Source: Crateriforma conspicua
GTDB lineage: Bacteria > Planctomycetota > Planctomycetia > Pirellulales > Pirellulaceae
Direction: 5' to 3'
DNA length: 64,000 nucleotides
NCBI RefSeq assembly: GCF_007752935.1
Contig: NZ_CP036319.1
Span: forward strand, 6,552,501 to 6,616,500
The notes under the pieces were generated by a model that was not told where the DNA came from, made no database searches, and was given only the letters and a program-made list of their open reading frames with translations. Every line of letters starts with the position of its first letter. Positions within the stretch are counted from its first letter, which is position 1. This document shows positions 1 to 64,000 of the stretch, in pieces. The position numbers and the translations under genes are program-made.

Positions 1-1536
1 GCTGTGCGATTCCAGCAACCGGGCGAACTGCACCAAAGCATCGTCGCCGGCCGGGTGACCGTGCACGTCGTTGACTTGTTTGAAATGGTCGATGTCGCAA
101 ATGACCAAGCTGAACGTTGCTTCCCCGGATTTAGCCGACTCGGTCAGTTCCAACAATTGCCGATCGAATTCGGCACGGTTGGCCACTCCGGTCAACGGAT
201 CACGGGTGACCTTGTTGTTCAGTTTTTCCAGACGCTGTTCCAGGTCGGCTTTGTCCGACAAGTCGTGAAGGATGACCACGACGCCCTGCAATCCAGGCTC
301 GCTGCCCATCACAGGCGAAACTTGAATGTGCACCGGCAACGGATCTTTGCCCGGACGCTCGATCATCATCTTCTTGGAAACCTGGGCTCCGCCGCCCAGA
401 CAATCCGTCACGGGGCATCCCGATCGCGTGCCATCGGTGTCCCGCAAACGCAGGGTTTCGTCCTTCCAACGCTGGCCAATGATCGCGTCGGCGGCGATGC
501 CCGTCATGCGAGTCATCGCGTGATTCCAGCGTTCGACCGTGCCTTCGCCGTCGGCGAACACCATTCCCTCGGTCATGTGATCCGACAGACGTTCCAGGAA
601 GAACTCGTCGCGACGCTTGACGTACTTGCGGGTGGACTGCGTATTGACCTGCAACGCTGCGGCGTCGCCGCCGATCATCGGACGATCCACATCTTGGCCC
701 AGCTTCTGCAGCCAGCGATTGACGACGGCTCCCTGCAGCAACTCGGGACGCTGTTCCAGCATCACGCCGAAATCCAAACTCAGTTCCGGATCGAATTGCG
801 TGCCGCTGCCGCGGATCAGTTCGCTGATCGCACGTTCACGGCTGAGCGCCGGCCGATAAACCTGGTCGGTCGTCATCGCGTCAAAAGCGCTGGCGATCGA
901 CAGCATTCGCGATCCCAGCGGCAACGCGTCGCCACGCATCGATTCGTCCTGGCGGCGACTGTCGTACCAAGTGTCCGCGTAGCGGATGATGTCCAACAAT
1001 TCCGTATCCGCGGTGCACCCACGCAAGATTTCGCAGGCGATTTGCGGACAAGTGCCCATCGCCAACTGTTCGTCGACCGAAAGCTTTCCAGGCTTACGCA
1101 GGATCCGATCGGGGATCCCGATTTTGCCCAAATCGTGAAGCAGCGCGGCGACTTCGATCCGATCGCGTGCCTCGTCATTGAATCCCAGACGCTGGGCCCA
1201 GGCCGAACACGCCAAAGCGACACGCAAGCAGTGTGCGGCCGTCGGCGCATGCTTCGTGCGCAAGGCGTAATACAGCGATGTCGCCATGCCCAGACGAACC
1301 ATCGCCAAATGGTTTTCGAATTTGGCTTCCTGCGCCGCGGTCCCCGAATCGGCCGGTGCTAAGGCGTTTTCGCGCAGTCCCGCCAGCAGATCACCGACGC
1401 GTGAATCCGGCGGAATTTCCGTCGGTGCGACCGGCCGATTCGTTGGACCGGACGCGGCGGGCGAAGCGGCCACCACGGGTGCAAATGCGGGGTTCGCCGA
1501 AGATTCCAGAGGGCACGATGGATTCAGGTCGGACAT
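1..1536 (-). CDS. HD-GYP-like / PAS / GGDEF signalling protein (3' end cut by window edge)
   Basis: The frame reads from ATG at 1536 to base 1 without a stop, giving 512 residues of a longer protein. After a Pro/Ala-rich leader of about 45 residues comes an HD-type phosphohydrolase-like domain (about 75-260) with the motif HDLGKIGIPD at 134-143. A PAS-like domain follows (about 310-430, containing GMVFADGEGTVERWN), then the start of a GGDEF domain (RDPLTGVANRAEFD, later DIDHFKQVNDVHGH). The usual HHE and GYP signatures of HD-GYP phosphodiesterases are missing: the matching stretch reads IIRYADTWYDSRR. The GGDEF catalytic motif itself lies outside the window. The protein probably makes or senses cyclic di-GMP in the cytoplasm. 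It is divergent from the sigma factor gene. Confidence 0.85.
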   Translation of the reverse strand, partial: MSDLNPSCPLESSANPAFAPVVAASPAASGPTNRPVAPTEIPPDSRVGDLLAGLRENALAPADSGTAAQEAKFENHLAMVRLGMATSLYYALRTKHAPTAAHCLRVALACSAWAQRLGFNDEARDRIEVAALLHDLGKIGIPDRILRKPGKLSVDEQLAMGTCPQIACEILRGCTADTELLDIIRYADTWYDSRRQDESMRGDALPLGSRMLSIASAFDAMTTDQVYRPALSRERAISELIRGSGTQFDPELSLDFGVMLEQRPELLQGAVVNRWLQKLGQDVDRPMIGGDAAALQVNTQSTRKYVKRRDEFFLERLSDHMTEGMVFADGEGTVERWNHAMTRMTGIAADAIIGQRWKDETLRLRDTDGTRSGCPVTDCLGGGAQVSKKMMIERPGKDPLPVHIQVSPVMGSEPGLQGVVVILHDLSDKADLEQRLEKLNNKVTRDPLTGVANRAEFDRQLLELTESAKSGEATFSLVICDIDHFKQVNDVHGHPAGDDALVQFARLLESHS

Positions 1537-2007
1537 GGGGGTTGGTCGGTCAAGTTGTGAGCGTAGGTCCGTCGATCGCGGGCGCCGCTGTTGGACATTC
1601 GGCCCTCCCGCTGAATGAAACCTAGGTCAGAATGCCCCCCAAAAAGCCCGCATCCGGACGTTTTGCCGAAATCTGTCACCTCCAGCTGACGTTGTCGTCG
1701 CAAAACCCCTCCACAAGACCAAAAACGCTCAAACACCGCCCTTTCGGCAGGCACAAAGCCACGGCAACGTATACAAATCACCACACCAATTTCGCACCGC
1801 CGCCCGATCGGGCGGGATCGGGTGGTGATGAAAAAAGGACGGGCAAGCCGCGGGCGATCGCTGCGATTTCTGCGGCGAGGCGACTATCATTGTTATTGGC
1901 GTCCCGGCGCCGCACCGTCGCCGGTGTCCCGCCATCGCCACGCGCCTCCAAAATCATCCCTGCGACGACGACGGATCGAAGCGTCTTCTCTTCAAAGTTA
2001 CCGCCCC
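1537..2007. other. Divergent intergenic region upstream of sigma factor
   Basis: These 471 bases separate the GGDEF-type gene (leftward) from the sigma factor (rightward). The sigma frame stays open upstream to an ATG at 1822, but that 62-residue extension is Arg/Pro/Ser-rich and unlike sigma region 2, so I treat it as non-coding. I see no RNA gene or convincing promoter hexamers. Confidence 0.4.
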
Positions 2008-2598
2008 GTGAGTCTTTCCGAAGTCGATTTTCGTCTGCTCGAACGCTGCCTGGCCGGTGCGCCGCAAGCCTGGGACAAGTTCGTCGACCGGTTCCTGGGT
2101 TTGGTCATTCACGTCGCCCATCACACGGCGCAGTCGCGTGGGCTGACGCTGGATCGCGAAACGGAAAAGGACTTGGTCGGGGAAGTCTTCGTCGTCCTGC
2201 TGCAGAACGATCGCGCGGTGCTGCGTCGCTTTCGGCGGAATTGTTCTCTGGCGACTTATTTGGCCGTGATCGCGCGCCGGGTGATCGTCCGCCGTCTGGT
2301 GTCGCTTCAAAAGCAACCGCCGTCGGTCGCCGGCGATCAGTTGGATCGGCAAGCCGCCGCCGACACTTCGATCGAACGGGTGATCGACCGCGACCGGGTG
2401 GAACAAATGATTTTGCGTTTGGACCCCCGCGAAGCCGACGCGGTGCGGATGTATCACTTGGAAGGCAAGTCGTACCGCGAAATCGGCCAGACGGTCGGCA
2501 TGTCGGAAAACAGCATCGGATCGCTGCTCAGTCGCGCCCGTCAAAAGCTACGCGACGATTCGAACCGGCGAGACCGAACGGCCACCGAATCGGGCTGA
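2008..2598 (+). CDS. ECF-like RNA polymerase sigma factor
   Basis: A 196-residue sigma-70 family factor with two domains. Region 2 spans about residues 15-100 (DLVGEVFVVLL, then SLATYLAVIARRVIVRRL). Region 4 spans about 135-188, with the helix-turn-helix READAVRMYHLEGKSYREIGQTVGMSENSI. I chose the GTG at 2008 because family similarity begins right after it, while an in-frame ATG at 1822 adds 62 low-complexity basic residues. No anti-sigma gene is adjacent. It lies 108 bp upstream of guaA on the same strand, but guaA has its own promoter-like hexamers, so co-transcription is not certain. Target genes cannot be read from the sequence. Confidence 0.85.
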   Translation: MSLSEVDFRLLERCLAGAPQAWDKFVDRFLGLVIHVAHHTAQSRGLTLDRETEKDLVGEVFVVLLQNDRAVLRRFRRNCSLATYLAVIARRVIVRRLVSLQKQPPSVAGDQLDRQAAADTSIERVIDRDRVEQMILRLDPREADAVRMYHLEGKSYREIGQTVGMSENSIGSLLSRARQKLRDDSNRRDRTATESG

Positions 2599-2637
2599 TC
2601 ATCCGAACGTTTGCCGCATGCCGCGTGATGTTGCCCC

Positions 2638-2666
2638 TTGGGACATCGCGCGTCGTTTCCTAGAAT
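2638..2666 (+). promoter_or_regulatory. Putative sigma-70-type promoter for guaA
   Basis: TTGGGA at 2638-2643 and TAGAAT at 2661-2666 are separated by exactly 17 bases. They match the TTGACA/TATAAT consensus at 4/6 and 5/6 positions. The predicted transcript would start near 2673, leaving a leader of about 35 bases before the guaA ATG. This is a match by eye only, and planctomycete promoters are poorly characterised. Confidence 0.45.
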
Positions 2667-2706
2667 CCCGGATTAGCCAGAGTGCCAAGTCACGGGATAT
2701 ACGGGC

Positions 2707-4302
2707 ATGAGTTCGACAGAAACCCGGCCGTCGTCAGCGGACGTTTCGGTCGCCGGAGAATTAACCGATCAGCGGATCTTGGTGCTGGATTTTGGATCCC
2801 AGTATGCCCAACTGATCGCGCGTCGCGTCCGCGAACAAAACGTTTACTGCCAGATCGTTCGCCACGATTTGACGGCCCAGCGAATCGCCGCCCTTCGCCC
2901 CAAAGGCATCATTTTGTCGGGCGGTCCGTCGAGTGTTTACCAAGACGGCGCCCCGCAATGTGATCCGGCGTTGTTCGACTTGGGCATCCCGGTGCTTGGC
3001 ATTTGTTACGGGATGCAATTGGCGTGTGCCGCACTGGGCGGCAAGGTCGACCACACGCCCAGCCGCGAATACGGCCGGGCGTCCTGCAACGTGCAGGTGT
3101 CGGATGGTCTGTTCGCCGGACTGCCCGAATCGATCGAAGTTTGGATGAGCCATGGCGATCAAGTCAGCGCGATCGCCGACGAATTCGAAACATTGGCGGC
3201 CACCTCGACCTGCCCGTTCGCCGCCATCCGTCACCGCAGCCGTCCGATCTTCGGCATGCAGTTTCACCCCGAAGTCACCCACACACCGCTGGGCAGCCAG
3301 ATCTTGCGGAACTTTGTCCGCGGCGTCTGCGGTTGCGAAGATTCGTGGCGTTTGTCCGACTTTGCCGACGAAGCGATCCAGCGGATCCGTGGAATTGTTG
3401 GCGATCGACGTGTGATTTGTGGGCTCAGCGGCGGCGTCGATTCCTCCGTCGTCGCGGCGCTCTTGTATCGTGCCATCGGCGATCAGTTGTCGTGCATCTT
3501 GATCGACAACGGATTGCTGCGGAAAAACGAACAGTCATTGGTGATCGACGAATTTTCCAATCACTTCCAAACCGACCTGCATGTGGTCGACGCCGAAGAT
3601 CGATTCCTGGCCGACTTGGCCGGCATCACCGAACCCCAAGAAAAACGTCGACGCATCGGCCACGCGTTCATTGAATGCTTCAAGGACGAAGCCGAAAAGA
3701 TTGAAAACGCCCACTTCCTGGCCCAGGGAACGCTGTACCCCGATGTCATTGAAAGTGGTGCCGACCCCGATGGTCCGGCGGCCACCATCAAACTGCATCA
3801 TAACGTCGGCGGTTTGCCGGACGAACTGGGATTCGAACTGATCGAACCGCTGCGTGACTTGTTCAAAGACGAAGTCAGGCGTCTGGGCTTGGAACTGGGG
3901 TTGCCCGAATCCTTGGTATGGCGACACCCTTTCCCCGGCCCCGGATTGGCTGTCCGTTGCCTGGGCGAAGTCACCCGAGACAAATTGGCGATCCTGCGGG
4001 AAGCCGATGCCATCGTCGTCCAGGAAATCCAAGACGCCGGGCTGTACCGAGAAACCAGCCAAGCGTTCGCCGTTCTGTTGCCCGTGCAAAGCGTCGGTGT
4101 GATGGGCGATGCCCGAACCTACGACCGCGCCGTCGCGGTGCGATGCGTCAACACGGACGATTTCATGACGGCCGACTGGAGCCACCTGCCGTACGATTTG
4201 CTGGCCAAGATCAGCACGCGAATCATCAACGAAGTCAAAGGCATCAATCGCGTTTGCTACGACATCAGCAGCAAGCCGCCGGCGACCATCGAATGGGAAT
4301 GA
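2707..4302 (+). CDS. guaA: GMP synthase (glutamine-hydrolysing)
   Basis: Converts XMP to GMP using ATP and glutamine, the last step of de novo GMP synthesis in the cytoplasm. The 531 residues match the usual bacterial length of about 525. The N-terminal class I glutamine amidotransferase domain shows nucleophile Cys100 in GICYGMQ and the partners His187 and Glu189 in QFHPEV. The ATP pyrophosphatase P-loop SGGVDSS lies at 241-247. The C-terminal dimerisation domain ends in the family-typical PPATIEWE. The ATG at 2707 fits the family start after a short Ser/Thr-rich extension. No weak catalytic site is seen. Confidence 0.98.
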
Positions 4303-4449
4303 TCACCGGCGCATCGCGGCGATCAACCTATCCAGGCAACCCCAACCGTTGATTCAAACGATCCAACGTCCGTGACCAAACCGATGTCACGTGTTTCATC
4401 CGATTCACCACTTTATTGTCGCTAGTAGCTCATCGCTTACAGCTTCCTT

Positions 4450-6129
4450 ATGGGTACACAGTTCATTTATCAGATCGAAGGTCTGACCAAAAAGCATGGC
4501 CAGCGAACCGTTCTGGACGACGTCCATTTGGCGTTCTATCCGGGTGCCAAGATCGGCGTCTTGGGTCCAAACGGCGCCGGTAAGTCAACGCTGTTGCGGA
4601 TCATGGCCGGCCAAGACAACGAATTCGATGGCACCGCGCGGTTGGGCAAAGGTTTCACCGCGGGCTATCTGCCGCAAGAACCACCGCTGAATCCGGACAA
4701 GAACGTCTTTGAAAACGTTCAAGAAGCGGTCGCCGAACGCCAGGCCATCTTGGATCGCTACAACGAAATCGGCGGTTTGCTGGGCGAAGTCACCGACGAC
4801 GACCAGATGCAAAAACTGTGCGATGAAATGGCGGTGCTGCAAGACACCATCGACACGCACAACTTGTGGGAACTGGACCGCCAGGTCGAAGTCGCGATGG
4901 AGGTCATGAACCTGCCGCCCAGTGACGCTGACGTGACCAAGTTGTCGGGCGGCGAGAAACGCCGTGTTGCGATCTGCCAATTGCTGATCCGCCAGCCCGA
5001 TCTGTTGTTGCTGGACGAACCGACCAACCACCTGGACGCCGAATCGGTGTTCTGGCTGGAACAACACTTGGCGAAATACCCCGGAACCGTCGTCGCGGTG
5101 ACGCACGACCGGTACTTCTTGGATAACGTGGCCCAGTGGATTCTGGAAATCGACCGCGGCAAGGGGATCCCGTTCGAGGGCAACTACACCGCATGGTTGG
5201 AGAACCGTGCCAAGCGGATGGCCTTGGAAGAACGTCAACAGAAGGCGCGGGAAAAAACGCTGTCTCGCGAACTGGAATGGATTCGCATGAGTCCGAAGGC
5301 TCGCCAAGCCAAAAGCAAGGCGCGGATCAAGTCGTACGAACAAATGGCTGCCCAAGCGTTCGAGGACCGTCCCGACGAACTGGAGATCCAGATCCCCGCC
5401 AGCCGACCGCTGGGCGAAGTCGTCATTGAAGCCAACAACATCAGCAAGGCGTTCGGCGACAAGGTCTTGATCAAAGACCTTACGTTCCGCTTGCCCCCGG
5501 GTGGCATCGTCGGCGTCATCGGACCCAACGGGGCGGGCAAAACGACCCTATTTCGCATGTTGACCGGTCAGGACGAACCCGACGACGGGGCAATCCGCGT
5601 GGGCGAAACCGTCGACTTGGGCTACGTCGATCAATCCCGTGACGCATTGGATCCCGACAAAACGGTGTATCAGGAAATCAGCGGCGGTTATGACAGCCTG
5701 GAAATGGGCGGCCGCCACCTGAATTCCCGTGCCTACGTTTCGCGTTTCAATTTCAAGAAGGCCGACCAAGAGAAAAAGGTCGGCACCCTGTCCGGCGGGG
5801 AACGCAATCGTGTGCACTTAGCCTCGTTGCTGCGAAAAGGTTGCAACGTGCTGTTGTTGGACGAACCGACCAATGACCTGGACGTCGACACCCTACGCGC
5901 CTTGGAGGAAGCGATCGCCAGTTTCGCCGGTTGTGTGGTGGTCACCAGCCACGACCGCTGGTTCCTGGATCGGCTTGCCACGCATATCCTGTCATTTGAA
6001 GGCGATGGCAACGTGACTTGGTTCGAAGGGAATTTTGACGACTACGAACGTAACCTCCGCGAACGACTGGGATCGGTCAGCGAAGAAGAATTCCGCAAGT
6101 CTCGCTACAAGAGCATCCACGCGACCTAA
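4450..6129 (+). CDS. ettA: EttA-type ABC-F ATPase (translational throttle)
   Basis: A soluble ABC-F protein of 559 residues with two nucleotide-binding domains and no membrane segments. The first has Walker [10 protein letters not shown] at 39-47, signature LSGGEKRR at 165-172 and Walker [13 protein letters not shown] at 185-196. The second has GPNGAGKTT at 358-366, LSGGERNR at 447-454 and [11 protein letters not shown] at 468-478. Between them is a charged P-site-tRNA-interaction-type linker (about 255-300, rich in Arg/Lys/Glu). In the known family EttA binds the ribosomal E site and couples early elongation to the ATP/ADP ratio. The C-terminus ends in KSIHAT without the long coiled coil of Uup. 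It lies 147 bp after guaA. Confidence 0.93.
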
Positions 6130-6531
6130 CGAAGTCTTGCCACCGCTTCGGCGCGACGGCCTCCCGATCGGACGTCGCCCGATTCCTGGTAATCGTGGGC
6201 GTTCCCTCGTGTTGCCACCAATTCGTGTTCCCCCAACGTCGGCGTTTCCGTGGGCGGGGGGACCCGTGAAGGCCGTTGTGATTCGAATGCCCCCCTTCGC
6301 CAACCGAAGACCAAACGCGGCGATGGGGCGGATCCGATCGACCGCGTTGGCAAATTTGGGGGGCAAAGCAAGTCGCATGACGTCGGCTTTCCACGTCACG
6401 GTCGGCCTGATCAGCGAAACACCTCGCCGGTGGCCCGATACACCTGGCATTGGCCGCCTGGCAAAGTCCGCCCGTCTCCCTTCCTTTCCCCAACACCTTT
6501 TCCCTACCCCTATCAATAACCCAAAGAAGTC
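6130..6531. other. 402-base gap between ettA and the Lys-rich gene
   Basis: No gene is supported in either strand. Frames that cross this gap are Arg/Pro-rich shadows with no family signature. A purine-rich AAAGAAG just before the ATG at 6532 may be its ribosome binding site. I see no clear terminator for ettA. Confidence 0.4.
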
Positions 6532-6771
6532 ATGACGATTTTGCGAGTCGGCACTAACGAAAAGTACAGCGACGGCTGGGACGCGATCTTCGGTGGCCAA
6601 ACCGGCACCTCGTCCAAGTCGAGCAAGAAGAAGACCAAGACCACCAAGAAGGCCAAGGCCGCTAAACCGAAAGCCACCAAGGCCAAGGCCGCCAAGTCGC
6701 AACCCGCCAAAGCGTCGGCTAAGAAAAAGGCCGGGAAGAAGAAAGCCGGCAAGTCCAAGTCGTCTAAGTAA
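6532..6771 (+). CDS. Small lysine-rich, histone H1-like planctomycete protein
   Basis: A 79-residue protein in two parts. Residues 1-24 (starting MTILRVGTNEKYSDGWDAIFGG) look like a folded, conserved head. Residues 25-79 are almost wholly Lys, Ala, Ser and Thr, with repeated AKAAK/KKAGKK-like units resembling eukaryotic H1 tails and bacterial Hc1/AlgP-type tails. The sequence suggests binding to nucleic acid (DNA or rRNA), but nothing shows which. ATG at 6532 is preceded by AAAGAAG. It lies 124 bp upstream of the giant unknown protein on the same strand. I know no characterised function. Confidence 0.8.
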   Translation: MTILRVGTNEKYSDGWDAIFGGQTGTSSKSSKKKTKTTKKAKAAKPKATKAKAAKSQPAKASAKKKAGKKKAGKSKSSK

Positions 6772-6895
6772 GCGACGCCCGTGCACCCGGATACCACATC
6801 CGCATCGTCCCGCCCCGCCCCACGATCCCCTGCCCCCGTGGCTTGAATCTTGCCCCCAGCCACTAACCATCACCTCGGGTGATCCCCTTCGTCCC

Positions 6896-9800
6896 ATGTT
6901 GCTCCCCGCCGTACCGGAGAATCTTCGTGATCCGCTGCAGCGTCTTGCCGGGTACCTGAATTTTTCCTCGGGAAAGACAGACCTGGCAACGCTGGCCGCT
7001 TGGAACACGGTCTACGGTGAGGCGATCGGTGAGAACGCTTTGATCGGGATGCCCGGATGGCTGGTGCTTAAGGAATGGCTTCGCAACACGCTGCGGCAGC
7101 TGAAGAAGAACCAGGCCGCATTCGCCGATCACCAACAAGCCGACCGTGTCGTACGGTTGCTTTGGAGCGAATTGCTGCCGGCCTATTTGGATTTCCACAG
7201 CGACCTGCTCTTTCATCAAGAACCCGAAGACGTGTTCAACGGGTTCTTTCTGGCCAAGGCAGCTGAATCGATCCTGTGCCATTTGGATCGTGACAACGAT
7301 GCCGATGTGGTCACCGCATCGATCGATCGGCTGAACGACTATGTGGGTTATCGCCCGGTCGCCACGTTGGAAAACCGGCGCGGCGAACCGTACCCCCACG
7401 AATTCGTCCGCCCGATCCCGCTGTATCTGCGCGACGTCGGTGTTTCGGCTGGTCCGTACCAGGCGATCATCGAACTGACCCTGCAAACGCTACGGGATAC
7501 CGACGAATCAATTTGTCGCGCCGCGGGCATGGACCTGGATCGTTTGGATGAATTGGCATTCGATCCGCGAGCCTATGACTTTGATCATCCCGTCAATCGA
7601 CGCCCCAACTATCACTTCGGCGGTTGGGATGATCGCAGCGTCGGGGACGACGGATGCTTTCACCGTTTCGTGCTGCGGCAGGTCACACTCAATGCGTTGC
7701 TGGATCGGGTCAACGAGTCTTCGGAACTGAGTCGCGAGGAATTGCTGGTCGAATCGGCATCGGTGCTGGCCGGCACGATCCTGATGGCTTCCGGCATCAG
7801 CGGTTGGGGGCCGGCCGCTTACGGCAGCGAAATCACATTGGGATCGCTGATGAAGCCCATCGCGGGATATCGCGATGCGTTCTACAAGGATCGCTTGACC
7901 CAGATCGCCCCAGACCATGCCCAGCGGTTGGTGTCCGAACAACAAACGCATCACCAACCTTTCGGCGCCGCACGACAGTATTTGAATGCTTCGCTGGCCA
8001 AACGCCGCGCGATGCAGGTCCAGCATGCACAACTGGCACGTTTGTATGCCCGCATGGGATACCCCGACGCCGCCAAACGCCAATCCGATGTCGTGGCAGT
8101 TCCGTCGGCCCGGCTGCTGTCCAAGATTGATTGTGAGGTCACCGCGGGTTTGCGAGCCCTGCGTGCCGGTCGACTGTCGGTTGCGGTCGACGTTGTCGAT
8201 GACGCATTCCAACGTCTGCAGCGGGCCATTCAGTGCGGTGCCCTGATCGACCCATGGGACATTCTGGGTTTCGGTGGCAATTTTTCGCTGTACCCCGGCC
8301 CGGAAAACTCGGTCCACGACGGGCGGGTCGATGACATCCTGTATGTGATGGATCAGCTTTTCGGATACATCGCGCGTGTCTGGAGCGAAGCGGCGGCACG
8401 CGACGAAACCGAAGCCTACGATCATCTGGAAAAACTGTATCGACGGATCGCCGAATGGTGGCGTCAATTCGCCGCGCACACGATCGATTCGATCGAAGCG
8501 ACCGACCCGTTGGAATCGTACGAGTCGGCTAAGTTGGTTTCGCGTGCCTTGCGGCTTTGGCACCGCGGCGGTGCGGCGGCGGGTGATGTGAAATTTTGGG
8601 CGCCACACGCCGACCTGTTCGATTCACCGCGTGCTTACACGTTGGTCATCTCGGCGCTGTTAGAACGAATGGACTTTGTTCCCGCGATGGCGTTGCTGGT
8701 TCACTGGTTGGGTCGCGCCGACGAAATCGGTCTCTCTCAGGGCGGCAGTTCGCTTCCGCGGTTGTCCGAACGCTGGCTGCTTCGCGTCCGCGGTCAACAA
8801 ACGGCCACGACCGACGTCGATGGATCGGACACCGACACGGCGGAAGATTCGACACCGCCGGACTGGGCATTGGTTCGCAAACTGTTCGACTATTACGAAG
8901 CCAACGCGGAACAGTATTGGTCGGCGCCGGAATTCAACCTGGGCAGCAACGGCCACCGCAAATCCCGTGACTCGGTCGACTGGAATGCGGAACTGACCGC
9001 AGCCAACGAAGCGGACGGATGGGACGAAGACGACCAGGAAGAAAACCCGTACGCCGCAGCCTACGAGAACGTCACCTACGAAGATTCCACCGACGACGGC
9101 AATGAAGGCGCCGTCTTTGAGTTCGGCGAAGAAAACGGCAGTCAGACCGAACTGCAAAGCGAATCCAAACGGCTGACCGAACATTTGGCCTTCTTGCAAT
9201 CGCTGGCACGCATGTGGGCGCTGGCCGCCGACATGCTGATCAGCCGACGCGCCAACAAACCAGACGATGCACCTGAGGAAAGCCTGGACTACCTGACGTC
9301 CTGGGCCGACCGCGCAAGGGAAAACCGCATCGGATTACTGGAACTGTTGGATGACATTCGCAACTACAAAATCAAACCTGCCGGGACCGACAAAGAATCC
9401 ATGAAAGCGTATGACCGGACACGGTTGTTACGTGATTCTTTGATGGAACGAGTGATCGGCACGGCGGTCGAAATGAGTGACACACGTCGCTTGTTGTGCG
9501 CCGCAATTGACGCGATGTCGGGCAAACCGGACGGCGAGATCACCGATCGGTTTCCCGAGGATGATCCGCAAGCGGTCGCGCTATTTGCAGCACTGATTTC
9601 CGGAAACTCAGAAAACGCCAGGCTGTTGTTTCCTGAATTCCTGGATGTCATCCACAACAAAAGCCTGCTGTACATTCCGCTATCGCGTGGTGGTGATCCC
9701 GTCAAAATCTATGTCGCACGATTGCGGCAACGCGTCTTGCGGCACCTGGTCCATTGGCTGCCGCGACGCGGACTGATCATTGAAACGTGCCGCTTGATCG

Positions 9801-11017
9801 AAACGGCGCGGCTGATGGAACAGCATCACCCGATCGGCGTCGGCGCGGTCACAGAGTTTGACGGTTTGTTCGCCGACGGTTTTCGCGCGTTGGTTTCCAC
9901 CGTCGTGCATTCGGTACGTCAAGCTCACCAAACATCGTCATCGGAACGAACCGACGGCGATGACCAAGCGGTCAAGACGCGACGCGATTTAGCGATCGGA
10001 CAAGATCGCCGCCTGGCCGAACAGTTGATCCCAGCGCTGGAACGCTTGACCGAAATCATGCTGGGCAGTTGGCTGGAACACAGCAAGACGCTGCGACTGT
10101 CCCCGCTGGAAACCGTGACCGATCCCCGGAAATGGGATTCGCTGGTGTCGTTCATCGATCGATACGGCGATCCGTTGTTCACGCAAGTCTTTTTGCAACT
10201 GGGCAACATCCGCGCGGTGTTGCACCAGGGCGTTTCGTCGTGGTTGCAGCGTGCGATCAAGGAAGGCGACGATTCTCTGCAAGACACTCGGTTGTTCGAC
10301 GATCTGTTGTCTGGCCAAACCACCGTCGACGCGGCGTCGCGTGCGATCACGCTGGTCTACGAATCGGTGTTCGACCACCATGCCGAATACCTGGACTACA
10401 ACAGCACCACGACGCAAAGTGATCGCGGCGAACTGATTTACATGTTCTTGGATTTCTTGCGACTCCGGGCTCGCTACGAACGAATCGCGTGGAATTTGAA
10501 ACCCGTCATGTGGGCGCACGAGGTCTTGGTGCACGCGGGAATGGATCAGGCCGCCATGATCTGGCGACGATCGCTAAGCGAGCGGATCGGCAGCGAAGCC
10601 GAGGTCTACGTTCAAAAATTACAGAAGCTGCAAAAAGAATACGCGATGCGAATGCCGACGGTCGCCGACCGCATCAGCGAACGCTTCGCGCGTCCCATGA
10701 CGATCGACCGCATGCGTGCCTTGGTCGCACCATCGCTGGATGCCGCCGAAGATGACTCGTTGTGCGCCGAGTTCGAGTTGTTGGAAAAAGAAGCCGAACA
10801 ATTGGCCGAAACGCCCGCCGGCGTCGGCTTGGACACACCGGCATGGTTGACCGCATTGGAAAACGAAGTTGAAAAGCTAGCAAAACAAGCGGCGGCCAGT
10901 GAGATCGATCCGCAAGCATTGATGACGATCCGCTACGTTACCTTATCGTTGGACGAATTGAACAATCAGTTGGCCGTTGCCAGCACGCAAGGCCGGCGAT
11001 TGCCACACCGGCGATAG
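6896..11017 (+). CDS. Giant (1373 aa) protein of unknown function
   Basis: I do not recognise a characterised family. The frame is open back to 6593, but that part overlaps the Lys-rich gene and is Arg/Pro-rich, so I start at ATG 6896 (MLLPAVPENLRDPLQRLAGYLNF). The protein is mostly amphipathic helix with many Leu/Glu/Arg residues, no signal peptide and no clear membrane segments, so it is probably cytoplasmic. A very acidic, probably disordered stretch lies at about 695-750 (DGWDEDDQEENPY and following). A coiled-coil-like region lies near 1235-1340. Such features suggest a scaffold-type protein, but that is inference. Codon use matches its neighbours, so there is no sign of recent transfer. 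Confidence 0.85.
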   Translation: MLLPAVPENLRDPLQRLAGYLNFSSGKTDLATLAAWNTVYGEAIGENALIGMPGWLVLKEWLRNTLRQLKKNQAAFADHQQADRVVRLLWSELLPAYLDFHSDLLFHQEPEDVFNGFFLAKAAESILCHLDRDNDADVVTASIDRLNDYVGYRPVATLENRRGEPYPHEFVRPIPLYLRDVGVSAGPYQAIIELTLQTLRDTDESICRAAGMDLDRLDELAFDPRAYDFDHPVNRRPNYHFGGWDDRSVGDDGCFHRFVLRQVTLNALLDRVNESSELSREELLVESASVLAGTILMASGISGWGPAAYGSEITLGSLMKPIAGYRDAFYKDRLTQIAPDHAQRLVSEQQTHHQPFGAARQYLNASLAKRRAMQVQHAQLARLYARMGYPDAAKRQSDVVAVPSARLLSKIDCEVTAGLRALRAGRLSVAVDVVDDAFQRLQRAIQCGALIDPWDILGFGGNFSLYPGPENSVHDGRVDDILYVMDQLFGYIARVWSEAAARDETEAYDHLEKLYRRIAEWWRQFAAHTIDSIEATDPLESYESAKLVSRALRLWHRGGAAAGDVKFWAPHADLFDSPRAYTLVISALLERMDFVPAMALLVHWLGRADEIGLSQGGSSLPRLSERWLLRVRGQQTATTDVDGSDTDTAEDSTPPDWALVRKLFDYYEANAEQYWSAPEFNLGSNGHRKSRDSVDWNAELTAANEADGWDEDDQEENPYAAAYENVTYEDSTDDGNEGAVFEFGEENGSQTELQSESKRLTEHLAFLQSLARMWALAADMLISRRANKPDDAPEESLDYLTSWADRARENRIGLLELLDDIRNYKIKPAGTDKESMKAYDRTRLLRDSLMERVIGTAVEMSDTRRLLCAAIDAMSGKPDGEITDRFPEDDPQAVALFAALISGNSENARLLFPEFLDVIHNKSLLYIPLSRGGDPVKIYVARLRQRVLRHLVHWLPRRGLIIETCRLIETARLMEQHHPIGVGAVTEFDGLFADGFRALVSTVVHSVRQAHQTSSSERTDGDDQAVKTRRDLAIGQDRRLAEQLIPALERLTEIMLGSWLEHSKTLRLSPLETVTDPRKWDSLVSFIDRYGDPLFTQVFLQLGNIRAVLHQGVSSWLQRAIKEGDDSLQDTRLFDDLLSGQTTVDAASRAITLVYESVFDHHAEYLDYNSTTTQSDRGELIYMFLDFLRLRARYERIAWNLKPVMWAHEVLVHAGMDQAAMIWRRSLSERIGSEAEVYVQKLQKLQKEYAMRMPTVADRISERFARPMTIDRMRALVAPSLDAAEDDSLCAEFELLEKEAEQLAETPAGVGLDTPAWLTALENEVEKLAKQAAASEIDPQALMTIRYVTLSLDELNNQLAVASTQGRRLPHRR

Positions 11018-11088
11018 CACGCCGCTCCGGTGAATCATTCCGTTTGTTGCAGCAAAACTTGTCACCGAAACTTTGGTCGTCGGTCGTT

Positions 11089-11113
11089 TTGACGCCAAAC
11101 AAATCTTTACAAT
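11089..11113 (+). promoter_or_regulatory. Weak promoter-like hexamers before the sugar isomerase-like gene
   Basis: TTGACG at 11089-11094 and TACAAT at 11108-11113 both match consensus at five of six positions. Their spacing is only 13 bases, shorter than the usual 15-19, so this is a tentative call. A start near 11120 would place the palindrome at 11137-11156 inside the 5' leader. Confidence 0.25.
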
Positions 11114-11136
11114 GATCGCGACGACAGGCATACTCC

Positions 11137-11156
11137 TGCCGCTGACATCAGCGGCA
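11137..11156. repeat. 20-bp palindrome in leader of sugar isomerase-like gene
   Basis: TGCCGCTGA at 11137-11145 and its exact reverse complement TCAGCGGCA at 11148-11156 flank two bases (CA). As DNA it could be a dimeric repressor operator; as RNA it would form a tight 9-bp stem, although a loop this small would open the innermost pairs. It lies 87 bases before the ATG at 11243. No T-run follows, so it is not a simple terminator. Confidence 0.55.
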
Positions 11157-11242
11157 CGACGAACCAGGGACGCAACCGTAAACGGTCGCCACGCCCCGGA
11201 AAGAAACTCAGCTCGGACGACGGGAGATCGACACTCGCACGG

Positions 11243-12070
11243 ATGAACACGTTAGCGATCAATCAGCTTTCGACGCTTCGCTGGGACATGCAGGATGACG
11301 CCCTGGCGTATGCGAATCGAGGCTTCAGCGGCATCGGCATTTATCGTCCCAAGCTGGAGGACTTCGGCTTGGACCGGACGGTTGAACTATTGGCCGAATC
11401 GTCGCTGAGCGCCACGTCGCTCAGTTGGGCCGGCGGTTTTACCGGCAGTGATGGCCGTCGGTTTGACGAGGCCGTTGACGATGCCATGGTCGCCATTCGT
11501 GAAGCGGCGAACTTACGTGCCGGCACCCTGATCGTTCTCGCAGGCGGTCGCAACAATCACATCCGCAATCACGTGCGACGCACTTTGCTGGAAGCACTGC
11601 GACGCGTCAGTTGCGTGGCCGAAGAATTCGGCGTCACCCTGTCGTTGGAACCGATTCATCCCGGGTGCGGTTACGAATGGTCGTTCATCAACGACTTGGA
11701 ATCTTGCCTGGAAATCATCGACGCGGTGGGCAGCCCGAACCTGGGTGTGACGTTGGACACGTATCATGTCGGGATGGACGATGACATCGTCCGTTGGTTA
11801 CCGGACGTGATCCCGCACCTGCGTCTGGTGCAGCTTGGCGACGGTCATCATTGTCCGCTGGGCGAAATGAATCGTTGCTTGTTGGGCGAAGGCAACGTCC
11901 CGATCGCGACATTGTTGCAAACGCTGCGGATGCACAACTATCGCGGTCCGATCGAAGTCGAAGTCATCGGCGAAGACGTCGAAACGCTTCAGTACGATTG
12001 CATCTTGGATCACGCGAAAGGGTTCTTGGATCGCGTGTTGCCGGATGCCACCCGAGCGACGCTTTCCTAA
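11243..12070 (+). CDS. Sugar phosphate isomerase/epimerase-like TIM barrel protein
   Basis: 275 residues of the xylose isomerase-like / AP endonuclease 2 superfamily. Metal-ligand motifs of the family are visible: Glu in LSLEPIHPGCGY, Asp and His in GVTLDTYHVGMDD, His in LVQLGDGHHCPLG, and Glu near the end in GPIEVEVIGED. Known members isomerise or epimerise sugars and inositols using a divalent metal in the cytoplasm. The exact substrate cannot be told from the sequence. The gene stands alone between the giant protein and a convergent small secreted protein. ATG at 11243 follows a 225-base leader region with a palindrome. Confidence 0.85.
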   Translation: MNTLAINQLSTLRWDMQDDALAYANRGFSGIGIYRPKLEDFGLDRTVELLAESSLSATSLSWAGGFTGSDGRRFDEAVDDAMVAIREAANLRAGTLIVLAGGRNNHIRNHVRRTLLEALRRVSCVAEEFGVTLSLEPIHPGCGYEWSFINDLESCLEIIDAVGSPNLGVTLDTYHVGMDDDIVRWLPDVIPHLRLVQLGDGHHCPLGEMNRCLLGEGNVPIATLLQTLRMHNYRGPIEVEVIGEDVETLQYDCILDHAKGFLDRVLPDATRATLS

Positions 12071-12127
12071 CCGATTGGCACACGTCACCGATCGACGTTT
12101 CGCAGCGTTATCAGGTTGCAGGCAAGA

Positions 12128-12535
12128 TCAACGGCTTGCCGGCGTTTCGGGCCACAACGCTTTGCGTTGATCCTCGGGCAGCCAACGCCTGTTTTGTTTC
12201 TCCGGATCTTTCTGTGTCCACGTTTCGCGAAATTGGCTGGCTTCGACTCTTCGAATGCTGCCGTTTTCACGCCACGACGCAAAATAGCCTCGCGGATTCC
12301 ACGAACGTTTGGGCAGATGATCGGCTGACTTGATCAATCGCCATGAACGCACCAAGAAACGGTTCTGTTGATCGGACCAATCGTAGAAGATCAGTTGCCG
12401 AAAGACTTCGCGGCCTTCTTCGTCCACGAAATGATTCAGTTCAATCAAGTCGACGCGGGCCACTTGGCGGTGAGCCGAAGAAGCTGATTGCAGACCGGCT
12501 GCGGCGATCAAATAGACCGTAAAGATCGATGACAT
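12128..12535 (-). CDS. Small secreted planctomycete protein of unknown function
   Basis: 135 residues. The frame is open upstream to 12667, but the ATG at 12535 is preceded by a good ribosome binding site (GGGAGG, 8 bases away on the coding strand) and begins a signal peptide (MSSIFTVYLIAAAGLQSASSA). The mature part contains RVDLIELNHFVDEEGREVFRQ, IFYDW and FRETWTQKDPE, a pattern I associate with conserved planctomycete hypotheticals, from memory only. It is rich in Trp and charged residues and has no Cys. It converges on the sugar isomerase-like gene. Function unknown. Confidence 0.8.
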   Translation of the reverse strand: MSSIFTVYLIAAAGLQSASSAHRQVARVDLIELNHFVDEEGREVFRQLIFYDWSDQQNRFLVRSWRLIKSADHLPKRSWNPRGYFASWRENGSIRRVEASQFRETWTQKDPEKQNRRWLPEDQRKALWPETPASR

Positions 12536-13054
12536 GTTTTTGCCTCCCAACGTGTCAGGGGAAGGCCATCGCCCGGCAACCACTGGCGGTCGGCCGGTGC
12601 CCGGTGCCGCGTTCCAAATCAAGGAAACGCCGACGTTCCGCACGGCCCATCGGTGCGGAGATACCAAAGATAATTACCGGACGTAAATAGCGTGAATTCC
12701 GCATGGCCCCCGTGGCGACGCCAATGCGCGTTGAGGCGGAAATGGGGTCCCTTGTTTTTTTCACGTCCCGTTTTTTTGTCGAACTAGAATGCCTCGTGGT
12801 CGCTTCGACGACGGCGGTCGGGCGGTGACACCCGATATCGCCAGAAGCGCCGACCGGTGTAAATTGGTGGTCGCGGCTTTGATTGCCGGACTCCACGCAC
12901 CGTGACAGTGTTTGGTGTTGATCGCGAACTTGTCTCAGACGACACCTTTTCCAGCCCGAGTGGCGGATGCCCAGACGGCCGCGATCGACTGGCCCAAACA
13001 CTGTCTCCCCACTTTTCCTATTCTTTCTCGATCGAAATCCCAGGATGCATCGCG
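12536..13054. other. 519-base divergent intergenic region
   Basis: It separates two divergent small genes. It holds two T-runs (around 12752-12762 and 12771-12777) and a TAGAAT at 12785-12790 that could be a -10 element for the rightward gene, but no fitting -35 element is seen. A frame across the region on the minus strand looks random. No RNA gene is recognised. Confidence 0.4.
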
Positions 13055-13282
13055 ATGCAATTCATCGAGCTGACCGGCAAGACGCTGCTTGACGTTGTGA
13101 ACGAAGGCGAAATCGACTTCAAGGAGTTGCATCAAGCCGGCGTGACCGGTGATTCCATCGTCCGCATCAACAAATACGGCGAAATCGAATTGCGTCGCGC
13201 CGATGGCTGGGTCTTGGTGGGCGGATTGCTGGGAAATTTCGAAGAACGTTTGCGACGTCTGACCGGTCTGGATTGGGCCTGA
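13055..13282 (+). CDS. 75-aa conserved-type hypothetical protein
   Basis: A compact 75-residue protein starting MQFIELTGKTLLDVVNEGEIDFKELHQAGV. The open frame extends back to 12902, but that part is Ser/Pro/Arg-rich and unlike a protein, so ATG 13055 is preferred. It is acidic with alternating hydrophobic residues, and its ILV-rich strands (DSIVRINKYGEIELRRADGWVLVGG) suggest a small beta-rich domain. No signal peptide, Cys or membrane segment is present. The C-terminus RLRRLTGLDWA is short and sharp. It converges with mfnB. I do not know its function. Confidence 0.75.
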   Translation: MQFIELTGKTLLDVVNEGEIDFKELHQAGVTGDSIVRINKYGEIELRRADGWVLVGGLLGNFEERLRRLTGLDWA

Positions 13283-13310
13283 CATCGCGCCCTTTTTCAT
13301 AGGTCTTGTT

Positions 13311-14090
13311 TCACGGATTTTCGTTCCGACACAACGCGACCTGACGACGCCAACGATCCACACGTTGGCGATCGATGGGGCGAACTCGGTTGCCCCCGCA
13401 CACATCACCACGCACGCCAAAACCGTCAGGCAAACAATCATGCCTGGCGAATCCCATCACATCGGTCAGCTTCAGACGCCCGGCGGCCATCCAGCGGATA
13501 CCCGCCTGACGCGAACGCTGGTGCAAACGGGCCATGCCGTGCCACCCCAACAACTGGATGGATGACGCGGACGTTTTATCGAAAGTGTCGACCAAAAACC
13601 GAGTCATCCCCGCGTGCAGCGCCGCCATCAGCACCTGGTCCCAGGGAAGACATCTCGCGGCTTGGTGATCCGCATACGCAACCGCAACCAGTTGCGTGTG
13701 TGGCGAAAGATCGTTCCGAATCTGGTCCCAAAGCCGGATCAATTCGGCTCGAGAACCGCAACCCGATGGGCCAACCTTGGCGTAGGCGAACTCGGACGGG
13801 ACCGACGCCGCCACGTCACGTGCCTGGTCCGTTTCTCCTAGGGCGGCGGACAATCGCGGAACGTTGGACGATCCTGCGTGGGTGCCTGTCCCCATTTGAC
13901 ACGCAGCCCTTTGCCACAGGGTCGGCGATACTGGTGCCAATGGACCGCGTGAAGGCGATTTGAAGTCCAATAGATCCACGTTAGCATCGATCGCCGCAAT
14001 CGCTTCTGGCCAATCTTGCACGCTGACCAACAATTGAGGGACGTTATTGCCGCCTGCGTCGTCGACCTCACCGGTCGCCGATTGCATCAT
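13311..14090 (-). CDS. mfnB: (5-formylfuran-3-yl)methyl phosphate synthase-like (MfnB, DUF556)
   Basis: MfnB joins two glyceraldehyde-3-phosphate molecules into the furan precursor of methanofuran, the formyl carrier of archaeal and H4MPT-linked C1 metabolism. Counting from ATG 14090, the N-terminal strand LLVSV is followed by LLDFKSPSRGPLAPV with Asp42 and Lys44, the Schiff-base-type Lys of the family. A second Lys lies in FAYAKVGPSG, and the late barrel strand reads LVDTFDKTSASS. The C-terminal end has the family-like GVRGDVCGG. The open frame reaches 14198, but that part is Arg/Ser-rich; ATG at 14090 or 14087 is likely. It is divergent from RNase D. The organism probably uses H4MPT/methanofuran C1 transfer. 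Confidence 0.85.
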   Translation of the reverse strand: MMQSATGEVDDAGGNNVPQLLVSVQDWPEAIAAIDANVDLLDFKSPSRGPLAPVSPTLWQRAACQMGTGTHAGSSNVPRLSAALGETDQARDVAASVPSEFAYAKVGPSGCGSRAELIRLWDQIRNDLSPHTQLVAVAYADHQAARCLPWDQVLMAALHAGMTRFLVDTFDKTSASSIQLLGWHGMARLHQRSRQAGIRWMAAGRLKLTDVMGFARHDCLPDGFGVRGDVCGGNRVRPIDRQRVDRWRRQVALCRNENP

Positions 14091-14299
14091 CGCAGCGGTC
14101 GTGCGTCGAGTGTTACCGAGCCCGCAGGGGCTGTGCCTGGAAACACCGTACCGGGCGACACTGCACCGGATCACACTAGGCCTGGGTTCGCGGATCAACT
14201 TCGATTCCGTGGTGCGGGGTTGTCGGATAGGCCATCGGCTCCGCGTGCACTACATTCATCGCATCCAGCCGACCACGTTTTCAAACGCCATCGTCGACC

Positions 14300-15481
14300 T
14301 TGCAATACCAAGCCATCAAGACCCCCGAACAGTTGAATCGCCTTTGCGATCAACTGGCCCAATGTGACGTCATCGGATTTGACACGGAATTCGTTTCCGA
14401 GGACAGCTATCGTCCGGAATTGTGTCTAATCCAAGTGGCTGCCGATGACGTTTTGGCTGTCATCGATCCCTACATGGCGGGTGACACCACACCGTTTTGG
14501 AATCTATTGGCCGAAGAAGGCCGCACGGTCCTGGCCCACGCGGCACGTGAAGAATCTCGTTTCTGTTTTCGTTTCTCCGGACGGCCGATCGCCGGCTTGT
14601 TCGACACGCAATTGTCCGCAGGTTTTGTCGGCATCGAATATCCGGCTTCCCTCGGGACTCTCGTTCAGCGGTTGTTGAACAAAAAGTTGCCCAAAGGGGA
14701 AACCCGGACTGATTGGCGTGAACGCCCGCTTTCCGACGCACAGTTGGATTACGCGTTGCAAGATGTCACTGACCTGCGTGCGTTGTACGACAAGATCCGT
14801 CGCAAGATCGACACGCTGGGTCGCCAAGCCTGGGTCGATGAAGAAACGCAGGTCTTTCAAGAAAAAATCATACGCGCCGAAACGCAGGAAAACTGGCGTC
14901 GCGTCAGCGGTTCGTCGGGCCTGCGTCCGCGACAACTGGAAATGGTGCGACAGCTGTGGCTGTGGCGCGAAAGCGTCGCTCAACAGTGGGATCGGATTCC
15001 CAAGCGTGTCTTGCGGGACGATCTGATCGTCGAACTCGCCCGTCGCGGCAGCACCGACCTACGACGCATCCGCAGCATTCGCGGCATGGAACGTCGCAAC
15101 CTTCAATCACAGTACGAAAACATCGCCGCGGCGATTCAAAAAGCGATCGACGTTCCCGACGAACAGTTGCCACAAAAGGCCAAGGGATCACGACGCGTCG
15201 TTTCACCGATGCTTAGCCAGTTCCTGTCGACGTCGATCGCCTGTATCAGTCGCCAACATCGTTTATCGCCATCGATCGTCGGCAATGCCGAAGACGTACG
15301 TGAATTGCTGGGCTATGAACTGGATCCCAAACCGGGCGACCCGACGCCGAGCCTGTTGAAAGGCTGGCGCGGTGAAATCGTCGGCAAATCATTCCGCCAG
15401 TTGCTGGCCGGTGAACTGGCGATTCGAGTCGCCGACGTCAAAGAAGCCCAGCCGTTGGAATTCATCTCGGTCGACCCTTAG
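14300..15481 (+). CDS. rnd: Ribonuclease D (DEDDy 3'-5' exonuclease with HRDC)
   Basis: 393 residues, similar to bacterial RNase D, which trims 3' ends of tRNA precursors and other small RNAs. Exo I shows Asp28 and Glu30 in GFDTEF. Exo III shows the Tyr and Asp of DYALQDVTDL. Exo II reads HAAREESRF, where E. coli RNase D has Asp two residues before a hydrophobic helix; Glu stands at the aligned site here. FDTQL and RTDWRERPLS are also family-like. An HRDC domain follows (about 210-285, RPRQLEMVRQLWLWRES). The best start is TTG at 14300, since no ATG fits the domain edge. Confidence 0.92.
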   Translation: MQYQAIKTPEQLNRLCDQLAQCDVIGFDTEFVSEDSYRPELCLIQVAADDVLAVIDPYMAGDTTPFWNLLAEEGRTVLAHAAREESRFCFRFSGRPIAGLFDTQLSAGFVGIEYPASLGTLVQRLLNKKLPKGETRTDWRERPLSDAQLDYALQDVTDLRALYDKIRRKIDTLGRQAWVDEETQVFQEKIIRAETQENWRRVSGSSGLRPRQLEMVRQLWLWRESVAQQWDRIPKRVLRDDLIVELARRGSTDLRRIRSIRGMERRNLQSQYENIAAAIQKAIDVPDEQLPQKAKGSRRVVSPMLSQFLSTSIACISRQHRLSPSIVGNAEDVRELLGYELDPKPGDPTPSLLKGWRGEIVGKSFRQLLAGELAIRVADVKEAQPLEFISVDP

Positions 15482-15569
15482 GCCGACCCGACGAATCGAT
15501 CGCCACACGCCCGGCCGGTCAATCCGACCGGGCAATCAACGCCGCCTGCGGGCCTTGCGGCCGGAACAA

Positions 15570-18500
15570 TCAGCGATTGCTGGCGTCCGTGCTGCGACGG
15601 CTGACGCGATCACTACGCGGGTTCATGTAGTGGGTCGCTTCTTCGGCCATCAGCGTGATGTCACCGCTGCGGATCTCAGTCCGGAATCGGTGATGACCAT
15701 CATTCTGGGCTCGTGCGACCACCTGCAGCCGGATTTCTTGCCCCGGAGCGATACGATCGATCGGGTCGAACAAGACCTGTCCGGTCAACACTTCGCCGGT
15801 TTGTCCCGTGATCCGGGTCGGTTCGATGCCGTGACTGAACTGGGCGATGGCACGCACTTGACGTGCTTCCTTGCTGCCGCGGTTGCGAACAACGATTTCG
15901 TACATCACGTCTTGGTCGACGGGTGCGGGCGCCGGCGGGTCGTTGATCGACAACACCAAGTCGGCGATGGCTTCGACTGCGGTTCCCAAGCTGACTTCCG
16001 CTTTGCCGGCGGCGGTACCGCGGCAATCGAACGCAAAGACTTGTTCGCCGGTCGTCGTCATCTGACAGCGGAAGTCATAGCTGCGTCCTGCCTTGGGCGA
16101 CAGCGAATCGATCTTCCATCGCAACTGACTGCCATTGACGCTGGCTCCGTCCAGCCCACCCAAGTACTTCACACCGGGCGGCAGAGTCAGCGTCGCTACG
16201 ACGTGCTTGCTGACGGCGGTGCCGACGTTTTGCAGGTCCAAGTGATAGGACGCTTCGCTGTTTTGGTACTTCAGTTCGGGACCGCTCAACACGGCTTCAA
16301 ACTTGGCGGCACTGACGCGGATGACTTTTTCCGCTTCGGCACGCAGTTCCAGATCGCCCGCGGCCAAACCGTGAATACGCAAGTCTTCCAAGTCCTGGGC
16401 CGTCAGTTCGACTTCGAACTGTGCTTCCTTGCCGGCCGGAATGTCACCGACCTTTTGCGATTGAGGCGTCGCGGAATTTGGTGACAGCGTGAACACGACG
16501 TTCGGGGCAACCCCATCGCCGGGGTTCAGCACGCGAACCTTGTAGGATTCCGATTCGCCGTAGACGACTTCGTCGGGACCGTCGATGAACAGAGCCAACT
16601 TCGGTTGCTGGACACGCACCTTGGCGACACTGCGCTGTGGCACCAGCGTCCAATCGACATCGACGTCGTACAAGCCGCTACGCATCGCTTTGAGCTGCAT
16701 GGTCAACGTTTCGCTGTGTCCGGCGGGCAAGCGATCGATCGTCCAAACCAAACGTTCGGCGGAATCCTCGGGGCCACTTTCCACGCTGCCGTCGGTCGTT
16801 TGCTGGCCTTTGACTTCGGCCCAGTCCGGGACCAACGCACGCACCAACAAGCCTTCGGCGTCAATGCTGCCGCGGTTTTCCACGCGGACGACATAGGGAC
16901 GAGTCTGGCGAATCATCATCTCCGCCGGGCCTTGCGTGATCACACGGATGGACGGCAATTCGGTTGCAACGGCTGTCTCGCCGGCGTTCAACTGGCGTGT
17001 CGACCGATCCGAGGTCGCCGGGATCGACATCGCGGGGATGCCGCCCTGGTTGACCTCGGTCACGGATGAACCGCTGGCCGACAACTGTTTTTCAGTCGTC
17101 GCCGGTTCGGATGCCGCGGTGGACGATGCAGCGTTCGCGGGCATCGACAGGGCGGCGGCATCGCGTTGGCCGTACGGATCGGTGGCCGCGAAATTGTCGG
17201 CACTGTTCGTCGATTCGGTTTTGGACAGGTTGCTAGCCGCGGGCGGCATCTGCAGCGCCGGTGGCGTGCTGACGGTGTCTTTGTTGGGATAACCGGCCAA
17301 TTGTCCGTTGGTGGTGGCGTTGCCGGTCGGCGCAGCGGGCGCGTCGCTGGGAGCCGGCGGAATCGCCAAGCTGGGCGACGGCTGGGATGCCGCGTAGGGC
17401 TGCGAAGTCGGTGGTTGCAGTGTCGTTGCCGATTCGGTCGCGGTTGCCGTGTCGGCCGGCGGCGTTAACGCAACATCTTGTTGCACCGGAGCGGCAGATG
17501 TCTTGGCGATGGTCGTGACTTCTGCCGAAGGCACCGGCTGTTTGGGCGTCGGTGCCGGCTTTGCTTCGGCTTTGGCGACAGTATTCTTCGACTGCGGTGT
17601 TTCGGCTTGGCGACGTGACGATCCGCTCGTCTGGGGCTTCGATTCTGCGACGTCGGCCGATGCCGGGGCGTTGGTCTTTGCCTGCGTCTTCGCCTTGGTT
17701 TCTTCGGTCGGCGTCAACTTTCGGCGAGCGACACGCGGCACCAAATCGTCGATGGAATCATCGCTTCGGATCTCGCGACGACGCTGCTGAATGCTTTCGA
17801 CGGCGGACAGCTTTTCCTCGGTCATATCACGGCTGGACAGACGCGACGACCGGCGACTGCTGGACTGATCCGACAGCGGGCTGGTCGAACGACTGACGAC
17901 GGCGGGTTGGTCGACCGTGGGGACGTCGATCGTGCTGGTGGTGCGACGACGAACGATGCGAGTGTCATCGGCGGGCGGCTTTGGAACGTTGGACAACTGC
18001 GGTTGCGGCGTCGTTGTCCGGGGTGCCGGTGCCGGACGCGGCATGGGCGCCGGTCGCGAGGTGTTCGCGGTCGCCGACGGATCCCGAATGGGCTGTGGCA
18101 CATTGCGGCTGTTGGACGATTGCACCTGGTGATAGGGAATGCCGTCCCAATCCGCCGGTTCGGGCGCCGGCACGCTGCCGGGATTGATCGGTGCCGCAGC
18201 GGTCCCGGCCGACGAAGATGACGACGATCGGCTGCCGAACAATCCGTCCAACAACCCGCGACCGCTGCTGCTGCTACTACTGCTGCTGGACGACGACGTC
18301 GTGCGTCCGCCGAAGATATTCAGGGCACGGCGCGGCTGGCTGCTGGGCTGCTTGCCGATCACCTGACGAATCATTGATCCGTCGTGTGCCGCATTGCCGC
18401 CGACAGCGTGTGTCACCGCTGGCTGTGCCTGCGTCGCCGATTGAGCCATCGCTGGAACGGCCAAAGTAAACACGCTGGCGGTGGCCAGCATGCCGTGCAT

Positions 18501-18575
18501 CAAGTAACGGGAAAGGGTGCCGCGTTGCATCCGTCGATCTCGCTTGGAGGTCCATAAGAAGATCTGGTTCATCAT
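15570..18575 (-). CDS. Large secreted DUF11-repeat surface protein with polyserine runs
   Basis: 1001 residues. A signal peptide lies near the start (hydrophobic ATASVFTLAVPAMA, about 31-44), with possible starts at 18575 or at the second Met at 18530. Residues 90-540 are low complexity: Ser runs, then long Pro/Ala/Thr/Ser/Gln-rich stretches. The C-terminal part (about 545-985) carries at least three DUF11/CARDB-like beta-sandwich repeats (VRVENRGSIDAEGLLVRALVPDWAEV; VRVLNPGDGVAPNVVFTLSP; VRNRGSKEARQVRAIAQF). DUF11 proteins are usually cell-surface or envelope proteins. The disordered half may span or coat the wall. It converges on rnd, and is divergent from a TPR-like gene. Confidence 0.85.
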   Translation of the reverse strand: MMNQIFLWTSKRDRRMQRGTLSRYLMHGMLATASVFTLAVPAMAQSATQAQPAVTHAVGGNAAHDGSMIRQVIGKQPSSQPRRALNIFGGRTTSSSSSSSSSSSGRGLLDGLFGSRSSSSSSAGTAAAPINPGSVPAPEPADWDGIPYHQVQSSNSRNVPQPIRDPSATANTSRPAPMPRPAPAPRTTTPQPQLSNVPKPPADDTRIVRRRTTSTIDVPTVDQPAVVSRSTSPLSDQSSSRRSSRLSSRDMTEEKLSAVESIQQRRREIRSDDSIDDLVPRVARRKLTPTEETKAKTQAKTNAPASADVAESKPQTSGSSRRQAETPQSKNTVAKAEAKPAPTPKQPVPSAEVTTIAKTSAAPVQQDVALTPPADTATATESATTLQPPTSQPYAASQPSPSLAIPPAPSDAPAAPTGNATTNGQLAGYPNKDTVSTPPALQMPPAASNLSKTESTNSADNFAATDPYGQRDAAALSMPANAASSTAASEPATTEKQLSASGSSVTEVNQGGIPAMSIPATSDRSTRQLNAGETAVATELPSIRVITQGPAEMMIRQTRPYVVRVENRGSIDAEGLLVRALVPDWAEVKGQQTTDGSVESGPEDSAERLVWTIDRLPAGHSETLTMQLKAMRSGLYDVDVDWTLVPQRSVAKVRVQQPKLALFIDGPDEVVYGESESYKVRVLNPGDGVAPNVVFTLSPNSATPQSQKVGDIPAGKEAQFEVELTAQDLEDLRIHGLAAGDLELRAEAEKVIRVSAAKFEAVLSGPELKYQNSEASYHLDLQNVGTAVSKHVVATLTLPPGVKYLGGLDGASVNGSQLRWKIDSLSPKAGRSYDFRCQMTTTGEQVFAFDCRGTAAGKAEVSLGTAVEAIADLVLSINDPPAPAPVDQDVMYEIVVRNRGSKEARQVRAIAQFSHGIEPTRITGQTGEVLTGQVLFDPIDRIAPGQEIRLQVVARAQNDGHHRFRTEIRSGDITLMAEEATHYMNPRSDRVSRRSTDASNR
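18210..18296 (-). repeat. Polyserine-coding simple repeat
   Basis: Within the DUF11 protein, 11 serines in a row (residues 94-104) and a second run of six (117-122) flank SGRGLLDGLFGSR. The DNA is a mixture of AGC and AGT codons plus other Ser codons (on the plus strand gctgctgctgctactactgc), so it is partly microsatellite-like and may change length by slippage. Confidence 0.7.
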
Positions 18576-18735
18576 CCAAGCTATCGGCTGTTCAGCTTAT
18601 GACCTTTCAGCCAAATTGGTGGTTCGCAACAAAAATTCCAACCGCGTAAACTTTGACGACACCCAGCGCCGCCGCGCCGCAACGGTCGGCATGCGGCGGA
18701 TCAGCACCGAAATCCTTGACGACGGAACCGCCCCG

Positions 18736-19077
18736 ATGAATCGCAAAGAAAAGATCGAAGCCATGTTGGCGGAGGATCCCAAGGACGTTTTCTTGCGTTA
18801 CAGCTTGGCGATGGAATTGCGTCGCGAAGGCCGACACGAAGACAGCATCCGTGGTCTGCGTGAACTGTCGCGTGAAACACCGCCCTACGTTCCGGCATTC
18901 TTCATGGCCGCACAGCAATTGGCCGACCTGGGACGTATCGACGAAGCCCGCACGTTCTTGCGTGACGGGATCGACCAAGCACGGGCCCAGAATGACGCCC
19001 ATGCGGCGGCGGAAATGAGCGAGTTGCTGGCTTCGCTGGGCCGTTTGGGTGAATCCGACGAATCCGACGAGCTGTGA
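18736..19077 (+). CDS. Small TPR-like protein
   Basis: 113 residues from ATG 18736 (MNRKEKIEAMLAEDPKDVFLRYSLAMEL). The open frame extends back to 18517 through Arg-rich sequence overlapping the start of the divergent surface-protein gene, so the later ATG is better. Two to three TPR-like helical pairs are visible (AMELRREGRHEDSIRGLRELS; AQQLADLGRIDEARTFLRDGI), ending in an acidic tail ESDESDEL. No signal peptide, so probably a cytoplasmic partner-binding protein. It ends 3 bases before recO and is likely its operon leader. Partner unknown. Confidence 0.8.
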   Translation: MNRKEKIEAMLAEDPKDVFLRYSLAMELRREGRHEDSIRGLRELSRETPPYVPAFFMAAQQLADLGRIDEARTFLRDGIDQARAQNDAHAAAEMSELLASLGRLGESDESDEL

Positions 19078-19080
19078 AAC

Positions 19081-19863
19081 TTGATCGGTGAAACTTCCAT
19101 CGCCGTGGTGCTACGGACGGTCGAATTCAGCGAAACCAGTTTGATCGTCACGATGCTCAGTCGGGACTTCGGACGCTTGTCGGCACTGGCCAAAGGGGCC
19201 CGTCGCCCGAAAGGTCCTTTCGAAGGTTCGCTTGACCTGTTGTCGGTCTGTCGTGTAGTCGTCATTCGCAAACCGCATGCGGGACTCGATCTGTTGACCG
19301 AGGCCAAGCTGCATCGCCGGTTCCGCGCGGCTGAAAAATCGCTGGAACGGACCTACGCCGGCTACTACGTCGCAGAAATGTTGCGGTTGCTGACGGATGA
19401 TCACGATCCCCTGCCCGAACTGTACGACTTGACGATCCAAACCTTGACGCAAATCGACGGGACCGGAAACGTCCCCATGGCGCTGCTGCGTTTCGACACC
19501 GCGGCGTTGAAACTGCTGGGCAATGCCCCCGGCCTGGATCGCTGTACGCATTGTGGTTCGTCGATCCAGCCGGAATCACGTTTGTCGTTCGCCTTGGACG
19601 CCGGTGGATTGGTCTGCCAAACCTGTCGATCGCGACAGCAACAGGTGATCTCACTGGGTCGCGAAACGGTCGACATTCTGCGCGGGCTGTTCGGCTTGCC
19701 CTTGGACGTCCCCCAAGCGGATCCGTTTGCTTCCCGGCATTACGGTCCGATTCGGACGCTGATCAACCGATACTTGCAATCGCTGCTGGGCAAATCGCCA
19801 CGGATGATGCCGTACCTGCCCAACCAACTGGAAACGGAATTCAACGGTCGAGGCGTGAAATGA
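19081..19863 (+). CDS. recO: DNA repair protein RecO
   Basis: 260 residues. RecO helps load RecA on SSB-coated DNA in the RecFOR pathway and anneals complementary strands. The N-terminal OB fold starts directly (ETSIAVVLRTVEFSETSLIVTMLSRDFGRLSALAKGARRPKG). The C-terminal part has a four-Cys zinc site (CTHC at about 156-159 and CQTC near 180), as in many RecO proteins. The start is TTG at 19081, three bases after the TPR-like stop. Its TGA overlaps the next gene's ATG (ATGA), so translation of the two is probably coupled. Confidence 0.93.
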   Translation: MIGETSIAVVLRTVEFSETSLIVTMLSRDFGRLSALAKGARRPKGPFEGSLDLLSVCRVVVIRKPHAGLDLLTEAKLHRRFRAAEKSLERTYAGYYVAEMLRLLTDDHDPLPELYDLTIQTLTQIDGTGNVPMALLRFDTAALKLLGNAPGLDRCTHCGSSIQPESRLSFALDAGGLVCQTCRSRQQQVISLGRETVDILRGLFGLPLDVPQADPFASRHYGPIRTLINRYLQSLLGKSPRMMPYLPNQLETEFNGRGVK

Positions 19864-21191
19864 AATCAGCCCCCCAACCAAGTCCGATCTCGTCGTCCCG
19901 GCGATGCCGAAACGCATTGACCACGACCTGGTCGTTGGTCGCATTGGCTTGCGTCACCGGATGCCAATCGATCCCGGGGACGCCAACAGGGTTCGGCGAA
20001 ATCTTTGGCCGCCCCGATGAATCGGTGAACGCAGTAGACGAGCCGCCGGCACGTGAAAACCTGATTTCCCAAGTCAGTCACACGACCGAAAGTGACATCG
20101 AAGCGACCGCCGCCGACAAGACCACGTGGGAAACCACCCAAGACCAGGCGACCAGCGTGATGAACTTCGTCACCGGACGCGAACAGGTCGACCATTCGAA
20201 AGCCAAAGACCTGTATCAGCAGGGTGACGCGGAATTCCGACGTGCCAGCGGCATGGATCGCCAGGAAGCGCAAGACGCTTTTCTGGGCGCAGCCAAACTG
20301 TTCAAACGTGCGGCCGAAGCCGCACCGGGCACCGCGATCGAACAAGACGCCATGATGATGCGTGGCGAAAGTCTGTTCTTTGCCGATCGATTGCCCGACG
20401 CGGTCGACGTCTATCAAACGCTGCAAAAAGACTTTCCCCGCAACCGTCATAACGACCGTGTCGCCGCGCGACTGTTTTCGATCAGCCGTTACTGGATCGA
20501 TGTTGAAAGGGCGACCGAAGACGACTGGTTCACGCTCGACCTTTTTGATCGCACCAAGCCGCGTTTGGATGCCGACGGAAATGCCGTCCGCGTCCTGGAC
20601 CAAATCCGCTACGACGACCCGACCGGACGGCTGGCCGACGATGCGACGATGGCCGCTGCCGCCGAATACATTCGCCAAGGTAAATTCGAAATGGCGGATG
20701 AATTCTTGACCGACCTACGAGAATCGTTTCCCGACAGCGAACACCTGTTCTTGGCCCACCTGATGGGCATCCGGTGCAAGCTGGAAGTTTACGCCGGCCC
20801 GCACTACAGCGCCCTGCTGTTGGACGAAGCCGACAAACTGGTCAAACAAACGCGGACCCGCTTCCCCGACAAAATGCGGGACCAAAAGTACGCCGACATG
20901 GTCGCACGTGCGGCCGCAGAAATCGATTACTTGAAAGCCGAAAAGCTGTTCAAACGCGCCCAGTATCGTGACAAGCAAAAATACTTCGGCGCCGCGGCCG
21001 GCTACTATCAACGGATCTTGGACAATTATCCCGACACGCCGTTTGCCGAAACCGCCCGCGAACGATTGCAAGCGGTCAATGATCAACCAGTGCGTCCGGC
21101 CAAGCGTTTGTCGTGGTTGCAAAACCTGTTCCCCGATCGTGGCAACAACAAGCCACCGCTGGAACCGACCTACGAAACCATTCTGCGCTAA
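19860..21191 (+). CDS. BamD-like TPR outer-membrane lipoprotein
   Basis: 443 residues from ATG 19860, overlapping the recO stop by 4 bases. A signal sequence (TTWSLVALACVTGC) ends in a lipobox-like VTGC, so the mature protein likely starts with a lipidated Cys. After a polar linker, helical TPR-like repeats cover about 110-400 (DLYQQGDAEFRRASGMDRQEAQDAF; DAVDVYQTLQKDFPRNRHNDRVAARLF; YYQRILDNYPDTPFAETARERLQAV). The repeat pattern matches BamD/YfiO, an accessory of the outer-membrane protein assembly complex, but it is longer than the usual 245 residues. The neighbouring LptE-like gene supports an outer-membrane role. Confidence 0.78.
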   Translation: MKSAPQPSPISSSRRCRNALTTTWSLVALACVTGCQSIPGTPTGFGEIFGRPDESVNAVDEPPARENLISQVSHTTESDIEATAADKTTWETTQDQATSVMNFVTGREQVDHSKAKDLYQQGDAEFRRASGMDRQEAQDAFLGAAKLFKRAAEAAPGTAIEQDAMMMRGESLFFADRLPDAVDVYQTLQKDFPRNRHNDRVAARLFSISRYWIDVERATEDDWFTLDLFDRTKPRLDADGNAVRVLDQIRYDDPTGRLADDATMAAAAEYIRQGKFEMADEFLTDLRESFPDSEHLFLAHLMGIRCKLEVYAGPHYSALLLDEADKLVKQTRTRFPDKMRDQKYADMVARAAAEIDYLKAEKLFKRAQYRDKQKYFGAAAGYYQRILDNYPDTPFAETARERLQAVNDQPVRPAKRLSWLQNLFPDRGNNKPPLEPTYETILR

Positions 21192-21211
21192 TTCCGCAAG
21201 CAAGCTTTGTC

Positions 21212-21781
21212 GTGTGCTTTTTGATTCAGCCCGCCCGTCTTCACCTCCGTCCCGCTACTAGTTTGTGGTGGGCCTCGGCGTTGATCGTGATGACGGTCGG
21301 CAGTGCCGGGTGTGCCCCCTATCAGTTCGGCAACGCAGGTTTGTTTCCATCCGGCATTCGCACCGTTCACGTGCCGTCGGTCCGCAACGAAACGTTTCGT
21401 CATGAACTCGGACCACAGCTGCACGAAGCACTCGTCCGTGAAATCGAAATGCGGACGCCATACAAAGTCACCGACAGCTCGGTGGCCGACAGCACGCTGG
21501 TGTGCACGATCCAATCGGAAATCAAGCATGTGCTGACCGAAACCGACAGCGACGATCCTCGCGCGCTGGACGCGGCCGTTGTCGTCAATGCAAACTGGAT
21601 CGGTCGTGGCGGTGTAGCGTTGATGCAAGACAGCGTGATTCCGGAAAAGCTTTCGGGGATCACTTTTAGTAGCGATTCGCGAATGGTCCCGGAAGCCGGT
21701 CAGTCGATCGACACCACCAACCTGGAAAATGTCGAATTCATCGCTTCGCGAATCGTGTCTCAAATGGAAAGTCGCTGGTAG
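21212..21781 (+). CDS. LptE-like LPS-assembly lipoprotein
   Basis: About 190 residues. The frame is open from 21113, but that overlaps the upstream gene. GTG at 21212 (or TTG at 21221) gives a good lipoprotein signal: hydrophobic LWWASALIVMTVGSAGC with Cys as the lipid site. The mature part starts YQFGNAGLFPSGIRTVHVPSVRNETFRHELGPQL, the pattern of LptE-like proteins, with a later DSTLVCTIQSEIKHVL strand. LptE plugs the LptD barrel that inserts LPS into the outer membrane. Together with LpxK and an LptF/G permease in this window it supports an LPS export route. It lies 20 bases after the BamD-like gene. Confidence 0.75.
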   Translation: MCFLIQPARLHLRPATSLWWASALIVMTVGSAGCAPYQFGNAGLFPSGIRTVHVPSVRNETFRHELGPQLHEALVREIEMRTPYKVTDSSVADSTLVCTIQSEIKHVLTETDSDDPRALDAAVVVNANWIGRGGVALMQDSVIPEKLSGITFSSDSRMVPEAGQSIDTTNLENVEFIASRIVSQMESRW

Positions 21782-21799
21782 ACAACGCGTTCGCTTTCC

Positions 21800-22690
21800 A
21801 TGACGAGATCCCGCGAATCGATGACATCGAAAGACCCCGCCACGCATTGGAATCTGGGACGCCGCGTGCTGGATTTGACCGGTGCTCCCCGCATCATGGG
21901 GATTCTGAACGTCACCCCCGACAGTTTTTCCGATGGCGGGCAATTCAACACCATCAACTTGGCGGTGGCGGCCGCCAAACGGATGCGTGACGAAGGTGCC
22001 GACATCATCGACATCGGTGGCGAAAGCACGCGGCCCTACGCCGATCCCGTCGACGCCGACGAGGAACGCCGACGCGTGTTGCCCGTGATCGAACGATTGG
22101 CCGCGGACTTGGACATCCCGATCAGCATCGACACGCAAAAGGCCGTGGTCGCTCGAGAAGCGGTCGCCGCGGGTGCCGATATCATCAACGACGTGTCAGG
22201 ATTGCAGGGTGATCCCGAGATGCTGGACGTCGCCCTGCGGTGCGACGCCGGCGTCTGCATCATGCACATGCGGGGCACTCCGCAAACCATGCAAGACGAT
22301 CCGACGTACGATGATGTCGTCGCCGAAATTGCGGAATACCTGACGGAGCGCCGTCAGGACACGGTCGCCGCGGGCATCGACGAATCCAGAATCTGTCTGG
22401 ATCCGGGCATCGGTTTCGGCAAGACACATGAACACAACTTGCAACTCTTAAAAGCCACCGATCGATTCGTGGCCTTGGGATCACCGGTGATGATCGGGCA
22501 TTCACGAAAAGGCTTCATCGGCAAACTGATCGGTGACAAACAGGCCGATCGCACCGCGGGAACATTGGGCGTCAGTCTGGCCGTCGCGGCCGCCGGTGCA
22601 CACGTGATTCGTGTCCATGACGTGAAAAACACCCGGGACGCATTGACCCTGTTTGAAGCCTCCGGCGGTCTGGGCAGCCGAAAAGCCTGA
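21800..22690 (+). CDS. folP: Dihydropteroate synthase
   Basis: 296 residues. FolP condenses p-aminobenzoate with hydroxymethyl-dihydropterin pyrophosphate in folate synthesis. Both family signatures are clear: GILNVTPDSFSDGGQF near the N-terminus and DIIDIGGESTRPYADPV. Further conserved parts are SIDTQKAVVAREAVAAGADIINDVSG, CIMHMRGTPQTMQ, LDPGIGFGKTHEHNL and the late SRKGFIG and RVHDV. ATG at 21800 or the in-frame ATG at 21821 may be used. It ends 1 base before the glycosyltransferase ATG. FolP in a planctomycete that also encodes MfnB points to parallel tetrahydrofolate and H4MPT-type C1 carriers. Confidence 0.97.
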   Translation: MTRSRESMTSKDPATHWNLGRRVLDLTGAPRIMGILNVTPDSFSDGGQFNTINLAVAAAKRMRDEGADIIDIGGESTRPYADPVDADEERRRVLPVIERLAADLDIPISIDTQKAVVAREAVAAGADIINDVSGLQGDPEMLDVALRCDAGVCIMHMRGTPQTMQDDPTYDDVVAEIAEYLTERRQDTVAAGIDESRICLDPGIGFGKTHEHNLQLLKATDRFVALGSPVMIGHSRKGFIGKLIGDKQADRTAGTLGVSLAVAAAGAHVIRVHDVKNTRDALTLFEASGGLGSRKA

Positions 22691-22691
22691 C

Positions 22692-23816
22692 ATGCGAATC
22701 GATTTCGTCATCACCGAACTGTTCGTCGGAGGCGCCGAAAAATGCCTGACCGAATTGGCCATCGGACTTCACGCATCCGGCGACGACGTCCGTGTGTTTT
22801 CCATCGCCCCCCTGCCCCAAGGGCCGCAAGCCAAATTCGTTGACCGCTTGTCCGGTCACGGCATCGACATCGTCACGGCGGGAACCTCGCATCCGCGAGG
22901 CGCGGCCAAGGCTTACACAACCTTGAAACGATGGATGGCGGCGCGACCCGCCGATATCTGCCAGACCTTTCTATTCCACGCCAACGTCCTAGGCACTCAC
23001 GCATCGGCGGCCGCAACGCCGTCGACGGTGCGGATCGGTGGCCTGCGTGTCGCCGAACCGATTCGCTGGCGCAACTGGCTGGAACGAACCGCGGTGCGTC
23101 GCATGGACGTGCTGGTCTGCGTCAGCAATCAAACACAGGCCTTCGCATCGGAGCACCTGCGTGCGAAAGCGTCACAGTTGCGGGTGATCCCTAACGGCAT
23201 CGATGTTGCCAGCTTTGCAGACGTCCAACCGGCCGACTGGTCGACGTGGGGATGGCCCAGGGATAGCCAGGTCACACTGTTTGTCGGACGTCTGCACCCG
23301 CAAAAGGGCCTGGATTTACTGCAAGACCAGATCGATACCATCGCACCCGTCGGTTCCCACCAACGGCTTTGCCTGGTCGGCGATGGCCCACTGCGAGACG
23401 ACCTGGTGCGTTGGTCAGAATCGGTCGGGCACGACCGGGTCCGGGTTTTGCCGTGGCAAAGCGAGGTCGCACCGCTGATGAAAGCGGCCAGGTTGTTGGT
23501 TCTGCCCAGCCGTTACGAAGGGATGCCCAACGTGGTCCTGGAAGCCATGGCCGTGGGCACTCCGGTTGTGTGCAGTCGCGTCGAAGGCAGCGAAGAACTG
23601 CTGGGACACCGGCATCACGAACAAACATTTGCACCGGAGGATTCCGTCACCATGGCACGGTTGATTCAGCGGATGCAGAGCGACGACGACCTGTGCCAAT
23701 TACTTTCCGATGAAAACCGCCGCGTGGTTCAAGATCGATTCTCAACCGTTGGCATGATCGAACACTATCGCCAAGTCTACCAAGACCTGCTTGTTGCTCG
23801 ATCACAGACCGGGTAA
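22692..23816 (+). CDS. GT4-family glycosyltransferase
   Basis: 374 residues of the GT-B fold. ATG 22692 gives the usual N-terminal start MRIDFVITELFVGGAEKCLTELAIGL; the GGAEK motif is typical of GT4. The donor-binding half has RLHPQKGLDLL, then the family E-x7-E motif in SRYEGMPNVVLEAMAVGTPVVCSRVEGSEELLG. The sugar and acceptor cannot be told. It has no membrane segment and probably acts at the inner membrane face on surface glycans. It starts 1 base after folP, in the same likely operon, and converges on the Cys-rich secreted gene. Confidence 0.88.
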   Translation: MRIDFVITELFVGGAEKCLTELAIGLHASGDDVRVFSIAPLPQGPQAKFVDRLSGHGIDIVTAGTSHPRGAAKAYTTLKRWMAARPADICQTFLFHANVLGTHASAAATPSTVRIGGLRVAEPIRWRNWLERTAVRRMDVLVCVSNQTQAFASEHLRAKASQLRVIPNGIDVASFADVQPADWSTWGWPRDSQVTLFVGRLHPQKGLDLLQDQIDTIAPVGSHQRLCLVGDGPLRDDLVRWSESVGHDRVRVLPWQSEVAPLMKAARLLVLPSRYEGMPNVVLEAMAVGTPVVCSRVEGSEELLGHRHHEQTFAPEDSVTMARLIQRMQSDDDLCQLLSDENRRVVQDRFSTVGMIEHYRQVYQDLLVARSQTG

Positions 23817-23851
23817 CCGACCAAACACATCATTCCGCATGATCGCAGGCG

Positions 23852-24628
23852 TTACCGCAACCGCCCCCCGCGTTGCGACTTCGTCGATCGCGATGCCGAA
23901 ACACTGGTTTTGACATGGGTGGTCCGTGACGCCTGTCGGACCGGAACGGTCTTCAGCCGCACGTCACTGTCAAAGCGAACGGGTTTCAGTCCACTACCGG
24001 TCGGTTGGTCGTACGTCATCGGGTCGTCGGCGAAGGGATTCGCGCGGGGATCCAAACGATCCAGTGGTGCGGCTTGTTGCGGCGGCGTGGTGATGCGACG
24101 CATCGGTTGTGGCGTCGCCGCCGGTGGGGCCGTGGGATGAGCCGGCTGGTATTGCGATCCGGGCGGCGGCAAAGGCTGGACTGGCATTGCATCGCTGGGC
24201 ATTGCATCAATCGGAATCGGTTGCGGCACCGCCAGCGGTGGCGACTGTTCCCACTGCTGCAACGTTTGCAGAGTCGCCGCGTCGCAGGCGTCGTCACATC
24301 CGGTGATGTCATCGCACTGGGTCACTTTTCCGTGGTGGTCACGGTCCAGAAACAATGCCCGTTCGATGCCGCCGGCCAACGCGTCCAGCGCCTTGTACAG
24401 CGGCGTATGTGCGACGCTGAACTTGCGTTTGCCTGTCGGTTCACACCCACAATCGCACGACGGACAATCCATCGACGCCGTCGCGCATTGGCCGCACTGG
24501 CAACCGTGGTCCGCCGATCCCGCGATGGCGGAACCGCCGATCATCATCGACGAAAGTCCGACGGTGACCGACATCAGGGCGGCGGCCAAACGCTGGCGGC
24601 GGGTGATGAAACTGGATCGAAAGGTCAT
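23852..24628 (-). CDS. Cys-rich secreted Pro-rich hypothetical protein
   Basis: 258 residues with a signal peptide (RRQRLAAALMSVTVGLSSMMIGGSAIAG). The mature protein begins with a cluster of Cys (GCQCGQCATASMDCPSCDCGC), then a predicted globular segment KFSVAHTPLYKALDALAGGIERALF and four more Cys/Asp (TQCDDITGCDDACDAA). The C-terminal half is Pro-, Gln- and Ser-rich and ends in basic residues. The Cys cluster could bind metal or form disulfides, but nothing shows which. A clear ribosome binding site (TGAGGA) precedes ATG 24628. It is divergent from acnA over 355 bases. Not recognised as a known family. Confidence 0.8.
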   Translation of the reverse strand: MTFRSSFITRRQRLAAALMSVTVGLSSMMIGGSAIAGSADHGCQCGQCATASMDCPSCDCGCEPTGKRKFSVAHTPLYKALDALAGGIERALFLDRDHHGKVTQCDDITGCDDACDAATLQTLQQWEQSPPLAVPQPIPIDAMPSDAMPVQPLPPPGSQYQPAHPTAPPAATPQPMRRITTPPQQAAPLDRLDPRANPFADDPMTYDQPTGSGLKPVRFDSDVRLKTVPVRQASRTTHVKTSVSASRSTKSQRGGRLR

Positions 24629-24983
24629 GGCATTCCTCAGGCTCTGTCTTGACAGCAGGGCTTATCGACGCGACAGAACCCGGACGAACAAGAGAATCGG
24701 CAGAAGCGGAACGCCTTTCCCAAACTGCCCGTTTTGAACCATCGGCGTCGCCTCGGATCCGTCCGACGGGGCGTCGGTTGCCGGGGGTCCGATCGGCGAG
24801 CATGACTCGCCCAGAAAATGCCGATTCACGCCTGCTGGGGCAAAGATTCCGCCCACGTGGCGTGGCAAAACTGGGCTGAACGCCACCGACTCGGGGTGTC
24901 AAGACAGAACGCGACGACGCGGTTAAACTGCGGGGCCAGTTGTTTAGAAGCCTTCCGATTCGCACGACAGAGAACCTTCGACC
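24629..24983. other. Divergent promoter region of the Cys-rich protein and acnA
   Basis: This 355-base gap holds a pair of inverted TGTCTTGACA/TGTCAAGACA sites (24645-24654 and 24897-24906) that carry TTGACA-like cores facing each other's genes, though no good -10 element sits 17 bases on. It has no supported gene. The frames across it are Arg/Pro-rich shadows. Confidence 0.5.
24645..24906. repeat. Inverted 12-bp repeat pair flanking the acnA intergenic region
   Basis: TCTGTCTTGACA (ending at 24654) has an exact reverse-complement copy TGTCAAGACAGA at 24897-24908. The outer copy sits 17 bases from the Cys-rich gene start and the inner copy about 75 bases before the acnA GTG. The arrangement could be two binding sites of one regulator or paired -35 elements. 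Confidence 0.5.
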
Positions 24984-27692
<2,709 letters not shown>

Positions 27693-27730
27693 TCGACCCA
27701 AACGCTGTTGATCACTTTGCCCGCTGAATC

Positions 27731-27763
27731 AGGCGTGTCGGTCCGGCCGACACGCCTATTTTT
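27731..27763 (+). terminator. Rho-independent terminator of acnA
   Basis: An 11-bp perfect stem (AGGCGTGTCGG at 27731-27741 with CCGACACGCCT at 27747-27757) and a 5-base loop (TCCGG) are followed by A and seven to eight Ts from 27759. The hairpin lies 38 bases past the acnA stop and directly abuts the stop of the convergent TPR gene. Confidence 0.9.
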
Positions 27764-28519
27764 TTACCGTCCCCGCGCCAGACGCTTGGCATAAACTCTT
27801 GCCACATCCGCCATGTAGTGCCCCAGCTCTGTCTTTGCTGCCGCCTGCATGTATTGTTCGGCTTTGGCGGGATTTCCTTCGGCATCGGCGATCAAGCCTA
27901 GATACAGGTCCGCAAAGAACTGCGCCGAATCACGTTCGCGCTTCGACGCATTGTCGGTCACCGCGGTGACCACGATCGCATCATCACCACCGGCCAGCCG
28001 CCGCAACACTTGCTTCATCGGTGGACGCGGGTCGGACGGTGCCGGCAACAAAAGCTGACGCGCGGTCGCAAGGTCGGCGTCTTTCGCGACGCATAAAAAA
28101 TGCCAAGCCGCGTTTTCAACATCGTGCGGATTCACGCGACGATGCCTCTCAAAAAGCTCGCGGCCATCTCGGTAACGTTGTGCAAAGGCCAGTGCGATCC
28201 CGTACTGCCATAGCTCTGGTTCCCATTCCGGACGCATCTCAATCGCCTTCTCAAAACTGTTGATCGATTCTTCCACGCGACCGAACCGCAGTTGAGCATC
28301 GCCAAGTTGAACGTGATCAATCGCGCGTGCCGAATCACCCGCCTCACGCACTTTTGTCTCGGCCAAAGACAAGCTAGCGCGAATGCGCGATGCATGCACG
28401 CCATCGTCTGAACTAACGTGAACGTGACAAACAACCAGCAATAGCAATGCCATCAGCATCGGCCGCCGAAACGCATCCCGGACAACCTTACAACCGCGTC
28501 GTTGGAACAAAGCATTCAT
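27764..28519 (-). CDS. Secreted/periplasmic TPR-like protein
   Basis: 251 residues with an N-terminal hydrophobic segment (RRPMLMALLLLVVCHVHVSS), probably a signal peptide or anchor, so exported. TPR-like repeats follow: AIDHVQLGDAQLRFGRVEESINSFEKAIEMRPEWEPELWQYG, and later a less regular set of helices (AQFFADLYLGLIADAEGNPAKAEQYMQAAAKTELGHYMAD). No catalytic motif is visible. Its 3' end abuts the acnA terminator. It is divergent from the lipoprotein/DUF1559 pair. Probably binds an envelope partner; which one is unknown. Confidence 0.78.
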   Translation of the reverse strand: MNALFQRRGCKVVRDAFRRPMLMALLLLVVCHVHVSSDDGVHASRIRASLSLAETKVREAGDSARAIDHVQLGDAQLRFGRVEESINSFEKAIEMRPEWEPELWQYGIALAFAQRYRDGRELFERHRRVNPHDVENAAWHFLCVAKDADLATARQLLLPAPSDPRPPMKQVLRRLAGGDDAIVVTAVTDNASKRERDSAQFFADLYLGLIADAEGNPAKAEQYMQAAAKTELGHYMADVARVYAKRLARGR

Positions 28520-28814
28520 CGATCAACTCACCCGAAAACTCATCACTAGATTCGACCCTACGAAAACCGTTCACGACACGCGTTCGACACGGTTTTGCGC
28601 CCGGCGCACCTGTTGTCAGTAGAAACACCACAGCAATAGCGCGAGCACGCCACCCGCAATGGGTGGGCACATACATGTCAACAAAAAACAACACGGCCCA
28701 ACGGCGAATCACGCTCAATTCGATCGAAGGCCCGAGCGCAAGCCGCTTATGCTAGCCGTCGCTTTCTTCATTCTTTCACTCCAGCCAACATCATTGAGGA
28801 CTCAAAGAACTCTC
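28520..28814. other. Divergent intergenic region upstream of small lipoprotein
   Basis: It holds a 6-bp hairpin CCACCC-GCAAT-GGGTGG at 28650-28666 and a GAGGA at 28796-28800 before the ATG at 28815, within the short palindrome TTGAG-GA-CTCAA (28794-28805). No gene is supported. Confidence 0.35.
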
Positions 28815-29033
28815 ATGACCAAGAACAACACCGAATCCAAGTTTGCATTCGCACTCCAGCGTATCGCCAAAGCAACCGTGCTGGCTTGTGCGTTGGCCGG
28901 AACCTTCACCGTGGTCGGCTGCGGCCCGGACAACTCCACGACCGTTTCCGGCGTCGACGACAGTGCGCTTCGCAGCGAGGAAGATTTGGCCGACATGGAA
29001 GCACAGTATGAGTCGGACGCGGGAAGCCACTGA
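28815..29033 (+). CDS. Small lipoprotein next to DUF1559 gene
   Basis: 72 residues from ATG 28815. The signal peptide is IAKATVLACALAGTFTVVGC, with Cys in a VVGC lipobox-like site; an acidic tail follows (DSALRSEEDLADMEAQYES). The frame is open further upstream but without a signal. Such small lipoproteins often sit beside DUF1559 genes in planctomycetes, a memory-based observation. A hairpin with T-rich tail lies between this gene and the DUF1559 gene. Role unknown, perhaps anchoring its partner. Confidence 0.75.
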   Translation: MTKNNTESKFAFALQRIAKATVLACALAGTFTVVGCGPDNSTTVSGVDDSALRSEEDLADMEAQYESDAGSH

Positions 29034-29143
29034 CACCCTTGGCTTGACCGTCATTGATACGTGCATCATTGGATCGATGCACCTTACGGGGGCAACGGGC
29101 TGAAATGCAGGACGCGGGGGCGATGCCCGGGGAACGTCGATTT

Positions 29144-29178
29144 CGATTCGTTTCGAATCGTTTGTTATTTGTTTTTCG
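29144..29178 (+). terminator. Hairpin with T-rich tail between lipoprotein and DUF1559 gene
   Basis: CGATTCG at 29144-29150 and CGAATCG at 29154-29160 pair perfectly around a TTT loop and are followed by a T-rich tail (TTTGTTATTTGTTTTT). It lies 111 bases after the lipoprotein stop and 35 bases before the DUF1559 ATG, so it may act as a partial terminator or attenuator. The stem is AT-rich, so it is weaker than the acnA one. Confidence 0.4.
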
Positions 29179-29194
29179 TTTTGGACTTTCTTTT

Positions 29195-30346
29195 ATGAAC
29201 CACAAGAAACGCATCGGCTTCACGCTCGTGGAGCTATTGGTCGTCATTGCGATCATCGGGGTTTTGGTCGGCTTGCTGTTGCCGGCCGTTCAGTCCGCTC
29301 GTGAAGCGGCACGTCGAATGAGTTGCAGCAATAACTTCAAGCAAGTCGGCTTGGCATTGCACAACTATCATTCGGCATTCAAACAGCTTCCGAAGCAAAG
29401 TGGCGGGACCAACAATCCGGGCAACCGCCACATGTTGAATTTCTTGGTTCCCATTTTGCCGTTCATGGAACAGCAACCGTTGTGGGACCAGATTTCCAAT
29501 CCGATCGCGGTTCGTCATAACGGACAACCACAAAGCCCACCGTTCCCGTCGATGGGTCCGGAAGTTTGGAATCGGAATTACACACCGTGGTTGACGCAAG
29601 TCGGTACCTATCGCTGTCCCAGCGATCCCAGCGTGCCACGTGCAAACACTGAAGGCTACACCAACATCGCTGCTTGCATCGGTGATGGAATCGCCAGCAA
29701 CAATCACTCATGCATCAACGATGACGGTTCGATCCGTGGCTGGTGTACGGCACGAAAGGGCGCATTCGATCGCGGATTCTTTGAAACCCGCATCACGACC
29801 AAATTTCGCGACATGATCGACGGGCTAAGCAACACCATCGCGTGTACCGAGATCTGTGTCGACAATGGCAACTTGGAAGTCCGCGCGACTTGCGTGAACC
29901 GCGGCCAAGACGCCGCGTTCTTCACCGATCCGTCGGTTTGCGAAGACACCATCGATCCGACACGCCCGCAATATCACTTGGCGGGCACCAACGCCAATAA
30001 CTGGAGCTCGTCGCAGCGCAAAGGGATGCGTTGGACCGACGGACGCCCCGTCTTGGGCAGCGTCACCACGATCATGCCGCCCAACGGCGTCAGCTGCGCC
30101 TGGTCCGGTGACGGCTCGGACACCATGAACTCGGCCGGCAGCTATCACCCCGGTGGATGCCATGTCGTGCTGGGTGACGGTGCGGTGCGATTCATTTCCG
30201 AATCCATCGACGCGGGCGACAAGACGGCTCCTTCGCCGAACTGGCCGACCGGCAATCCTGGCACTCCGCCGGGATCCGCCAGCCCGTACGGTGTCTGGGG
30301 TGCTTTGGGGACACGCGCGATGCGTGAATCCGTCGAAGTTCCCTAA
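29195..30346 (+). CDS. DUF1559 protein with pilin-type N-terminus
   Basis: 383 residues from ATG 29195. The prepilin-like start is GFTLVELLVVIAIIGVLVGLLLPAVQ, cut by prepilin peptidase-like enzymes before Phe in the usual case. A typical DUF1559 helix follows (SAREAARRMSCSNNFKQVGLALHNYHSAF). The C-terminal signature HPGGCHVVLGDGAVRFISESID is present. These proteins are abundant in planctomycetes and are thought to form pseudopilin-like fibres or surface structures, function unproven. No Shine-Dalgarno is visible before the ATG. It pairs with the upstream lipoprotein and ends before a terminator at 30443. Confidence 0.92.
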   Translation: MNHKKRIGFTLVELLVVIAIIGVLVGLLLPAVQSAREAARRMSCSNNFKQVGLALHNYHSAFKQLPKQSGGTNNPGNRHMLNFLVPILPFMEQQPLWDQISNPIAVRHNGQPQSPPFPSMGPEVWNRNYTPWLTQVGTYRCPSDPSVPRANTEGYTNIAACIGDGIASNNHSCINDDGSIRGWCTARKGAFDRGFFETRITTKFRDMIDGLSNTIACTEICVDNGNLEVRATCVNRGQDAAFFTDPSVCEDTIDPTRPQYHLAGTNANNWSSSQRKGMRWTDGRPVLGSVTTIMPPNGVSCAWSGDGSDTMNSAGSYHPGGCHVVLGDGAVRFISESIDAGDKTAPSPNWPTGNPGTPPGSASPYGVWGALGTRAMRESVEVP

Positions 30347-30442
30347 CCGCGGATGGGTGCACCCGGTCGCCATCCTTGCGGCGGTCGCGGTGTGTCCATC
30401 TCCGACGGCTCCTTCGCGGCCGTCGCAATCGATTCCACCAGC

Positions 30443-30472
30443 GGCGACCTGTCCGTCAGGTCGCCGTTTTTC
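30443..30472 (+). terminator. Rho-independent terminator after DUF1559 gene
   Basis: A 9-bp perfect stem (GGCGACCTG at 30443-30451 with CAGGTCGCC at 30457-30465) and the loop TCCGT are followed by GTTTTTC. It lies about 97 bases past the DUF1559 stop. Confidence 0.8.
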
Positions 30473-30514
30473 GTGGGTTGGACAATTCTTTTTGCCCTGT
30501 TTTTTTCGGCACAC

Positions 30515-30548
30515 ATCGGCCGGCACTTGCGTTTGTGGTCCGGCCGAT
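30515..30548. repeat. 9-bp inverted repeat upstream of dnaE
   Basis: ATCGGCCGG at 30515-30523 and CCGGCCGAT at 30540-30548 are exact inverse copies spaced by 16 bases. They lie just upstream of the promoter-like hexamers, so they could be an operator or a second hairpin; no T-run follows. Confidence 0.45.
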
Positions 30549-30561
30549 CCGATCATCTGAA

Positions 30562-30590
30562 TCGACCACGCGGGACGGATTTCCTAAGAT
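30562..30590 (+). promoter_or_regulatory. Tentative promoter of dnaE
   Basis: TCGACC at 30562-30567 and TAAGAT at 30585-30590 are separated by 17 bases, each matching consensus at four of six positions. A start near 30597 would leave a leader of about 138 bases. By-eye call only. Confidence 0.3.
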
Positions 30591-30734
30591 GCACCGGTCC
30601 GGACGACCGATGCGATGGCATCCACCGTCTGTGCCCGCGCCGATCTGCGATGATGCCGTCATCCAGACGTGGCCAATCCAGCCCCACCCTGGGGCAGATC
30701 CCGTGATCCCCGCGTCGACAAGGAATCCGATCGC

Positions 30735-33700
30735 GTGTCCGAAACCACCGCCGCATCGCGTCCGTTTGTGCACCTTCATTGCCACAGCCACTACAGCCTG
30801 CTGGACGGCGCCAGCGATATCAGCAAATTGGTCAAGCGGACGGTCGATCACGGGATGAACGCCCTGGCGTTGACCGACCACGGCAATCTGCACGGGGCAT
30901 TGGAGTTTTATCGAAAAGCCAAAGACGCGGGCATCAATCCGATCATCGGTTACGAAGCCTACATTGCCCCGGGCAGCCGATTCGACAAGGGCGGAGCGTC
31001 CAGCAGCAAAGCGGCCAGTTACCACCTGACCCTGTTGGCCAAAAACCGAACCGGCTTCAAAAACTTGATCAAGATGGCCAGCGCCGCGTCGCTGGAAGGA
31101 TTCTATTTCAAACCGCGGATCGATAAGGAAATCCTGCAAACCTACAACGAAGGCATCATCTGTCTGTCTGGTTGCGTCAGCAGTGAATTCAGCCGTGCCA
31201 TCTTGAAGGGGATCGACACCGCCGAGCACGAAAAAGAGGCCAGAGACATCGCCGGGTGGTTTCACAACGTTTTCGGCGATCGGTACTTCATCGAAGTGAT
31301 GAACAACGGCGTCGACATCCAACGTCAACAACTGCAGGGCGCCGTTGAAATCGCCGACCGCTTGGGACTGCCCGTCGTCACCACCAGCGACACGCACTAT
31401 GTCGATCGGGAAGACGCCGAAGCCCAAGACATCATGCTGTGCATCAACACGGGACGATTCCGGACCGATCAATCGCGGATGAAAATGGAGAACGACCAGT
31501 TCTTCTTGCGCAGCCCCGAACAGATGTACGACTGTTTTCCGGGCATGGAAGACGCGGTATCACGCAGCCAAGAAATCGCCGACAGCGTGGACATCGATCT
31601 GGAATTCGGCAAACACTTTTTCCCTCGTTTCGAATGCCCGAACGAACAAAAGCCGATCGACTACCTGCGGGAATTGTGCGTCAAAGGTCTGAAGGAACGA
31701 TACGAGGACGATCCCGAACGGTTGGTCGATGGCGAACTGTCCGATGAAGTCAATGCTCGCTTGGATCGAGAACTGGGCGTTATCGAAAAGCTGGGATACC
31801 CGACCTATTTCCTGATCGTCTGGGATTTCGTCAATCACGCCCGCAGCATTGGTATCAACGCAACAGCACGGGGCAGCGGCGTCGGCGCGATCGTTTGCTA
31901 TGCGCTGTACCTGTCTCACGTCTGTCCGCTGCGATACGACCTGCTGTTCGAACGATTCCTGGATGAAAGTCGAACCGAACCGCCGGATATCGATATCGAC
32001 TTTGAAAAGGAACGCCGCGGCGAAGTCATCGACTATGTGAAAAAGCGGTACGGCAGCGAAATGGTCTGCCAAATTGGTACGTTCGGAACCCTGGCCGCGC
32101 GCGCCGCGATCAAAGACACCGGTCGCGCCCTGGGTGTCCCGCTAAGCCGGGTCAATCAGGTCACCGAAATGGTGCCGGATGAGTTGAAGATCACCCTGCC
32201 CAAGGCGCTCGAAAAAAGCGCCGACCTGAAAAACACATACGACAATGATCCCGAAATCCGGGAACTGATCGACCTGGCGATGAAGATCGAAGGTCTGGCC
32301 CGAAACGTCGGAACACACGCCGCCGCGGTGGTGATTTCCGACAAACCCTTGACCGAATACGTGCCGCTGACGCGGGTGCCCGGCAAACAGGATGTCATCA
32401 CCCAGTGGTCGATGAACGACGTGGAAGCGTCGGGCCTGTTGAAGATGGATTTCCTGGGGCTGCGAAACCTGACCATCCTGTCCCGGACGGTTCAGCTGGT
32501 CCAGCAAACCACCGGCACGGAGATCGACCCGCTGAAATTCCCCTTGGATGACAAGGAATCCTATGCCCTGCTGCAACGCGGCGAAACCAAGGGCGTCTTT
32601 CAGCTGGAATCGGGAGGTATCCGGGACTTGCTGCAGCGGATGAAGCCCGACTGTTTCAGCGACATCATCGCAACCGCCGCGCTTTACCGCCCCGGACCGC
32701 TGGAAGGCGGGATGGTCGACGATTACGTCAACATCAAGCACGGCCGCCAAGAACCCGAATACAAGCACCCCGTGCTGAAGGAAGTTCTTGAAGAAACCAA
32801 CTCCATCATGGTTTATCAAGAACAGGTCATGCGGATCTTGAACCGCTTGGGCAAGATTCCGTTGGCCAAAGCGTACACGTGTATCAAGGCGATCAGTAAG
32901 AAAAAGGAAGCTTTGATCGCGGCCAACTACAAGGCCTTCATCGAAGGTTCCGTCGAAAACGGGCTGGCCAACAAAGACGCCGAAGACATCTGGAATCTGA
33001 TCGTCAAATTTGCGGGCTACGGCTTTAACAAGTCTCACAGTACCGCCTATGCACTGGTGGCCTACCAAACGGCGTACCTGAAAGCTCACCATCCGATGGA
33101 ATTCATGGCAGCGTTGCTGTCCAGTGACATCGACGGTCGGAACTTCAAGCGAAAGGATTCGCTGGTCGAGCACATGGAAGATTGCGACCGGATGCAGATC
33201 GAGATCGAGCATCCGTGTGTCAATCGCAGCGCCGCCGACTTTTCGGTCAACAACGGAAAGGTCCAGTTTGCTCTATCCGCAATCAAAGGCTGTGGTGGCA
33301 GCACGGCGACGTCGATCGAACGTGAACGCACCAAAAACGGTCCGTTCAAAGACATTTTCGATTTCTGTGAACGAGTCGACCCGCATGACTGTAACCGTTC
33401 ATCAATCGAATCATTGATCAAAGCCGGTGCGATGGACTGCTTCGGTGCCCATCGCAGTCAGCTAATGTCGATCGTCGACCGGGCCCTGCAAGCCGGTGCC
33501 GCGGTTCAGAAAGACAAGAAAAGCGGGCAAGCCAATCTATTCGGTGCGTTCGACGATGAACCGGAAGCCGACGCACCGTCGATCCCCCTGCCCGATATTG
33601 AAGAATGGCCCGATCGTGAAAAGCTGTTGAATGAGAAAGAAGTGCTGGGTTTTTATTTGGACAGCCATCCGCTGGCCGAATACGAAAACAAGCTGGCGAC

Positions 33701-34283
33701 CTTTCGAACGCACACCACCGACAAACTGGGCGACGTCAAGGATCGTGCGGAAGTCATCCTTGGCGGCATGATCAGCAGCATCAAGTTGGCCCACACCAAG
33801 AACAGCAAACCCGGTCAGCCGTCGAAGTACGCCAACTTTGATTTGGAAGACATGGGCGGCAACGTCCGCTGTATCGTCTGGCCACGCGGTTTCGCCGAAT
33901 GCGGCGAACGCGTTCAACCCGACGCGGTGGTCTTGGCCAAAGGTAAAGTCGATCGGCGGGGCGGTGGCGACGAAGTCAACTTGATCATCGACGACCTGGT
34001 CCCGCTGGATGAACTGGACAACCGGTACACCCACGGCATCCGTATTCGCTTTGACGAAATCGAACACGACACCAATACGATGAACAGTGTCCGCGAAATC
34101 ATCCGCGGGTATCCCGGTTCCAAAGAACTGTTGATCACCATCGGGCTACGTGACGGAGAAACGGTTCACCTGAAAAGCGATCGTTTCCGCGTCGACGTAA
34201 CCCCTGAATTACGGAATCGCTTGGACGATTTGATGGGCAGCGGCCACTACAAACTGCTAATGAGCAAACCGGCCGGACGCTGA
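30735..34283 (+). CDS. dnaE: DNA polymerase III alpha subunit
   Basis: 1182 residues; the replicative polymerase catalytic subunit of the bacterial replisome. The N-terminal PHP domain shows HLHCHSHYSLLDG at 13-25 and ALTDHGNLHG. The polymerase catalytic Asp cluster is at 418-422 (PPDIDIDFEKERR), as in E. coli-type DnaE. YRPGPLEGGMVDDYV and GYGFNKSHSTAYALVAYQTAYLK are strong family signatures. An OB-fold region lies near 1010-1080. GTG at 30735 is preceded by AAGGA 11 bases away; the frame open from 30669 gives a non-family N-terminus. Confidence 0.98.
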   Translation: MSETTAASRPFVHLHCHSHYSLLDGASDISKLVKRTVDHGMNALALTDHGNLHGALEFYRKAKDAGINPIIGYEAYIAPGSRFDKGGASSSKAASYHLTLLAKNRTGFKNLIKMASAASLEGFYFKPRIDKEILQTYNEGIICLSGCVSSEFSRAILKGIDTAEHEKEARDIAGWFHNVFGDRYFIEVMNNGVDIQRQQLQGAVEIADRLGLPVVTTSDTHYVDREDAEAQDIMLCINTGRFRTDQSRMKMENDQFFLRSPEQMYDCFPGMEDAVSRSQEIADSVDIDLEFGKHFFPRFECPNEQKPIDYLRELCVKGLKERYEDDPERLVDGELSDEVNARLDRELGVIEKLGYPTYFLIVWDFVNHARSIGINATARGSGVGAIVCYALYLSHVCPLRYDLLFERFLDESRTEPPDIDIDFEKERRGEVIDYVKKRYGSEMVCQIGTFGTLAARAAIKDTGRALGVPLSRVNQVTEMVPDELKITLPKALEKSADLKNTYDNDPEIRELIDLAMKIEGLARNVGTHAAAVVISDKPLTEYVPLTRVPGKQDVITQWSMNDVEASGLLKMDFLGLRNLTILSRTVQLVQQTTGTEIDPLKFPLDDKESYALLQRGETKGVFQLESGGIRDLLQRMKPDCFSDIIATAALYRPGPLEGGMVDDYVNIKHGRQEPEYKHPVLKEVLEETNSIMVYQEQVMRILNRLGKIPLAKAYTCIKAISKKKEALIAANYKAFIEGSVENGLANKDAEDIWNLIVKFAGYGFNKSHSTAYALVAYQTAYLKAHHPMEFMAALLSSDIDGRNFKRKDSLVEHMEDCDRMQIEIEHPCVNRSAADFSVNNGKVQFALSAIKGCGGSTATSIERERTKNGPFKDIFDFCERVDPHDCNRSSIESLIKAGAMDCFGAHRSQLMSIVDRALQAGAAVQKDKKSGQANLFGAFDDEPEADAPSIPLPDIEEWPDREKLLNEKEVLGFYLDSHPLAEYENKLATFRTHTTDKLGDVKDRAEVILGGMISSIKLAHTKNSKPGQPSKYANFDLEDMGGNVRCIVWPRGFAECGERVQPDAVVLAKGKVDRRGGGDEVNLIIDDLVPLDELDNRYTHGIRIRFDEIEHDTNTMNSVREIIRGYPGSKELLITIGLRDGETVHLKSDRFRVDVTPELRNRLDDLMGSGHYKLLMSKPAGR

Positions 34284-34296
34284 ACCACGATCAAGT

Positions 34297-35439
34297 TCAA
34301 TTGGACGCAAATTCAACGCAGATCGGTGTCGGCACAACGGCCATGTTCCGCGTGTAAGTCAATTCGCCGGATTCCGAATCGATGGCGAACACCGTGACGG
34401 TATTGCTGTCGCGTCCGGCGGCCAACAAATAGCGGCCGCTGGGATCCAGGTTGAAATTCCGCGGCCACCCGCCGCGAATAGGTTCGACTTCGATCACCGA
34501 CAGCTTTCCTGATTCATCGTCCACCCGGAACGCGCTGATCGAATCGTGACCGCGATTGCTGGTGTAGACAAACTTTCCGCTGGGATGAACACGGATCTCC
34601 GCGGCACTGTTGAAAGTCTCTTTTGCCTTGGTGTCCTGGGAAAGAGTTTCAATGGTTTGCACCGGAGCCATCGTGCCGGCCTTGGCGTCATATTCGAACG
34701 CGGTGACCGAAAGGGCCAGTTCATTCAACACATAGGCTTTGTCCCCGTCGGGGCTGAACTTCATGTGCCGCGGACCACCGCCGGGCGGGCAAACGCCTTC
34801 ACCATGCGGCGTCAGCTTGGCATTTTCAGCATCCAAACGATAAATCACGACACGGTCCAATCCCAAATCGGGAACAAACACGAAGCGATTGTCCGGCGAT
34901 GTCCCCACCCAATGGGCGTGCGGTTTGTCTTGACGTCGGTCCACGACACCGCTGCCGCCACTGTGTTTTTGCAAATCGCTACGCGGCTGGATCGTGCCAT
35001 CGTCGGCCAGCGGGAACACGGCAACGCTGCCGCCACCATATTGGGCCGACATCAAAACCTTTCCGCTGCGATCGGTCGACAGATGCGCTGCACCACCGTC
35101 ACCGATTTCTTGGTGCCCCACCGGTGTCAACCAACTGCCATCGGCGCCACGATCGATCTTGTACGCGGCCACCACCGCCTGACCATCGATGGACCCCGTG
35201 CTGTACAAAATGTCCAGGGTCGGGTGTTTGGCGACAAATCCGGGGTTGGACAATTCAGCGGCCAAAGCGATGTTCGTCAACTTGCCACTGTCGGAATCAA
35301 ACTGGCCCTGGTAAATCCCCTGGCTGGTGCCGCCTCGTGGGGTCGTCGTTCCGAAAAAGACCGCCGACGTAGCGGCTTGACCCAATGTCGCCGCAAACAA
35401 ACTGAACCCGACCGCAACGGTCAAACGACGTGAACGCAT
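34297..35439 (-). CDS. Secreted beta-propeller lactonase (6-phosphogluconolactonase-like)
   Basis: 380 residues from ATG 35439, which has CGGAGG 5 bases before it. A signal peptide follows (RRLTVAVGFSLFAATLGQAA). The mature part is a seven-blade propeller of the lactonase family (PF10282): FGTTTPRGGTSQGIYQGQF, LSTDRSGKVLMSAQYGGGSVAVF, GPRHMKFSPDGDKAYVLNEL, RVHPSGKFVYTSNRGHDSISAF, DPSGRYLLAAGRDSNTVTVF. Cytoplasmic members act on 6-phosphogluconolactone, but this one is exported, so its substrate is unknown. It stands alone, converging on dnaE. Confidence 0.88.
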   Translation of the reverse strand: MRSRRLTVAVGFSLFAATLGQAATSAVFFGTTTPRGGTSQGIYQGQFDSDSGKLTNIALAAELSNPGFVAKHPTLDILYSTGSIDGQAVVAAYKIDRGADGSWLTPVGHQEIGDGGAAHLSTDRSGKVLMSAQYGGGSVAVFPLADDGTIQPRSDLQKHSGGSGVVDRRQDKPHAHWVGTSPDNRFVFVPDLGLDRVVIYRLDAENAKLTPHGEGVCPPGGGPRHMKFSPDGDKAYVLNELALSVTAFEYDAKAGTMAPVQTIETLSQDTKAKETFNSAAEIRVHPSGKFVYTSNRGHDSISAFRVDDESGKLSVIEVEPIRGGWPRNFNLDPSGRYLLAAGRDSNTVTVFAIDSESGELTYTRNMAVVPTPICVEFASN

Positions 35440-35550
35440 GGAAACCTCCGGAAAGCGAAACTTGGTTGGGGTGCGTATTTCAACGGCACCATCGTAACAA
35501 GCCGCCATGCATCCGGTTTGCGCCAAACACCTCAGGGGCAAGCGCCGCGT

Positions 35551-35808
35551 TCAGCGAAGATCGTCCGGCTTGCTGATTCGATGCAAGCCCACGAAGAACA
35601 TCACAATGGCAACGGCCAACATCACCGCCGACGCGACCACCATGGCGATCGAACGACCTGACTGCAGCAAATCTGACTTGGGCCCCGACCAGCCTTCGTT
35701 CCGCAAGTCCAATCCCAAAGCCAAGCAGAACAAGACCAAGGCAGCGGTGAAGATCAGCGAACTGATAACAATCAGGCCAACGGCCCAGCGGCGTGACAGT
35801 GACCTCAT
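35551..35808 (-). CDS. Small two-TM membrane protein translationally coupled to rsgA
   Basis: 85 residues from ATG 35808 (MRSLSRRW). Two membrane segments are clear: [23 protein letters not shown] and [23 protein letters not shown], with a polar loop between. The ATG overlaps the rsgA TGA by 4 bases in ATGA, arguing for coupled translation. The frame is open 33 bases further upstream but without that link. Family unrecognised. Confidence 0.72.
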
Positions 35809-36950
35809 TGCGGCAGCAAATCCTCTTCCAGCAAGTGGCAATAGGCGTCATACCGTCGCGCATCGATGCGGGCATCGGCGACGGCATCCTTCACAGCACA
35901 ATCCGTCTCGGTCAAATGCAGACAATCCGGATACCGACAACTGCTGACATAGGGTCGGAAATCGGGCATCAAACCGCCAACCTCATTGGCCTCGATATTC
36001 CATAATTGAAACTGGCGGATCCCGGGCGTATCAAAGACGGCACCACCGCCGTCGGTGGGAATCAATCGCGACGCGGTCGTGGTGTGACGCCCCTTGTCGT
36101 TGTCGTCACTGACTTCGCCCACGGCCAGCCCCAACCCCGGTTGGATCCGGTTCAGCAAACTGCTTTTCCCCACACCGCTTTGCCCTGCCAGAACCGCCTG
36201 TTTGCCGGTAAGCAACGCACGCAGTGGATCGATGTTCCATTCCGTTTCGGCGGATACCATCAGCGTTCGATATCCCATCGACGCGTAAACACCCACCATG
36301 GGCTGAATCCGCATCGGGTCGATCAAATCGCATTTATTAAAAACGATGATCGGCTGAATTTCGCATTGAGCCGCCGTCAACAAAAACCGATCGATCAATG
36401 CGGGCTTCAGCGATGGCCTAGCCACGCTGGCAATGATCAGCACATAGTCGACATTGGCGACAATCACATGCTGTTTTCCGCGACTGGTCCGTGACAACAC
36501 GCCACGCCGCGGCAATACACTTTCGATCATTCCGTCTTGCGGTGATTCCGCACGCAGCATCACGCGATCACCGGCCACCACGACATGTCGCTGGTCGGTG
36601 GACAGTGACTTCAACAACTGCCGCACGGCGCACTCATACCGTCGTCCATCGTCACCGATCACACGAACCTTCAGCCCGTGAACGCTGACAACCCGGCCAC
36701 GAATCAAATCGGAATCGGTGTCCAATTTGACATTCAGACCGGCCGCCTGATCCGGATTGGAATCGGCACCGATGACCGTTCGCTTGCGCGTCAGGTCTCC
36801 TTTGCCGGTCAACCGTTCGGACTGGACGGCATCGGCCAAACTGTCTTGATCCCCGGTTTGAAAGCGGCGGGTCAGATCTGAATCGCGGACACGTCCCTGG
36901 TGTTTCTTGCGAAAATCGGCACGAAGCTTGTTGTGTTTTTTCTTTGGCAT
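35805..36950 (-). CDS. rsgA: Ribosome small subunit-dependent GTPase RsgA
   Basis: 381 residues. RsgA is a circularly permuted GTPase that helps late 30S maturation. An OB domain (about 80-150) is followed by the permuted G motifs: NKCD at 205-208, then GQSGVGKSS at 256-264, then DTPG at 307-310. The C-terminal zinc site is Cys338, Cys343, His345 and Cys351. The N-terminus is a basic tail ([20 protein letters not shown]), as in E. coli YjeQ. It lies 42 bases after ftsH on the same strand and is coupled to a small membrane protein downstream. Confidence 0.97.
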
Positions 36951-36992
36951 CTGACCGCCGCCCGGGTCACCGCATGCGAATCGCGAAACGGA

Positions 36993-39032
36993 TCAGGTTT
37001 CGCCATTGATCGGGTTGGCGGCATCCCGCGAATCGCCGTCGCGCTGGATGGGTGCGCCGGGACTGTGTTCCTGGGCACTCTCGGGTGCAAGCGTCTGTTC
37101 GACCTTATCTTTCTTGGTCCCGTTGCGCTGATGAATCGACGGCCCGATCAGGTCGGTCAGTTCCAATTCCGACAGTTCTTCCTTTTCCAACAACGCCCTG
37201 GTGATGGATTCCAGTTCTTCGCGATGTTCGCGCAACAGTTGTTCCGCCTTTTGATCGGCCTCCAGCAAAATCCGCGCGACTTCTTCGTCGATTAACTCCT
37301 GCGTGTGTTCGCTGAACTGTCGTGACTGGTGGATTTCGCGTCCCAAGAACGGGTCTTCATCGCTGGTTTTGTAGCTGACCGGACCGATTTTCGAACTCAT
37401 GCCCCAGTGCGTGACCATGCGTCGCGCGATACTGGTGGCGCGTTCCAAATCGTTTTCGGCACCGACACAGGTTTCGCTGTAGATGATCTTTTCGGCAGCA
37501 CGCCCCCCCAGCAAAACGATCAATTGGTGTTCCAATTCACGCTTGCTGATGCTCAGCCGATCCTCATTGGGCACATACTGGGTGACCCCCAATGCACGGC
37601 CACGGGGAATGATCGTCACCTTGTGCACGATGTGCGAACCGTCCAAATGCCAAGCGGTCAGGGTGTGCCCCGCTTCGTGATAAGCGGTCTTTTCCTTTTC
37701 ACTTTCCTGCAGCACCTCTTCGCGTTTGGCCCCCATCAGGATCTTGTCACGGGCGTAATCGAAATCTTCCATTTCGACCAGCTTTTTGTCCTGACGTGCC
37801 GCCCACAGTGCCGCTTCGTTGACCATGTTGCGAATGTCCGCACCGGTCAAACCCACCGTACCAGCCGCCAAACGCTTCAGATCAACATCGTCGCCCAGTG
37901 GAACGTCGCGAACGTGGACCTTGAAGATTTCTTCGCGGCCTTTCATCGTCGGACGCCCGACGGTGATGTGACGGTCAAAGCGGCCGGGGCGCAGCAACGC
38001 CGGGTCCAAAACATCCGGTCGGTTGGTCGCGGCGACAACGATCACCGCTTGGCTGCCGCTGAAGCCGTCCATTTCACCCAGGATTTGGTTCAACGTTTGT
38101 TCACGTTCATCGTGTCCGCCGCCCAGGCCCGCACCGCGTTGGCGACCAACGGCGTCGATTTCGTCGATGAAAATGATCGAAGGCGCTTGTTCCTTCGCCG
38201 TGCGGAACAGATCGCGGACACGACTGGCACCGACGCCGACGAACATTTGAATGAATTCGCTGCCGTTGACGCTGAAGAAGGGCACGTCCGCTTCGCCCGC
38301 GATGGCGCGTGCCAACAACGTTTTTCCCGTTCCCGGAGGCCCGTTTAGCAGCACACCTTTGGGAACAAAGCCACCCAGTTTTTGAAACTTCTCGGGCGTC
38401 TTCAGGTAGTCGACAATTTCCTGCAGGTCGGCTTTGACGCCTTCCAACCCCGCGACGTCGGTGAACTTGATGGCCTTTTCATTCGCCTCGAAACGCTTGG
38501 CGGGACTCTTGCTGAATCCCGACAAAAACCCGCCGCCCATGATGTCACTGCGTGTCCGACGAATCATCACAAATAGGAATGCGATGATCGCCAGCGGCAG
38601 CCCGACCATGATCAGCAGACTGAGAATTTCGCCGGTACGGTCGCGTTCGGCGAACTCATAAGGCACCTCGGCCTCACGCAACTGGTCTTCCAGTTCGATG
38701 GTGGCACCGGCGTCACGGTTGCGAGTGACGTAGAACTCTTTGCGGTATTTCTGGACCGTGTCGGCATCGGCGGATTGTTCGGACGCCGGCTTGTTGGGCC
38801 GGGTTTTGAATTTTCCGCGGATGGTTTCATCGGTGATGACGACACTTTCGATATTATCGCCGGCCAGTTCGTTCTGGAAAAAGCTGGCGGTGACCCGGTC
38901 GCGTTCTTCGCCACGATTGAAAAACAACATCGCGATCAGCCCGGCCACCACGAGGGCGATCAAAAACGAATTGTTTCCCCGCTTGCGACCATCGGCGGCC
39001 GAATCGGTCTTCTCCTCCGGACGATTTTCCAT
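36993..39032 (-). CDS. ftsH: ATP-dependent zinc metalloprotease FtsH
   Basis: 679 residues; a membrane-anchored AAA+ protease that degrades misfolded membrane proteins and some regulators. Membrane segments lie at about 22-38 and 137-157 with a periplasmic domain between. Walker A is GPPGTGKT at 231-238, followed by [15 protein letters not shown] and the SRH arginine region RPGRFDRH. The zinc site HEAGH is at 452-456. An acidic Asn/Glu tail ends the protein. No in-frame alternative start is needed; ATG at 39032 fits. It is upstream of rsgA on the same strand. Confidence 0.98.
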
Positions 39033-39220
39033 CGAATACCTTTCCCGAGCCCCCGGGCGGGACGCTCCGAACGTTCAAAATTTGTTTAAGCCGACGACGT
39101 CATCGTAGGCGGTCGAACACCAGTCTAGCACTGACACCCCCAAACGTCCGACCCCACTGTGCGACGGTCAATCGACGCAAATCAGGCCGCGGCGACCAAC
39201 GGTACAGACGTGCCGGCGTC

Positions 39221-42112
39221 CTAGTCGCCGGACGGTTGACCGGACAACCACTGGGGATCGACGGGATACCCCTCGCCATCGGCACGGATCAAATGACCGC
39301 GAACGACGTCGGCAGATAAACCACGGATCTCCTGGATCTGGCTGCAGGTGTAACCATCGCGGCGAAGCTTCCAGGTCCAGTAGTACGCCGCGGCGGTCCC
39401 GGACGGTTCTGAGGAATCATCGTCCTGGCCGCCGACTGCCAAATCGCCAGCCTGGGGAGCGTCGGCCAGACAGTCCAGCACGATTTGGACCAAATCATGC
39501 CCCGCCGACTCAATCAGTTCCGCCGACACACCTTCGACCGATTCCAATTGCGTCGTCGTCTGGGGTTGCCGGCGGGCGATTCGCTGAAGCGTTGCGGCAG
39601 AAACGATCTGGTGGGCGGGAACCGCCATGGCAGCGGCGCGTTTGCGTCGAAACCGCTTCAATCGTTCTTCCAGATCGCTACGCAACTGTTCATCGGGACT
39701 GATGGCAACTGATGAAGCGACCAAGTCGGCTTCGGCGGATTGCTTGCCCGCCGCTGGCGTGCCGGCGGGCGCCTCGGGGGCCCGCCCCGGGTTGGTGTCG
39801 ATCCGCAGGGTGGTTTCCGACGCTGGCGGTGTCGAACCCGGATTCGATGTCTCCGGCGGATTCGGTGGTTTCGGGGGCGGTGGAGCATCCGGCTCGGTCT
39901 TGGCCGCGGCGGTGACGTCCGCCTTTTCCAACGATCGAACGGCGGCGGCCAATTTTCGTGCAAGCGGATAGGCGGGCTGGAAACTTTCGGGAACCGACGC
40001 TTTGGCATGCATCACGTCGCGCCCGTCATCGGTCAAATGCACCGTGGGACGTCGCTGATCGACCTCGACCTGTTTCAGCAGTCCCGCAGCAATCAGTTCA
40101 TCCATCACTTGGACGACCTCGGTTTGACGAAGCTTGTCCAGCAGACCGTAGGTGCTAAGCCGATTCAATTTCCATTGCTGCAGCTTTTTGCTTTTGCTGC
40201 CGCACAACATCTGTGCCACCAATGTTTTGCCGAATCGTCCGTGCGTGCGGGTGACGCCGCTCAACACCACTTGGACGCCGCGTTGCAACAGCACCGGATC
40301 GATCTTGGACACGCCCGATGACGGCGTCGCAGTCATCTTTGCTGCCGACACGACACCAGCATCTGCACCGGAGCGTTGTCCGGTCGGATCACACCGATCG
40401 CATAATCCACAGTCGTTTGCATTCGGGTCACCGAAGTACCGCAAAACGACTCGCTGACGACAGCCAGACGTACGCGCAAAGTCGATCACCGCATCCAGTT
40501 TTTGATACTCCGCGTCCTTGCGCCGTTGCAATTCGTCAAAGTCGATCGCTAAGTCGTCAAAGCGAACGTCGCGGCGTGTGAAGTGAATCGCCCGGCCGCG
40601 AAACGGCGGGACGTAGTCGAACGAACGCAGTTTCTGTAGTTCGCGCAGTGTTCGTGACAGCTGTTCACGGTCCACCCCCGCCAATTCGGCCAAGCGTGAC
40701 GGCCGCACATACACGTCTTCGCCGCGTCGACGCCCCACCACTTTTTCGATGGCCGTCATCACTTTGCGTCGCAACTTGGCTTCGCGCGGCAGGTAATCCA
40801 GCAACGTGGGTGTTTCGTCATCGATCCGAACCACCGCGTGGTTGCTGCTGCTGTCCAATCGCCGCAACACCCCGGCTTTGGCCAACAGCGTTTCCGCGGT
40901 TCCGATCGCTTCAGCGCTGTCTTTGACATCGATCGCCTGTCGGACTTGATCCAAGGTCAGTTCGATCGGGTCGTCGTCCAGTGAACACAGATACTGGTAA
41001 ACCTTTTGAACCGTTTCCCGCGACGGATAACGATTCTCGATAAAGAATTCTTGGATGTAGCGGTCTTGGTAGGAAAACATCAACCGACAGCCGCTCATTT
41101 TGCCGTCACGACCGGCCCGTCCGGCTTCCTGGTAATAGGCTTCCAGGCTGCCCGGCATGTTGTAGTGAATCACGTACCGGATATCGGATTTGTCGATCCC
41201 CATTCCGAACGCGTTGGTGGCGACAATCGCGGCAAGCTTGCCCGACATGAAGGCTTCTTGAACCTGGTGTCGCTGTGCCGGATCCAACCCCGCATGGTAA
41301 ACCCCGACTCGTTTACCACTGCGATCGGGCAACCAGTCACCGATCGCTTCACAACGTTTCCGCGTGGCGGCATAGATGATTCCCGTTCCGTCCGTCTGTG
41401 CGACGTGCTGGGCCAGACGTTCGTCTTTGGACGAATCGCCTTGAAAATGATCGACCGTAAAACGCAAATTCGTTCTGGCAAATCCGGTGACGAAGACCGA
41501 CGGTTGGTCCAGATTCAACAAACCACAGATATCGTCACGGACCGTCGGAGTTGCCGTTGCCGTCAGGGCAATCGTTTGCACATTGTTCAGGTAACGCTGA
41601 CGAAACGCCCCCAGACGCGCATAGTCGGGTCGAAAGTCGTGCCCCCACTCACTGACACAATGGGCTTCGTCAATCGCCAACAACGACACCTTCACCCTGC
41701 GGATCGCTTCCAGGAACCGTCCATTCCGCAATCTTTCCGGCGCGATGTAAACCAGTTTCACTTGGCCCGATGCCATCGCTTCGATCGTTGCATCGTGTTC
41801 GACCATTGTCAGGCTGCTGTTCAACAGCCGCGCGTCAATGCCGCGGGCCTGCAACGCATCGACCTGGTCTTTCATCAGCGCGATCAATGGCGACACGACA
41901 ATGGTTGTTCCCTCGCGGGACAAGGCCGGCAATTGATAACACAGACTCTTGCCGCCCCCGGTCGGCATGATGCACAAACAATCGCGACCATCGGCGACCG
42001 CATCAATGACGTCTCGCTGCCCCGGGCGAAACGATTGCAACCCGAACCGATCCAGCAGCGATTCGGGGTTGCCCGTTCCGGGAACCTGATGTGCGACCTT
42101 CACATCCGCCAT
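39221..42112 (-). CDS. recQ: RecQ ATP-dependent DNA helicase with long C-terminal extension
   Basis: 963 residues from ATG 42112, which overlaps the upstream TGA by one base. The helicase core has Walker A TGGGKS at 51-56, IDEAHCVSEWGHDFRPDY and QEAGRAGRDG. The RecQ-C zinc-binding region includes CRQRVVLRYFGDPNANDCGLCDRC. An HRDC domain follows (RSDLEERLKRFRRKRAAAMAVPAHQIVSAATLQ) after a Pro-rich linker of about 60 residues (DAPPPPKPPNPPETSNPG). A helix-turn-helix tail ends it (DGYTCSQIQEIRGLSADVVRGHL). E. coli RecQ is about 610 residues, so the extra length lies in linker and tail. It is probably translated with the LRR gene. Confidence 0.95.
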   Translation of the reverse strand: MADVKVAHQVPGTGNPESLLDRFGLQSFRPGQRDVIDAVADGRDCLCIMPTGGGKSLCYQLPALSREGTTIVVSPLIALMKDQVDALQARGIDARLLNSSLTMVEHDATIEAMASGQVKLVYIAPERLRNGRFLEAIRRVKVSLLAIDEAHCVSEWGHDFRPDYARLGAFRQRYLNNVQTIALTATATPTVRDDICGLLNLDQPSVFVTGFARTNLRFTVDHFQGDSSKDERLAQHVAQTDGTGIIYAATRKRCEAIGDWLPDRSGKRVGVYHAGLDPAQRHQVQEAFMSGKLAAIVATNAFGMGIDKSDIRYVIHYNMPGSLEAYYQEAGRAGRDGKMSGCRLMFSYQDRYIQEFFIENRYPSRETVQKVYQYLCSLDDDPIELTLDQVRQAIDVKDSAEAIGTAETLLAKAGVLRRLDSSSNHAVVRIDDETPTLLDYLPREAKLRRKVMTAIEKVVGRRRGEDVYVRPSRLAELAGVDREQLSRTLRELQKLRSFDYVPPFRGRAIHFTRRDVRFDDLAIDFDELQRRKDAEYQKLDAVIDFARTSGCRQRVVLRYFGDPNANDCGLCDRCDPTGQRSGADAGVVSAAKMTATPSSGVSKIDPVLLQRGVQVVLSGVTRTHGRFGKTLVAQMLCGSKSKKLQQWKLNRLSTYGLLDKLRQTEVVQVMDELIAAGLLKQVEVDQRRPTVHLTDDGRDVMHAKASVPESFQPAYPLARKLAAAVRSLEKADVTAAAKTEPDAPPPPKPPNPPETSNPGSTPPASETTLRIDTNPGRAPEAPAGTPAAGKQSAEADLVASSVAISPDEQLRSDLEERLKRFRRKRAAAMAVPAHQIVSAATLQRIARRQPQTTTQLESVEGVSAELIESAGHDLVQIVLDCLADAPQAGDLAVGGQDDDSSEPSGTAAAYYWTWKLRRDGYTCSQIQEIRGLSADVVRGHLIRADGEGYPVDPQWLSGQPSGD

Positions 42113-43161
42113 CAATTCACCAGGCTTTTCAAGTTCGGCATCTCTTCACGCAGCGTTTCCAGCACGTCATCGGGAACGTCCAAGTTGGTCACGTGCAAGG
42201 TTTCCAGTTCTTGTAACTTCGTCAGCCGAGCCACGCCCTCGGGTGAAACACTGGTTTTCCCAAGATGCAAAAATGTCAATTCGGAAAGCCCGACAATGGT
42301 GTCGATGGACGCATCAGTGACACCGGGAAGGTTGTCCAGATTCAACGAGGTCAACTGCGTCATCCCATCCAATGCTTTGACACCGGCATCGTCCACCTTG
42401 CAAAGCCACAAGTTCAGCTTGGTCAGTTTTGGCATCTTGGCGATCCAAGGCATCCCCTGGTTCCCGAAATCGGTTTCGGCCAATTCCAAATCGACCACCG
42501 GCAACGTTGCGATGGATTCAAAGGAGTCTCCGGTAACGCCGCTGCCCCGCAAACGTAACTTCTTGAGTTGGCTCATCGCCGTTAGAGCGGGCAATACACG
42601 ATCGTCGAAGTTCTTGCCGGATAAGCTTAAGTCTTTCATCGCGGTCAGTGATTCGATCGCCGACATGCCTTCGGACGTCACGTCGGGCGCCCCGTGCAAA
42701 TGCAATAGTTGCAGGTTGCCTTGCTGAGACACCTTGGCAATCGTCGCGTCGGTGATCGAAGTATCCGTCAGCCGCAGACGGCGCAGCGTCGGGATACCGA
42801 CAATGGGCAGCGCCGCCGTATCACCAACCTGTGCCCCAGTCATCCGAACCTCTTCCACACCGGGCAGTGAAAGCGTGGCCGCCACGACCACGGGCAAATC
42901 GTCCGCCGCGATGTCATTCAAATACACCGCGCATCGTTCGTTGCCTTTGGTCCAATGAACTTCGCCACCGAGCCGCTGGATTTCGGGTGATGAATCCACC
43001 GTGTTCGCCGCATCGTCCGGACCAACCTCGGGTGCGTCTTTGCGTGCGTCTCGGCCACAACCGGCAACCAAAATGACACCGACCCCCAAAACGATCAGGG
43101 AAAACGCTCGGATTTTCCGGCGTCGGGATTGCAATCTGCCTAGCACGTCGATGTCCTCCAT
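42112..43161 (-). CDS. Leucine-rich-repeat lipoprotein
   Basis: 349 residues from ATG 43161. A signal peptide (KIRAFSLIVLGVGVILVAGC) ends in a lipobox Cys (VAGC). After a polar linker of about 60 residues come around nine LRRs of the Leu-x-Leu type (LKKLRLRGSGVTGD, LTKLNLWLCKVDDAGVKAL, LTSLNLDNLPGVTDASID, LTFLHLGKTSVSPEGVARL). Such proteins probably bind other proteins in the periplasm or outer envelope. Its stop TGA shares a base with the recQ ATG, so the pair is likely one transcript although the functions look unrelated. It is divergent from the CPXCG gene. Confidence 0.85.
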   Translation of the reverse strand: MEDIDVLGRLQSRRRKIRAFSLIVLGVGVILVAGCGRDARKDAPEVGPDDAANTVDSSPEIQRLGGEVHWTKGNERCAVYLNDIAADDLPVVVAATLSLPGVEEVRMTGAQVGDTAALPIVGIPTLRRLRLTDTSITDATIAKVSQQGNLQLLHLHGAPDVTSEGMSAIESLTAMKDLSLSGKNFDDRVLPALTAMSQLKKLRLRGSGVTGDSFESIATLPVVDLELAETDFGNQGMPWIAKMPKLTKLNLWLCKVDDAGVKALDGMTQLTSLNLDNLPGVTDASIDTIVGLSELTFLHLGKTSVSPEGVARLTKLQELETLHVTNLDVPDDVLETLREEMPNLKSLVN

Positions 43162-43348
43162 TGGCCCCGATGCAAAGGTCGCCGCTGCGGCCCACCGCAG
43201 GAATCGGCAGCAAGCGTCGACAAAGATGCTATTGTGCGGGATGACCGGGCCGACGGGAACAGGCAACCAACGGCGCTTGTGCACCAGCCTGATCCGAATT
43301 GCCGGACCGTCCGGCCCACCAGTGAAGCGATCAGTCGAGGACATAGAC

Positions 43349-43558
43349 ATGGACGAAGACCGCGAATTGAACGACGAATCCACCTATGTGTGTGACGGAT
43401 GTGGCGAAGAGATCGTGATTCCGATCGACGTCACCGAAGGTTCCCGGCAAGATTATGTCGAAGACTGTCCGGTGTGCTGTCGTCCCAATCACATCCATGT
43501 CGACGTCCGTGATGGCGAAGTTTTCGTGTCCGCCGACGCCGAACAAGACCGTTTCTGA
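43349..43558 (+). CDS. CPXCG-type cysteine-rich protein
   Basis: 69 residues from ATG 43349. The pattern CDGCGEEIVIPIDVTEG and YVEDCPVCCRPNHIHVDV matches the CPXCG motif family (PF14255), with four Cys in two C-x2-C pairs that probably bind zinc. The first pair reads CDGC instead of CPxC. The frame is open upstream through a non-family stretch. It precedes comB by 9 bases, so co-transcription is likely, though a link between their functions is not known. Confidence 0.82.
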   Translation: MDEDRELNDESTYVCDGCGEEIVIPIDVTEGSRQDYVEDCPVCCRPNHIHVDVRDGEVFVSADAEQDRF

Positions 43559-43567
43559 ATCCGCGTC

Positions 43568-44341
43568 GTGCGCATCAGTACCTGCTTATTGCCGTCGCTG
43601 CGGTCGGCCGATTTTTCGGCGGACTTGGCCATCGTGATTGACGTTCTGCGGGCGACCACGGTCGCGTCCACTGCCCTGGGCAATGGCGCCGGAATTTTGT
43701 GGACGTGCCCCGGCATCGATGCGTCGCGAAAATTGTCCGAACGAATCGCCGCGGCCACCCCAACCCCACCGCTGCTGTGCGGCGAGCGGCAATGCCACCG
43801 GATCGAAGGATTTGATCTGGGCAATTCGCCGGCCGAATATGGGCCGTCGGTCGTTTCCGGACGCGACTTGGTTTTGACGACCACCAATGGAACCGCCGCC
43901 GTCGCCGCGGTCGGTGATGTGCGTCAGGTGATTCTGGGTTCCTTCGTGAACTTTTCCGCGATCCGAAACGCGATGTCGGGTCATGAAAACGTATTGCTTG
44001 TCTGTGCGGGCACCGACGGCGAGATCACCTTGGAAGACGTCTTGCTGGCCGGCGCAATCATCGAAGATGCCGTCACCAGCGATGCCGCGACCGTCGCCGA
44101 CGATTCCGCCGAAATCGCGCGGGCGACGTGGCGTCAGCAGTTTTCCGCACCCGTCCGGTCGTTGGCGGCGAACGACCTGGCCGGTGGCCTACGACTGGGC
44201 CGCGGCGGACGCAATTTGGTGAATCGCGGCTACGCAGGTGATGTTCTGCGATGCGCCCTAATTGACAACTGTCAGGTCGTTCCGACGCGAATCCGATTCG
44301 ACGCCGAAACCAACGGGACGGCGTTTGCCGATGCACGCTAA
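43568..44341 (+). CDS. comB: 2-phosphosulfolactate phosphatase family protein (ComB)
   Basis: 257 residues. In methanogens ComB removes phosphate from 2-phosphosulfolactate in coenzyme M synthesis; bacterial homologs may handle related compounds. The family start AIVIDVLRATTVASTALGNGA is clear, along with RDLVLTTTNGTAAV and VLLVCAGTDGEITLEDVLLAGAI. Start is GTG at 43568, nine bases after the CPXCG stop. Other CoM genes (comA, comC) are not in the window, so the substrate here is uncertain. Probably cytoplasmic. Confidence 0.88.
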   Translation: MRISTCLLPSLRSADFSADLAIVIDVLRATTVASTALGNGAGILWTCPGIDASRKLSERIAAATPTPPLLCGERQCHRIEGFDLGNSPAEYGPSVVSGRDLVLTTTNGTAAVAAVGDVRQVILGSFVNFSAIRNAMSGHENVLLVCAGTDGEITLEDVLLAGAIIEDAVTSDAATVADDSAEIARATWRQQFSAPVRSLAANDLAGGLRLGRGGRNLVNRGYAGDVLRCALIDNCQVVPTRIRFDAETNGTAFADAR

Positions 44342-44461
44342 GCAATCGTCATCGTCGTAACGATTGACCTTGTGACGACGGGGCCATTCAGGAGATAACG
44401 CGGACGGACTGTTGGCTGCGAACCGATCGACCTTCCACCTGTATCCCCAGACGTTTGGAAC

Positions 44462-45601
44462 GTGACACGCATTGATCGCTACATCTTGGTGCTGTTTCTG
44501 CGCACCGTATTGATCACGTTTTTTTCGCTGGGTGGCGTCTTTGTCGTGTTTCATGCGTTTCACAGCATGGACGAATTGACGCGACGGGCCGAATCCAGTG
44601 GCGGTTGGTTTCCGACGCTGATCAGTTCGTACGGCCCGTTGCTGTTGCTGCTTTTCGACTGGACCGGCGCGATCATTACGTTGATGGCGTTTCTGTTCAC
44701 CGCCGGTTGGCTGCGGCACACGGGGGAACTGACCGCAACATTGTCGGCGGGAATCTCCCACGGCCGAATCTTGCGGCCGATGGTGATGGCCAGTGCCGCC
44801 ATCATCATGGTCCAGTTGGCCAATCGCGAACTGGTGCTGCCGCATTTTCGCGATAGCCTGACGATGAAATCGAAAGACTTGGACGTCAACGCGGCGCAAC
44901 CGGTGACGTCGCGTTACGACCGAATCAACGGCATCCTGATCGACGGCAGTTCGCTGGTTGCTACTGAAAATCGCATCACCGAACCCAGCTTTTTGTTGTA
45001 CGGCGACTTCGACGGTTTTGGCGATCTGCTGACCGGCACCGACGCCGTCTGGTTGGCCGCCAGCGACAAGCACCCCGATGGTTTCCTGGTCCAAGACGTC
45101 CAGCGTCCCGAGTCCGTTTCGCAAGTCCCCACGGTCTATTTCGATGGACGACCGATTCTGATGACGGCCACTGACCAAGATTGGCTGAATCCTGACGAGT
45201 GCTTCGTCGCCACCCGGATCGGCATCGATTTGCTGCAGTCCAATTCCACCGCCACCAAACAGGCATCGGTTCTGGAACTAGTCGGTCGCGTCTGCAATCC
45301 AGCCGTCCACAGCAGCGACGCGTTGCGGGTCTATCTGCACGAGCGAGTCGTCCGTGTTCCCTTGGACATGGCTTTGGTGCTGTTGGTGTTGCCGTTGGTG
45401 GTCAATCGTCGTCAACAGAACTTGTTCGTCTGTATTGGGGCGGCGATCGGTATCGTCGTTTTCTTCTTTGGGCTAAAAACGGTGGCCGGCGGAATGGCGG
45501 GCAGTGGCTATGTGTTGTCACCCGCGATGGCCGCTTGGATCCCACTGTTGGTGATCGGTCCGGTCGCGTACGTCCGGTACCGCTTCGTCCAAACGGTTTG
45601 A
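44462..45601 (+). CDS. LptF/LptG-family LPS export permease
   Basis: 379 residues from GTG 44462. The N-terminus RIDRYILVLFLRTVLITFFSLGGVFVVFHAFHSMDEL is typical of the YjgP/YjgQ permease family (PF03739). About six membrane segments are expected, three before and three after the large periplasmic domain (about 115-285). LptF and LptG form the inner-membrane part of the LptB2FG LPS extractor. Only one gene of the pair is present here; its partner and LptB must lie elsewhere. It precedes a glycosyltransferase on the same strand. Confidence 0.88.
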   Translation: MTRIDRYILVLFLRTVLITFFSLGGVFVVFHAFHSMDELTRRAESSGGWFPTLISSYGPLLLLLFDWTGAIITLMAFLFTAGWLRHTGELTATLSAGISHGRILRPMVMASAAIIMVQLANRELVLPHFRDSLTMKSKDLDVNAAQPVTSRYDRINGILIDGSSLVATENRITEPSFLLYGDFDGFGDLLTGTDAVWLAASDKHPDGFLVQDVQRPESVSQVPTVYFDGRPILMTATDQDWLNPDECFVATRIGIDLLQSNSTATKQASVLELVGRVCNPAVHSSDALRVYLHERVVRVPLDMALVLLVLPLVVNRRQQNLFVCIGAAIGIVVFFFGLKTVAGGMAGSGYVLSPAMAAWIPLLVIGPVAYVRYRFVQTV

Positions 45602-45652
45602 ATCGGCGTCGCATCCGCGTGTCGCCGTTCCCATCTGCAACGGTCACGGCAC

Positions 45653-46333
45653 GTGAAGCCCGACGAAATTTCGATTGTCATTCCCGCGTTGAACGAAGCG
45701 GATCACATCGCCCCGTGCATTGATTCGGCCTTGGCGTCGGGGGCAACCGAGATCATCGTCAGCGACGGCGGCAGCACCGACGCAACCGCTTCGATCGCAC
45801 AAAACTCTGGTGCCGGGCACGTCATCCGTAGCCTTCCCGGACGCGGTATTCAAATGAATTCGGGGTCGGTTTTCGCCCGTGGCAAAGCCATTCTGTTCCT
45901 GCACGCCGACAGTCGTCTAGGCAAAGACACCTTGGACCAGATCTGTCGCTTGGACGACGAATGGGTCTGGGGCGCGTGCCGCCAACGCATCGAATCTTCC
46001 GAACGTATCTATCGCTGGATCGAATCGGGCAACGCGGCAAGAGTCCGCTGGATGTCGATGGCGTTCGGCGACCAAGCCATTTTCGTCCGCCGCGACGTCT
46101 TTAAGTCCGTTGGCGGGTTCAGCGAATCACCACTGATGGAAGACGTCGAACTATCCAAAAGGCTGCGAAGTCGCGGCCGGCCAAAACTGATTGATGGCCC
46201 GGTCATCACCAGCGCGCGCCGCTGGCAAAACCGGGGACCGGTCCGCCAGACGCTGCTGAACTGGCGAATCCAGATCGCTTACAAACTTGGTGTTGCACCG
46301 GAGACCTTGGCCGATTGGTATCGCGGCAAGTGA
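45653..46333 (+). CDS. GT2 glycosyltransferase, TIGR04283 type
   Basis: 226 residues of the GT-A fold. SIVIPALNEADHI and SDGGSTDAT are the nucleotide-sugar motifs, followed by FLHADSRLG and AFGDQAIFVRRDVFKSVGGFSESPLMEDVELSKRLR, the latter diagnostic for TIGR04283 (rSAM/selenodomain-associated transferase 2). This group often occurs next to TIGR04282 genes and has been linked to arsenosugar synthesis; no such partner is in this window. Start is GTG at 45653. It stops 1 base before the convergent FAD protein stop. Confidence 0.88.
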   Translation: MKPDEISIVIPALNEADHIAPCIDSALASGATEIIVSDGGSTDATASIAQNSGAGHVIRSLPGRGIQMNSGSVFARGKAILFLHADSRLGKDTLDQICRLDDEWVWGACRQRIESSERIYRWIESGNAARVRWMSMAFGDQAIFVRRDVFKSVGGFSESPLMEDVELSKRLRSRGRPKLIDGPVITSARRWQNRGPVRQTLLNWRIQIAYKLGVAPETLADWYRGK

Positions 46334-46334
46334 T

Positions 46335-48509
46335 CTACGGCTTTGCCGACGCGAGCGGGACCAAGGCGATCGCGTCGGCAATGACATGCCCATCGGTCCC
46401 CCGATTACTGATTCGAACGGTGACCGACTGTCCGGCCGATAGCGAGTATTTGCCCAGGGAAACGAAACAGCCATCCAATGTAGGGCTTTCTTTCTGGTTG
46501 ACGGTGGCGGCCACTTGGTTTTCCCCCCACCGAATCAGAACCGGCACATTGGTTGCCCGATTGGAATGCGGTGTGTATGCCAGCCGCAAATCGTATTCCC
46601 CGCCGTCGTCAACGGTGATCGTAAAGGTCGCGGTCGATTTGCCGTCTCCCGCATTCCCATCGTGCAGATAGTCGTAACCGACATGGCTGGGCGCAGAATG
46701 ACTGGATTGCCAATTGCCCGTGGTCTGTGCTTTCGTGTTGTCAACGACCAAGCCATCAATCGACTTCACAGGAATTGATTGCGATCGATTCGAGACGGCA
46801 TTCAAGACATCCGCCGGTGTTTCCAGCACTTGTTCGTCGTCCAACAACTCCTTGCGCAATTCCGCGTATGAAACATCCTGAACCGCGACGTCGTGATCAA
46901 TTGCAATGGCGGCGGCGGTCGACGCGGATTGTCCCAGGATCATGAACACGGGTTCCATACGAATCGAACCAAAAGCGATGTGAGAGCTGGACACACAGAC
47001 GGGCACCAACAGATTTTCGCACTCGGCCTTCTTCGGTACCAACGCTTGATAGGCGATCTGATACGGGCCCCGTGTCGACACACCGATATCGCCTTCGTTT
47101 TGCACATGACCATGGTCATCGACGTACCGCTGGACGTTGTGTGAATCCATCGCATAGCTGCCCATGCCCACCGAACAGGGCGTTTCCGTTCGCTTCAACA
47201 GATGGTTTTCGGTCATCACCATTTCGCCCATCATTCGGCGGGCTTCGCGGACGTAAATCTGATGCGGCCAATTGCCGTTGTCTTGAAACTCGTCCGCCGC
47301 CAAGCCCCATTGGTTCATTCGATCGCGTGTCGCCTGTGGTACACGCGGGTCGGTGCAGATGAAGTACAGCCAGCCTTTCTGATAGCGCTCGTGTTCGGCG
47401 ATGATTTCGCGACGTCGCTGGTAGCTGGCTTCGGGATATTCGTAGTTCATGCCGATGTTGTCGGTACTCATCGGACCATGGTTGTTCGTGTCGGTCTTTC
47501 GATTGGGAATCGGATCAAACTTTCGAAACGTGTCAGTCCAACCGGCTTGATAGACACGGCCCAGCAATTCGTAGTCGGCCGGATCGTAGCCATCGGGCTT
47601 TGCAAAGGGGACCCGGTTATCGGGATGATCCGTCAGACACATGCGAAAACAATAAGCTTGGATCCGGTGGTCCGCGGCACCATATTCGCCGGGCGGATCA
47701 TCGCTGACTTTTGCGATCACGCCGCTGGACGGGTCACCAGGGACCACATAAGGATCGATCGGCGAATCGACGGCTTTGAAATGATGGCGGTGATGATAAA
47801 CGCCGGTTTGAATACCGTTCCATTGTTCACCGTACGTATCCATGGATTCGCGACCGACGTGATAGCTGACACCCGCGGCCGCCATCAGATCACCTTCATA
47901 AGTCGCGTCGATGAACATTTTGCCTTGATAGACACTGCCATCTAGCGTGGTGAACTGTGTGATACGTCCATCGACCACGGTGACACCGTTTTCACGATTC
48001 AGCCACCGGTCGCGGTGCACAACGATCTGGTTTTCGTCGACCCAACTGTCAAAGATGGCTTCGGCCACGTGCGGTTCAAAGATCCACATCGTGCGTCGAT
48101 CGCCATCGATCGCCGGGGTTCCCTGGCCGCGATTTCCGTAATCCGAACGTGGCTGCCATTGCCAGGCCTGGTCGGTTTGATAGTGGTCGTAAACGCGGGC
48201 ATAGAATTCTCGGGCGATCCCGCCGATGACCGCTTTGTTCCCCGTGTCGGTCCACCCCAAACCGCCGCTGGTCAATCCACCCAAGTGCTTGTCCGGCGAT
48301 ACGATGACGACCGACAGGCCATCGCGTTTCGCTTGAACCGCTGCGGAAATCGCCGCTGATGTACCGCCATAAATGACCAGATCGCGACGCACACGGACCG
48401 GTTCCTCTTGGCTTTGTTCTTGAGTCTGGCTTTCATTGGCATCGGCAGCGAACACCGGTTGCACACAGATCACCATCAGAGCGATGGCGAAGGCTTGTCG
48501 AACAGTCAT
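46335..48509 (-). CDS. Secreted FAD-dependent oxidoreductase with golvesin-like C-terminal domain
   Basis: 724 residues from ATG 48509. A signal peptide (RQAFAIALMVICVQPVFAA) is followed by a short Gln/Glu-rich linker and an FAD-binding domain of PF12831 type (LVIYGGTSAAISAAVQAKRDGLSVVIVSPDKHLGGLTSGGLGWTDTG, then FIDATYEGDLMAAAGVSYHVGRES). A C-terminal domain (about 615-720) resembles the golvesin/xanthan-lyase C-terminal domain (YDLRLAYTPHSNRATNVPVLI, VTVRISNRGTDGHVIADAI), which may bind carbohydrate. Secreted FAD proteins of this kind are common in planctomycetes that degrade polysaccharide. Substrate unknown. Confidence 0.88.
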   Translation of the reverse strand: MTVRQAFAIALMVICVQPVFAADANESQTQEQSQEEPVRVRRDLVIYGGTSAAISAAVQAKRDGLSVVIVSPDKHLGGLTSGGLGWTDTGNKAVIGGIAREFYARVYDHYQTDQAWQWQPRSDYGNRGQGTPAIDGDRRTMWIFEPHVAEAIFDSWVDENQIVVHRDRWLNRENGVTVVDGRITQFTTLDGSVYQGKMFIDATYEGDLMAAAGVSYHVGRESMDTYGEQWNGIQTGVYHHRHHFKAVDSPIDPYVVPGDPSSGVIAKVSDDPPGEYGAADHRIQAYCFRMCLTDHPDNRVPFAKPDGYDPADYELLGRVYQAGWTDTFRKFDPIPNRKTDTNNHGPMSTDNIGMNYEYPEASYQRRREIIAEHERYQKGWLYFICTDPRVPQATRDRMNQWGLAADEFQDNGNWPHQIYVREARRMMGEMVMTENHLLKRTETPCSVGMGSYAMDSHNVQRYVDDHGHVQNEGDIGVSTRGPYQIAYQALVPKKAECENLLVPVCVSSSHIAFGSIRMEPVFMILGQSASTAAAIAIDHDVAVQDVSYAELRKELLDDEQVLETPADVLNAVSNRSQSIPVKSIDGLVVDNTKAQTTGNWQSSHSAPSHVGYDYLHDGNAGDGKSTATFTITVDDGGEYDLRLAYTPHSNRATNVPVLIRWGENQVAATVNQKESPTLDGCFVSLGKYSLSAGQSVTVRISNRGTDGHVIADAIALVPLASAKP

Positions 48510-48663
48510 GGGGCACACACGCTGGGGAAGCGAGTCAAAAGGCGGGAAGAAACCTGCCACCGTCGGTCGCGATCAACCGATGCGTCGATGATGCAACCCG
48601 GGCCAGCTGACGCCACAGCATACTGCCCTGCCCTGTTGCCGTGGGCACAAACGCCGATCCCGA

Positions 48664-49569
48664 TCAGCCGGCGGCGCGTGGGTGCGCCTTTTCGTAAATC
48701 TGCCGTAGCCCCGCGGCGCTAACGTGCGTGTAGATCTGTGTGGTCGACAGACTCTTGTGGCCCAGCAGTTCTTGAACGCTGCGAATATCGGCTCCGCGGT
48801 CCAGCAAGTGCGTGGCAAAACTGTGTCGCAGCGTGTGTGGACTGGTCCGTGAATCCAGATCAGCCAGACCGATGTATTTTTCCAACATCCGTCCGACGCT
48901 ACGTGTGGTCAGGTTTCGGCCGAATCGATTGACAAAGACCGGGGCTTCGCGGCCGAGTTGTTCGACCTTGGGATCGCGAACCCGCACCCGCGCATAGCGA
49001 TCGATCGCCCGCAGCGCGAATGATCCCAGCGGACTGATTCGTTCCTTGCGACCTTTCCCGCGCACGCGAACGATCTGTTCGTGCGGGTCGACGTCGCCGT
49101 CGCGGATCCCGACCAGTTCGCTGACGCGAAGCCCTGCGGAGTACATCGTTTCCAGAATCGCCCGGTCTCTCAGTCCCGCCGGATCGGCATCGGGCGGTGC
49201 CAACAACAGCCGTCCGACCTCATCGGTGCTTAACACGTGCGGCAGCTTTCGCTGTCGGCGTGGGTTACGCAGCGGCTTGGCGGGATTGCTGGTCGCCATC
49301 CCCTCTCGCATGGCAAAGCGATAGAAACTGCGCAGCGATGCCAACTTTCGGGAAATGGTCGCGCGTGCGTATCCGGCTTCGGTCAAAGCCGCCTGGAAGG
49401 TGCGCAGCTGTTGTGGCGACAGATCATCCGGCTTGGGCGTGCCGCCGGTGGTCGCTTGCAACCATTCCAACAATCCGAACAGATCTTCGCGATACGACTT
49501 GATCGTCAAGTCGGACGCATTGCGTTCGGTGGCCAAGTATCGCAGAAACGAGGTGATCGCTTGTTGCAT
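48664..49569 (-). CDS. xerD: XerC/XerD-family tyrosine recombinase
   Basis: 301 residues, the usual Xer length. The N-terminal SAM-like DNA-binding domain spans about 1-95. The catalytic set is complete: Arg148 in GLRVSELVGI, Lys172 in GKGRKER, His245 and Arg248 in HTLRHSFATHLL, His271 in LLGHKSLSTTQIY, and Tyr280. Such enzymes resolve chromosome dimers at dif with FtsK. No integrase-type att sites or phage genes are nearby, so it is probably the housekeeping enzyme. XerC versus XerD is uncertain. Confidence 0.93.
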   Translation of the reverse strand: MQQAITSFLRYLATERNASDLTIKSYREDLFGLLEWLQATTGGTPKPDDLSPQQLRTFQAALTEAGYARATISRKLASLRSFYRFAMREGMATSNPAKPLRNPRRQRKLPHVLSTDEVGRLLLAPPDADPAGLRDRAILETMYSAGLRVSELVGIRDGDVDPHEQIVRVRGKGRKERISPLGSFALRAIDRYARVRVRDPKVEQLGREAPVFVNRFGRNLTTRSVGRMLEKYIGLADLDSRTSPHTLRHSFATHLLDRGADIRSVQELLGHKSLSTTQIYTHVSAAGLRQIYEKAHPRAAG

Positions 49570-49605
49570 TGCCCAAAAGAGCCCGAAACGTTTGGAAGCG
49601 GACGC

Positions 49606-49848
49606 CTAAAATTCGTCCGATGACAGACTGTCCAACTCCGCTTCGTAATAATCACAGGCTTCATCGGGCACGGCGTCACGGATCTTTCGGCTCAGCATCG
49701 CGGCGTCGTACCAGCTGAAATCGATTTCCGGATTGGCGGCGAATCGGGCCAGCTGACGCAACGTTTCGTCGCGGTTCTGATCGTCGAACAAAAAGAGAAA
49801 CTTCTCTTCACCTTTGACCAACGCCAGTACGTTGATTTCCGCATCCAT
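49606..49848 (-). CDS. 80-aa acidic hypothetical protein
   Basis: 80 residues from ATG 49848 (MDAEINVLALVKGEEKFLFLFDDQNRDETLRQLARFAANPEIDFSWYDAAML). The frame is open further upstream to 50043, overlapping the next gene's coding strand, with non-protein-like sequence. It is strongly acidic at the end (DYYEAELDSLSSDEF). No signal, membrane segment or Cys cluster is present. It sits just upstream of the Xer gene on the same strand with a 36-base gap. Not recognised. Confidence 0.72.
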   Translation of the reverse strand: MDAEINVLALVKGEEKFLFLFDDQNRDETLRQLARFAANPEIDFSWYDAAMLSRKIRDAVPDEACDYYEAELDSLSSDEF

Positions 49849-49933
49849 TCGATTGTTCCCGATGGTCCGTTGAACGCCCGTGGCCTTGGACCGAGCCGAC
49901 AATTTGCCGCCCGGTGTGCCACGCTGACGAACA

Positions 49934-51001
49934 TCAGTATCGGCTGAGCGGCCAACGCAGGATGAGGTCGCTTTGGTCCGCACCCCCGCGAGACTCCAGC
50001 ATTTCGGCGATGTGAAGGTGACAACAGAAACGTACGAAATCATCGCTACGTTTCAGATATCCTTGCCAACCCATCCCGCGCGCGTCATCGCCCGTTTCAA
50101 CGTAATCGGCAAGCCTTGCCGTAAAGTAAGGGTCGTCCCCGCGATACATCCGCGTTTGTGCCAAGACCGGCTTATGAGTGGGCGTTGCAACCGGTCGCAC
50201 CGGAGCCGGCGGATCGGGGATCAAGTCGACCGGGCCGGGGAAATTGGGCGGCAAGCTTTCGTGCATCGCTCCGTCGGCGGTCCACGATTCCGCATCCAAG
50301 GTGACGACCGAACCATCCACGGGGTCTTGCAACATGACATCGCCGATGACGTTTTCGCCTTCGACATAGCCCGCTTGGACCGTCGCTTGGCTGTCGGGGC
50401 CTTGGTGGCCGTCGGGTTGTTGCTGGGCAACGGTCGGCGATTGGGTGGCCAGTTGGCTGCGGGCAAGTTCGAATTCGGCTTCCTGGACAATTCGACTGGG
50501 AATGCCTTCTTCCGCCTCGGTTCCCCACGGCAAACCATAACCGGGCGGAATTTCGTGGAAGCCTTCGTTGGCCGCATACCAGTGAACGGTCATGGCCATG
50601 CGGGGCGGGTAATACGATTCGTAATCGGTGACCGAACCGACCACGACCGCTTCCACGTTCATGAACCGGGCCAGATTCTGAAACTGTTGTCCGGTCGTGG
50701 GTTCGCCGAACTGCATCGCATAGGCGTGCCACTGTGCTTTGGTCACGCCGACCGGCAAAACCTCAAACCCGGGAACCGCTTGCAGCGCCGCATAATAGGC
50801 CTCGGCCACCTGTTCGGTGTCCAGCGTCGGCGATTGGCTTTGGTTGTAAAACGGCAACACCGCCACCCGCTTGAGCTGCGGGAACGGGTTGTGAAGCCGT
50901 TGACGGTACCGCGTTTCGGGAAACAGCGAACAGCCGCCCCAAATCGGGCACAAAGCGATCGTCAGCAGAATCGCGGGCAGATGACGGGTGGCGTGTTTCA
51001 C
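49934..51001 (-). CDS. Envelope lipoprotein of GNA1162/LpoB-like type
   Basis: 355 residues from GTG 51001. A signal peptide (LPAILLTIALCPIWGGC) ends in a GGC lipobox-like site. The conserved core (LKRVAVLPFYNQSQSPTLDTEQVAEAYYAALQAVPGFEVLPVGVTKAQWHAYAM, then LARFMNVEAVVVGSVTDYE) matches periplasmic lipoproteins such as GNA1162 and LpoB/CsgG-like families with a Rossmann-like core. A Pro/Gln-rich region (about 190-290) precedes the C-terminus. An outer-membrane assembly or regulator role is likely. The next gene upstream is a secreted hypothetical on the same strand. Confidence 0.8.
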   Translation of the reverse strand: MKHATRHLPAILLTIALCPIWGGCSLFPETRYRQRLHNPFPQLKRVAVLPFYNQSQSPTLDTEQVAEAYYAALQAVPGFEVLPVGVTKAQWHAYAMQFGEPTTGQQFQNLARFMNVEAVVVGSVTDYESYYPPRMAMTVHWYAANEGFHEIPPGYGLPWGTEAEEGIPSRIVQEAEFELARSQLATQSPTVAQQQPDGHQGPDSQATVQAGYVEGENVIGDVMLQDPVDGSVVTLDAESWTADGAMHESLPPNFPGPVDLIPDPPAPVRPVATPTHKPVLAQTRMYRGDDPYFTARLADYVETGDDARGMGWQGYLKRSDDFVRFCCHLHIAEMLESRGGADQSDLILRWPLSRY

Positions 51002-51122
51002 GTTTACTCGGGCCGGCGCGCAATGAGTCCCGCGTTGCCTCCGTCCCTAGCTCTCTTGAATCGGCACGCATCGCGGCCGACTTGATTTAAATCCCAGCAT
51101 TTTTTCCCGCTGGCGATCCGCA

Positions 51123-51527
51123 TCAGCGAACGTACACCGGCACCAGCACGGTCGGCTGGTTGTAGCGGCTGGCCGCCGTTGGGATCGCGTGGAAGCGAGG
51201 CCGCAACGGCGAATGTCCCAGCCAAGCGTCGCGTTCCATCCGCGCCATACGATGCTTCATCCAGTAAAGCGCTCGTTCCTGACGAAGCATCGCGGTCCGC
51301 AGCTTTTTGTCGTACGCCTGTTCGGCGCGACGACGGTCCAGCGACGGATTTTCGGTCACAGCCGGCTGCTGCGTTGCGCTCGGCTCGGCCGATTCGGCGG
51401 GGCTGCCGTATAGCGGCAGACGATCGAACATCGGCGCGGCCGCATCGGTCGCACTGTCTTGCGCCACAGCGGCACCGGCGGAAAACACACAAACCGCGAA
51501 AGCGGACAACAGCAACGTCTTTTTCAT
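51123..51527 (-). CDS. 134-aa secreted hypothetical protein
   Basis: A signal peptide starts it (KKTLLLSAFAVCVFSAGAAVAQ). The mature region has a Ser/Ala/Pro-rich linker and a helical basic core (LDRRRAEQAYDKKLRTAMLRQERALYWMKHRMARMERDAWLGHSPLRP), then ends with YNQPTVLVPVYVR. No known domain. It lies upstream of the GNA1162-like lipoprotein on the same strand with a 121-base gap, so a shared transcript is possible. Confidence 0.75.
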   Translation of the reverse strand: MKKTLLLSAFAVCVFSAGAAVAQDSATDAAAPMFDRLPLYGSPAESAEPSATQQPAVTENPSLDRRRAEQAYDKKLRTAMLRQERALYWMKHRMARMERDAWLGHSPLRPRFHAIPTAASRYNQPTVLVPVYVR

Positions 51528-51887
51528 TTCACCCGCTCGTACGCCGGAAGGTGTTTGGCCAGATTTCTGGGTTGATAGCCCTGCCCTTGGTATCGGCGAT
51601 TGACCGAAGCGGCGCTTAGGCGTGCGAACGAAACAAGGGTGAATCAGACGCCCACAAACGGGTTATGCGGACGGATCTGGGCAACTGTATCGATTAGGGT
51701 GTTTATGCGGCGACCGCCCAGACGGCGTTGTCGCGGATGACGCCCTTTTCGTCGGCGAAGCGCCGGCTAAGATGAATCGTCAGACGCATACGACGTTCGT
51801 GATCCGACGGTGCGTCGCCCCCCCTTTGCGAATCGTTCATCGACGAACCGTTCCGTTTTTCAACCGTCCTGCCCGCTGAACAGACCT
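51528..51887. other. 360-base divergent intergenic region
   Basis: It lies between two divergent genes. TTATGCGG occurs twice (around 51664 and 51702), with a TAAGAT near 51769 but no fitting -35 element. No gene or RNA is supported. Confidence 0.35.
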
Positions 51888-52088
51888 ATGAACAAATTGA
51901 TCTCCTTGGTTGCCGCCGCCCTGTTGTGCTGCTTCACCGTCGGATGCACCCCGCCGGCCGAAGACGTGGACGTTTCGACCGACACCACCGTCACCGAAAC
52001 GGAAACCTCCAACACCACCACCGGTGTTGAAACCCCGGGCAGCAACGTCACCACCGGCAGCGAAACGCCCGCCGGCGAAACTCCCTGA
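51888..52088 (+). CDS. Small Thr-rich lipoprotein
   Basis: 66 residues from ATG 51888. The signal peptide NKLISLVAAALLCCFTVGC ends in a lipobox-like VGC. The mature part is low complexity, rich in Thr, Glu and Gly (TDTTVTETETSNTTTGVETPGS), probably disordered. Its open frame extends back to 51810 without a signal. It stands alone, converging on lpxK. Function unknown. Confidence 0.7.
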   Translation: MNKLISLVAAALLCCFTVGCTPPAEDVDVSTDTTVTETETSNTTTGVETPGSNVTTGSETPAGETP

Positions 52089-52136
52089 TTGACGGCCCAC
52101 CGCCGTTGCGTTTGGCTGAGATTTCCCGCCGTTGCC

Positions 52137-53207
52137 CTAGAAGTCTTTGGGCCGTTCAATCACCGATTGGACGGCCTTTTTTAATGCCGCTTCGCCGGAC
52201 AAGACCACCCAATCGACCTGAACCGCGGACAACGGCAGTCCGCCCAGTCGCGAGGTCTTCAGTTTCACAAGATCCTTGTGGGTACAGACCACTTCGTCGA
52301 CGCGGCCATCCAGCCCGCCGATCCATTGGCGTATCCGCTGGACCGTGTCGGGTTCGTACCGGTCGTGGTCGGGCAAACGAAAAGAATCGACCATGGTCGC
52401 GCCGCACTGCCGCACCGTTGATTCGAAAGAATCTGGATTTCCGATCGCACACAAAGTCGCGATCCGGCGGTTTTCCAGATCACGGATCGGCCGGTTCGGG
52501 TCGGCATCATTGATCAAGCGTGACGGTTGGTGGTCGCTGGTGATCAGCGGTATCTGATCGCCGATCCGTCCGTCCACCTCAGCCAAGCGTTGCTGGATCG
52601 CATCCACCGTGTCGGCATTGACTTGGCCGCACCGGCTGAGGATCACCAGATCGGCACGTCGGATTCCGGTCACCGGTTCGCGCAGCAACCCACGTGGCAA
52701 CAGGTGACCGTACCCGAACGGACATGTCGCATCGATCACGACAATGTCCAGATCGCGATGCAAGCGGCGATGCTGGAAACCGTCGTCCATCAAGATCACT
52801 TCGGCTTCCAATTCATCGACCGCGATTTTGGCGGCCGCCACCCGATCGGGATCCTGCAAATGCGGCACATCGGGCAATCGCGCGTACAACTCATCGGCCT
52901 CGTCGTTTTGGTCGGCGTCCCCACGCCCGTAACCTCGGCTGACCAATGCCACACGGTACCCGGCATCGCGGATCTGTCGGGCTAGAGCGGCAACGATCGG
53001 CGTCTTACCAGTCCCACCGGTCGTCAAATTGCCAACGCTAATGACCGGAACGCCACAATCGATCACCGCCTGGGGATCGCGATCGAAACGCCGATTTCGA
53101 TGACGAACGCCCAATCCGTAAGCCAGGCTGCCGGCCCCCAAGGCCGCACGCAACAATCCCGCCGGCACACCGCGTTTCCGTCCCGACATGATTTCGCGAT
53201 AATCCAT
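52137..53207 (-). CDS. lpxK: Tetraacyldisaccharide 4'-kinase
   Basis: 356 residues from ATG 53207; a GTG directly before it, at 53210, is also possible. LpxK phosphorylates the 4' position of the lipid A precursor at the inner membrane. The P-loop is SVGNLTTGGTGKTP near 57-70. Family marks follow: VALVSRGYG, ILMDDGFQHRRLHRDLDIVVID, PRGLLREP and CTHKDLVKL. Its presence implies a lipid A with a 4'-phosphate step. A Met-containing short hydrophobic N-terminal helix (LLRAALGAGSLAYGLGV) may contact the membrane. It is divergent from the amidohydrolase. Confidence 0.95.
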   Translation of the reverse strand: MDYREIMSGRKRGVPAGLLRAALGAGSLAYGLGVRHRNRRFDRDPQAVIDCGVPVISVGNLTTGGTGKTPIVAALARQIRDAGYRVALVSRGYGRGDADQNDEADELYARLPDVPHLQDPDRVAAAKIAVDELEAEVILMDDGFQHRRLHRDLDIVVIDATCPFGYGHLLPRGLLREPVTGIRRADLVILSRCGQVNADTVDAIQQRLAEVDGRIGDQIPLITSDHQPSRLINDADPNRPIRDLENRRIATLCAIGNPDSFESTVRQCGATMVDSFRLPDHDRYEPDTVQRIRQWIGGLDGRVDEVVCTHKDLVKLKTSRLGGLPLSAVQVDWVVLSGEAALKKAVQSVIERPKDF

Positions 53208-53382
53208 CACCCGGCCACTACGTGTCGACGATTCCTGGAACTGGTGCCGTCGCGATTCCCAACAATCGCGACACTGTTTTTCTGGGTCCAGAATAGCGCC
53301 CCGACGTCCGGGCTGTCACCCTGCTTTGCCGTCACTGTCGCCCACATTTTTTACCGCCCCACACTTCTTACCGGCTGCCCCC

Positions 53383-54216
53383 ATGCTGATCGATAGTCAT
53401 CACCATCTTTGGAAATACAGCGTCGACGACTATGGCTGGATTGACGATTCCATGTCGGTGCTGAAGAACGATTTTCTGGCACCTCAATTAGCACAAATCG
53501 CCGATGACCATTCGGTTGATGGCTTCGTCAGCGTCCAGGCCCGCCAGTGCATCGAAGAGACCGATGCCTTGCTGGAAATCGCCGAACAGGAATCACGCAT
53601 CCGCGGCATCGTCGGCTGGGTGCCCTTGGTCGATCCGGATGTCGACAAGCACTTGCACCGTTATGCGGATCAACCGCGGGTGGTGGGATTTCGGCACGTG
53701 GTGCAAGACGAACCCGATAACCGTTTCCTGTTGCGGGAAGACTTCAATCGCGGTGTCGGCCGGCTGCGTGAATTTGGTTTCGTCTATGACATTTTGATTT
53801 TCGGGCGACAGTTGCCGGCGGCACTGGAATTCGTCGACCGACATCCCGACCAAAAGTTTGTCTTGGACCATATCGCCAAACCGGCGATCGACGGCGACCA
53901 CGTCAACGCGAATTGGATGACCAATTTCCGCCAGTTGGCCAAGCGTTCCAATGTCGTTTGCAAGTTCAGCGGCGTTGTGACCGAGGTCCGTGACGAACAA
54001 TGGACGATCGACACGATCCGTCCGTACTTTGACATCGCGTTGGAAGCATTCGGCGCGGATCGATTGATGTTCGGCAGCGATTGGCCGGTGTGCTTGCTTC
54101 GTTCGCAATACACGCGGTGGCTGGACACAGTTCGGCAGCTGACCGAACCGCTGAGCGATTCTGAAAAGGCGCAGTTCTTTGCCCAGACCGCGATCGACGC
54201 CTACGGCTTGAAGTGA
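53383..54216 (+). CDS. Amidohydrolase_2-family lactonase/hydrolase
   Basis: 277 residues from ATG 53383. The metal-binding start MLIDSHHHLWKYS is typical of the L-fuconolactonase/L-rhamnonolactonase branch. Other family sites are FRHVVQDEPDN, FVLDHIAKPAI and LMFGSDWPVCLL. Members hydrolyse sugar lactones in fucose or rhamnose breakdown, which suits a polysaccharide-degrading planctomycete. Exact substrate unclear. Cytoplasmic; no signal. It converges on proS with a 25-base gap. Confidence 0.88.
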   Translation: MLIDSHHHLWKYSVDDYGWIDDSMSVLKNDFLAPQLAQIADDHSVDGFVSVQARQCIEETDALLEIAEQESRIRGIVGWVPLVDPDVDKHLHRYADQPRVVGFRHVVQDEPDNRFLLREDFNRGVGRLREFGFVYDILIFGRQLPAALEFVDRHPDQKFVLDHIAKPAIDGDHVNANWMTNFRQLAKRSNVVCKFSGVVTEVRDEQWTIDTIRPYFDIALEAFGADRLMFGSDWPVCLLRSQYTRWLDTVRQLTEPLSDSEKAQFFAQTAIDAYGLK

Positions 54217-54241
54217 TTCCGATCGCCGGAAAGGAATCCGA

Positions 54242-55744
54242 TCAATACGACTTGGCAAAGATGGCGTAATGCTCCGCCGGCTTGCCGGTCAAAAAGCATT
54301 TGCCCGGATGGTTGTCGCCACGCGGAATGCACCGCGGGGTGACTTTCAGTTCTTTCAACAAATCGGCCAAGTCTGCTTCGCTGGCAAAGTGACACTTCGC
54401 AAAGCCCCCATGAATCTCCGGATTCTTGGCATTGGCCGGTGTGAAGAACGAACGGAAATCGGCTTCGTTGTCGATCGTGACGGTGTTGTCGTTGCGCATT
54501 GCCAGGGCGCGTTCAAACAAACCCGTTTGAATCTGGGCCAACAGGTCGCTCACCTTGGCGACAAATTCGGCTTTGTCCATGCCGATACTTTTGGGCTGAT
54601 CACGACGGCCGACAAAGACGCTGTCGGCGGCCATGTCTTTCGGACCGACTTCCAATCGAATCGGAACGCCCCGTTTGACGTGGTACCACTTCTTTTCACC
54701 GCCGCGAATGTCGCGGTCATCGATTTCAATACGGATCGGTTGGTTGTCGTATTCTTGGGCGGCGATCTGATCACGAAGCTCGTTGACGTATTGCAAAATC
54801 TGGCCGCGTTGATCGTCGCCTTTGTATATCGGTTGGATCACGATTTGGATGGGTGCCAAACGTGGCGGCAAGACCAAGCCATCGTCGTCACTGTGGGTCA
54901 TCACCAATGCGCCGACCAACCGTGTGGAAACGCCCCAGCTGGTGGTCCAAGCGTACTGGATGTCACCGGTTTCGCTTTGAAACTTGATCTCCTGGGCTTT
55001 GGAAAAGTTTTGCCCAAGGAAGTGACTGGTACCGGCCTGCAGTGCCTTGCGATCTTGCATCATCGCTTCGATGGACAGCGTTTCGACGGCACCGGGAAAG
55101 CGTTCGCTGTCGGTCTTGCTGCCGACGATCACCGGCATGGCCATCCAGTTTTCGGCAAAATCGGCATAGACGTCGATCATCCGCTCGGTTTCTTCGACCG
55201 CTTCTTCGGCGGTCGCATGAACCGTGTGACCTTCCTGCCACAAAAATTCAGCGGTCCGCAAAAACATCCGCGTCCGCATTTCCCAGCGAACCACATTGGC
55301 CCACTGGTTGATCAGGATCGGCAGATCACGATAGCTCTGAACCCACTTTGCATAGGTCGCGCCGATGATCGTTTCGCTGGTCGGCCGAACGATCAGCGGT
55401 TCTTCCAACTTGCCCGCCGGCCGCAGCCCGCCGTCGGGATCCGGTTCCAGACGGTGGTGGGTGACGACGGCACATTCCTTGGCGAACCCTTCGACATGTT
55501 CGGCTTCCTTTTCCAGAAAGCTCATGGGAATGAACAGCGGGAAATAGGCGTTCTGGTGCCCGGTCGCCTTGAACATGTCGTCCAGGGATCGCTGCATGTT
55601 TTCCCACAACCGGTATCCCCACGGTTTGATCACGATGCAGCCGCGGACCGCCGACGTTTCCGCCATGTCGGCTGCACGGACGACCTGTTGAAACCATTCC
55701 GGATAGTCTTCGGCGCGAGTCGGCGTGATGGCGGTTTTGGCCAT
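54242..55744 (-). CDS. proS: Prolyl-tRNA synthetase, archaeal/eukaryotic (ProS type 3) class
   Basis: 500 residues; charges tRNA-Pro. The start (ITPTRAEDYPEWFQQVVRAADMAETSAVRGCIVIKPWGYRLWENMQ) and the end KCFLTGKPAEHYAIFAKSY belong to the archaeal/eukaryotic-type group, which lacks the editing insertion of the bacterial enzyme. Class II motifs include VRPTSETIIGATYAKWVQSYRDLP and WEMRTRMFLRTAEFLWQEGHTVHA. Cys residues near the C-terminus (KCHFA, RCIPRG, KCFLTG) may hold zinc. It follows flgE by 142 bases on the same strand and may be a separate transcript. Confidence 0.96.
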   Translation of the reverse strand: MAKTAITPTRAEDYPEWFQQVVRAADMAETSAVRGCIVIKPWGYRLWENMQRSLDDMFKATGHQNAYFPLFIPMSFLEKEAEHVEGFAKECAVVTHHRLEPDPDGGLRPAGKLEEPLIVRPTSETIIGATYAKWVQSYRDLPILINQWANVVRWEMRTRMFLRTAEFLWQEGHTVHATAEEAVEETERMIDVYADFAENWMAMPVIVGSKTDSERFPGAVETLSIEAMMQDRKALQAGTSHFLGQNFSKAQEIKFQSETGDIQYAWTTSWGVSTRLVGALVMTHSDDDGLVLPPRLAPIQIVIQPIYKGDDQRGQILQYVNELRDQIAAQEYDNQPIRIEIDDRDIRGGEKKWYHVKRGVPIRLEVGPKDMAADSVFVGRRDQPKSIGMDKAEFVAKVSDLLAQIQTGLFERALAMRNDNTVTIDNEADFRSFFTPANAKNPEIHGGFAKCHFASEADLADLLKELKVTPRCIPRGDNHPGKCFLTGKPAEHYAIFAKSY

Positions 55745-55886
55745 GGCGGTGATGCAAAAGTTCGAGGCGTCAGAACATCAAGAAAACGCGTGCGAACCAG
55801 GCCCACACGCGTCGAACGAAAGCGGCATCGTACCGAAGCCGCCGGATCAGAATAAGACCGCGCCCGGCGGCCAAACCGGCGACGGC

Positions 55887-58325
55887 CTATCGCCGGATGT
55901 TCAGCAATTCGTCGATCAATTGCTGGCTGGTCGTGATCACCCGGCTGTTGCCCCGATACATCGTGCTGGCCAACACCAGATCGACCAAGTCTTTTCCGAT
56001 ATCGGTGTTGGACAGTTCCAACGCACCCCCGATGACCTTGCCGATCCCGTTTTCGCCGGGTGCCCCTTGGACGGGAAGCCCCGTGTTGATCCCTTCGGCG
56101 TACAGGTTCAGTCCCTTGGCCTCCAAACCGGCCGGGTTGGCAAAGCGAGCCAATTGCAATTGGCCCAGGTCCCGCGTGATCCCGTTGCTGAATACACCGC
56201 GGATCGTACCGTCTTCGCCGACCACAAAACTATTCAGCACCCCAGGTTCGCTACCGTCCTGCCGTGTCGCGGCCAACGAAGCCTCTTGGGTCGCCAAACC
56301 GGACACCAACGAAAAATCCATCTCAAACTGCAGTGGCGAAACACTGGGAACACCGTTCCGGCCGATGGCAATGGTCTCGTTGGTGGCATCGACAAAATTA
56401 CCGTTGCCATCGAACGTGATCAGCCCGGTACCGACGGCAATCTCCGTTCCATCGCCCGGTTGGTTTTCCGGGCTGTCGGCGTACCAGCGGTACACGGTCG
56501 ATTGATCGGTACGGCTTTCCAAGACGGCGGTCACACGCACGTTGATCGGAACCCCCAGTGAATCGTAAACGATGAAATCACTGGCGGCACTTTGGCCGAC
56601 CGCGTCTTGGGAGACACCGAACGCCAAGTTGGGTGTGGTCACGGTGCCGACCGAATCGGTGATCCGAAACGCACTGAGGTCAATGTCCAAGGCGTTTAGT
56701 TCACCGTTGTTACTGACGATTCGAATCGTGCCGTTGTTGATGTAGGCTCCCGGCGCCAGATCCGCGGATTCACCCGGGATATTGTTCTCGCTAAGCGGGA
56801 TCGGGTTCTGTGAATCAACTTGTGACGTTTGAATCCCTGACGAATCAACGACGAAATCCAAGAAGTCTTGAACGGTTGTCGTGTTGGTCACTTCGAAAGT
56901 CTGTTCGCCCAGTGATCGCCCACCTTTGCGGCCGCTGTAACTGAGCGTTCCTTCTTGGAAGACTTGTTCGTACGTCAAGCCATCACGCTTCAACACGTCG
57001 GTCAACAACGTGTTGCTGTTGATCGTCGGGCCGTCCATGTTCAACAACTGATTGCCGGCGGTGTCCAAGTCCGCGATCTGTGCATCGGTCTTGGTGTCCG
57101 TGTACGTTTCCCCCGGCGCGACGCTGTCGACCAAATAGAAGTTGTTTTGGTCACCGGCCAAGTTGCGATAGATCCGGATTTCATCATAGGCGGGAAAACC
57201 ACCCGACACCGGCGGCGTCGGTGGTACCGGAAAATCGTCCAACGTCAAACGACCATTGACCACGCTTTGCGGACCAATCAACACACTTGGTCGCGATTCG
57301 ACTTCACCGTTGCGGTGATACGTGATCATGTACGTGTAGTTGCCCGTCAGCGTTGAATCATCCAAGGCGTTGGCCGACAGCGCGGTTGTCCCGTCGTCGG
57401 TGAAGGTTCCGCCGGCGGTCGTCGTCCCCAGAAAGAAGAAATCGCTGCCGTCGGGTGACGTTCGATAGATGTTGACGTTGGGGTAATCGCCACCGGTGGA
57501 ATCCGTCGGCAGATTCGTCAGTTCGATGTTTCCTCCCACACCGACGGTCGCCGAAATCGCACCACTGGGCGTCGATTCGCGTCCGTTGGCGTCGACCAGG
57601 GCGACTCGGTACTGATACGTTCCTGGGGCAAGCGTCCCCACGCCGGCGGTGCTGACGCCGATCGACGAACTGTCGGAAAACGGCGCGGTGCTAAGCGATA
57701 CGCCCGACGCATCGGGACGTGGTGTTTGGGCGTCACCCAAAACCGCGCTTTCGATCACCTGGGCGGCGCTGGACACTTCACCTTCGGGGGTCAGCGTGCC
57801 CTCGAAGTTCACGATCTCGGTCGCTTTGGCAACACTTTCGGTTCCCAGCGGAACTTGCAGCGGCACCAAGCTGGATTTGTCCAAGCTGAACTGTTCGTCA
57901 ACGCCGTAGCCCAACAAACGCTGACCGGTTGCATTGACCAGTTCGGCATCACTGTTGAGCTTGAAGATCCCGTTTCGCGAATACAACGTTTCGCCGGCGT
58001 CGCCTTGGACAACGAAGAATCCATCGCCCTGGATCGCCAAGTCCGACGACGAACTGCTGATTTCGATCGTCCCCTGGTTGTGGTTCGCAGCGATTTCAGC
58101 GATCTGAACCCCCAAGCCAATCTGGCGTGGGTTGGTACCACCGTTGCTGCCGGTGGGGCTGGATCCCAGGGTCAACGTCTGCAGAAACTGGTCGGCAAAG
58201 ACGACATCGGATGATTTGAACCCAACCGTTTGTGCGTTGGCCAGGTTGTTACCGATCACGTCGATTTGAGTTTCCGCTGCACTTAATCCCGTCAGCGCAG
58301 TGGTCAAAGCGGATTGCAGACCCAT
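55887..58325 (-). CDS. flgE: Flagellar hook protein FlgE with inserted repeats
   Basis: 812 residues, about twice the E. coli length (402). The N-terminal rod signature is ALTGLSAAETQIDVIGNNLANAQTVGFKSSDVVF, followed by DLAIQGDGFFVVQGD. The C-terminal ALELSNTDIGKDLVDLVLASTMYRGNSRVITTSQQLIDELLNIR is classic. Between them lie two similar Ig/FN3-like inserts (about 231-313 and 326-412) plus a further domain to about 560. It forms the hook shaft outside the cell. It follows flgD by 101 bases and ends the flagellar block before proS. Confidence 0.95.
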   Translation of the reverse strand: MGLQSALTTALTGLSAAETQIDVIGNNLANAQTVGFKSSDVVFADQFLQTLTLGSSPTGSNGGTNPRQIGLGVQIAEIAANHNQGTIEISSSSSDLAIQGDGFFVVQGDAGETLYSRNGIFKLNSDAELVNATGQRLLGYGVDEQFSLDKSSLVPLQVPLGTESVAKATEIVNFEGTLTPEGEVSSAAQVIESAVLGDAQTPRPDASGVSLSTAPFSDSSSIGVSTAGVGTLAPGTYQYRVALVDANGRESTPSGAISATVGVGGNIELTNLPTDSTGGDYPNVNIYRTSPDGSDFFFLGTTTAGGTFTDDGTTALSANALDDSTLTGNYTYMITYHRNGEVESRPSVLIGPQSVVNGRLTLDDFPVPPTPPVSGGFPAYDEIRIYRNLAGDQNNFYLVDSVAPGETYTDTKTDAQIADLDTAGNQLLNMDGPTINSNTLLTDVLKRDGLTYEQVFQEGTLSYSGRKGGRSLGEQTFEVTNTTTVQDFLDFVVDSSGIQTSQVDSQNPIPLSENNIPGESADLAPGAYINNGTIRIVSNNGELNALDIDLSAFRITDSVGTVTTPNLAFGVSQDAVGQSAASDFIVYDSLGVPINVRVTAVLESRTDQSTVYRWYADSPENQPGDGTEIAVGTGLITFDGNGNFVDATNETIAIGRNGVPSVSPLQFEMDFSLVSGLATQEASLAATRQDGSEPGVLNSFVVGEDGTIRGVFSNGITRDLGQLQLARFANPAGLEAKGLNLYAEGINTGLPVQGAPGENGIGKVIGGALELSNTDIGKDLVDLVLASTMYRGNSRVITTSQQLIDELLNIRR
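57090..57635 (-). repeat. Two tandem Ig/FN3-like inserts inside flgE
   Basis: Residues 231-313 (GTYQYRVALVDANGRES, NVNIYRTSPDGSDFFFLG, GTFTDD) and 326-412 (GNYTYMITYHRNGEVES, EIRIYRNLAGDQNNFYLVD, ETYTDT) share the order of strands: G-x-Y-x-Y, I-Y-R, F-x-L, T-Y/F-T-D. They are about 83-87 residues each and quite diverged, so the duplication is old. Confidence 0.65.
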
Positions 58326-58426
58326 GGTCGGTGTCCCCGGTTATCGTAGGCGAACCAGGTCAACCACCGATCGATCGGGCCACCGACGGCTCAGTCAAAG
58401 CCGCCGGGCGTCGCAACCGGTAAAGT

Positions 58427-58873
58427 TCACCCAGTTTGAATTTCGCGAATGTTCTTTACATCCATCGTCCGTTCACCCACATGAACTTTGACCGAACGTG
58501 ATCCAGAATTCGGATCTGTTGAAACTGTGACGCGATCGACCGTGCCTTCGACGTCGGAAGTGTCATCGGCCAACCCCCGAACGGTCTGGCCGATCAAATT
58601 GCTAGCGGTCACCAATTCTTGGCTGTGTGAGAAATCGGACAGCGTTTCGCTCAGCGAGTCCGTCGCCCCGATTTCACGGATCAGCCCGATCTGCTGGATC
58701 ATTTCCGAATTGTCCATCGGATTCAGCGGATCCTGGTTTTGCAGTTCTTCCATCAGCAACGTCAGGAAGTCGGTACTGCCCATGTCGTTGAAGCTTTGGT
58801 CGGACCCGCCGAATTGGCCCGCCGCTTCGGCCGACGAAAAATCCGCGCCGCCGGTGCCTGAGATCGCTGACAT
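58427..58873 (-). CDS. flgD: Flagellar hook cap (hook assembly) protein FlgD
   Basis: 148 residues from ATG 58873. The FlgD core is clear: DMGSTDFLTLLMEELQNQDPLNPMDNSEMIQQIGLIREIGA, then LIGQTVRGL. FlgD caps the growing hook and is later replaced. It is shorter than E. coli FlgD (231) and lacks the C-terminal FN3/tudor part. The Gly/Ala-rich N-terminus is typical of export signals. It lies between fliK and flgE, the common order. Confidence 0.93.
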   Translation of the reverse strand: MSAISGTGGADFSSAEAAGQFGGSDQSFNDMGSTDFLTLLMEELQNQDPLNPMDNSEMIQQIGLIREIGATDSLSETLSDFSHSQELVTASNLIGQTVRGLADDTSDVEGTVDRVTVSTDPNSGSRSVKVHVGERTMDVKNIREIQTG

Positions 58874-59031
58874 GTTGTTTGACCGTTGCTAGAAGATGCC
58901 GTGAAACAGTAGACGCGTTGGCGTACGGGCGAAGTGTCCCGCCGGATGACCGCGTTTTGCCGCCGTCCGGTGTCCCGGCGGTAGGGAAAACCAGTGGTGG
59001 TGATAGGAAACCAGACGGCCGCGAGGCGAGA

Positions 59032-60609
59032 TCAATGCCGAAAATCGATGCCGCCGCCCGGTGTCGCCGCGGTTGCGGGCGGTTTCGCAGGTGCGGCCCC
59101 GGAAACGGATGGGTTGGCCGGCGACGGTGCGGTTTCCCCACCCTGGTACCGACGACGGTGACGCCCGGCGTCTTGCTGCGATTCGTCCCTGGTTTGCTGG
59201 TGATCGTGGAAACCGTTTTCACCCTCCGCGGACGATTCCTGTTCGACGCTCAACCGATCCACTTGCATGCCCTGGGCTTCCAAACGCGTACGCAACTCGG
59301 GCAATTGTTGCCGCAGCATTTCCGCCGCAGTTTCCGAATCGGCGACCACCCGTGCCTGGATCTTCTTGTCACGGACCTGCATTTCCACCCGCACGCTGCC
59401 CAGTTCGGCGGGGGCCAGTTTCAAACGAATGCTGCCGCCTTCGCTGCCGAAGTGTTGAAACGCCTTGCTGACCCGCTGCACCAGCCGGGCGCGCGTCACA
59501 GCGTCAGCCGGATTTCGCGGTTGTGCTGACTTGGACTTCGATGCCGATGCGGTATCGCTTGCCCCTTTCGCCTGCTGGATCGATTCGGTGACCGAATCGA
59601 CTTTTCCGCTGGCGTTGCCACCGCGGGCAGCCGATTCGCTTGCCGCTTTGGACACTGCGGAAACGGCCGACGACGCGTTGGCCGCTGCAACGACCGGCCG
59701 CGTCTGGCCCGCTTCCACTTTGGTCACCGCTTCCGCAGATACCGTTGCCGCAGGTTCGCCGTCCGGAACGGGTGTGATCTTTGATGAACTGGGTGCCGCC
59801 GAGGATCCAGCGCCCGCGCCGTTTCCGACCGGTTCGCCCTGTGGTGCGGAGGATTCGGCACGCCGCTCCCTGGGATCGCGACGCCGCCGACCTTCACCGG
59901 CATCGGTTTGGGCCGCCGTCCAGGATTCAAAGTCGGCCGACGCCGGATCGTCGCCGGTGGTTGCTGATGGGTCATTGGTCGGGTTCGCCGCGACGGATTC
60001 GTCTTGACCACCCGCTGTGTCCAAGTCCGACTGGCCGGCGGACACCGGTGCATCGACTTGTTTCGTGTCAGACGCCTTGGACCGACGTCGCCCATAGCCT
60101 TCCGCCGCGACCACGGTTTCCGCTTCGACTTTGATTTCACCGGTGTTGGTTTCAGCTTGGGCGACTTCCGTCGCTTCGATCTCCGCCGCCTCGATCGTCA
60201 CGGCGTCGGCAGATTCCTGTTTCACGTCGACCGATTGTTCCGCCGGTCCGTGTTCGGTTTCCACCGCTGTCGTCCACTGGGCGGACGTTGCGTCGACGTC
60301 GGCATCGCCCGAAACAGTTTGTTTCTGCGTCGTTGATTCTGCAGACGAATCGTCGTTGGAATCGTTGTCGGACGAATCCGACGCTTCAGTGGGACCCAAA
60401 TCCGTCAGCGACGTGTCAGGTTCGCTGGTGGCGTCGGTCTGCTGGACCACGGGCTGCGCGACGGACATCGCGGCAAAGATTTCGGCGAACGGATCGACCA
60501 GCCCCGTTTCCGCGGTCAAACGATTCGCGTTCAAGACGGTCCTGGACCGACGTGAAACCGCCGACGACGACGCTTGGTGCGCCGCGTCGCTTTGTTGGAT
60601 CACCGACAT
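59032..60609 (-). CDS. fliK: Flagellar hook-length control protein FliK
   Basis: 525 residues. The C-terminal Flg_hook domain (about 385-465) reads LKLAPAELGSVRVEMQVRDKKIQARVVADSETAAEMLRQQLPELRTRLEAQGMQVDRL and would switch export specificity when the hook is long enough. Residues 1-380 are low complexity (Asp/Glu/Ser/Ala/Thr-rich), the disordered ruler part. A Gln/Arg-rich tail ends it. Gene order fliJ-motE-like-fliK-flgD-flgE is intact. A large gap (158 bases) precedes flgD. Confidence 0.92.
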   Translation of the reverse strand: MSVIQQSDAAHQASSSAVSRRSRTVLNANRLTAETGLVDPFAEIFAAMSVAQPVVQQTDATSEPDTSLTDLGPTEASDSSDNDSNDDSSAESTTQKQTVSGDADVDATSAQWTTAVETEHGPAEQSVDVKQESADAVTIEAAEIEATEVAQAETNTGEIKVEAETVVAAEGYGRRRSKASDTKQVDAPVSAGQSDLDTAGGQDESVAANPTNDPSATTGDDPASADFESWTAAQTDAGEGRRRRDPRERRAESSAPQGEPVGNGAGAGSSAAPSSSKITPVPDGEPAATVSAEAVTKVEAGQTRPVVAAANASSAVSAVSKAASESAARGGNASGKVDSVTESIQQAKGASDTASASKSKSAQPRNPADAVTRARLVQRVSKAFQHFGSEGGSIRLKLAPAELGSVRVEMQVRDKKIQARVVADSETAAEMLRQQLPELRTRLEAQGMQVDRLSVEQESSAEGENGFHDHQQTRDESQQDAGRHRRRYQGGETAPSPANPSVSGAAPAKPPATAATPGGGIDFRH

Positions 60610-60687
60610 GCCAACCGACCCCCCAGTCCTTTGGCGTAACGATCGAAAGGACGACCACCGCGACTGAGAAGTCTTTAACCGATCCGA

Positions 60688-61338
60688 TCAACGGCCGGCT
60701 TGTTCGATCGCAGTGGTCTCCGGCTGTCCGTCACCGATCCGACGAATGATCTCGTGAAGCTTATCTTTTTCGTCTTCGGTTTCGAACTCTGCCAATATCT
60801 CTGATCGTTTATCAATTGGCATGGCTTTAATGATACCGACGACCTCATCAATTTTCTCATCGTCATAAATTCTCAAAAGCTGGTCCTTTGCCGCGTCGGC
60901 TTCCAGCGATTGGATCGTCTGCTGACGTTCGATCGCCCCCTGATCTCGGATCCCCGCTTTGACCCGCGCGATTTCATCGTTGATCGATTGGATCCGTCCG
61001 TCGAACACCTGGGTTTCTTCCACCAGCACCGCCATTTGCTCGCTCAGTTCGTCGCGGGCACGCTTTTGGCTTCGCAATCGCAAGTCCATGTTCATGCCTT
61101 CCAGACGCCGGGCCTCCAAGATTTCTTCGAAATCAGGCTGTTCGCGTTCTTCCGCGTCACGCAAGATTTTTTGCAATCGGTTCCCACTGATATCAATGCC
61201 GTTCATCAACGCAACGACTTTCACGCCAGTTTCATGGCTGAGCGATCCGGTGGACGCGAAATAGCCCAACATGATCATCTGGGTGATGACCGTGCCGATG
61301 CAAAACGCCGTGAAGACGCGCAGGATCAATTTCATCAT
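60688..61338 (-). CDS. MotE-like membrane-anchored coiled-coil protein
   Basis: 216 residues from ATG 61338, which has GGAGG upstream. An N-terminal membrane segment (LILRVFTAFCIGTVITQMIMLGYFAST) leads to a long coiled coil (about 60-150, rich in Glu/Arg/Lys). The C-terminal part (YDDEKIDEVVGIIKAMPIDKRSEILAEFETEDEKDKLHEIIRRI) resembles the MgtE-N domain of MotE/flagellar chaperone-like proteins. In other bacteria MotE chaperones the stator partner MotC or others. Its place between fliJ and fliK supports a flagellar role. Confidence 0.75.
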   Translation of the reverse strand: MMKLILRVFTAFCIGTVITQMIMLGYFASTGSLSHETGVKVVALMNGIDISGNRLQKILRDAEEREQPDFEEILEARRLEGMNMDLRLRSQKRARDELSEQMAVLVEETQVFDGRIQSINDEIARVKAGIRDQGAIERQQTIQSLEADAAKDQLLRIYDDEKIDEVVGIIKAMPIDKRSEILAEFETEDEKDKLHEIIRRIGDGQPETTAIEQAGR

Positions 61339-61357
61339 TCATGGCCTCCGTCGTCGA

Positions 61358-61843
61358 TCAGTCGCGGCCGTCATCCAATGTTTCCGTGTCGTGGCCCGTT
61401 GCGGCGGCACGCTGGAAATTCCGAGATGCGGCTTCGTCCAATTCCAACTGTTCGCGGTGATTTTGTTGTTCGCGATAGCGTTGCTGGTCAATCTCTTTCA
61501 GTTTTTCCCAGCGTTTGACTTCGATCTGTGCCGTTTTCAGCACTTCTTGGCGGCGTTGCAGTTCCTGGACCAGCTTTCCACGGGTGTCAGCCAGACTTTG
61601 CAGATCCCCCTGCAACTGTAGGTCATAGCGGCCTCCCTGCAGCATGCGGTCAACCGAAACGTTCCCGGTCAGTGATTCTCCCGACATCGCCTGCTTTAGA
61701 CCGACACGAGTTTGTTCGACCTCCTGCATCTGCTGATCGATCTTGGCAATCGCCGCGTTGGCCTGTCCCACAGCGGCACCGGCCTCGTCACGCTCTCGCT
61801 CGCGAAGTCTCAGCAGAATGTCAAAGCGATACTGAAAGGACAT
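61358..61843 (-). CDS. fliJ: Flagellar export chaperone FliJ
   Basis: 161 residues of near-continuous coiled coil. The start SFQYRFDILLRLRERERDEAGAAVGQANAAIAKIDQQMQEVEQTRVGLKQ is typical of FliJ, a subunit at the FliI ATPase that resembles F1 gamma. The conserved YDLQLQGDLQSLADTRGKLVQELQRRQEVL and late KRWEKLKEIDQQRY fit. It lies 56 bases after fliI in the canonical order. No membrane segment; cytoplasmic. Confidence 0.88.
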   Translation of the reverse strand: MSFQYRFDILLRLRERERDEAGAAVGQANAAIAKIDQQMQEVEQTRVGLKQAMSGESLTGNVSVDRMLQGGRYDLQLQGDLQSLADTRGKLVQELQRRQEVLKTAQIEVKRWEKLKEIDQQRYREQQNHREQLELDEAASRNFQRAAATGHDTETLDDGRD

Positions 61844-61899
61844 CCGTATCCCCGTTTGGCTTGTTCAGCGTTTCAAGCGTCGGAAAGCAATCAATGAAC

Positions 61900-63291
61900 T
61901 CATGTCCCGGCGGCCAGCTTCACTAGCATTTGAGTGGTGGTTTTCAGCGGCGTTGCGTCCTGGGCTTGTTGGATCAGGAAGCTGCGAATCGGATCGCGAC
62001 GTGCGATCGCGGCGTCGACCTTGGGATCAGCACCCTGTTTGTAGGCACCGATGGAAATCAAATCCGCGTTCTTGCGATATTCCGCCATCAATCGGCGGAC
62101 ACCGGAGACCGCTTGCAGGGTTTTCGCGTCCAGCAATTCCGGTTGCAGCCGGCTGAGACTTTGCAGCACATCGATCGGCGGATAGTGCGCTTCCTCGGTC
62201 AACGCACGATTCAGCACGATGTGTCCGTCCAACAATCCCCGCAACGCATCGGCGATCGGTTCATTGTTGTCGTCGCCTTCGACCAACACGGTGTAAAACG
62301 CGGTGATCGATCCGGTGTTCGTTCGACCGGCTCGTTCCACCAATCGCGGCAAGCTGTTGAAAACGCTGGGCGGATATCCACGCGTCGTCGGCGGTTCCCC
62401 GGCGGCCAAACCCAATTCGCGTCCCGCCATCGCGAACCGTGTCACGCTGTCCAGCAGCAACAACACATTGTGTCCGGCGTCGCGAAAGCTTTCGGCGACT
62501 GCGGTGGCGGTCCATGCCGCGGCCACCCGCTGGGTCGCCACACGATCACTGGTTGCGACAACAACCACGCTGCGTGCCAGCCCGGCGGGACCCAGACAAC
62601 GCGTGATGAAGTCCTGCACCTCGCGGCCCCGTTCGCCCACCATGCCGATCACGATGCGATCCGCGGCGGAATTACGAGCCAACATGCCCAACAGAGTACT
62701 TTTGCCGACGCCGCTGCCGGCGAAGATGCCCAAACGTTGACCCAGTCCACACGTCAGCATGCCGTCGATCGCGCGCACGCCGGTTTGCATCGGAGTATCG
62801 ATCGGGGGCCGTTCCAGCGACGACGGTGGTTGTCGGTCGGTGTCGATCGGAATCAAATCGTCCGGCAATGGCTTGCCGTCAATCGGGTTTCCAAACGCAT
62901 CCAACACACGGCCACACAACGAATCGCCGACGCGAACCTTCAGCGACGTGTCCAACAGCCGAACGGGATCGCCGGCGGCAATCGCCCCCAACGTTTCCAG
63001 TGGTGCCAGCAGCGGTCGCACCCCGCGAAACCCGACCACCTTCGCAAGCGATCCGGTGCCCATGCCCGGCCCCACATGGTGATCCGGTGTAGTCACTGGG
63101 GCGTAGGACTGCCGGTCGAAGTTCAACTGACAAATCGCTCCCAGGGGCGCGGTCATGCCTTTGACTTCGATCGTTTCCCCGGTGATCGCCGCGACACTGC
63201 CACGAACCTCGTGCGGAAGCGATTGACGCACCATCGAAGCATAGGCATCGGGATCCGGCAGCACAGGGATTTGCATGGTCGTCGTCGTCAT
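61900..63291 (-). CDS. fliI: Flagellum-specific ATP synthase FliI
   Basis: 463 residues; the ATPase of the flagellar type III export apparatus. The Walker A loop is AGSGVGKST at 191-199. Other marks are GMVGERGREVQDFITRCLG, VLLLLDSVTRFAMAGRELGLAAGEPPTTRGYPPSVF and ITAFYTVLVEGDDNNEPIADALRGLLDGHIVL. The N-terminal beta-barrel domain spans about 30-110. Its ATG overlaps the fliH stop by 4 bases (ATGA), so FliH and FliI, which form a complex, are probably translated in tandem. Confidence 0.98.
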   Translation of the reverse strand: MTTTTMQIPVLPDPDAYASMVRQSLPHEVRGSVAAITGETIEVKGMTAPLGAICQLNFDRQSYAPVTTPDHHVGPGMGTGSLAKVVGFRGVRPLLAPLETLGAIAAGDPVRLLDTSLKVRVGDSLCGRVLDAFGNPIDGKPLPDDLIPIDTDRQPPSSLERPPIDTPMQTGVRAIDGMLTCGLGQRLGIFAGSGVGKSTLLGMLARNSAADRIVIGMVGERGREVQDFITRCLGPAGLARSVVVVATSDRVATQRVAAAWTATAVAESFRDAGHNVLLLLDSVTRFAMAGRELGLAAGEPPTTRGYPPSVFNSLPRLVERAGRTNTGSITAFYTVLVEGDDNNEPIADALRGLLDGHIVLNRALTEEAHYPPIDVLQSLSRLQPELLDAKTLQAVSGVRRLMAEYRKNADLISIGAYKQGADPKVDAAIARRDPIRSFLIQQAQDATPLKTTTQMLVKLAAGT

Positions 63292-63974
63292 TGCAGCAGC
63301 TCCGCCAATCGGTCCAGTTGTGCCTGCAAACCGGCCCGGATTTCACCGCCACTTTGTCGAATCACGACGTCCGACATCGAAAGGCTTTCATCGGGCACCA
63401 CCGTCGTGCGTTCGGGTAAATCCGATTGGGCGACCAGTTCATCCAGTTGTTGTCCTAGTTCGGCCAACAGTTCGGGGTGCACCGCGACGGTCAGATCGGT
63501 TGCCGCCCTCGTTTTCGACAACGCTTCGGCGGTCCACCGCAGCAAGACTTCCTTTTCGCTGTCGACACGCGCGACGACGATCTTTTCAATGGCGGCCAGA
63601 ATGGTTTGCTGCAGGACGGATGCGTACTGCTGCATCCAGTCTTGATAGGTCTGTTGCAGTTCGCTGGTCGCCTTTTTCATCGCGGCAACCTGCTGCGTGG
63701 CCAAAGCCGACGCCTCCTTCTTCACGCGGGCGTCGACATCCTTTTCCGCCTGTTTCAAGCCTTCGGCGTGGCCGTCCTGGCGTGCCTGTTGCAGAACCTG
63801 TTCGGCTTGGGCTTTCGCCTGCCGCAAGACGTTTTGTGCTTCCGTCTTGGCGTGTTCCAACTGTGCCAATCCCTGACCGGCCAAGTCATCCAAATTGAAT
63901 CCGGCCAGGCTGGACGCCTTCCGCGCCGCCGAGGCGGCCTCTTGTTCGGACTTGGATTTCAGAACGAATGCCAT
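63288..63974 (-). CDS. fliH: Flagellar assembly protein FliH
   Basis: 228 residues. FliH is the stator-like inhibitor that anchors FliI. The N-terminus ends in FNLDDLAGQGLAQLEHAKTEAQNVL, followed by a long helix with A/Q/E-rich heptads (about 45-115). The FliH/V-ATPase E-like C-terminal domain is present (AIEKIVVARVDSEKEVLLRWTAEALSKTRAATDLTVAVHPELLAEL, then VIRQSGGEIRAGLQAQLDRLAELL). It overlaps fliI by 4 bases. ATG at 63974. Confidence 0.92.
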   Translation of the reverse strand: MAFVLKSKSEQEAASAARKASSLAGFNLDDLAGQGLAQLEHAKTEAQNVLRQAKAQAEQVLQQARQDGHAEGLKQAEKDVDARVKKEASALATQQVAAMKKATSELQQTYQDWMQQYASVLQQTILAAIEKIVVARVDSEKEVLLRWTAEALSKTRAATDLTVAVHPELLAELGQQLDELVAQSDLPERTTVVPDESLSMSDVVIRQSGGEIRAGLQAQLDRLAELLQ

Positions 63975-63980
63975 GACGCC

Positions 63981-64000
63981 TCAGGAATTTCCGCTGTTTG
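63981..64000 (-). CDS. 3' end of an upstream gene, possibly fliG (cut by window edge)
   Basis: On the minus strand a TGA at 63983-63981 could end a frame reading Asn-Ser-Gly-Asn-Ser, six bases before the fliH ATG. The usual flagellar order (fliF-fliG-fliH) suggests fliG, but only a few codons are visible, so this rests on position alone. Confidence 0.25.

Follow-up and report, generated by a model that had tools for sequence, protein, structure and literature searches.

In the 64,000-nucleotide stretch of Crateriforma conspicua DNA analysed here (the window), a gene for a small, lysine-rich protein (MINI, 79 residues) stands directly ahead of a gene for a very large one (BIG, 1373 residues), and the locus raises the question of whether the two proteins work together and, if not, what each of them does. 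Both genes lie on the forward strand, with 124 bp between the stop codon of MINI and the ATG of BIG at 6896. MINI contains 24 lysines, carries a net charge of +22 and has a pI of 10.7; BIG has a pI of 5.07 and is most acidic in the block of residues 701-750 (net charge -17). The coordinates and the spacing given in a preliminary description of the locus, which placed a very acidic segment of BIG at about residues 695-750, were reproduced. That description went on to suggest that opposite charges might bring the two proteins together, and that a role in chromatin or on the ribosome was attractive.

MINI is a genuine gene, and its reading frame evolves under purifying selection: comparison with a genome of the same genus gave 15 synonymous and 3 nonsynonymous codon differences in that frame, and 1 synonymous and 17 nonsynonymous in each of the other two forward frames. 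The same count speaks against a longer, 1474-residue reading frame for BIG, listed mechanically from 6593, which overlaps the MINI tail out of frame; since it shows 17 nonsynonymous differences to 1 synonymous across MINI, the extension is not supported as coding sequence there, and the homology of BIG begins near residue 12-18 of the 1373-residue version (Table 1). An Rfam scan of positions 1-20000 returned no RNA family, and a promoter and terminator scan of 6000-7000 gave nothing useful. MINI, the 124-bp gap and BIG are 92-96% identical to the sister genome; the gap of roughly 400 bp between ettA and MINI (6130-6531) reaches 37% ungapped identity, an indel being the likely reason for this poor base-for-base match.

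Table 1. Coordinates of the features of the locus, as positions in the window.
Feature	Position	Strand	Basis
guaA (GMP synthase), upstream of ettA	2707..4302	+	Pfam GATase and GMP_synt_C
ettA	4450..6129	+	NCBIfam PRK11819, 891 bits (cut-off 599); TIGR03719, 887 bits (cut-off 807)
MINI, 79-aa small basic protein, orphan family	6532..6771	+	Purifying selection in frame; profile matches 200/298 class genomes
MINI head, residues 1-22, conserved module MTILRVGTNEKYSDGWDAIFGG	6532..6597	+	Alignment of 20 heads
MINI Lys/Ala/Ser/Thr-rich tail, residues 23-79, predicted disordered, putative nucleic-acid-binding	6598..6768	+	Composition, 60 members
BIG, 1373-aa all-helical orphan protein	6896..11017	+	40/40 relatives; 21/21 class genomes
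BIG N-terminal helical half, about residues 1-640	6896..8815	+	AlphaFold
BIG acidic disordered linker, residues 690-755	8963..9160	+	Charge; pLDDT <50
BIG linker short motif YAAAYENVTYEDSTDDGNEG, residues 719-738	9050..9109	+	Conserved in almost all orthologues
BIG C-terminal helical half, about residues 747-1373	9134..11014	+	AlphaFold

Judged by sequence searches, MINI and BIG are two separate, uncharacterised orphan families found only in planctomycetes, and the statement that no known family explains either gene holds in that neither has a Pfam or NCBIfam match above cut-off. The consensus of the MINI family is a head, M[ST][IV]xRVG[ST]xxKYAxGWxxIFG, followed by a Lys/Ala tail. That the short head forms a conserved module is confirmed by an alignment of 20 heads, in which M1, G7, W16 and F20 are invariant and R5, V6, Y12 and G15 are present in at least 90%; in a few members that are more distant, F or Y replaces W. 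The head reads as a strand followed by a helix bearing the invariant W and F, and a PDB sequence search with it returned chance matches of 13-18 residues (best E 0.22). The tail ranges from 24 to 114 residues across 60 members, with a median net charge of +15 and a total of 1086 lysines against 55 arginines; a tail-only search of its own genome returned MINI alone, such low-complexity queries being insensitive. A single-sequence search matched 23 of 40 close relatives, and the head profile matched 200 of 298 sampled genomes of the class. An even draw of 294 genomes across the phylum included 21 class members, of which 18 carried MINI; three weak matches to partial heads outside the class (E 0.0015-0.0032) were counted as noise. 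All records returned in one scan of a named collection were titled as planctomycetes. Two groups of genomes, f18 and f112, which we guess to be Planctomycetaceae and Gemmataceae, have forms of their own: f18 genomes usually carry two paralogues (beginning MTGYTVHTGS and MSGPIVRTG), and the f112 form has extra residues after the first G. Downstream of the MTGYTVHTGS paralogue, on the same strand, several f18 genomes encode a small acidic protein family with the pattern ..EEISSDEVDRVV..LE.L...V.SE.IR....YYLVY. (L155:10482-10667, L161:9639-9857, L165:7823-8035), for which no Pfam match was found.

BIG is present in all 40 relatives; the same kind of even draw across the phylum showed it in every one of the 21 class genomes and in none of the other 273. 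Matches to HepT, CDT1_C, CcmI, DUF7342 and YggL fell below cut-off and were inconsistent between members, and a PDB sequence search with both halves gave nothing, or E 1.1. The protein was modelled by AlphaFold as two separate pieces, so that each model covers one half by itself: residues 1-700 have a mean pLDDT of 86.4 and a pTM of 0.80, and the C-terminal half 82.9 and 0.82. Both are almost entirely helical, as the preliminary description had anticipated, and are joined by a disordered linker with pLDDT below 50. A Foldseek search of the halves against the PDB gave no match below E 1e-3 (best E 0.014 and 0.0064). The weak top matches are solenoid-like, with query-normalised TM-scores of about 0.1-0.2 among the matches listed; BIG thus resembles the alpha-solenoid scaffolds (adaptin, armadillo, TPR) in being all-helical, but differs from them in that no repeat family (TPR, armadillo or HEAT) exceeds the Pfam cut-off. 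The linker (residues 690-755, net charge -20) holds a motif of approximately FxAAYEdVxYrDSTDDGxEG, with the core AAY.....DST.DG, in nearly every orthologue. Such conservation is unusual for a disordered stretch, and the motif, which is more than a run of acidic residues, has the look of an interaction motif or a self-ligand. Elsewhere in the protein, the blocks ELAxDPRAYDFDHPVN and EYxDYNSTTTQSDRGEL are near-invariant; these polar blocks exceed the needs of a plain scaffold, and BIG could therefore be an enzyme instead. BIG usually has neighbours other than MINI. The commonest, transcribed divergently, resembles a PQQ-repeat beta-propeller gene, and in some genomes purH-like and trpC-like genes come after it, all three labels coming from reading of the sequence and not from a family search.

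The neighbours of MINI are of a different kind. In 22 of 40 regions (L111-L150), from several families, ettA precedes MINI on its strand at a distance of at most 3.5 kb and mostly of 30-250 bp, and guaA often stands ahead of ettA. From the other side, efp, two small families and proC converge on MINI in many regions. Over all MINI loci, in two locus sets that partly repeat the same genomes, ettA lay upstream in 47, proC was convergent in 35 and efp in 24. EttA was identified by NCBIfam, EF-P by its three Pfam domains, and proC was named by reading of its sequence. The two small families between efp and proC in the order of the window's genome, one of about 165 residues (LAWRETYFVLF..; for example L131:13147-13659) and one of about 80 (IDDKHVPLYRVxWVSDxPHFCG..; L114:9532-9783), have no Pfam match. 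In f18 and f112 the neighbours of MINI differ and are not translation genes, so that the link to ettA and efp can be called ancestral in the window's order alone. With the ribosomal-protein operon of that genome as reference, codon usage was scored with the help of simulations. MINI fits the ribosomal-protein set, in that 59% of the sequences simulated in ribosomal style score no higher than MINI does, and it departs from background genes, 0.2% of the sequences simulated in background style attaining its score; BIG scores as background; the result concerns one gene in one genome, with reference sets that are modestly separated. Since its codon usage is like that of the ribosomal-protein operon, high expression of MINI is suggested.

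Whether MINI and BIG form a pair can be judged from how far their adjacency extends. They adjoin in the window's genome, in the sister genome, in 4 of those 40 regions and at 14 named loci, from Rhodopirellula, Neorhodopirellula, Rubripirellula, strain CA13 and metagenome-assembled genomes. On a tree of BIG these genomes form one clade (support 0.998), and the order ettA-MINI-BIG is limited to this Rhodopirellula/Rubripirellula clade. A functional pair, in which BIG would use its acidic linker to bind or shield the lysine tail of MINI, would account for two oppositely charged proteins encoded 124 bp apart on one strand, and for an order kept throughout a clade that comprises eight or more lineages on the tree of BIG. 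Across the wider group that carries both genes, however, the adjacency is not kept: on the next branch of the tree (genome G007) they lie 1.9 Mb apart, in other genera they are far apart or on different contigs, and there are genomes, such as G205, with BIG but with MINI undetected by the head profile. The linker is just as acidic in any of these settings, its net charge being -13 to -31 in all 38 orthologues compared (37 complete and one truncated, G205 included) whether MINI is adjacent, distant or undetected. Opposite charge is therefore not evidence of an interaction, and adjacency confined to one clade gives little reason to infer a pair. The evidence favours a single rearrangement as the origin of the neighbourhood; the two genes are likely chance neighbours, and a functional pair is very improbable.

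For MINI taken by itself, the main competitor to a place on the ribosome is that of an H1-like nucleoid compactor, whose head would dimerise or anchor and whose Lys/Ala tail would neutralise and bridge DNA. The tail has the H1-like composition that this calls for (Lys, Ala, Pro, Ser and Thr), high-expression codons would suit an abundant nucleoid protein equally well, and condensed nucleoids are described in one report on Gemmata (PMC3440768). Like the chlamydial proteins of the Hc1/Hc2 type, the MINI tail is basic, Lys/Ala-rich, of low complexity and variable in length; unlike them, MINI has a conserved 20-residue head with its W and F and, in the window's order, translation genes and not DNA genes as neighbours, and it matches no H1-like or HU model in Pfam or NCBIfam. 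Nucleoid compaction is possible on this balance, though not favoured. A different idea, that MINI is a divergent copy of bS21 keeping only the N-terminal strand and helix, starts from a superficial resemblance by eye (L4, V6, E10 and the pattern at 12, 15 and 16 align without gaps) between two small, basic proteins. A profile comparison with hhalign gave no alignment (probability 0.1%, one column), the profiles being short; the MINI tail is based on Lys and not Arg, there is no Pfam match to bS21 (PF01165), and an ordinary bS21 is present in 40 of 40 relatives, which makes descent from bS21 highly improbable. The PVC signature protein (TIGR04137; CT421.2 of C. trachomatis, PMC3444138) is likewise short and group-restricted, with a conserved N-terminus followed by a lysine-rich stretch, and it occurs in the same genomes as MINI; it differs from MINI in sequence throughout and in having a separate locus in the same genome, and MINI gave no TIGR04137 match at E up to 10 (cut-off 50 bits). 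The true copy in the window's genome, at C1:1282211-1282360, is small and basic with a lysine-rich end, and its sequence is unrelated to that of MINI.

The reading that we prefer, with a probability of about 0.5, is that MINI and BIG are independent families, that their genes became neighbours through a single rearrangement in the common ancestor of Rhodopirellula/Rubripirellula, and that MINI is a nucleic-acid or ribosome protein and BIG a helical scaffold. We infer that MINI is a lineage-specific nucleic-acid-binding protein, likelier on the ribosome than on chromatin. The head would attach MINI to a specific partner, and the lysine-rich tail would bind RNA or DNA irrespective of sequence. 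The partner would most likely be the ribosome, because ettA and efp, the ancestral neighbours of MINI in the order, both encode E-site factors; EF-P acts beside the ribosomal E site. EttA of E. coli binds to that site (PMC6723617). A role on the ribosome or on nucleic acid is plausible for MINI, and of the two places first suggested the neighbourhood favours the ribosome over chromatin to a moderate degree. Neighbouring genes need not cooperate, however, and ettA and MINI are here 403 bp apart; the lysine-rich, arginine-poor tail, moreover, bears as close a resemblance to H1-like DNA binders as to ribosomal proteins. Action of MINI on the ribosome, bound to nucleic acid through its tail, may be put at even odds. 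A narrower version is doubtful: here MINI would be specific to the class Planctomycetia, a ribosomal or E-site accessory protein that cooperates with EttA and EF-P and extends its lysine tail into rRNA. No papers on small lysine-rich proteins of planctomycetes or on an EttA partner were found in the open literature that was searched. BIG, for its part, would be core to the class, serving as an all-helical scaffold or interaction protein and displaying the conserved short motif of its disordered acidic linker to a partner.

Dropping the supposed pairing of MINI and BIG spares future work from testing the wrong interaction. Both proteins, matched by no curated protein model, are nevertheless conserved through a class with unusual cell biology. 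BIG occurs in every class genome sampled, and no solved structure is closely related to it; it is a clean marker of the class and probably has a core function in it. MINI, if it acts on the ribosome, would be a lineage-specific ribosomal component; if it acts on the nucleoid, it would be a candidate for how these cells condense their DNA.

Follow-up and report, generated by a model that had tools for sequence, protein, structure and literature searches.

Hook proteins with accessory domains have been described in two bacterial groups. Extra FlgE domains in Campylobacter add contacts between subunits, and their deletion leaves only stubs in over 90% of cells (excerpts of PMC5097172), while a Salmonella FlgE given the Campylobacter extra domains still built flagella (excerpts of PMC5069557). 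Excerpts of both sources describe these domains, D3 and D4, as Epsilonproteobacterial and without PDB matches at that time. The Caulobacter hook is the wider one, at 245 versus 180 Å (excerpts of PMC5069557). An Ig-like protein that binds flagella is encoded on a plasmid and is not FlgE itself (excerpts of PMC6764697). Accessory FlgE domains are already known, whereas our search of the open-licence literature found no description of Ig-like domains in FlgE, such as the planctomycete pair reported here, and no structural paper on planctomycete hooks.

The window, a stretch of 64,000 nucleotides from Crateriforma conspicua (contig NZ_CP036319.1, positions 6,552,501 to 6,616,500), contains an ORF of 812 aa with an ATG start codon which, judged by its sequence, is the hook protein FlgE and is predicted to polymerise into the hook. 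It has the following features, together with its upstream neighbours:

55887-58325, minus strand: flgE, flagellar hook protein, 812 aa (Pfam, solved FlgE structures, model alignment)
57030-57704, minus strand: insertion, residues about 208-432 (missing in the aligned FlgE of other planctomycetes)
57369-57686, minus strand: Ig-like domain A, residues 214-319 (profile match, predicted strands, phage virion matches)
57066-57362, minus strand: Ig-like domain B, residues about 322-420 (profile match, predicted strands)
56619-57029, minus strand: C-terminal piece of accessory domain D3, residues 433-569 (also present in planctomycete FlgE that lack the insert)
56247-56618, minus strand: C-terminal piece of D2, residues about 570-693 (Pfam, model alignment)
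58427-58873, minus strand: flgD, hook cap, 148 aa, N-terminal region only (gene neighbourhood)
59032-60609, minus strand: fliK, hook-length control (gene neighbourhood)

Four Pfam families (Flg_bb_rod, FlgE/F/G D1, FlgE_D2 at residues 565-691, and Flg_bbr_C) as well as TIGR03506 score above their cut-offs, and the FlgE equivalog models score below theirs. Residues 164-564 have no Pfam match, and solved hook proteins align by sequence with the two ends only, at residues 7-174 and about 568-811. The gene belongs to a hook gene cluster: on its strand, flgD and fliK come immediately upstream, then an ORF that matches no Pfam family, fliJ, fliI and fliH; its downstream neighbour encodes prolyl-tRNA synthetase. 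The ORF without a Pfam match, between fliJ and fliK, encodes 216 aa (window positions 60688-61338, minus strand). We also considered that FlgD might have lost its own Ig-like part as FlgE gained two, and rejected this since similarly short FlgD-like ORFs (lengths approximate, measured from stop to stop or from the first M) adjoin many insert-less planctomycete flgE genes.

Alignment with eight insert-less planctomycete FlgE proteins of 559-581 aa showed one clean extra block at residues ~208-432, with the remainder collinear from end to end, residues 433-569 included. The insertion therefore spans 57030-57704, so that the original prediction, which put the inserts at 57090-57635 (residues 231-412), had the right location and a slightly narrow width. 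Within the block, the local alignment of residues 235-319 with residues 328-419 scores 86 (BLOSUM62), compared to a mean of 30.3 (sd 5.8) and a maximum of 66 in 1000 shuffles of the second copy. The insert is two diverged tandem copies, as had been proposed. The further proposal that FlgE has about twice the typical length holds relative to Salmonella (402-403 aa) but not relative to the planctomycete baseline: the suggested comparison across planctomycetes sets the Ig-bearing protein of 812 aa against about 560-585 aa for most of the insert-less FlgE fetched, and the Ig pair thus explains only about 225 residues.

An AlphaFold model of the full chain, made with 29 sequences, has pLDDT values mostly of about 90 or more over residues 170-630; confidence is poor for residues 1-89, 731-749 and 769-812 (D0 and part of D1) in this single-chain model. 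Modelled alone, the tandem consists almost entirely of strands arranged in two beta-sandwiches (mean pLDDT 92.8, pTM 0.81). Copy A has seven predicted strands over residues 223-310 at a pLDDT of about 90. In copy B, related to it by sequence, the strands of at least three residues number five to six, and matches to solved folds are weak, with Z about 4 or less. The confident model, together with solved Ig-like phage domains that match copy A, supports the predicted Ig/FN3-like beta-sandwich for both copies, with the subtype of B only loosely placed because of its weak fold matches. Foldseek E-values for the tandem alone are weak, the best being 2.0e-3, and none falls below 1e-3; none of 23 domain copies matched a Pfam family at an E-value under 0.01, and no curated Ig/FN3 cut-off was reached. 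A latrotoxin domain matches the tandem at Z 7, which we take as a common beta-sandwich arrangement.

The reading that would have undone the original prediction, an ordinary D2/D3 fold for the insert, is rejected by the structure prediction. In the model, residues on either side of the insert make up a D1 and a D2 that align with those of solved hook proteins at Z 12-19, and the insert is missing from otherwise collinear FlgE proteins. D3, whose limits of about 187-207 plus 433-569 are approximate as they derive from alignment ranges, aligns weakly with flagellin 9au6 (Z 8.3) and Campylobacter FlgK 5xbj (Z 5.8). Read from alignment ranges and predicted strands, the Ig pair appears to be nested within D3, and D3 within D2.

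The closest relatives of copy A among solved structures are found in phage particles. It matches the SPO1 capsid protein 9vel at Z 10.7-11.0 (rmsd 2.2 over 101 residues) and the crAss001 muzzle protein 7qok at Z 8.8-9.2. A profile of the 23 copies gives E-values of 8.5e-7 for 9vel, 8.2e-5 for a phage protein associated with virions, and 0.0016-0.0017 for major capsid proteins. Sequence profiles link the FlgE domains to Ig-like regions of four PHROG virion families at E up to 0.01, namely phrog_511 (18 of the 23 copies), phrog_19622 (11), phrog_752 (6) and phrog_8040 (5). Used as a single-sequence query (tblastn for phage), the tandem had no match at E 1e-3 among 50,697 records of phages and 72,556 of plasmids. 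The putative phage relation of the domain thus rests on profiles and folds, and the FlgE domains are not themselves virion parts, the gene sitting in a bacterial flagellar cluster. Searching the C. conspicua genome with the profile returned both FlgE copies plus one copy each in giant open frames of 6365, 6142 and 4980 aa (L138, L139 and L141), whose products are probably secreted. Pfam finds subtilase, GEVED, cadherin-like, Big_9, PPC and dockerin domains on 5893 aa of the 6365-aa frame, and only PPC, below its cut-off, on 4074 aa of the 4980-aa frame.

We tallied matches in 60 genomes, this one included, by reading the match rows. FlgE matched along the Ig-bearing query in 33 genomes and partially, at a contig end, in one; seven had only an FlgE of ~550 aa, six only weak or rod-type matches, and 13 none. 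A profile scan of 114 FlgE-type proteins, a set in which some genes occur twice, identical or nearly so, because two collections contributed, found two copies in 60 proteins, three in four, one in a single protein and none in 49. Of 80 flgE loci from one search, 73 were translated and seven with partial or short matches were omitted. All sampled FlgE of the Ig-bearing lineage (65 of the 114) carry the insert, and the domains are found alike in thermophiles (Thermogutta) and in marine Rhodopirellula. One record titled Nealsonbacteria (L061) falls in the Ig-bearing group; species names here are record titles, a few of which look misassigned.

FlgE-type open frames across the phylum sample range from about 500 to about 1191 aa. 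That every long planctomycete FlgE has this domain is rejected, since among 36 hand-picked genomes of the phylum, with long as well as short FlgE, the profile found only G262, which is the one from the same family, the other 35 lying outside it. The 1071-aa FlgE of L097 (at 3001-6213) has no Ig copy by profile. Other planctomycetes have long frames, from 900 up to about 1190 aa, that lack the domain and must carry other large hook inserts. In seven genomes of the same family (G009, G012, G015, G027, G029, G034 and G036; L035-L041), the sole FlgE is 543-551 aa long, belongs to a distant lineage and has no Ig domains; this may reflect a replaced or second type of flagellum. G019 has two flgE genes, encoding an 816-aa protein with two Ig domains and a 711-aa protein with a single B-type domain (L013, L042).

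A tree of FlgE cores, from which the insert had been removed, was built for 103 of the 114 proteins; dropped were near-duplicates, one row with stops, one without a start, and the odd long L097 and L116. All insert-less rows lie on one side of a single branch with a support of 99. If the root lies on the insert-less side, one gain suffices for the Ig insert, and the relatives appear to have kept the domains since a single ancient insertion. Three-copy proteins occur at two places, in a Blastopirellula group and in G039, and the one-copy protein is the second FlgE of G019. The seven ~550-aa proteins of the family are distant from the Ig-bearing group and branch among rows from outside the planctomycetes, with forks that are weak or open.

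The domain tree, which has few columns and a bootstrap that had not settled and omits 11 near-duplicate proteins, unites all last-position copies (51 B copies, three third copies and the single one) in one group with a support of 84/96. First and middle copies fall outside this group, and A does not form one clade, with 7 changes and with five of its rows on B's side of the root as drawn. The duplication thus seems older than the sampled radiation, with B constant and A duplicated or lost; on these trees, B is one old lineage that is always last in the tandem, and A evolves faster.

Mean identity to the query is 0.40 for A, 0.48 for B, 0.49 for residues 427-565, 0.60 for residues 566-700 and 0.67-0.70 for the ends. 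In seven close pairs, omega of the whole insert was 0.013-0.127 where defined (six of the seven), and dN of A was at least that of B in all seven. Judged from these substitution rates, the insert is under purifying selection in the measurable pairs, with A the faster copy, and does not follow an arms-race pattern. Invariant positions are Y239, E250, P273, Y287-R288 and D310 in A, and Y332, R345-P346, Y386-R387 and D410 in B. They are largely the same in the two copies, as expected of a fold signature, and show no binding-site pattern beyond it.

We favour a model in which the Ig pair acts as an outer reinforcement of the hook through added subunit contacts, by analogy with Campylobacter, and give it a probability of roughly 0.55. 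D0, D1 and D2 would form the hook tube as in other bacteria; D3 is predicted to interrupt D2, and the tandem to interrupt D3. By analogy with the positions of known FlgE inserts, D3 and the Ig pair would be displayed outside the D1-D2 tube, with B probably packing nearer to it and A outermost, and the extra contacts between subunits may make a thicker and stiffer hook that withstands flagellar torque. Reinforcement is favoured by the clean insertion, the confident beta-sandwiches, the intact D1 and D2, the one gain with full retention, the purifying selection and the constant last position of B. The same retention bears on whether the domains are neutral bulk, tolerated in an outward loop and kept because they fold well and do no harm. 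The phylum has FlgE proteins with one, two or three copies and others with no insert, indicating that a hook as such can be built without the domains; yet neutral bulk would be expected to be lost more often than domains kept in every sampled FlgE of the lineage at an omega as low as observed, and we regard this explanation as unlikely.

The surface-binding role to which the original prediction was drawn is possible, but it found no direct support. As an adhesive collar, the outermost Ig domain would bind polysaccharide or a surface, and the hook would catch the swimmer before it settles. Such a role could be read from the kinship of copy A with Ig-like domains on phage virions, from the same domain in giant ORFs, one of them with cadherin-like, GEVED and dockerin domains, and from the variable number and the faster evolution of A, the latter being compatible as well with a domain that hangs free or binds a ligand. 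We nevertheless consider it unlikely: the invariant positions are those of the fold, close pairs show no diversifying selection, and the domains are kept alike in Thermogutta and Rhodopirellula, very different habitats in which a general structural role fits better than a niche-specific adhesin. The lack of diversifying selection in close pairs also argues against an Ig layer that hides the hook from flagellum-binding phages or predators; the faster A and its changes in copy number would fit exposure, but such a shield seems highly improbable. A broader scenario, in which an ancestor of this planctomycete order took a virion-type Ig domain into FlgE via a phage or a giant secreted protein and then duplicated it, with the sheathed hooks of its descendants both braced and touching surfaces at settling, is a long shot that we rate below the collar and above the shield.

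The added FlgE domains have recognisable relatives, and one gain explains them on the tree. They are a case of one extracellular domain type that the flagellum has in common with phage particles and with giant proteins that are probably secreted. Natural FlgE proteins with one, two and three copies, together with their insert-less relatives, form a series with which the part of outer domains in stiffness, torque and attachment can be probed.

The insert-less planctomycete FlgE (Planctomycetaceae, Phycisphaerae) align throughout, D3 included, save for the insert, and have neither Ig-like domain nor a profile match. The phage virion domains (9vel, 7qok) share the profile match and the fold of copy A but are single domains, parts of virus particles and only 18-19% identical. 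The Campylobacter jejuni FlgE (5jxl, 5az4; 851 aa) likewise carries two extra domains between the halves of D2 with D0-D2 conserved, and whole-model alignments cover 286 residues over 85-773 with 5jxl and 271 over 95-767 with 5az4. With the tandem alone, no Campylobacter or Caulobacter FlgE was among the 50 structure matches listed, though such a relation may nonetheless exist. In the Caulobacter crescentus FlgE (5ay6), D2 is likewise extended at a similar position, but by one domain only and not by an Ig tandem. The planctomycete case is apparently independent of Campylobacter relatives and Caulobacter. In contrast to the D3 and D4 of C. jejuni, which are of another kind, the planctomycete extras are Ig-like, with relatives among phage domains, and sit within a further domain.
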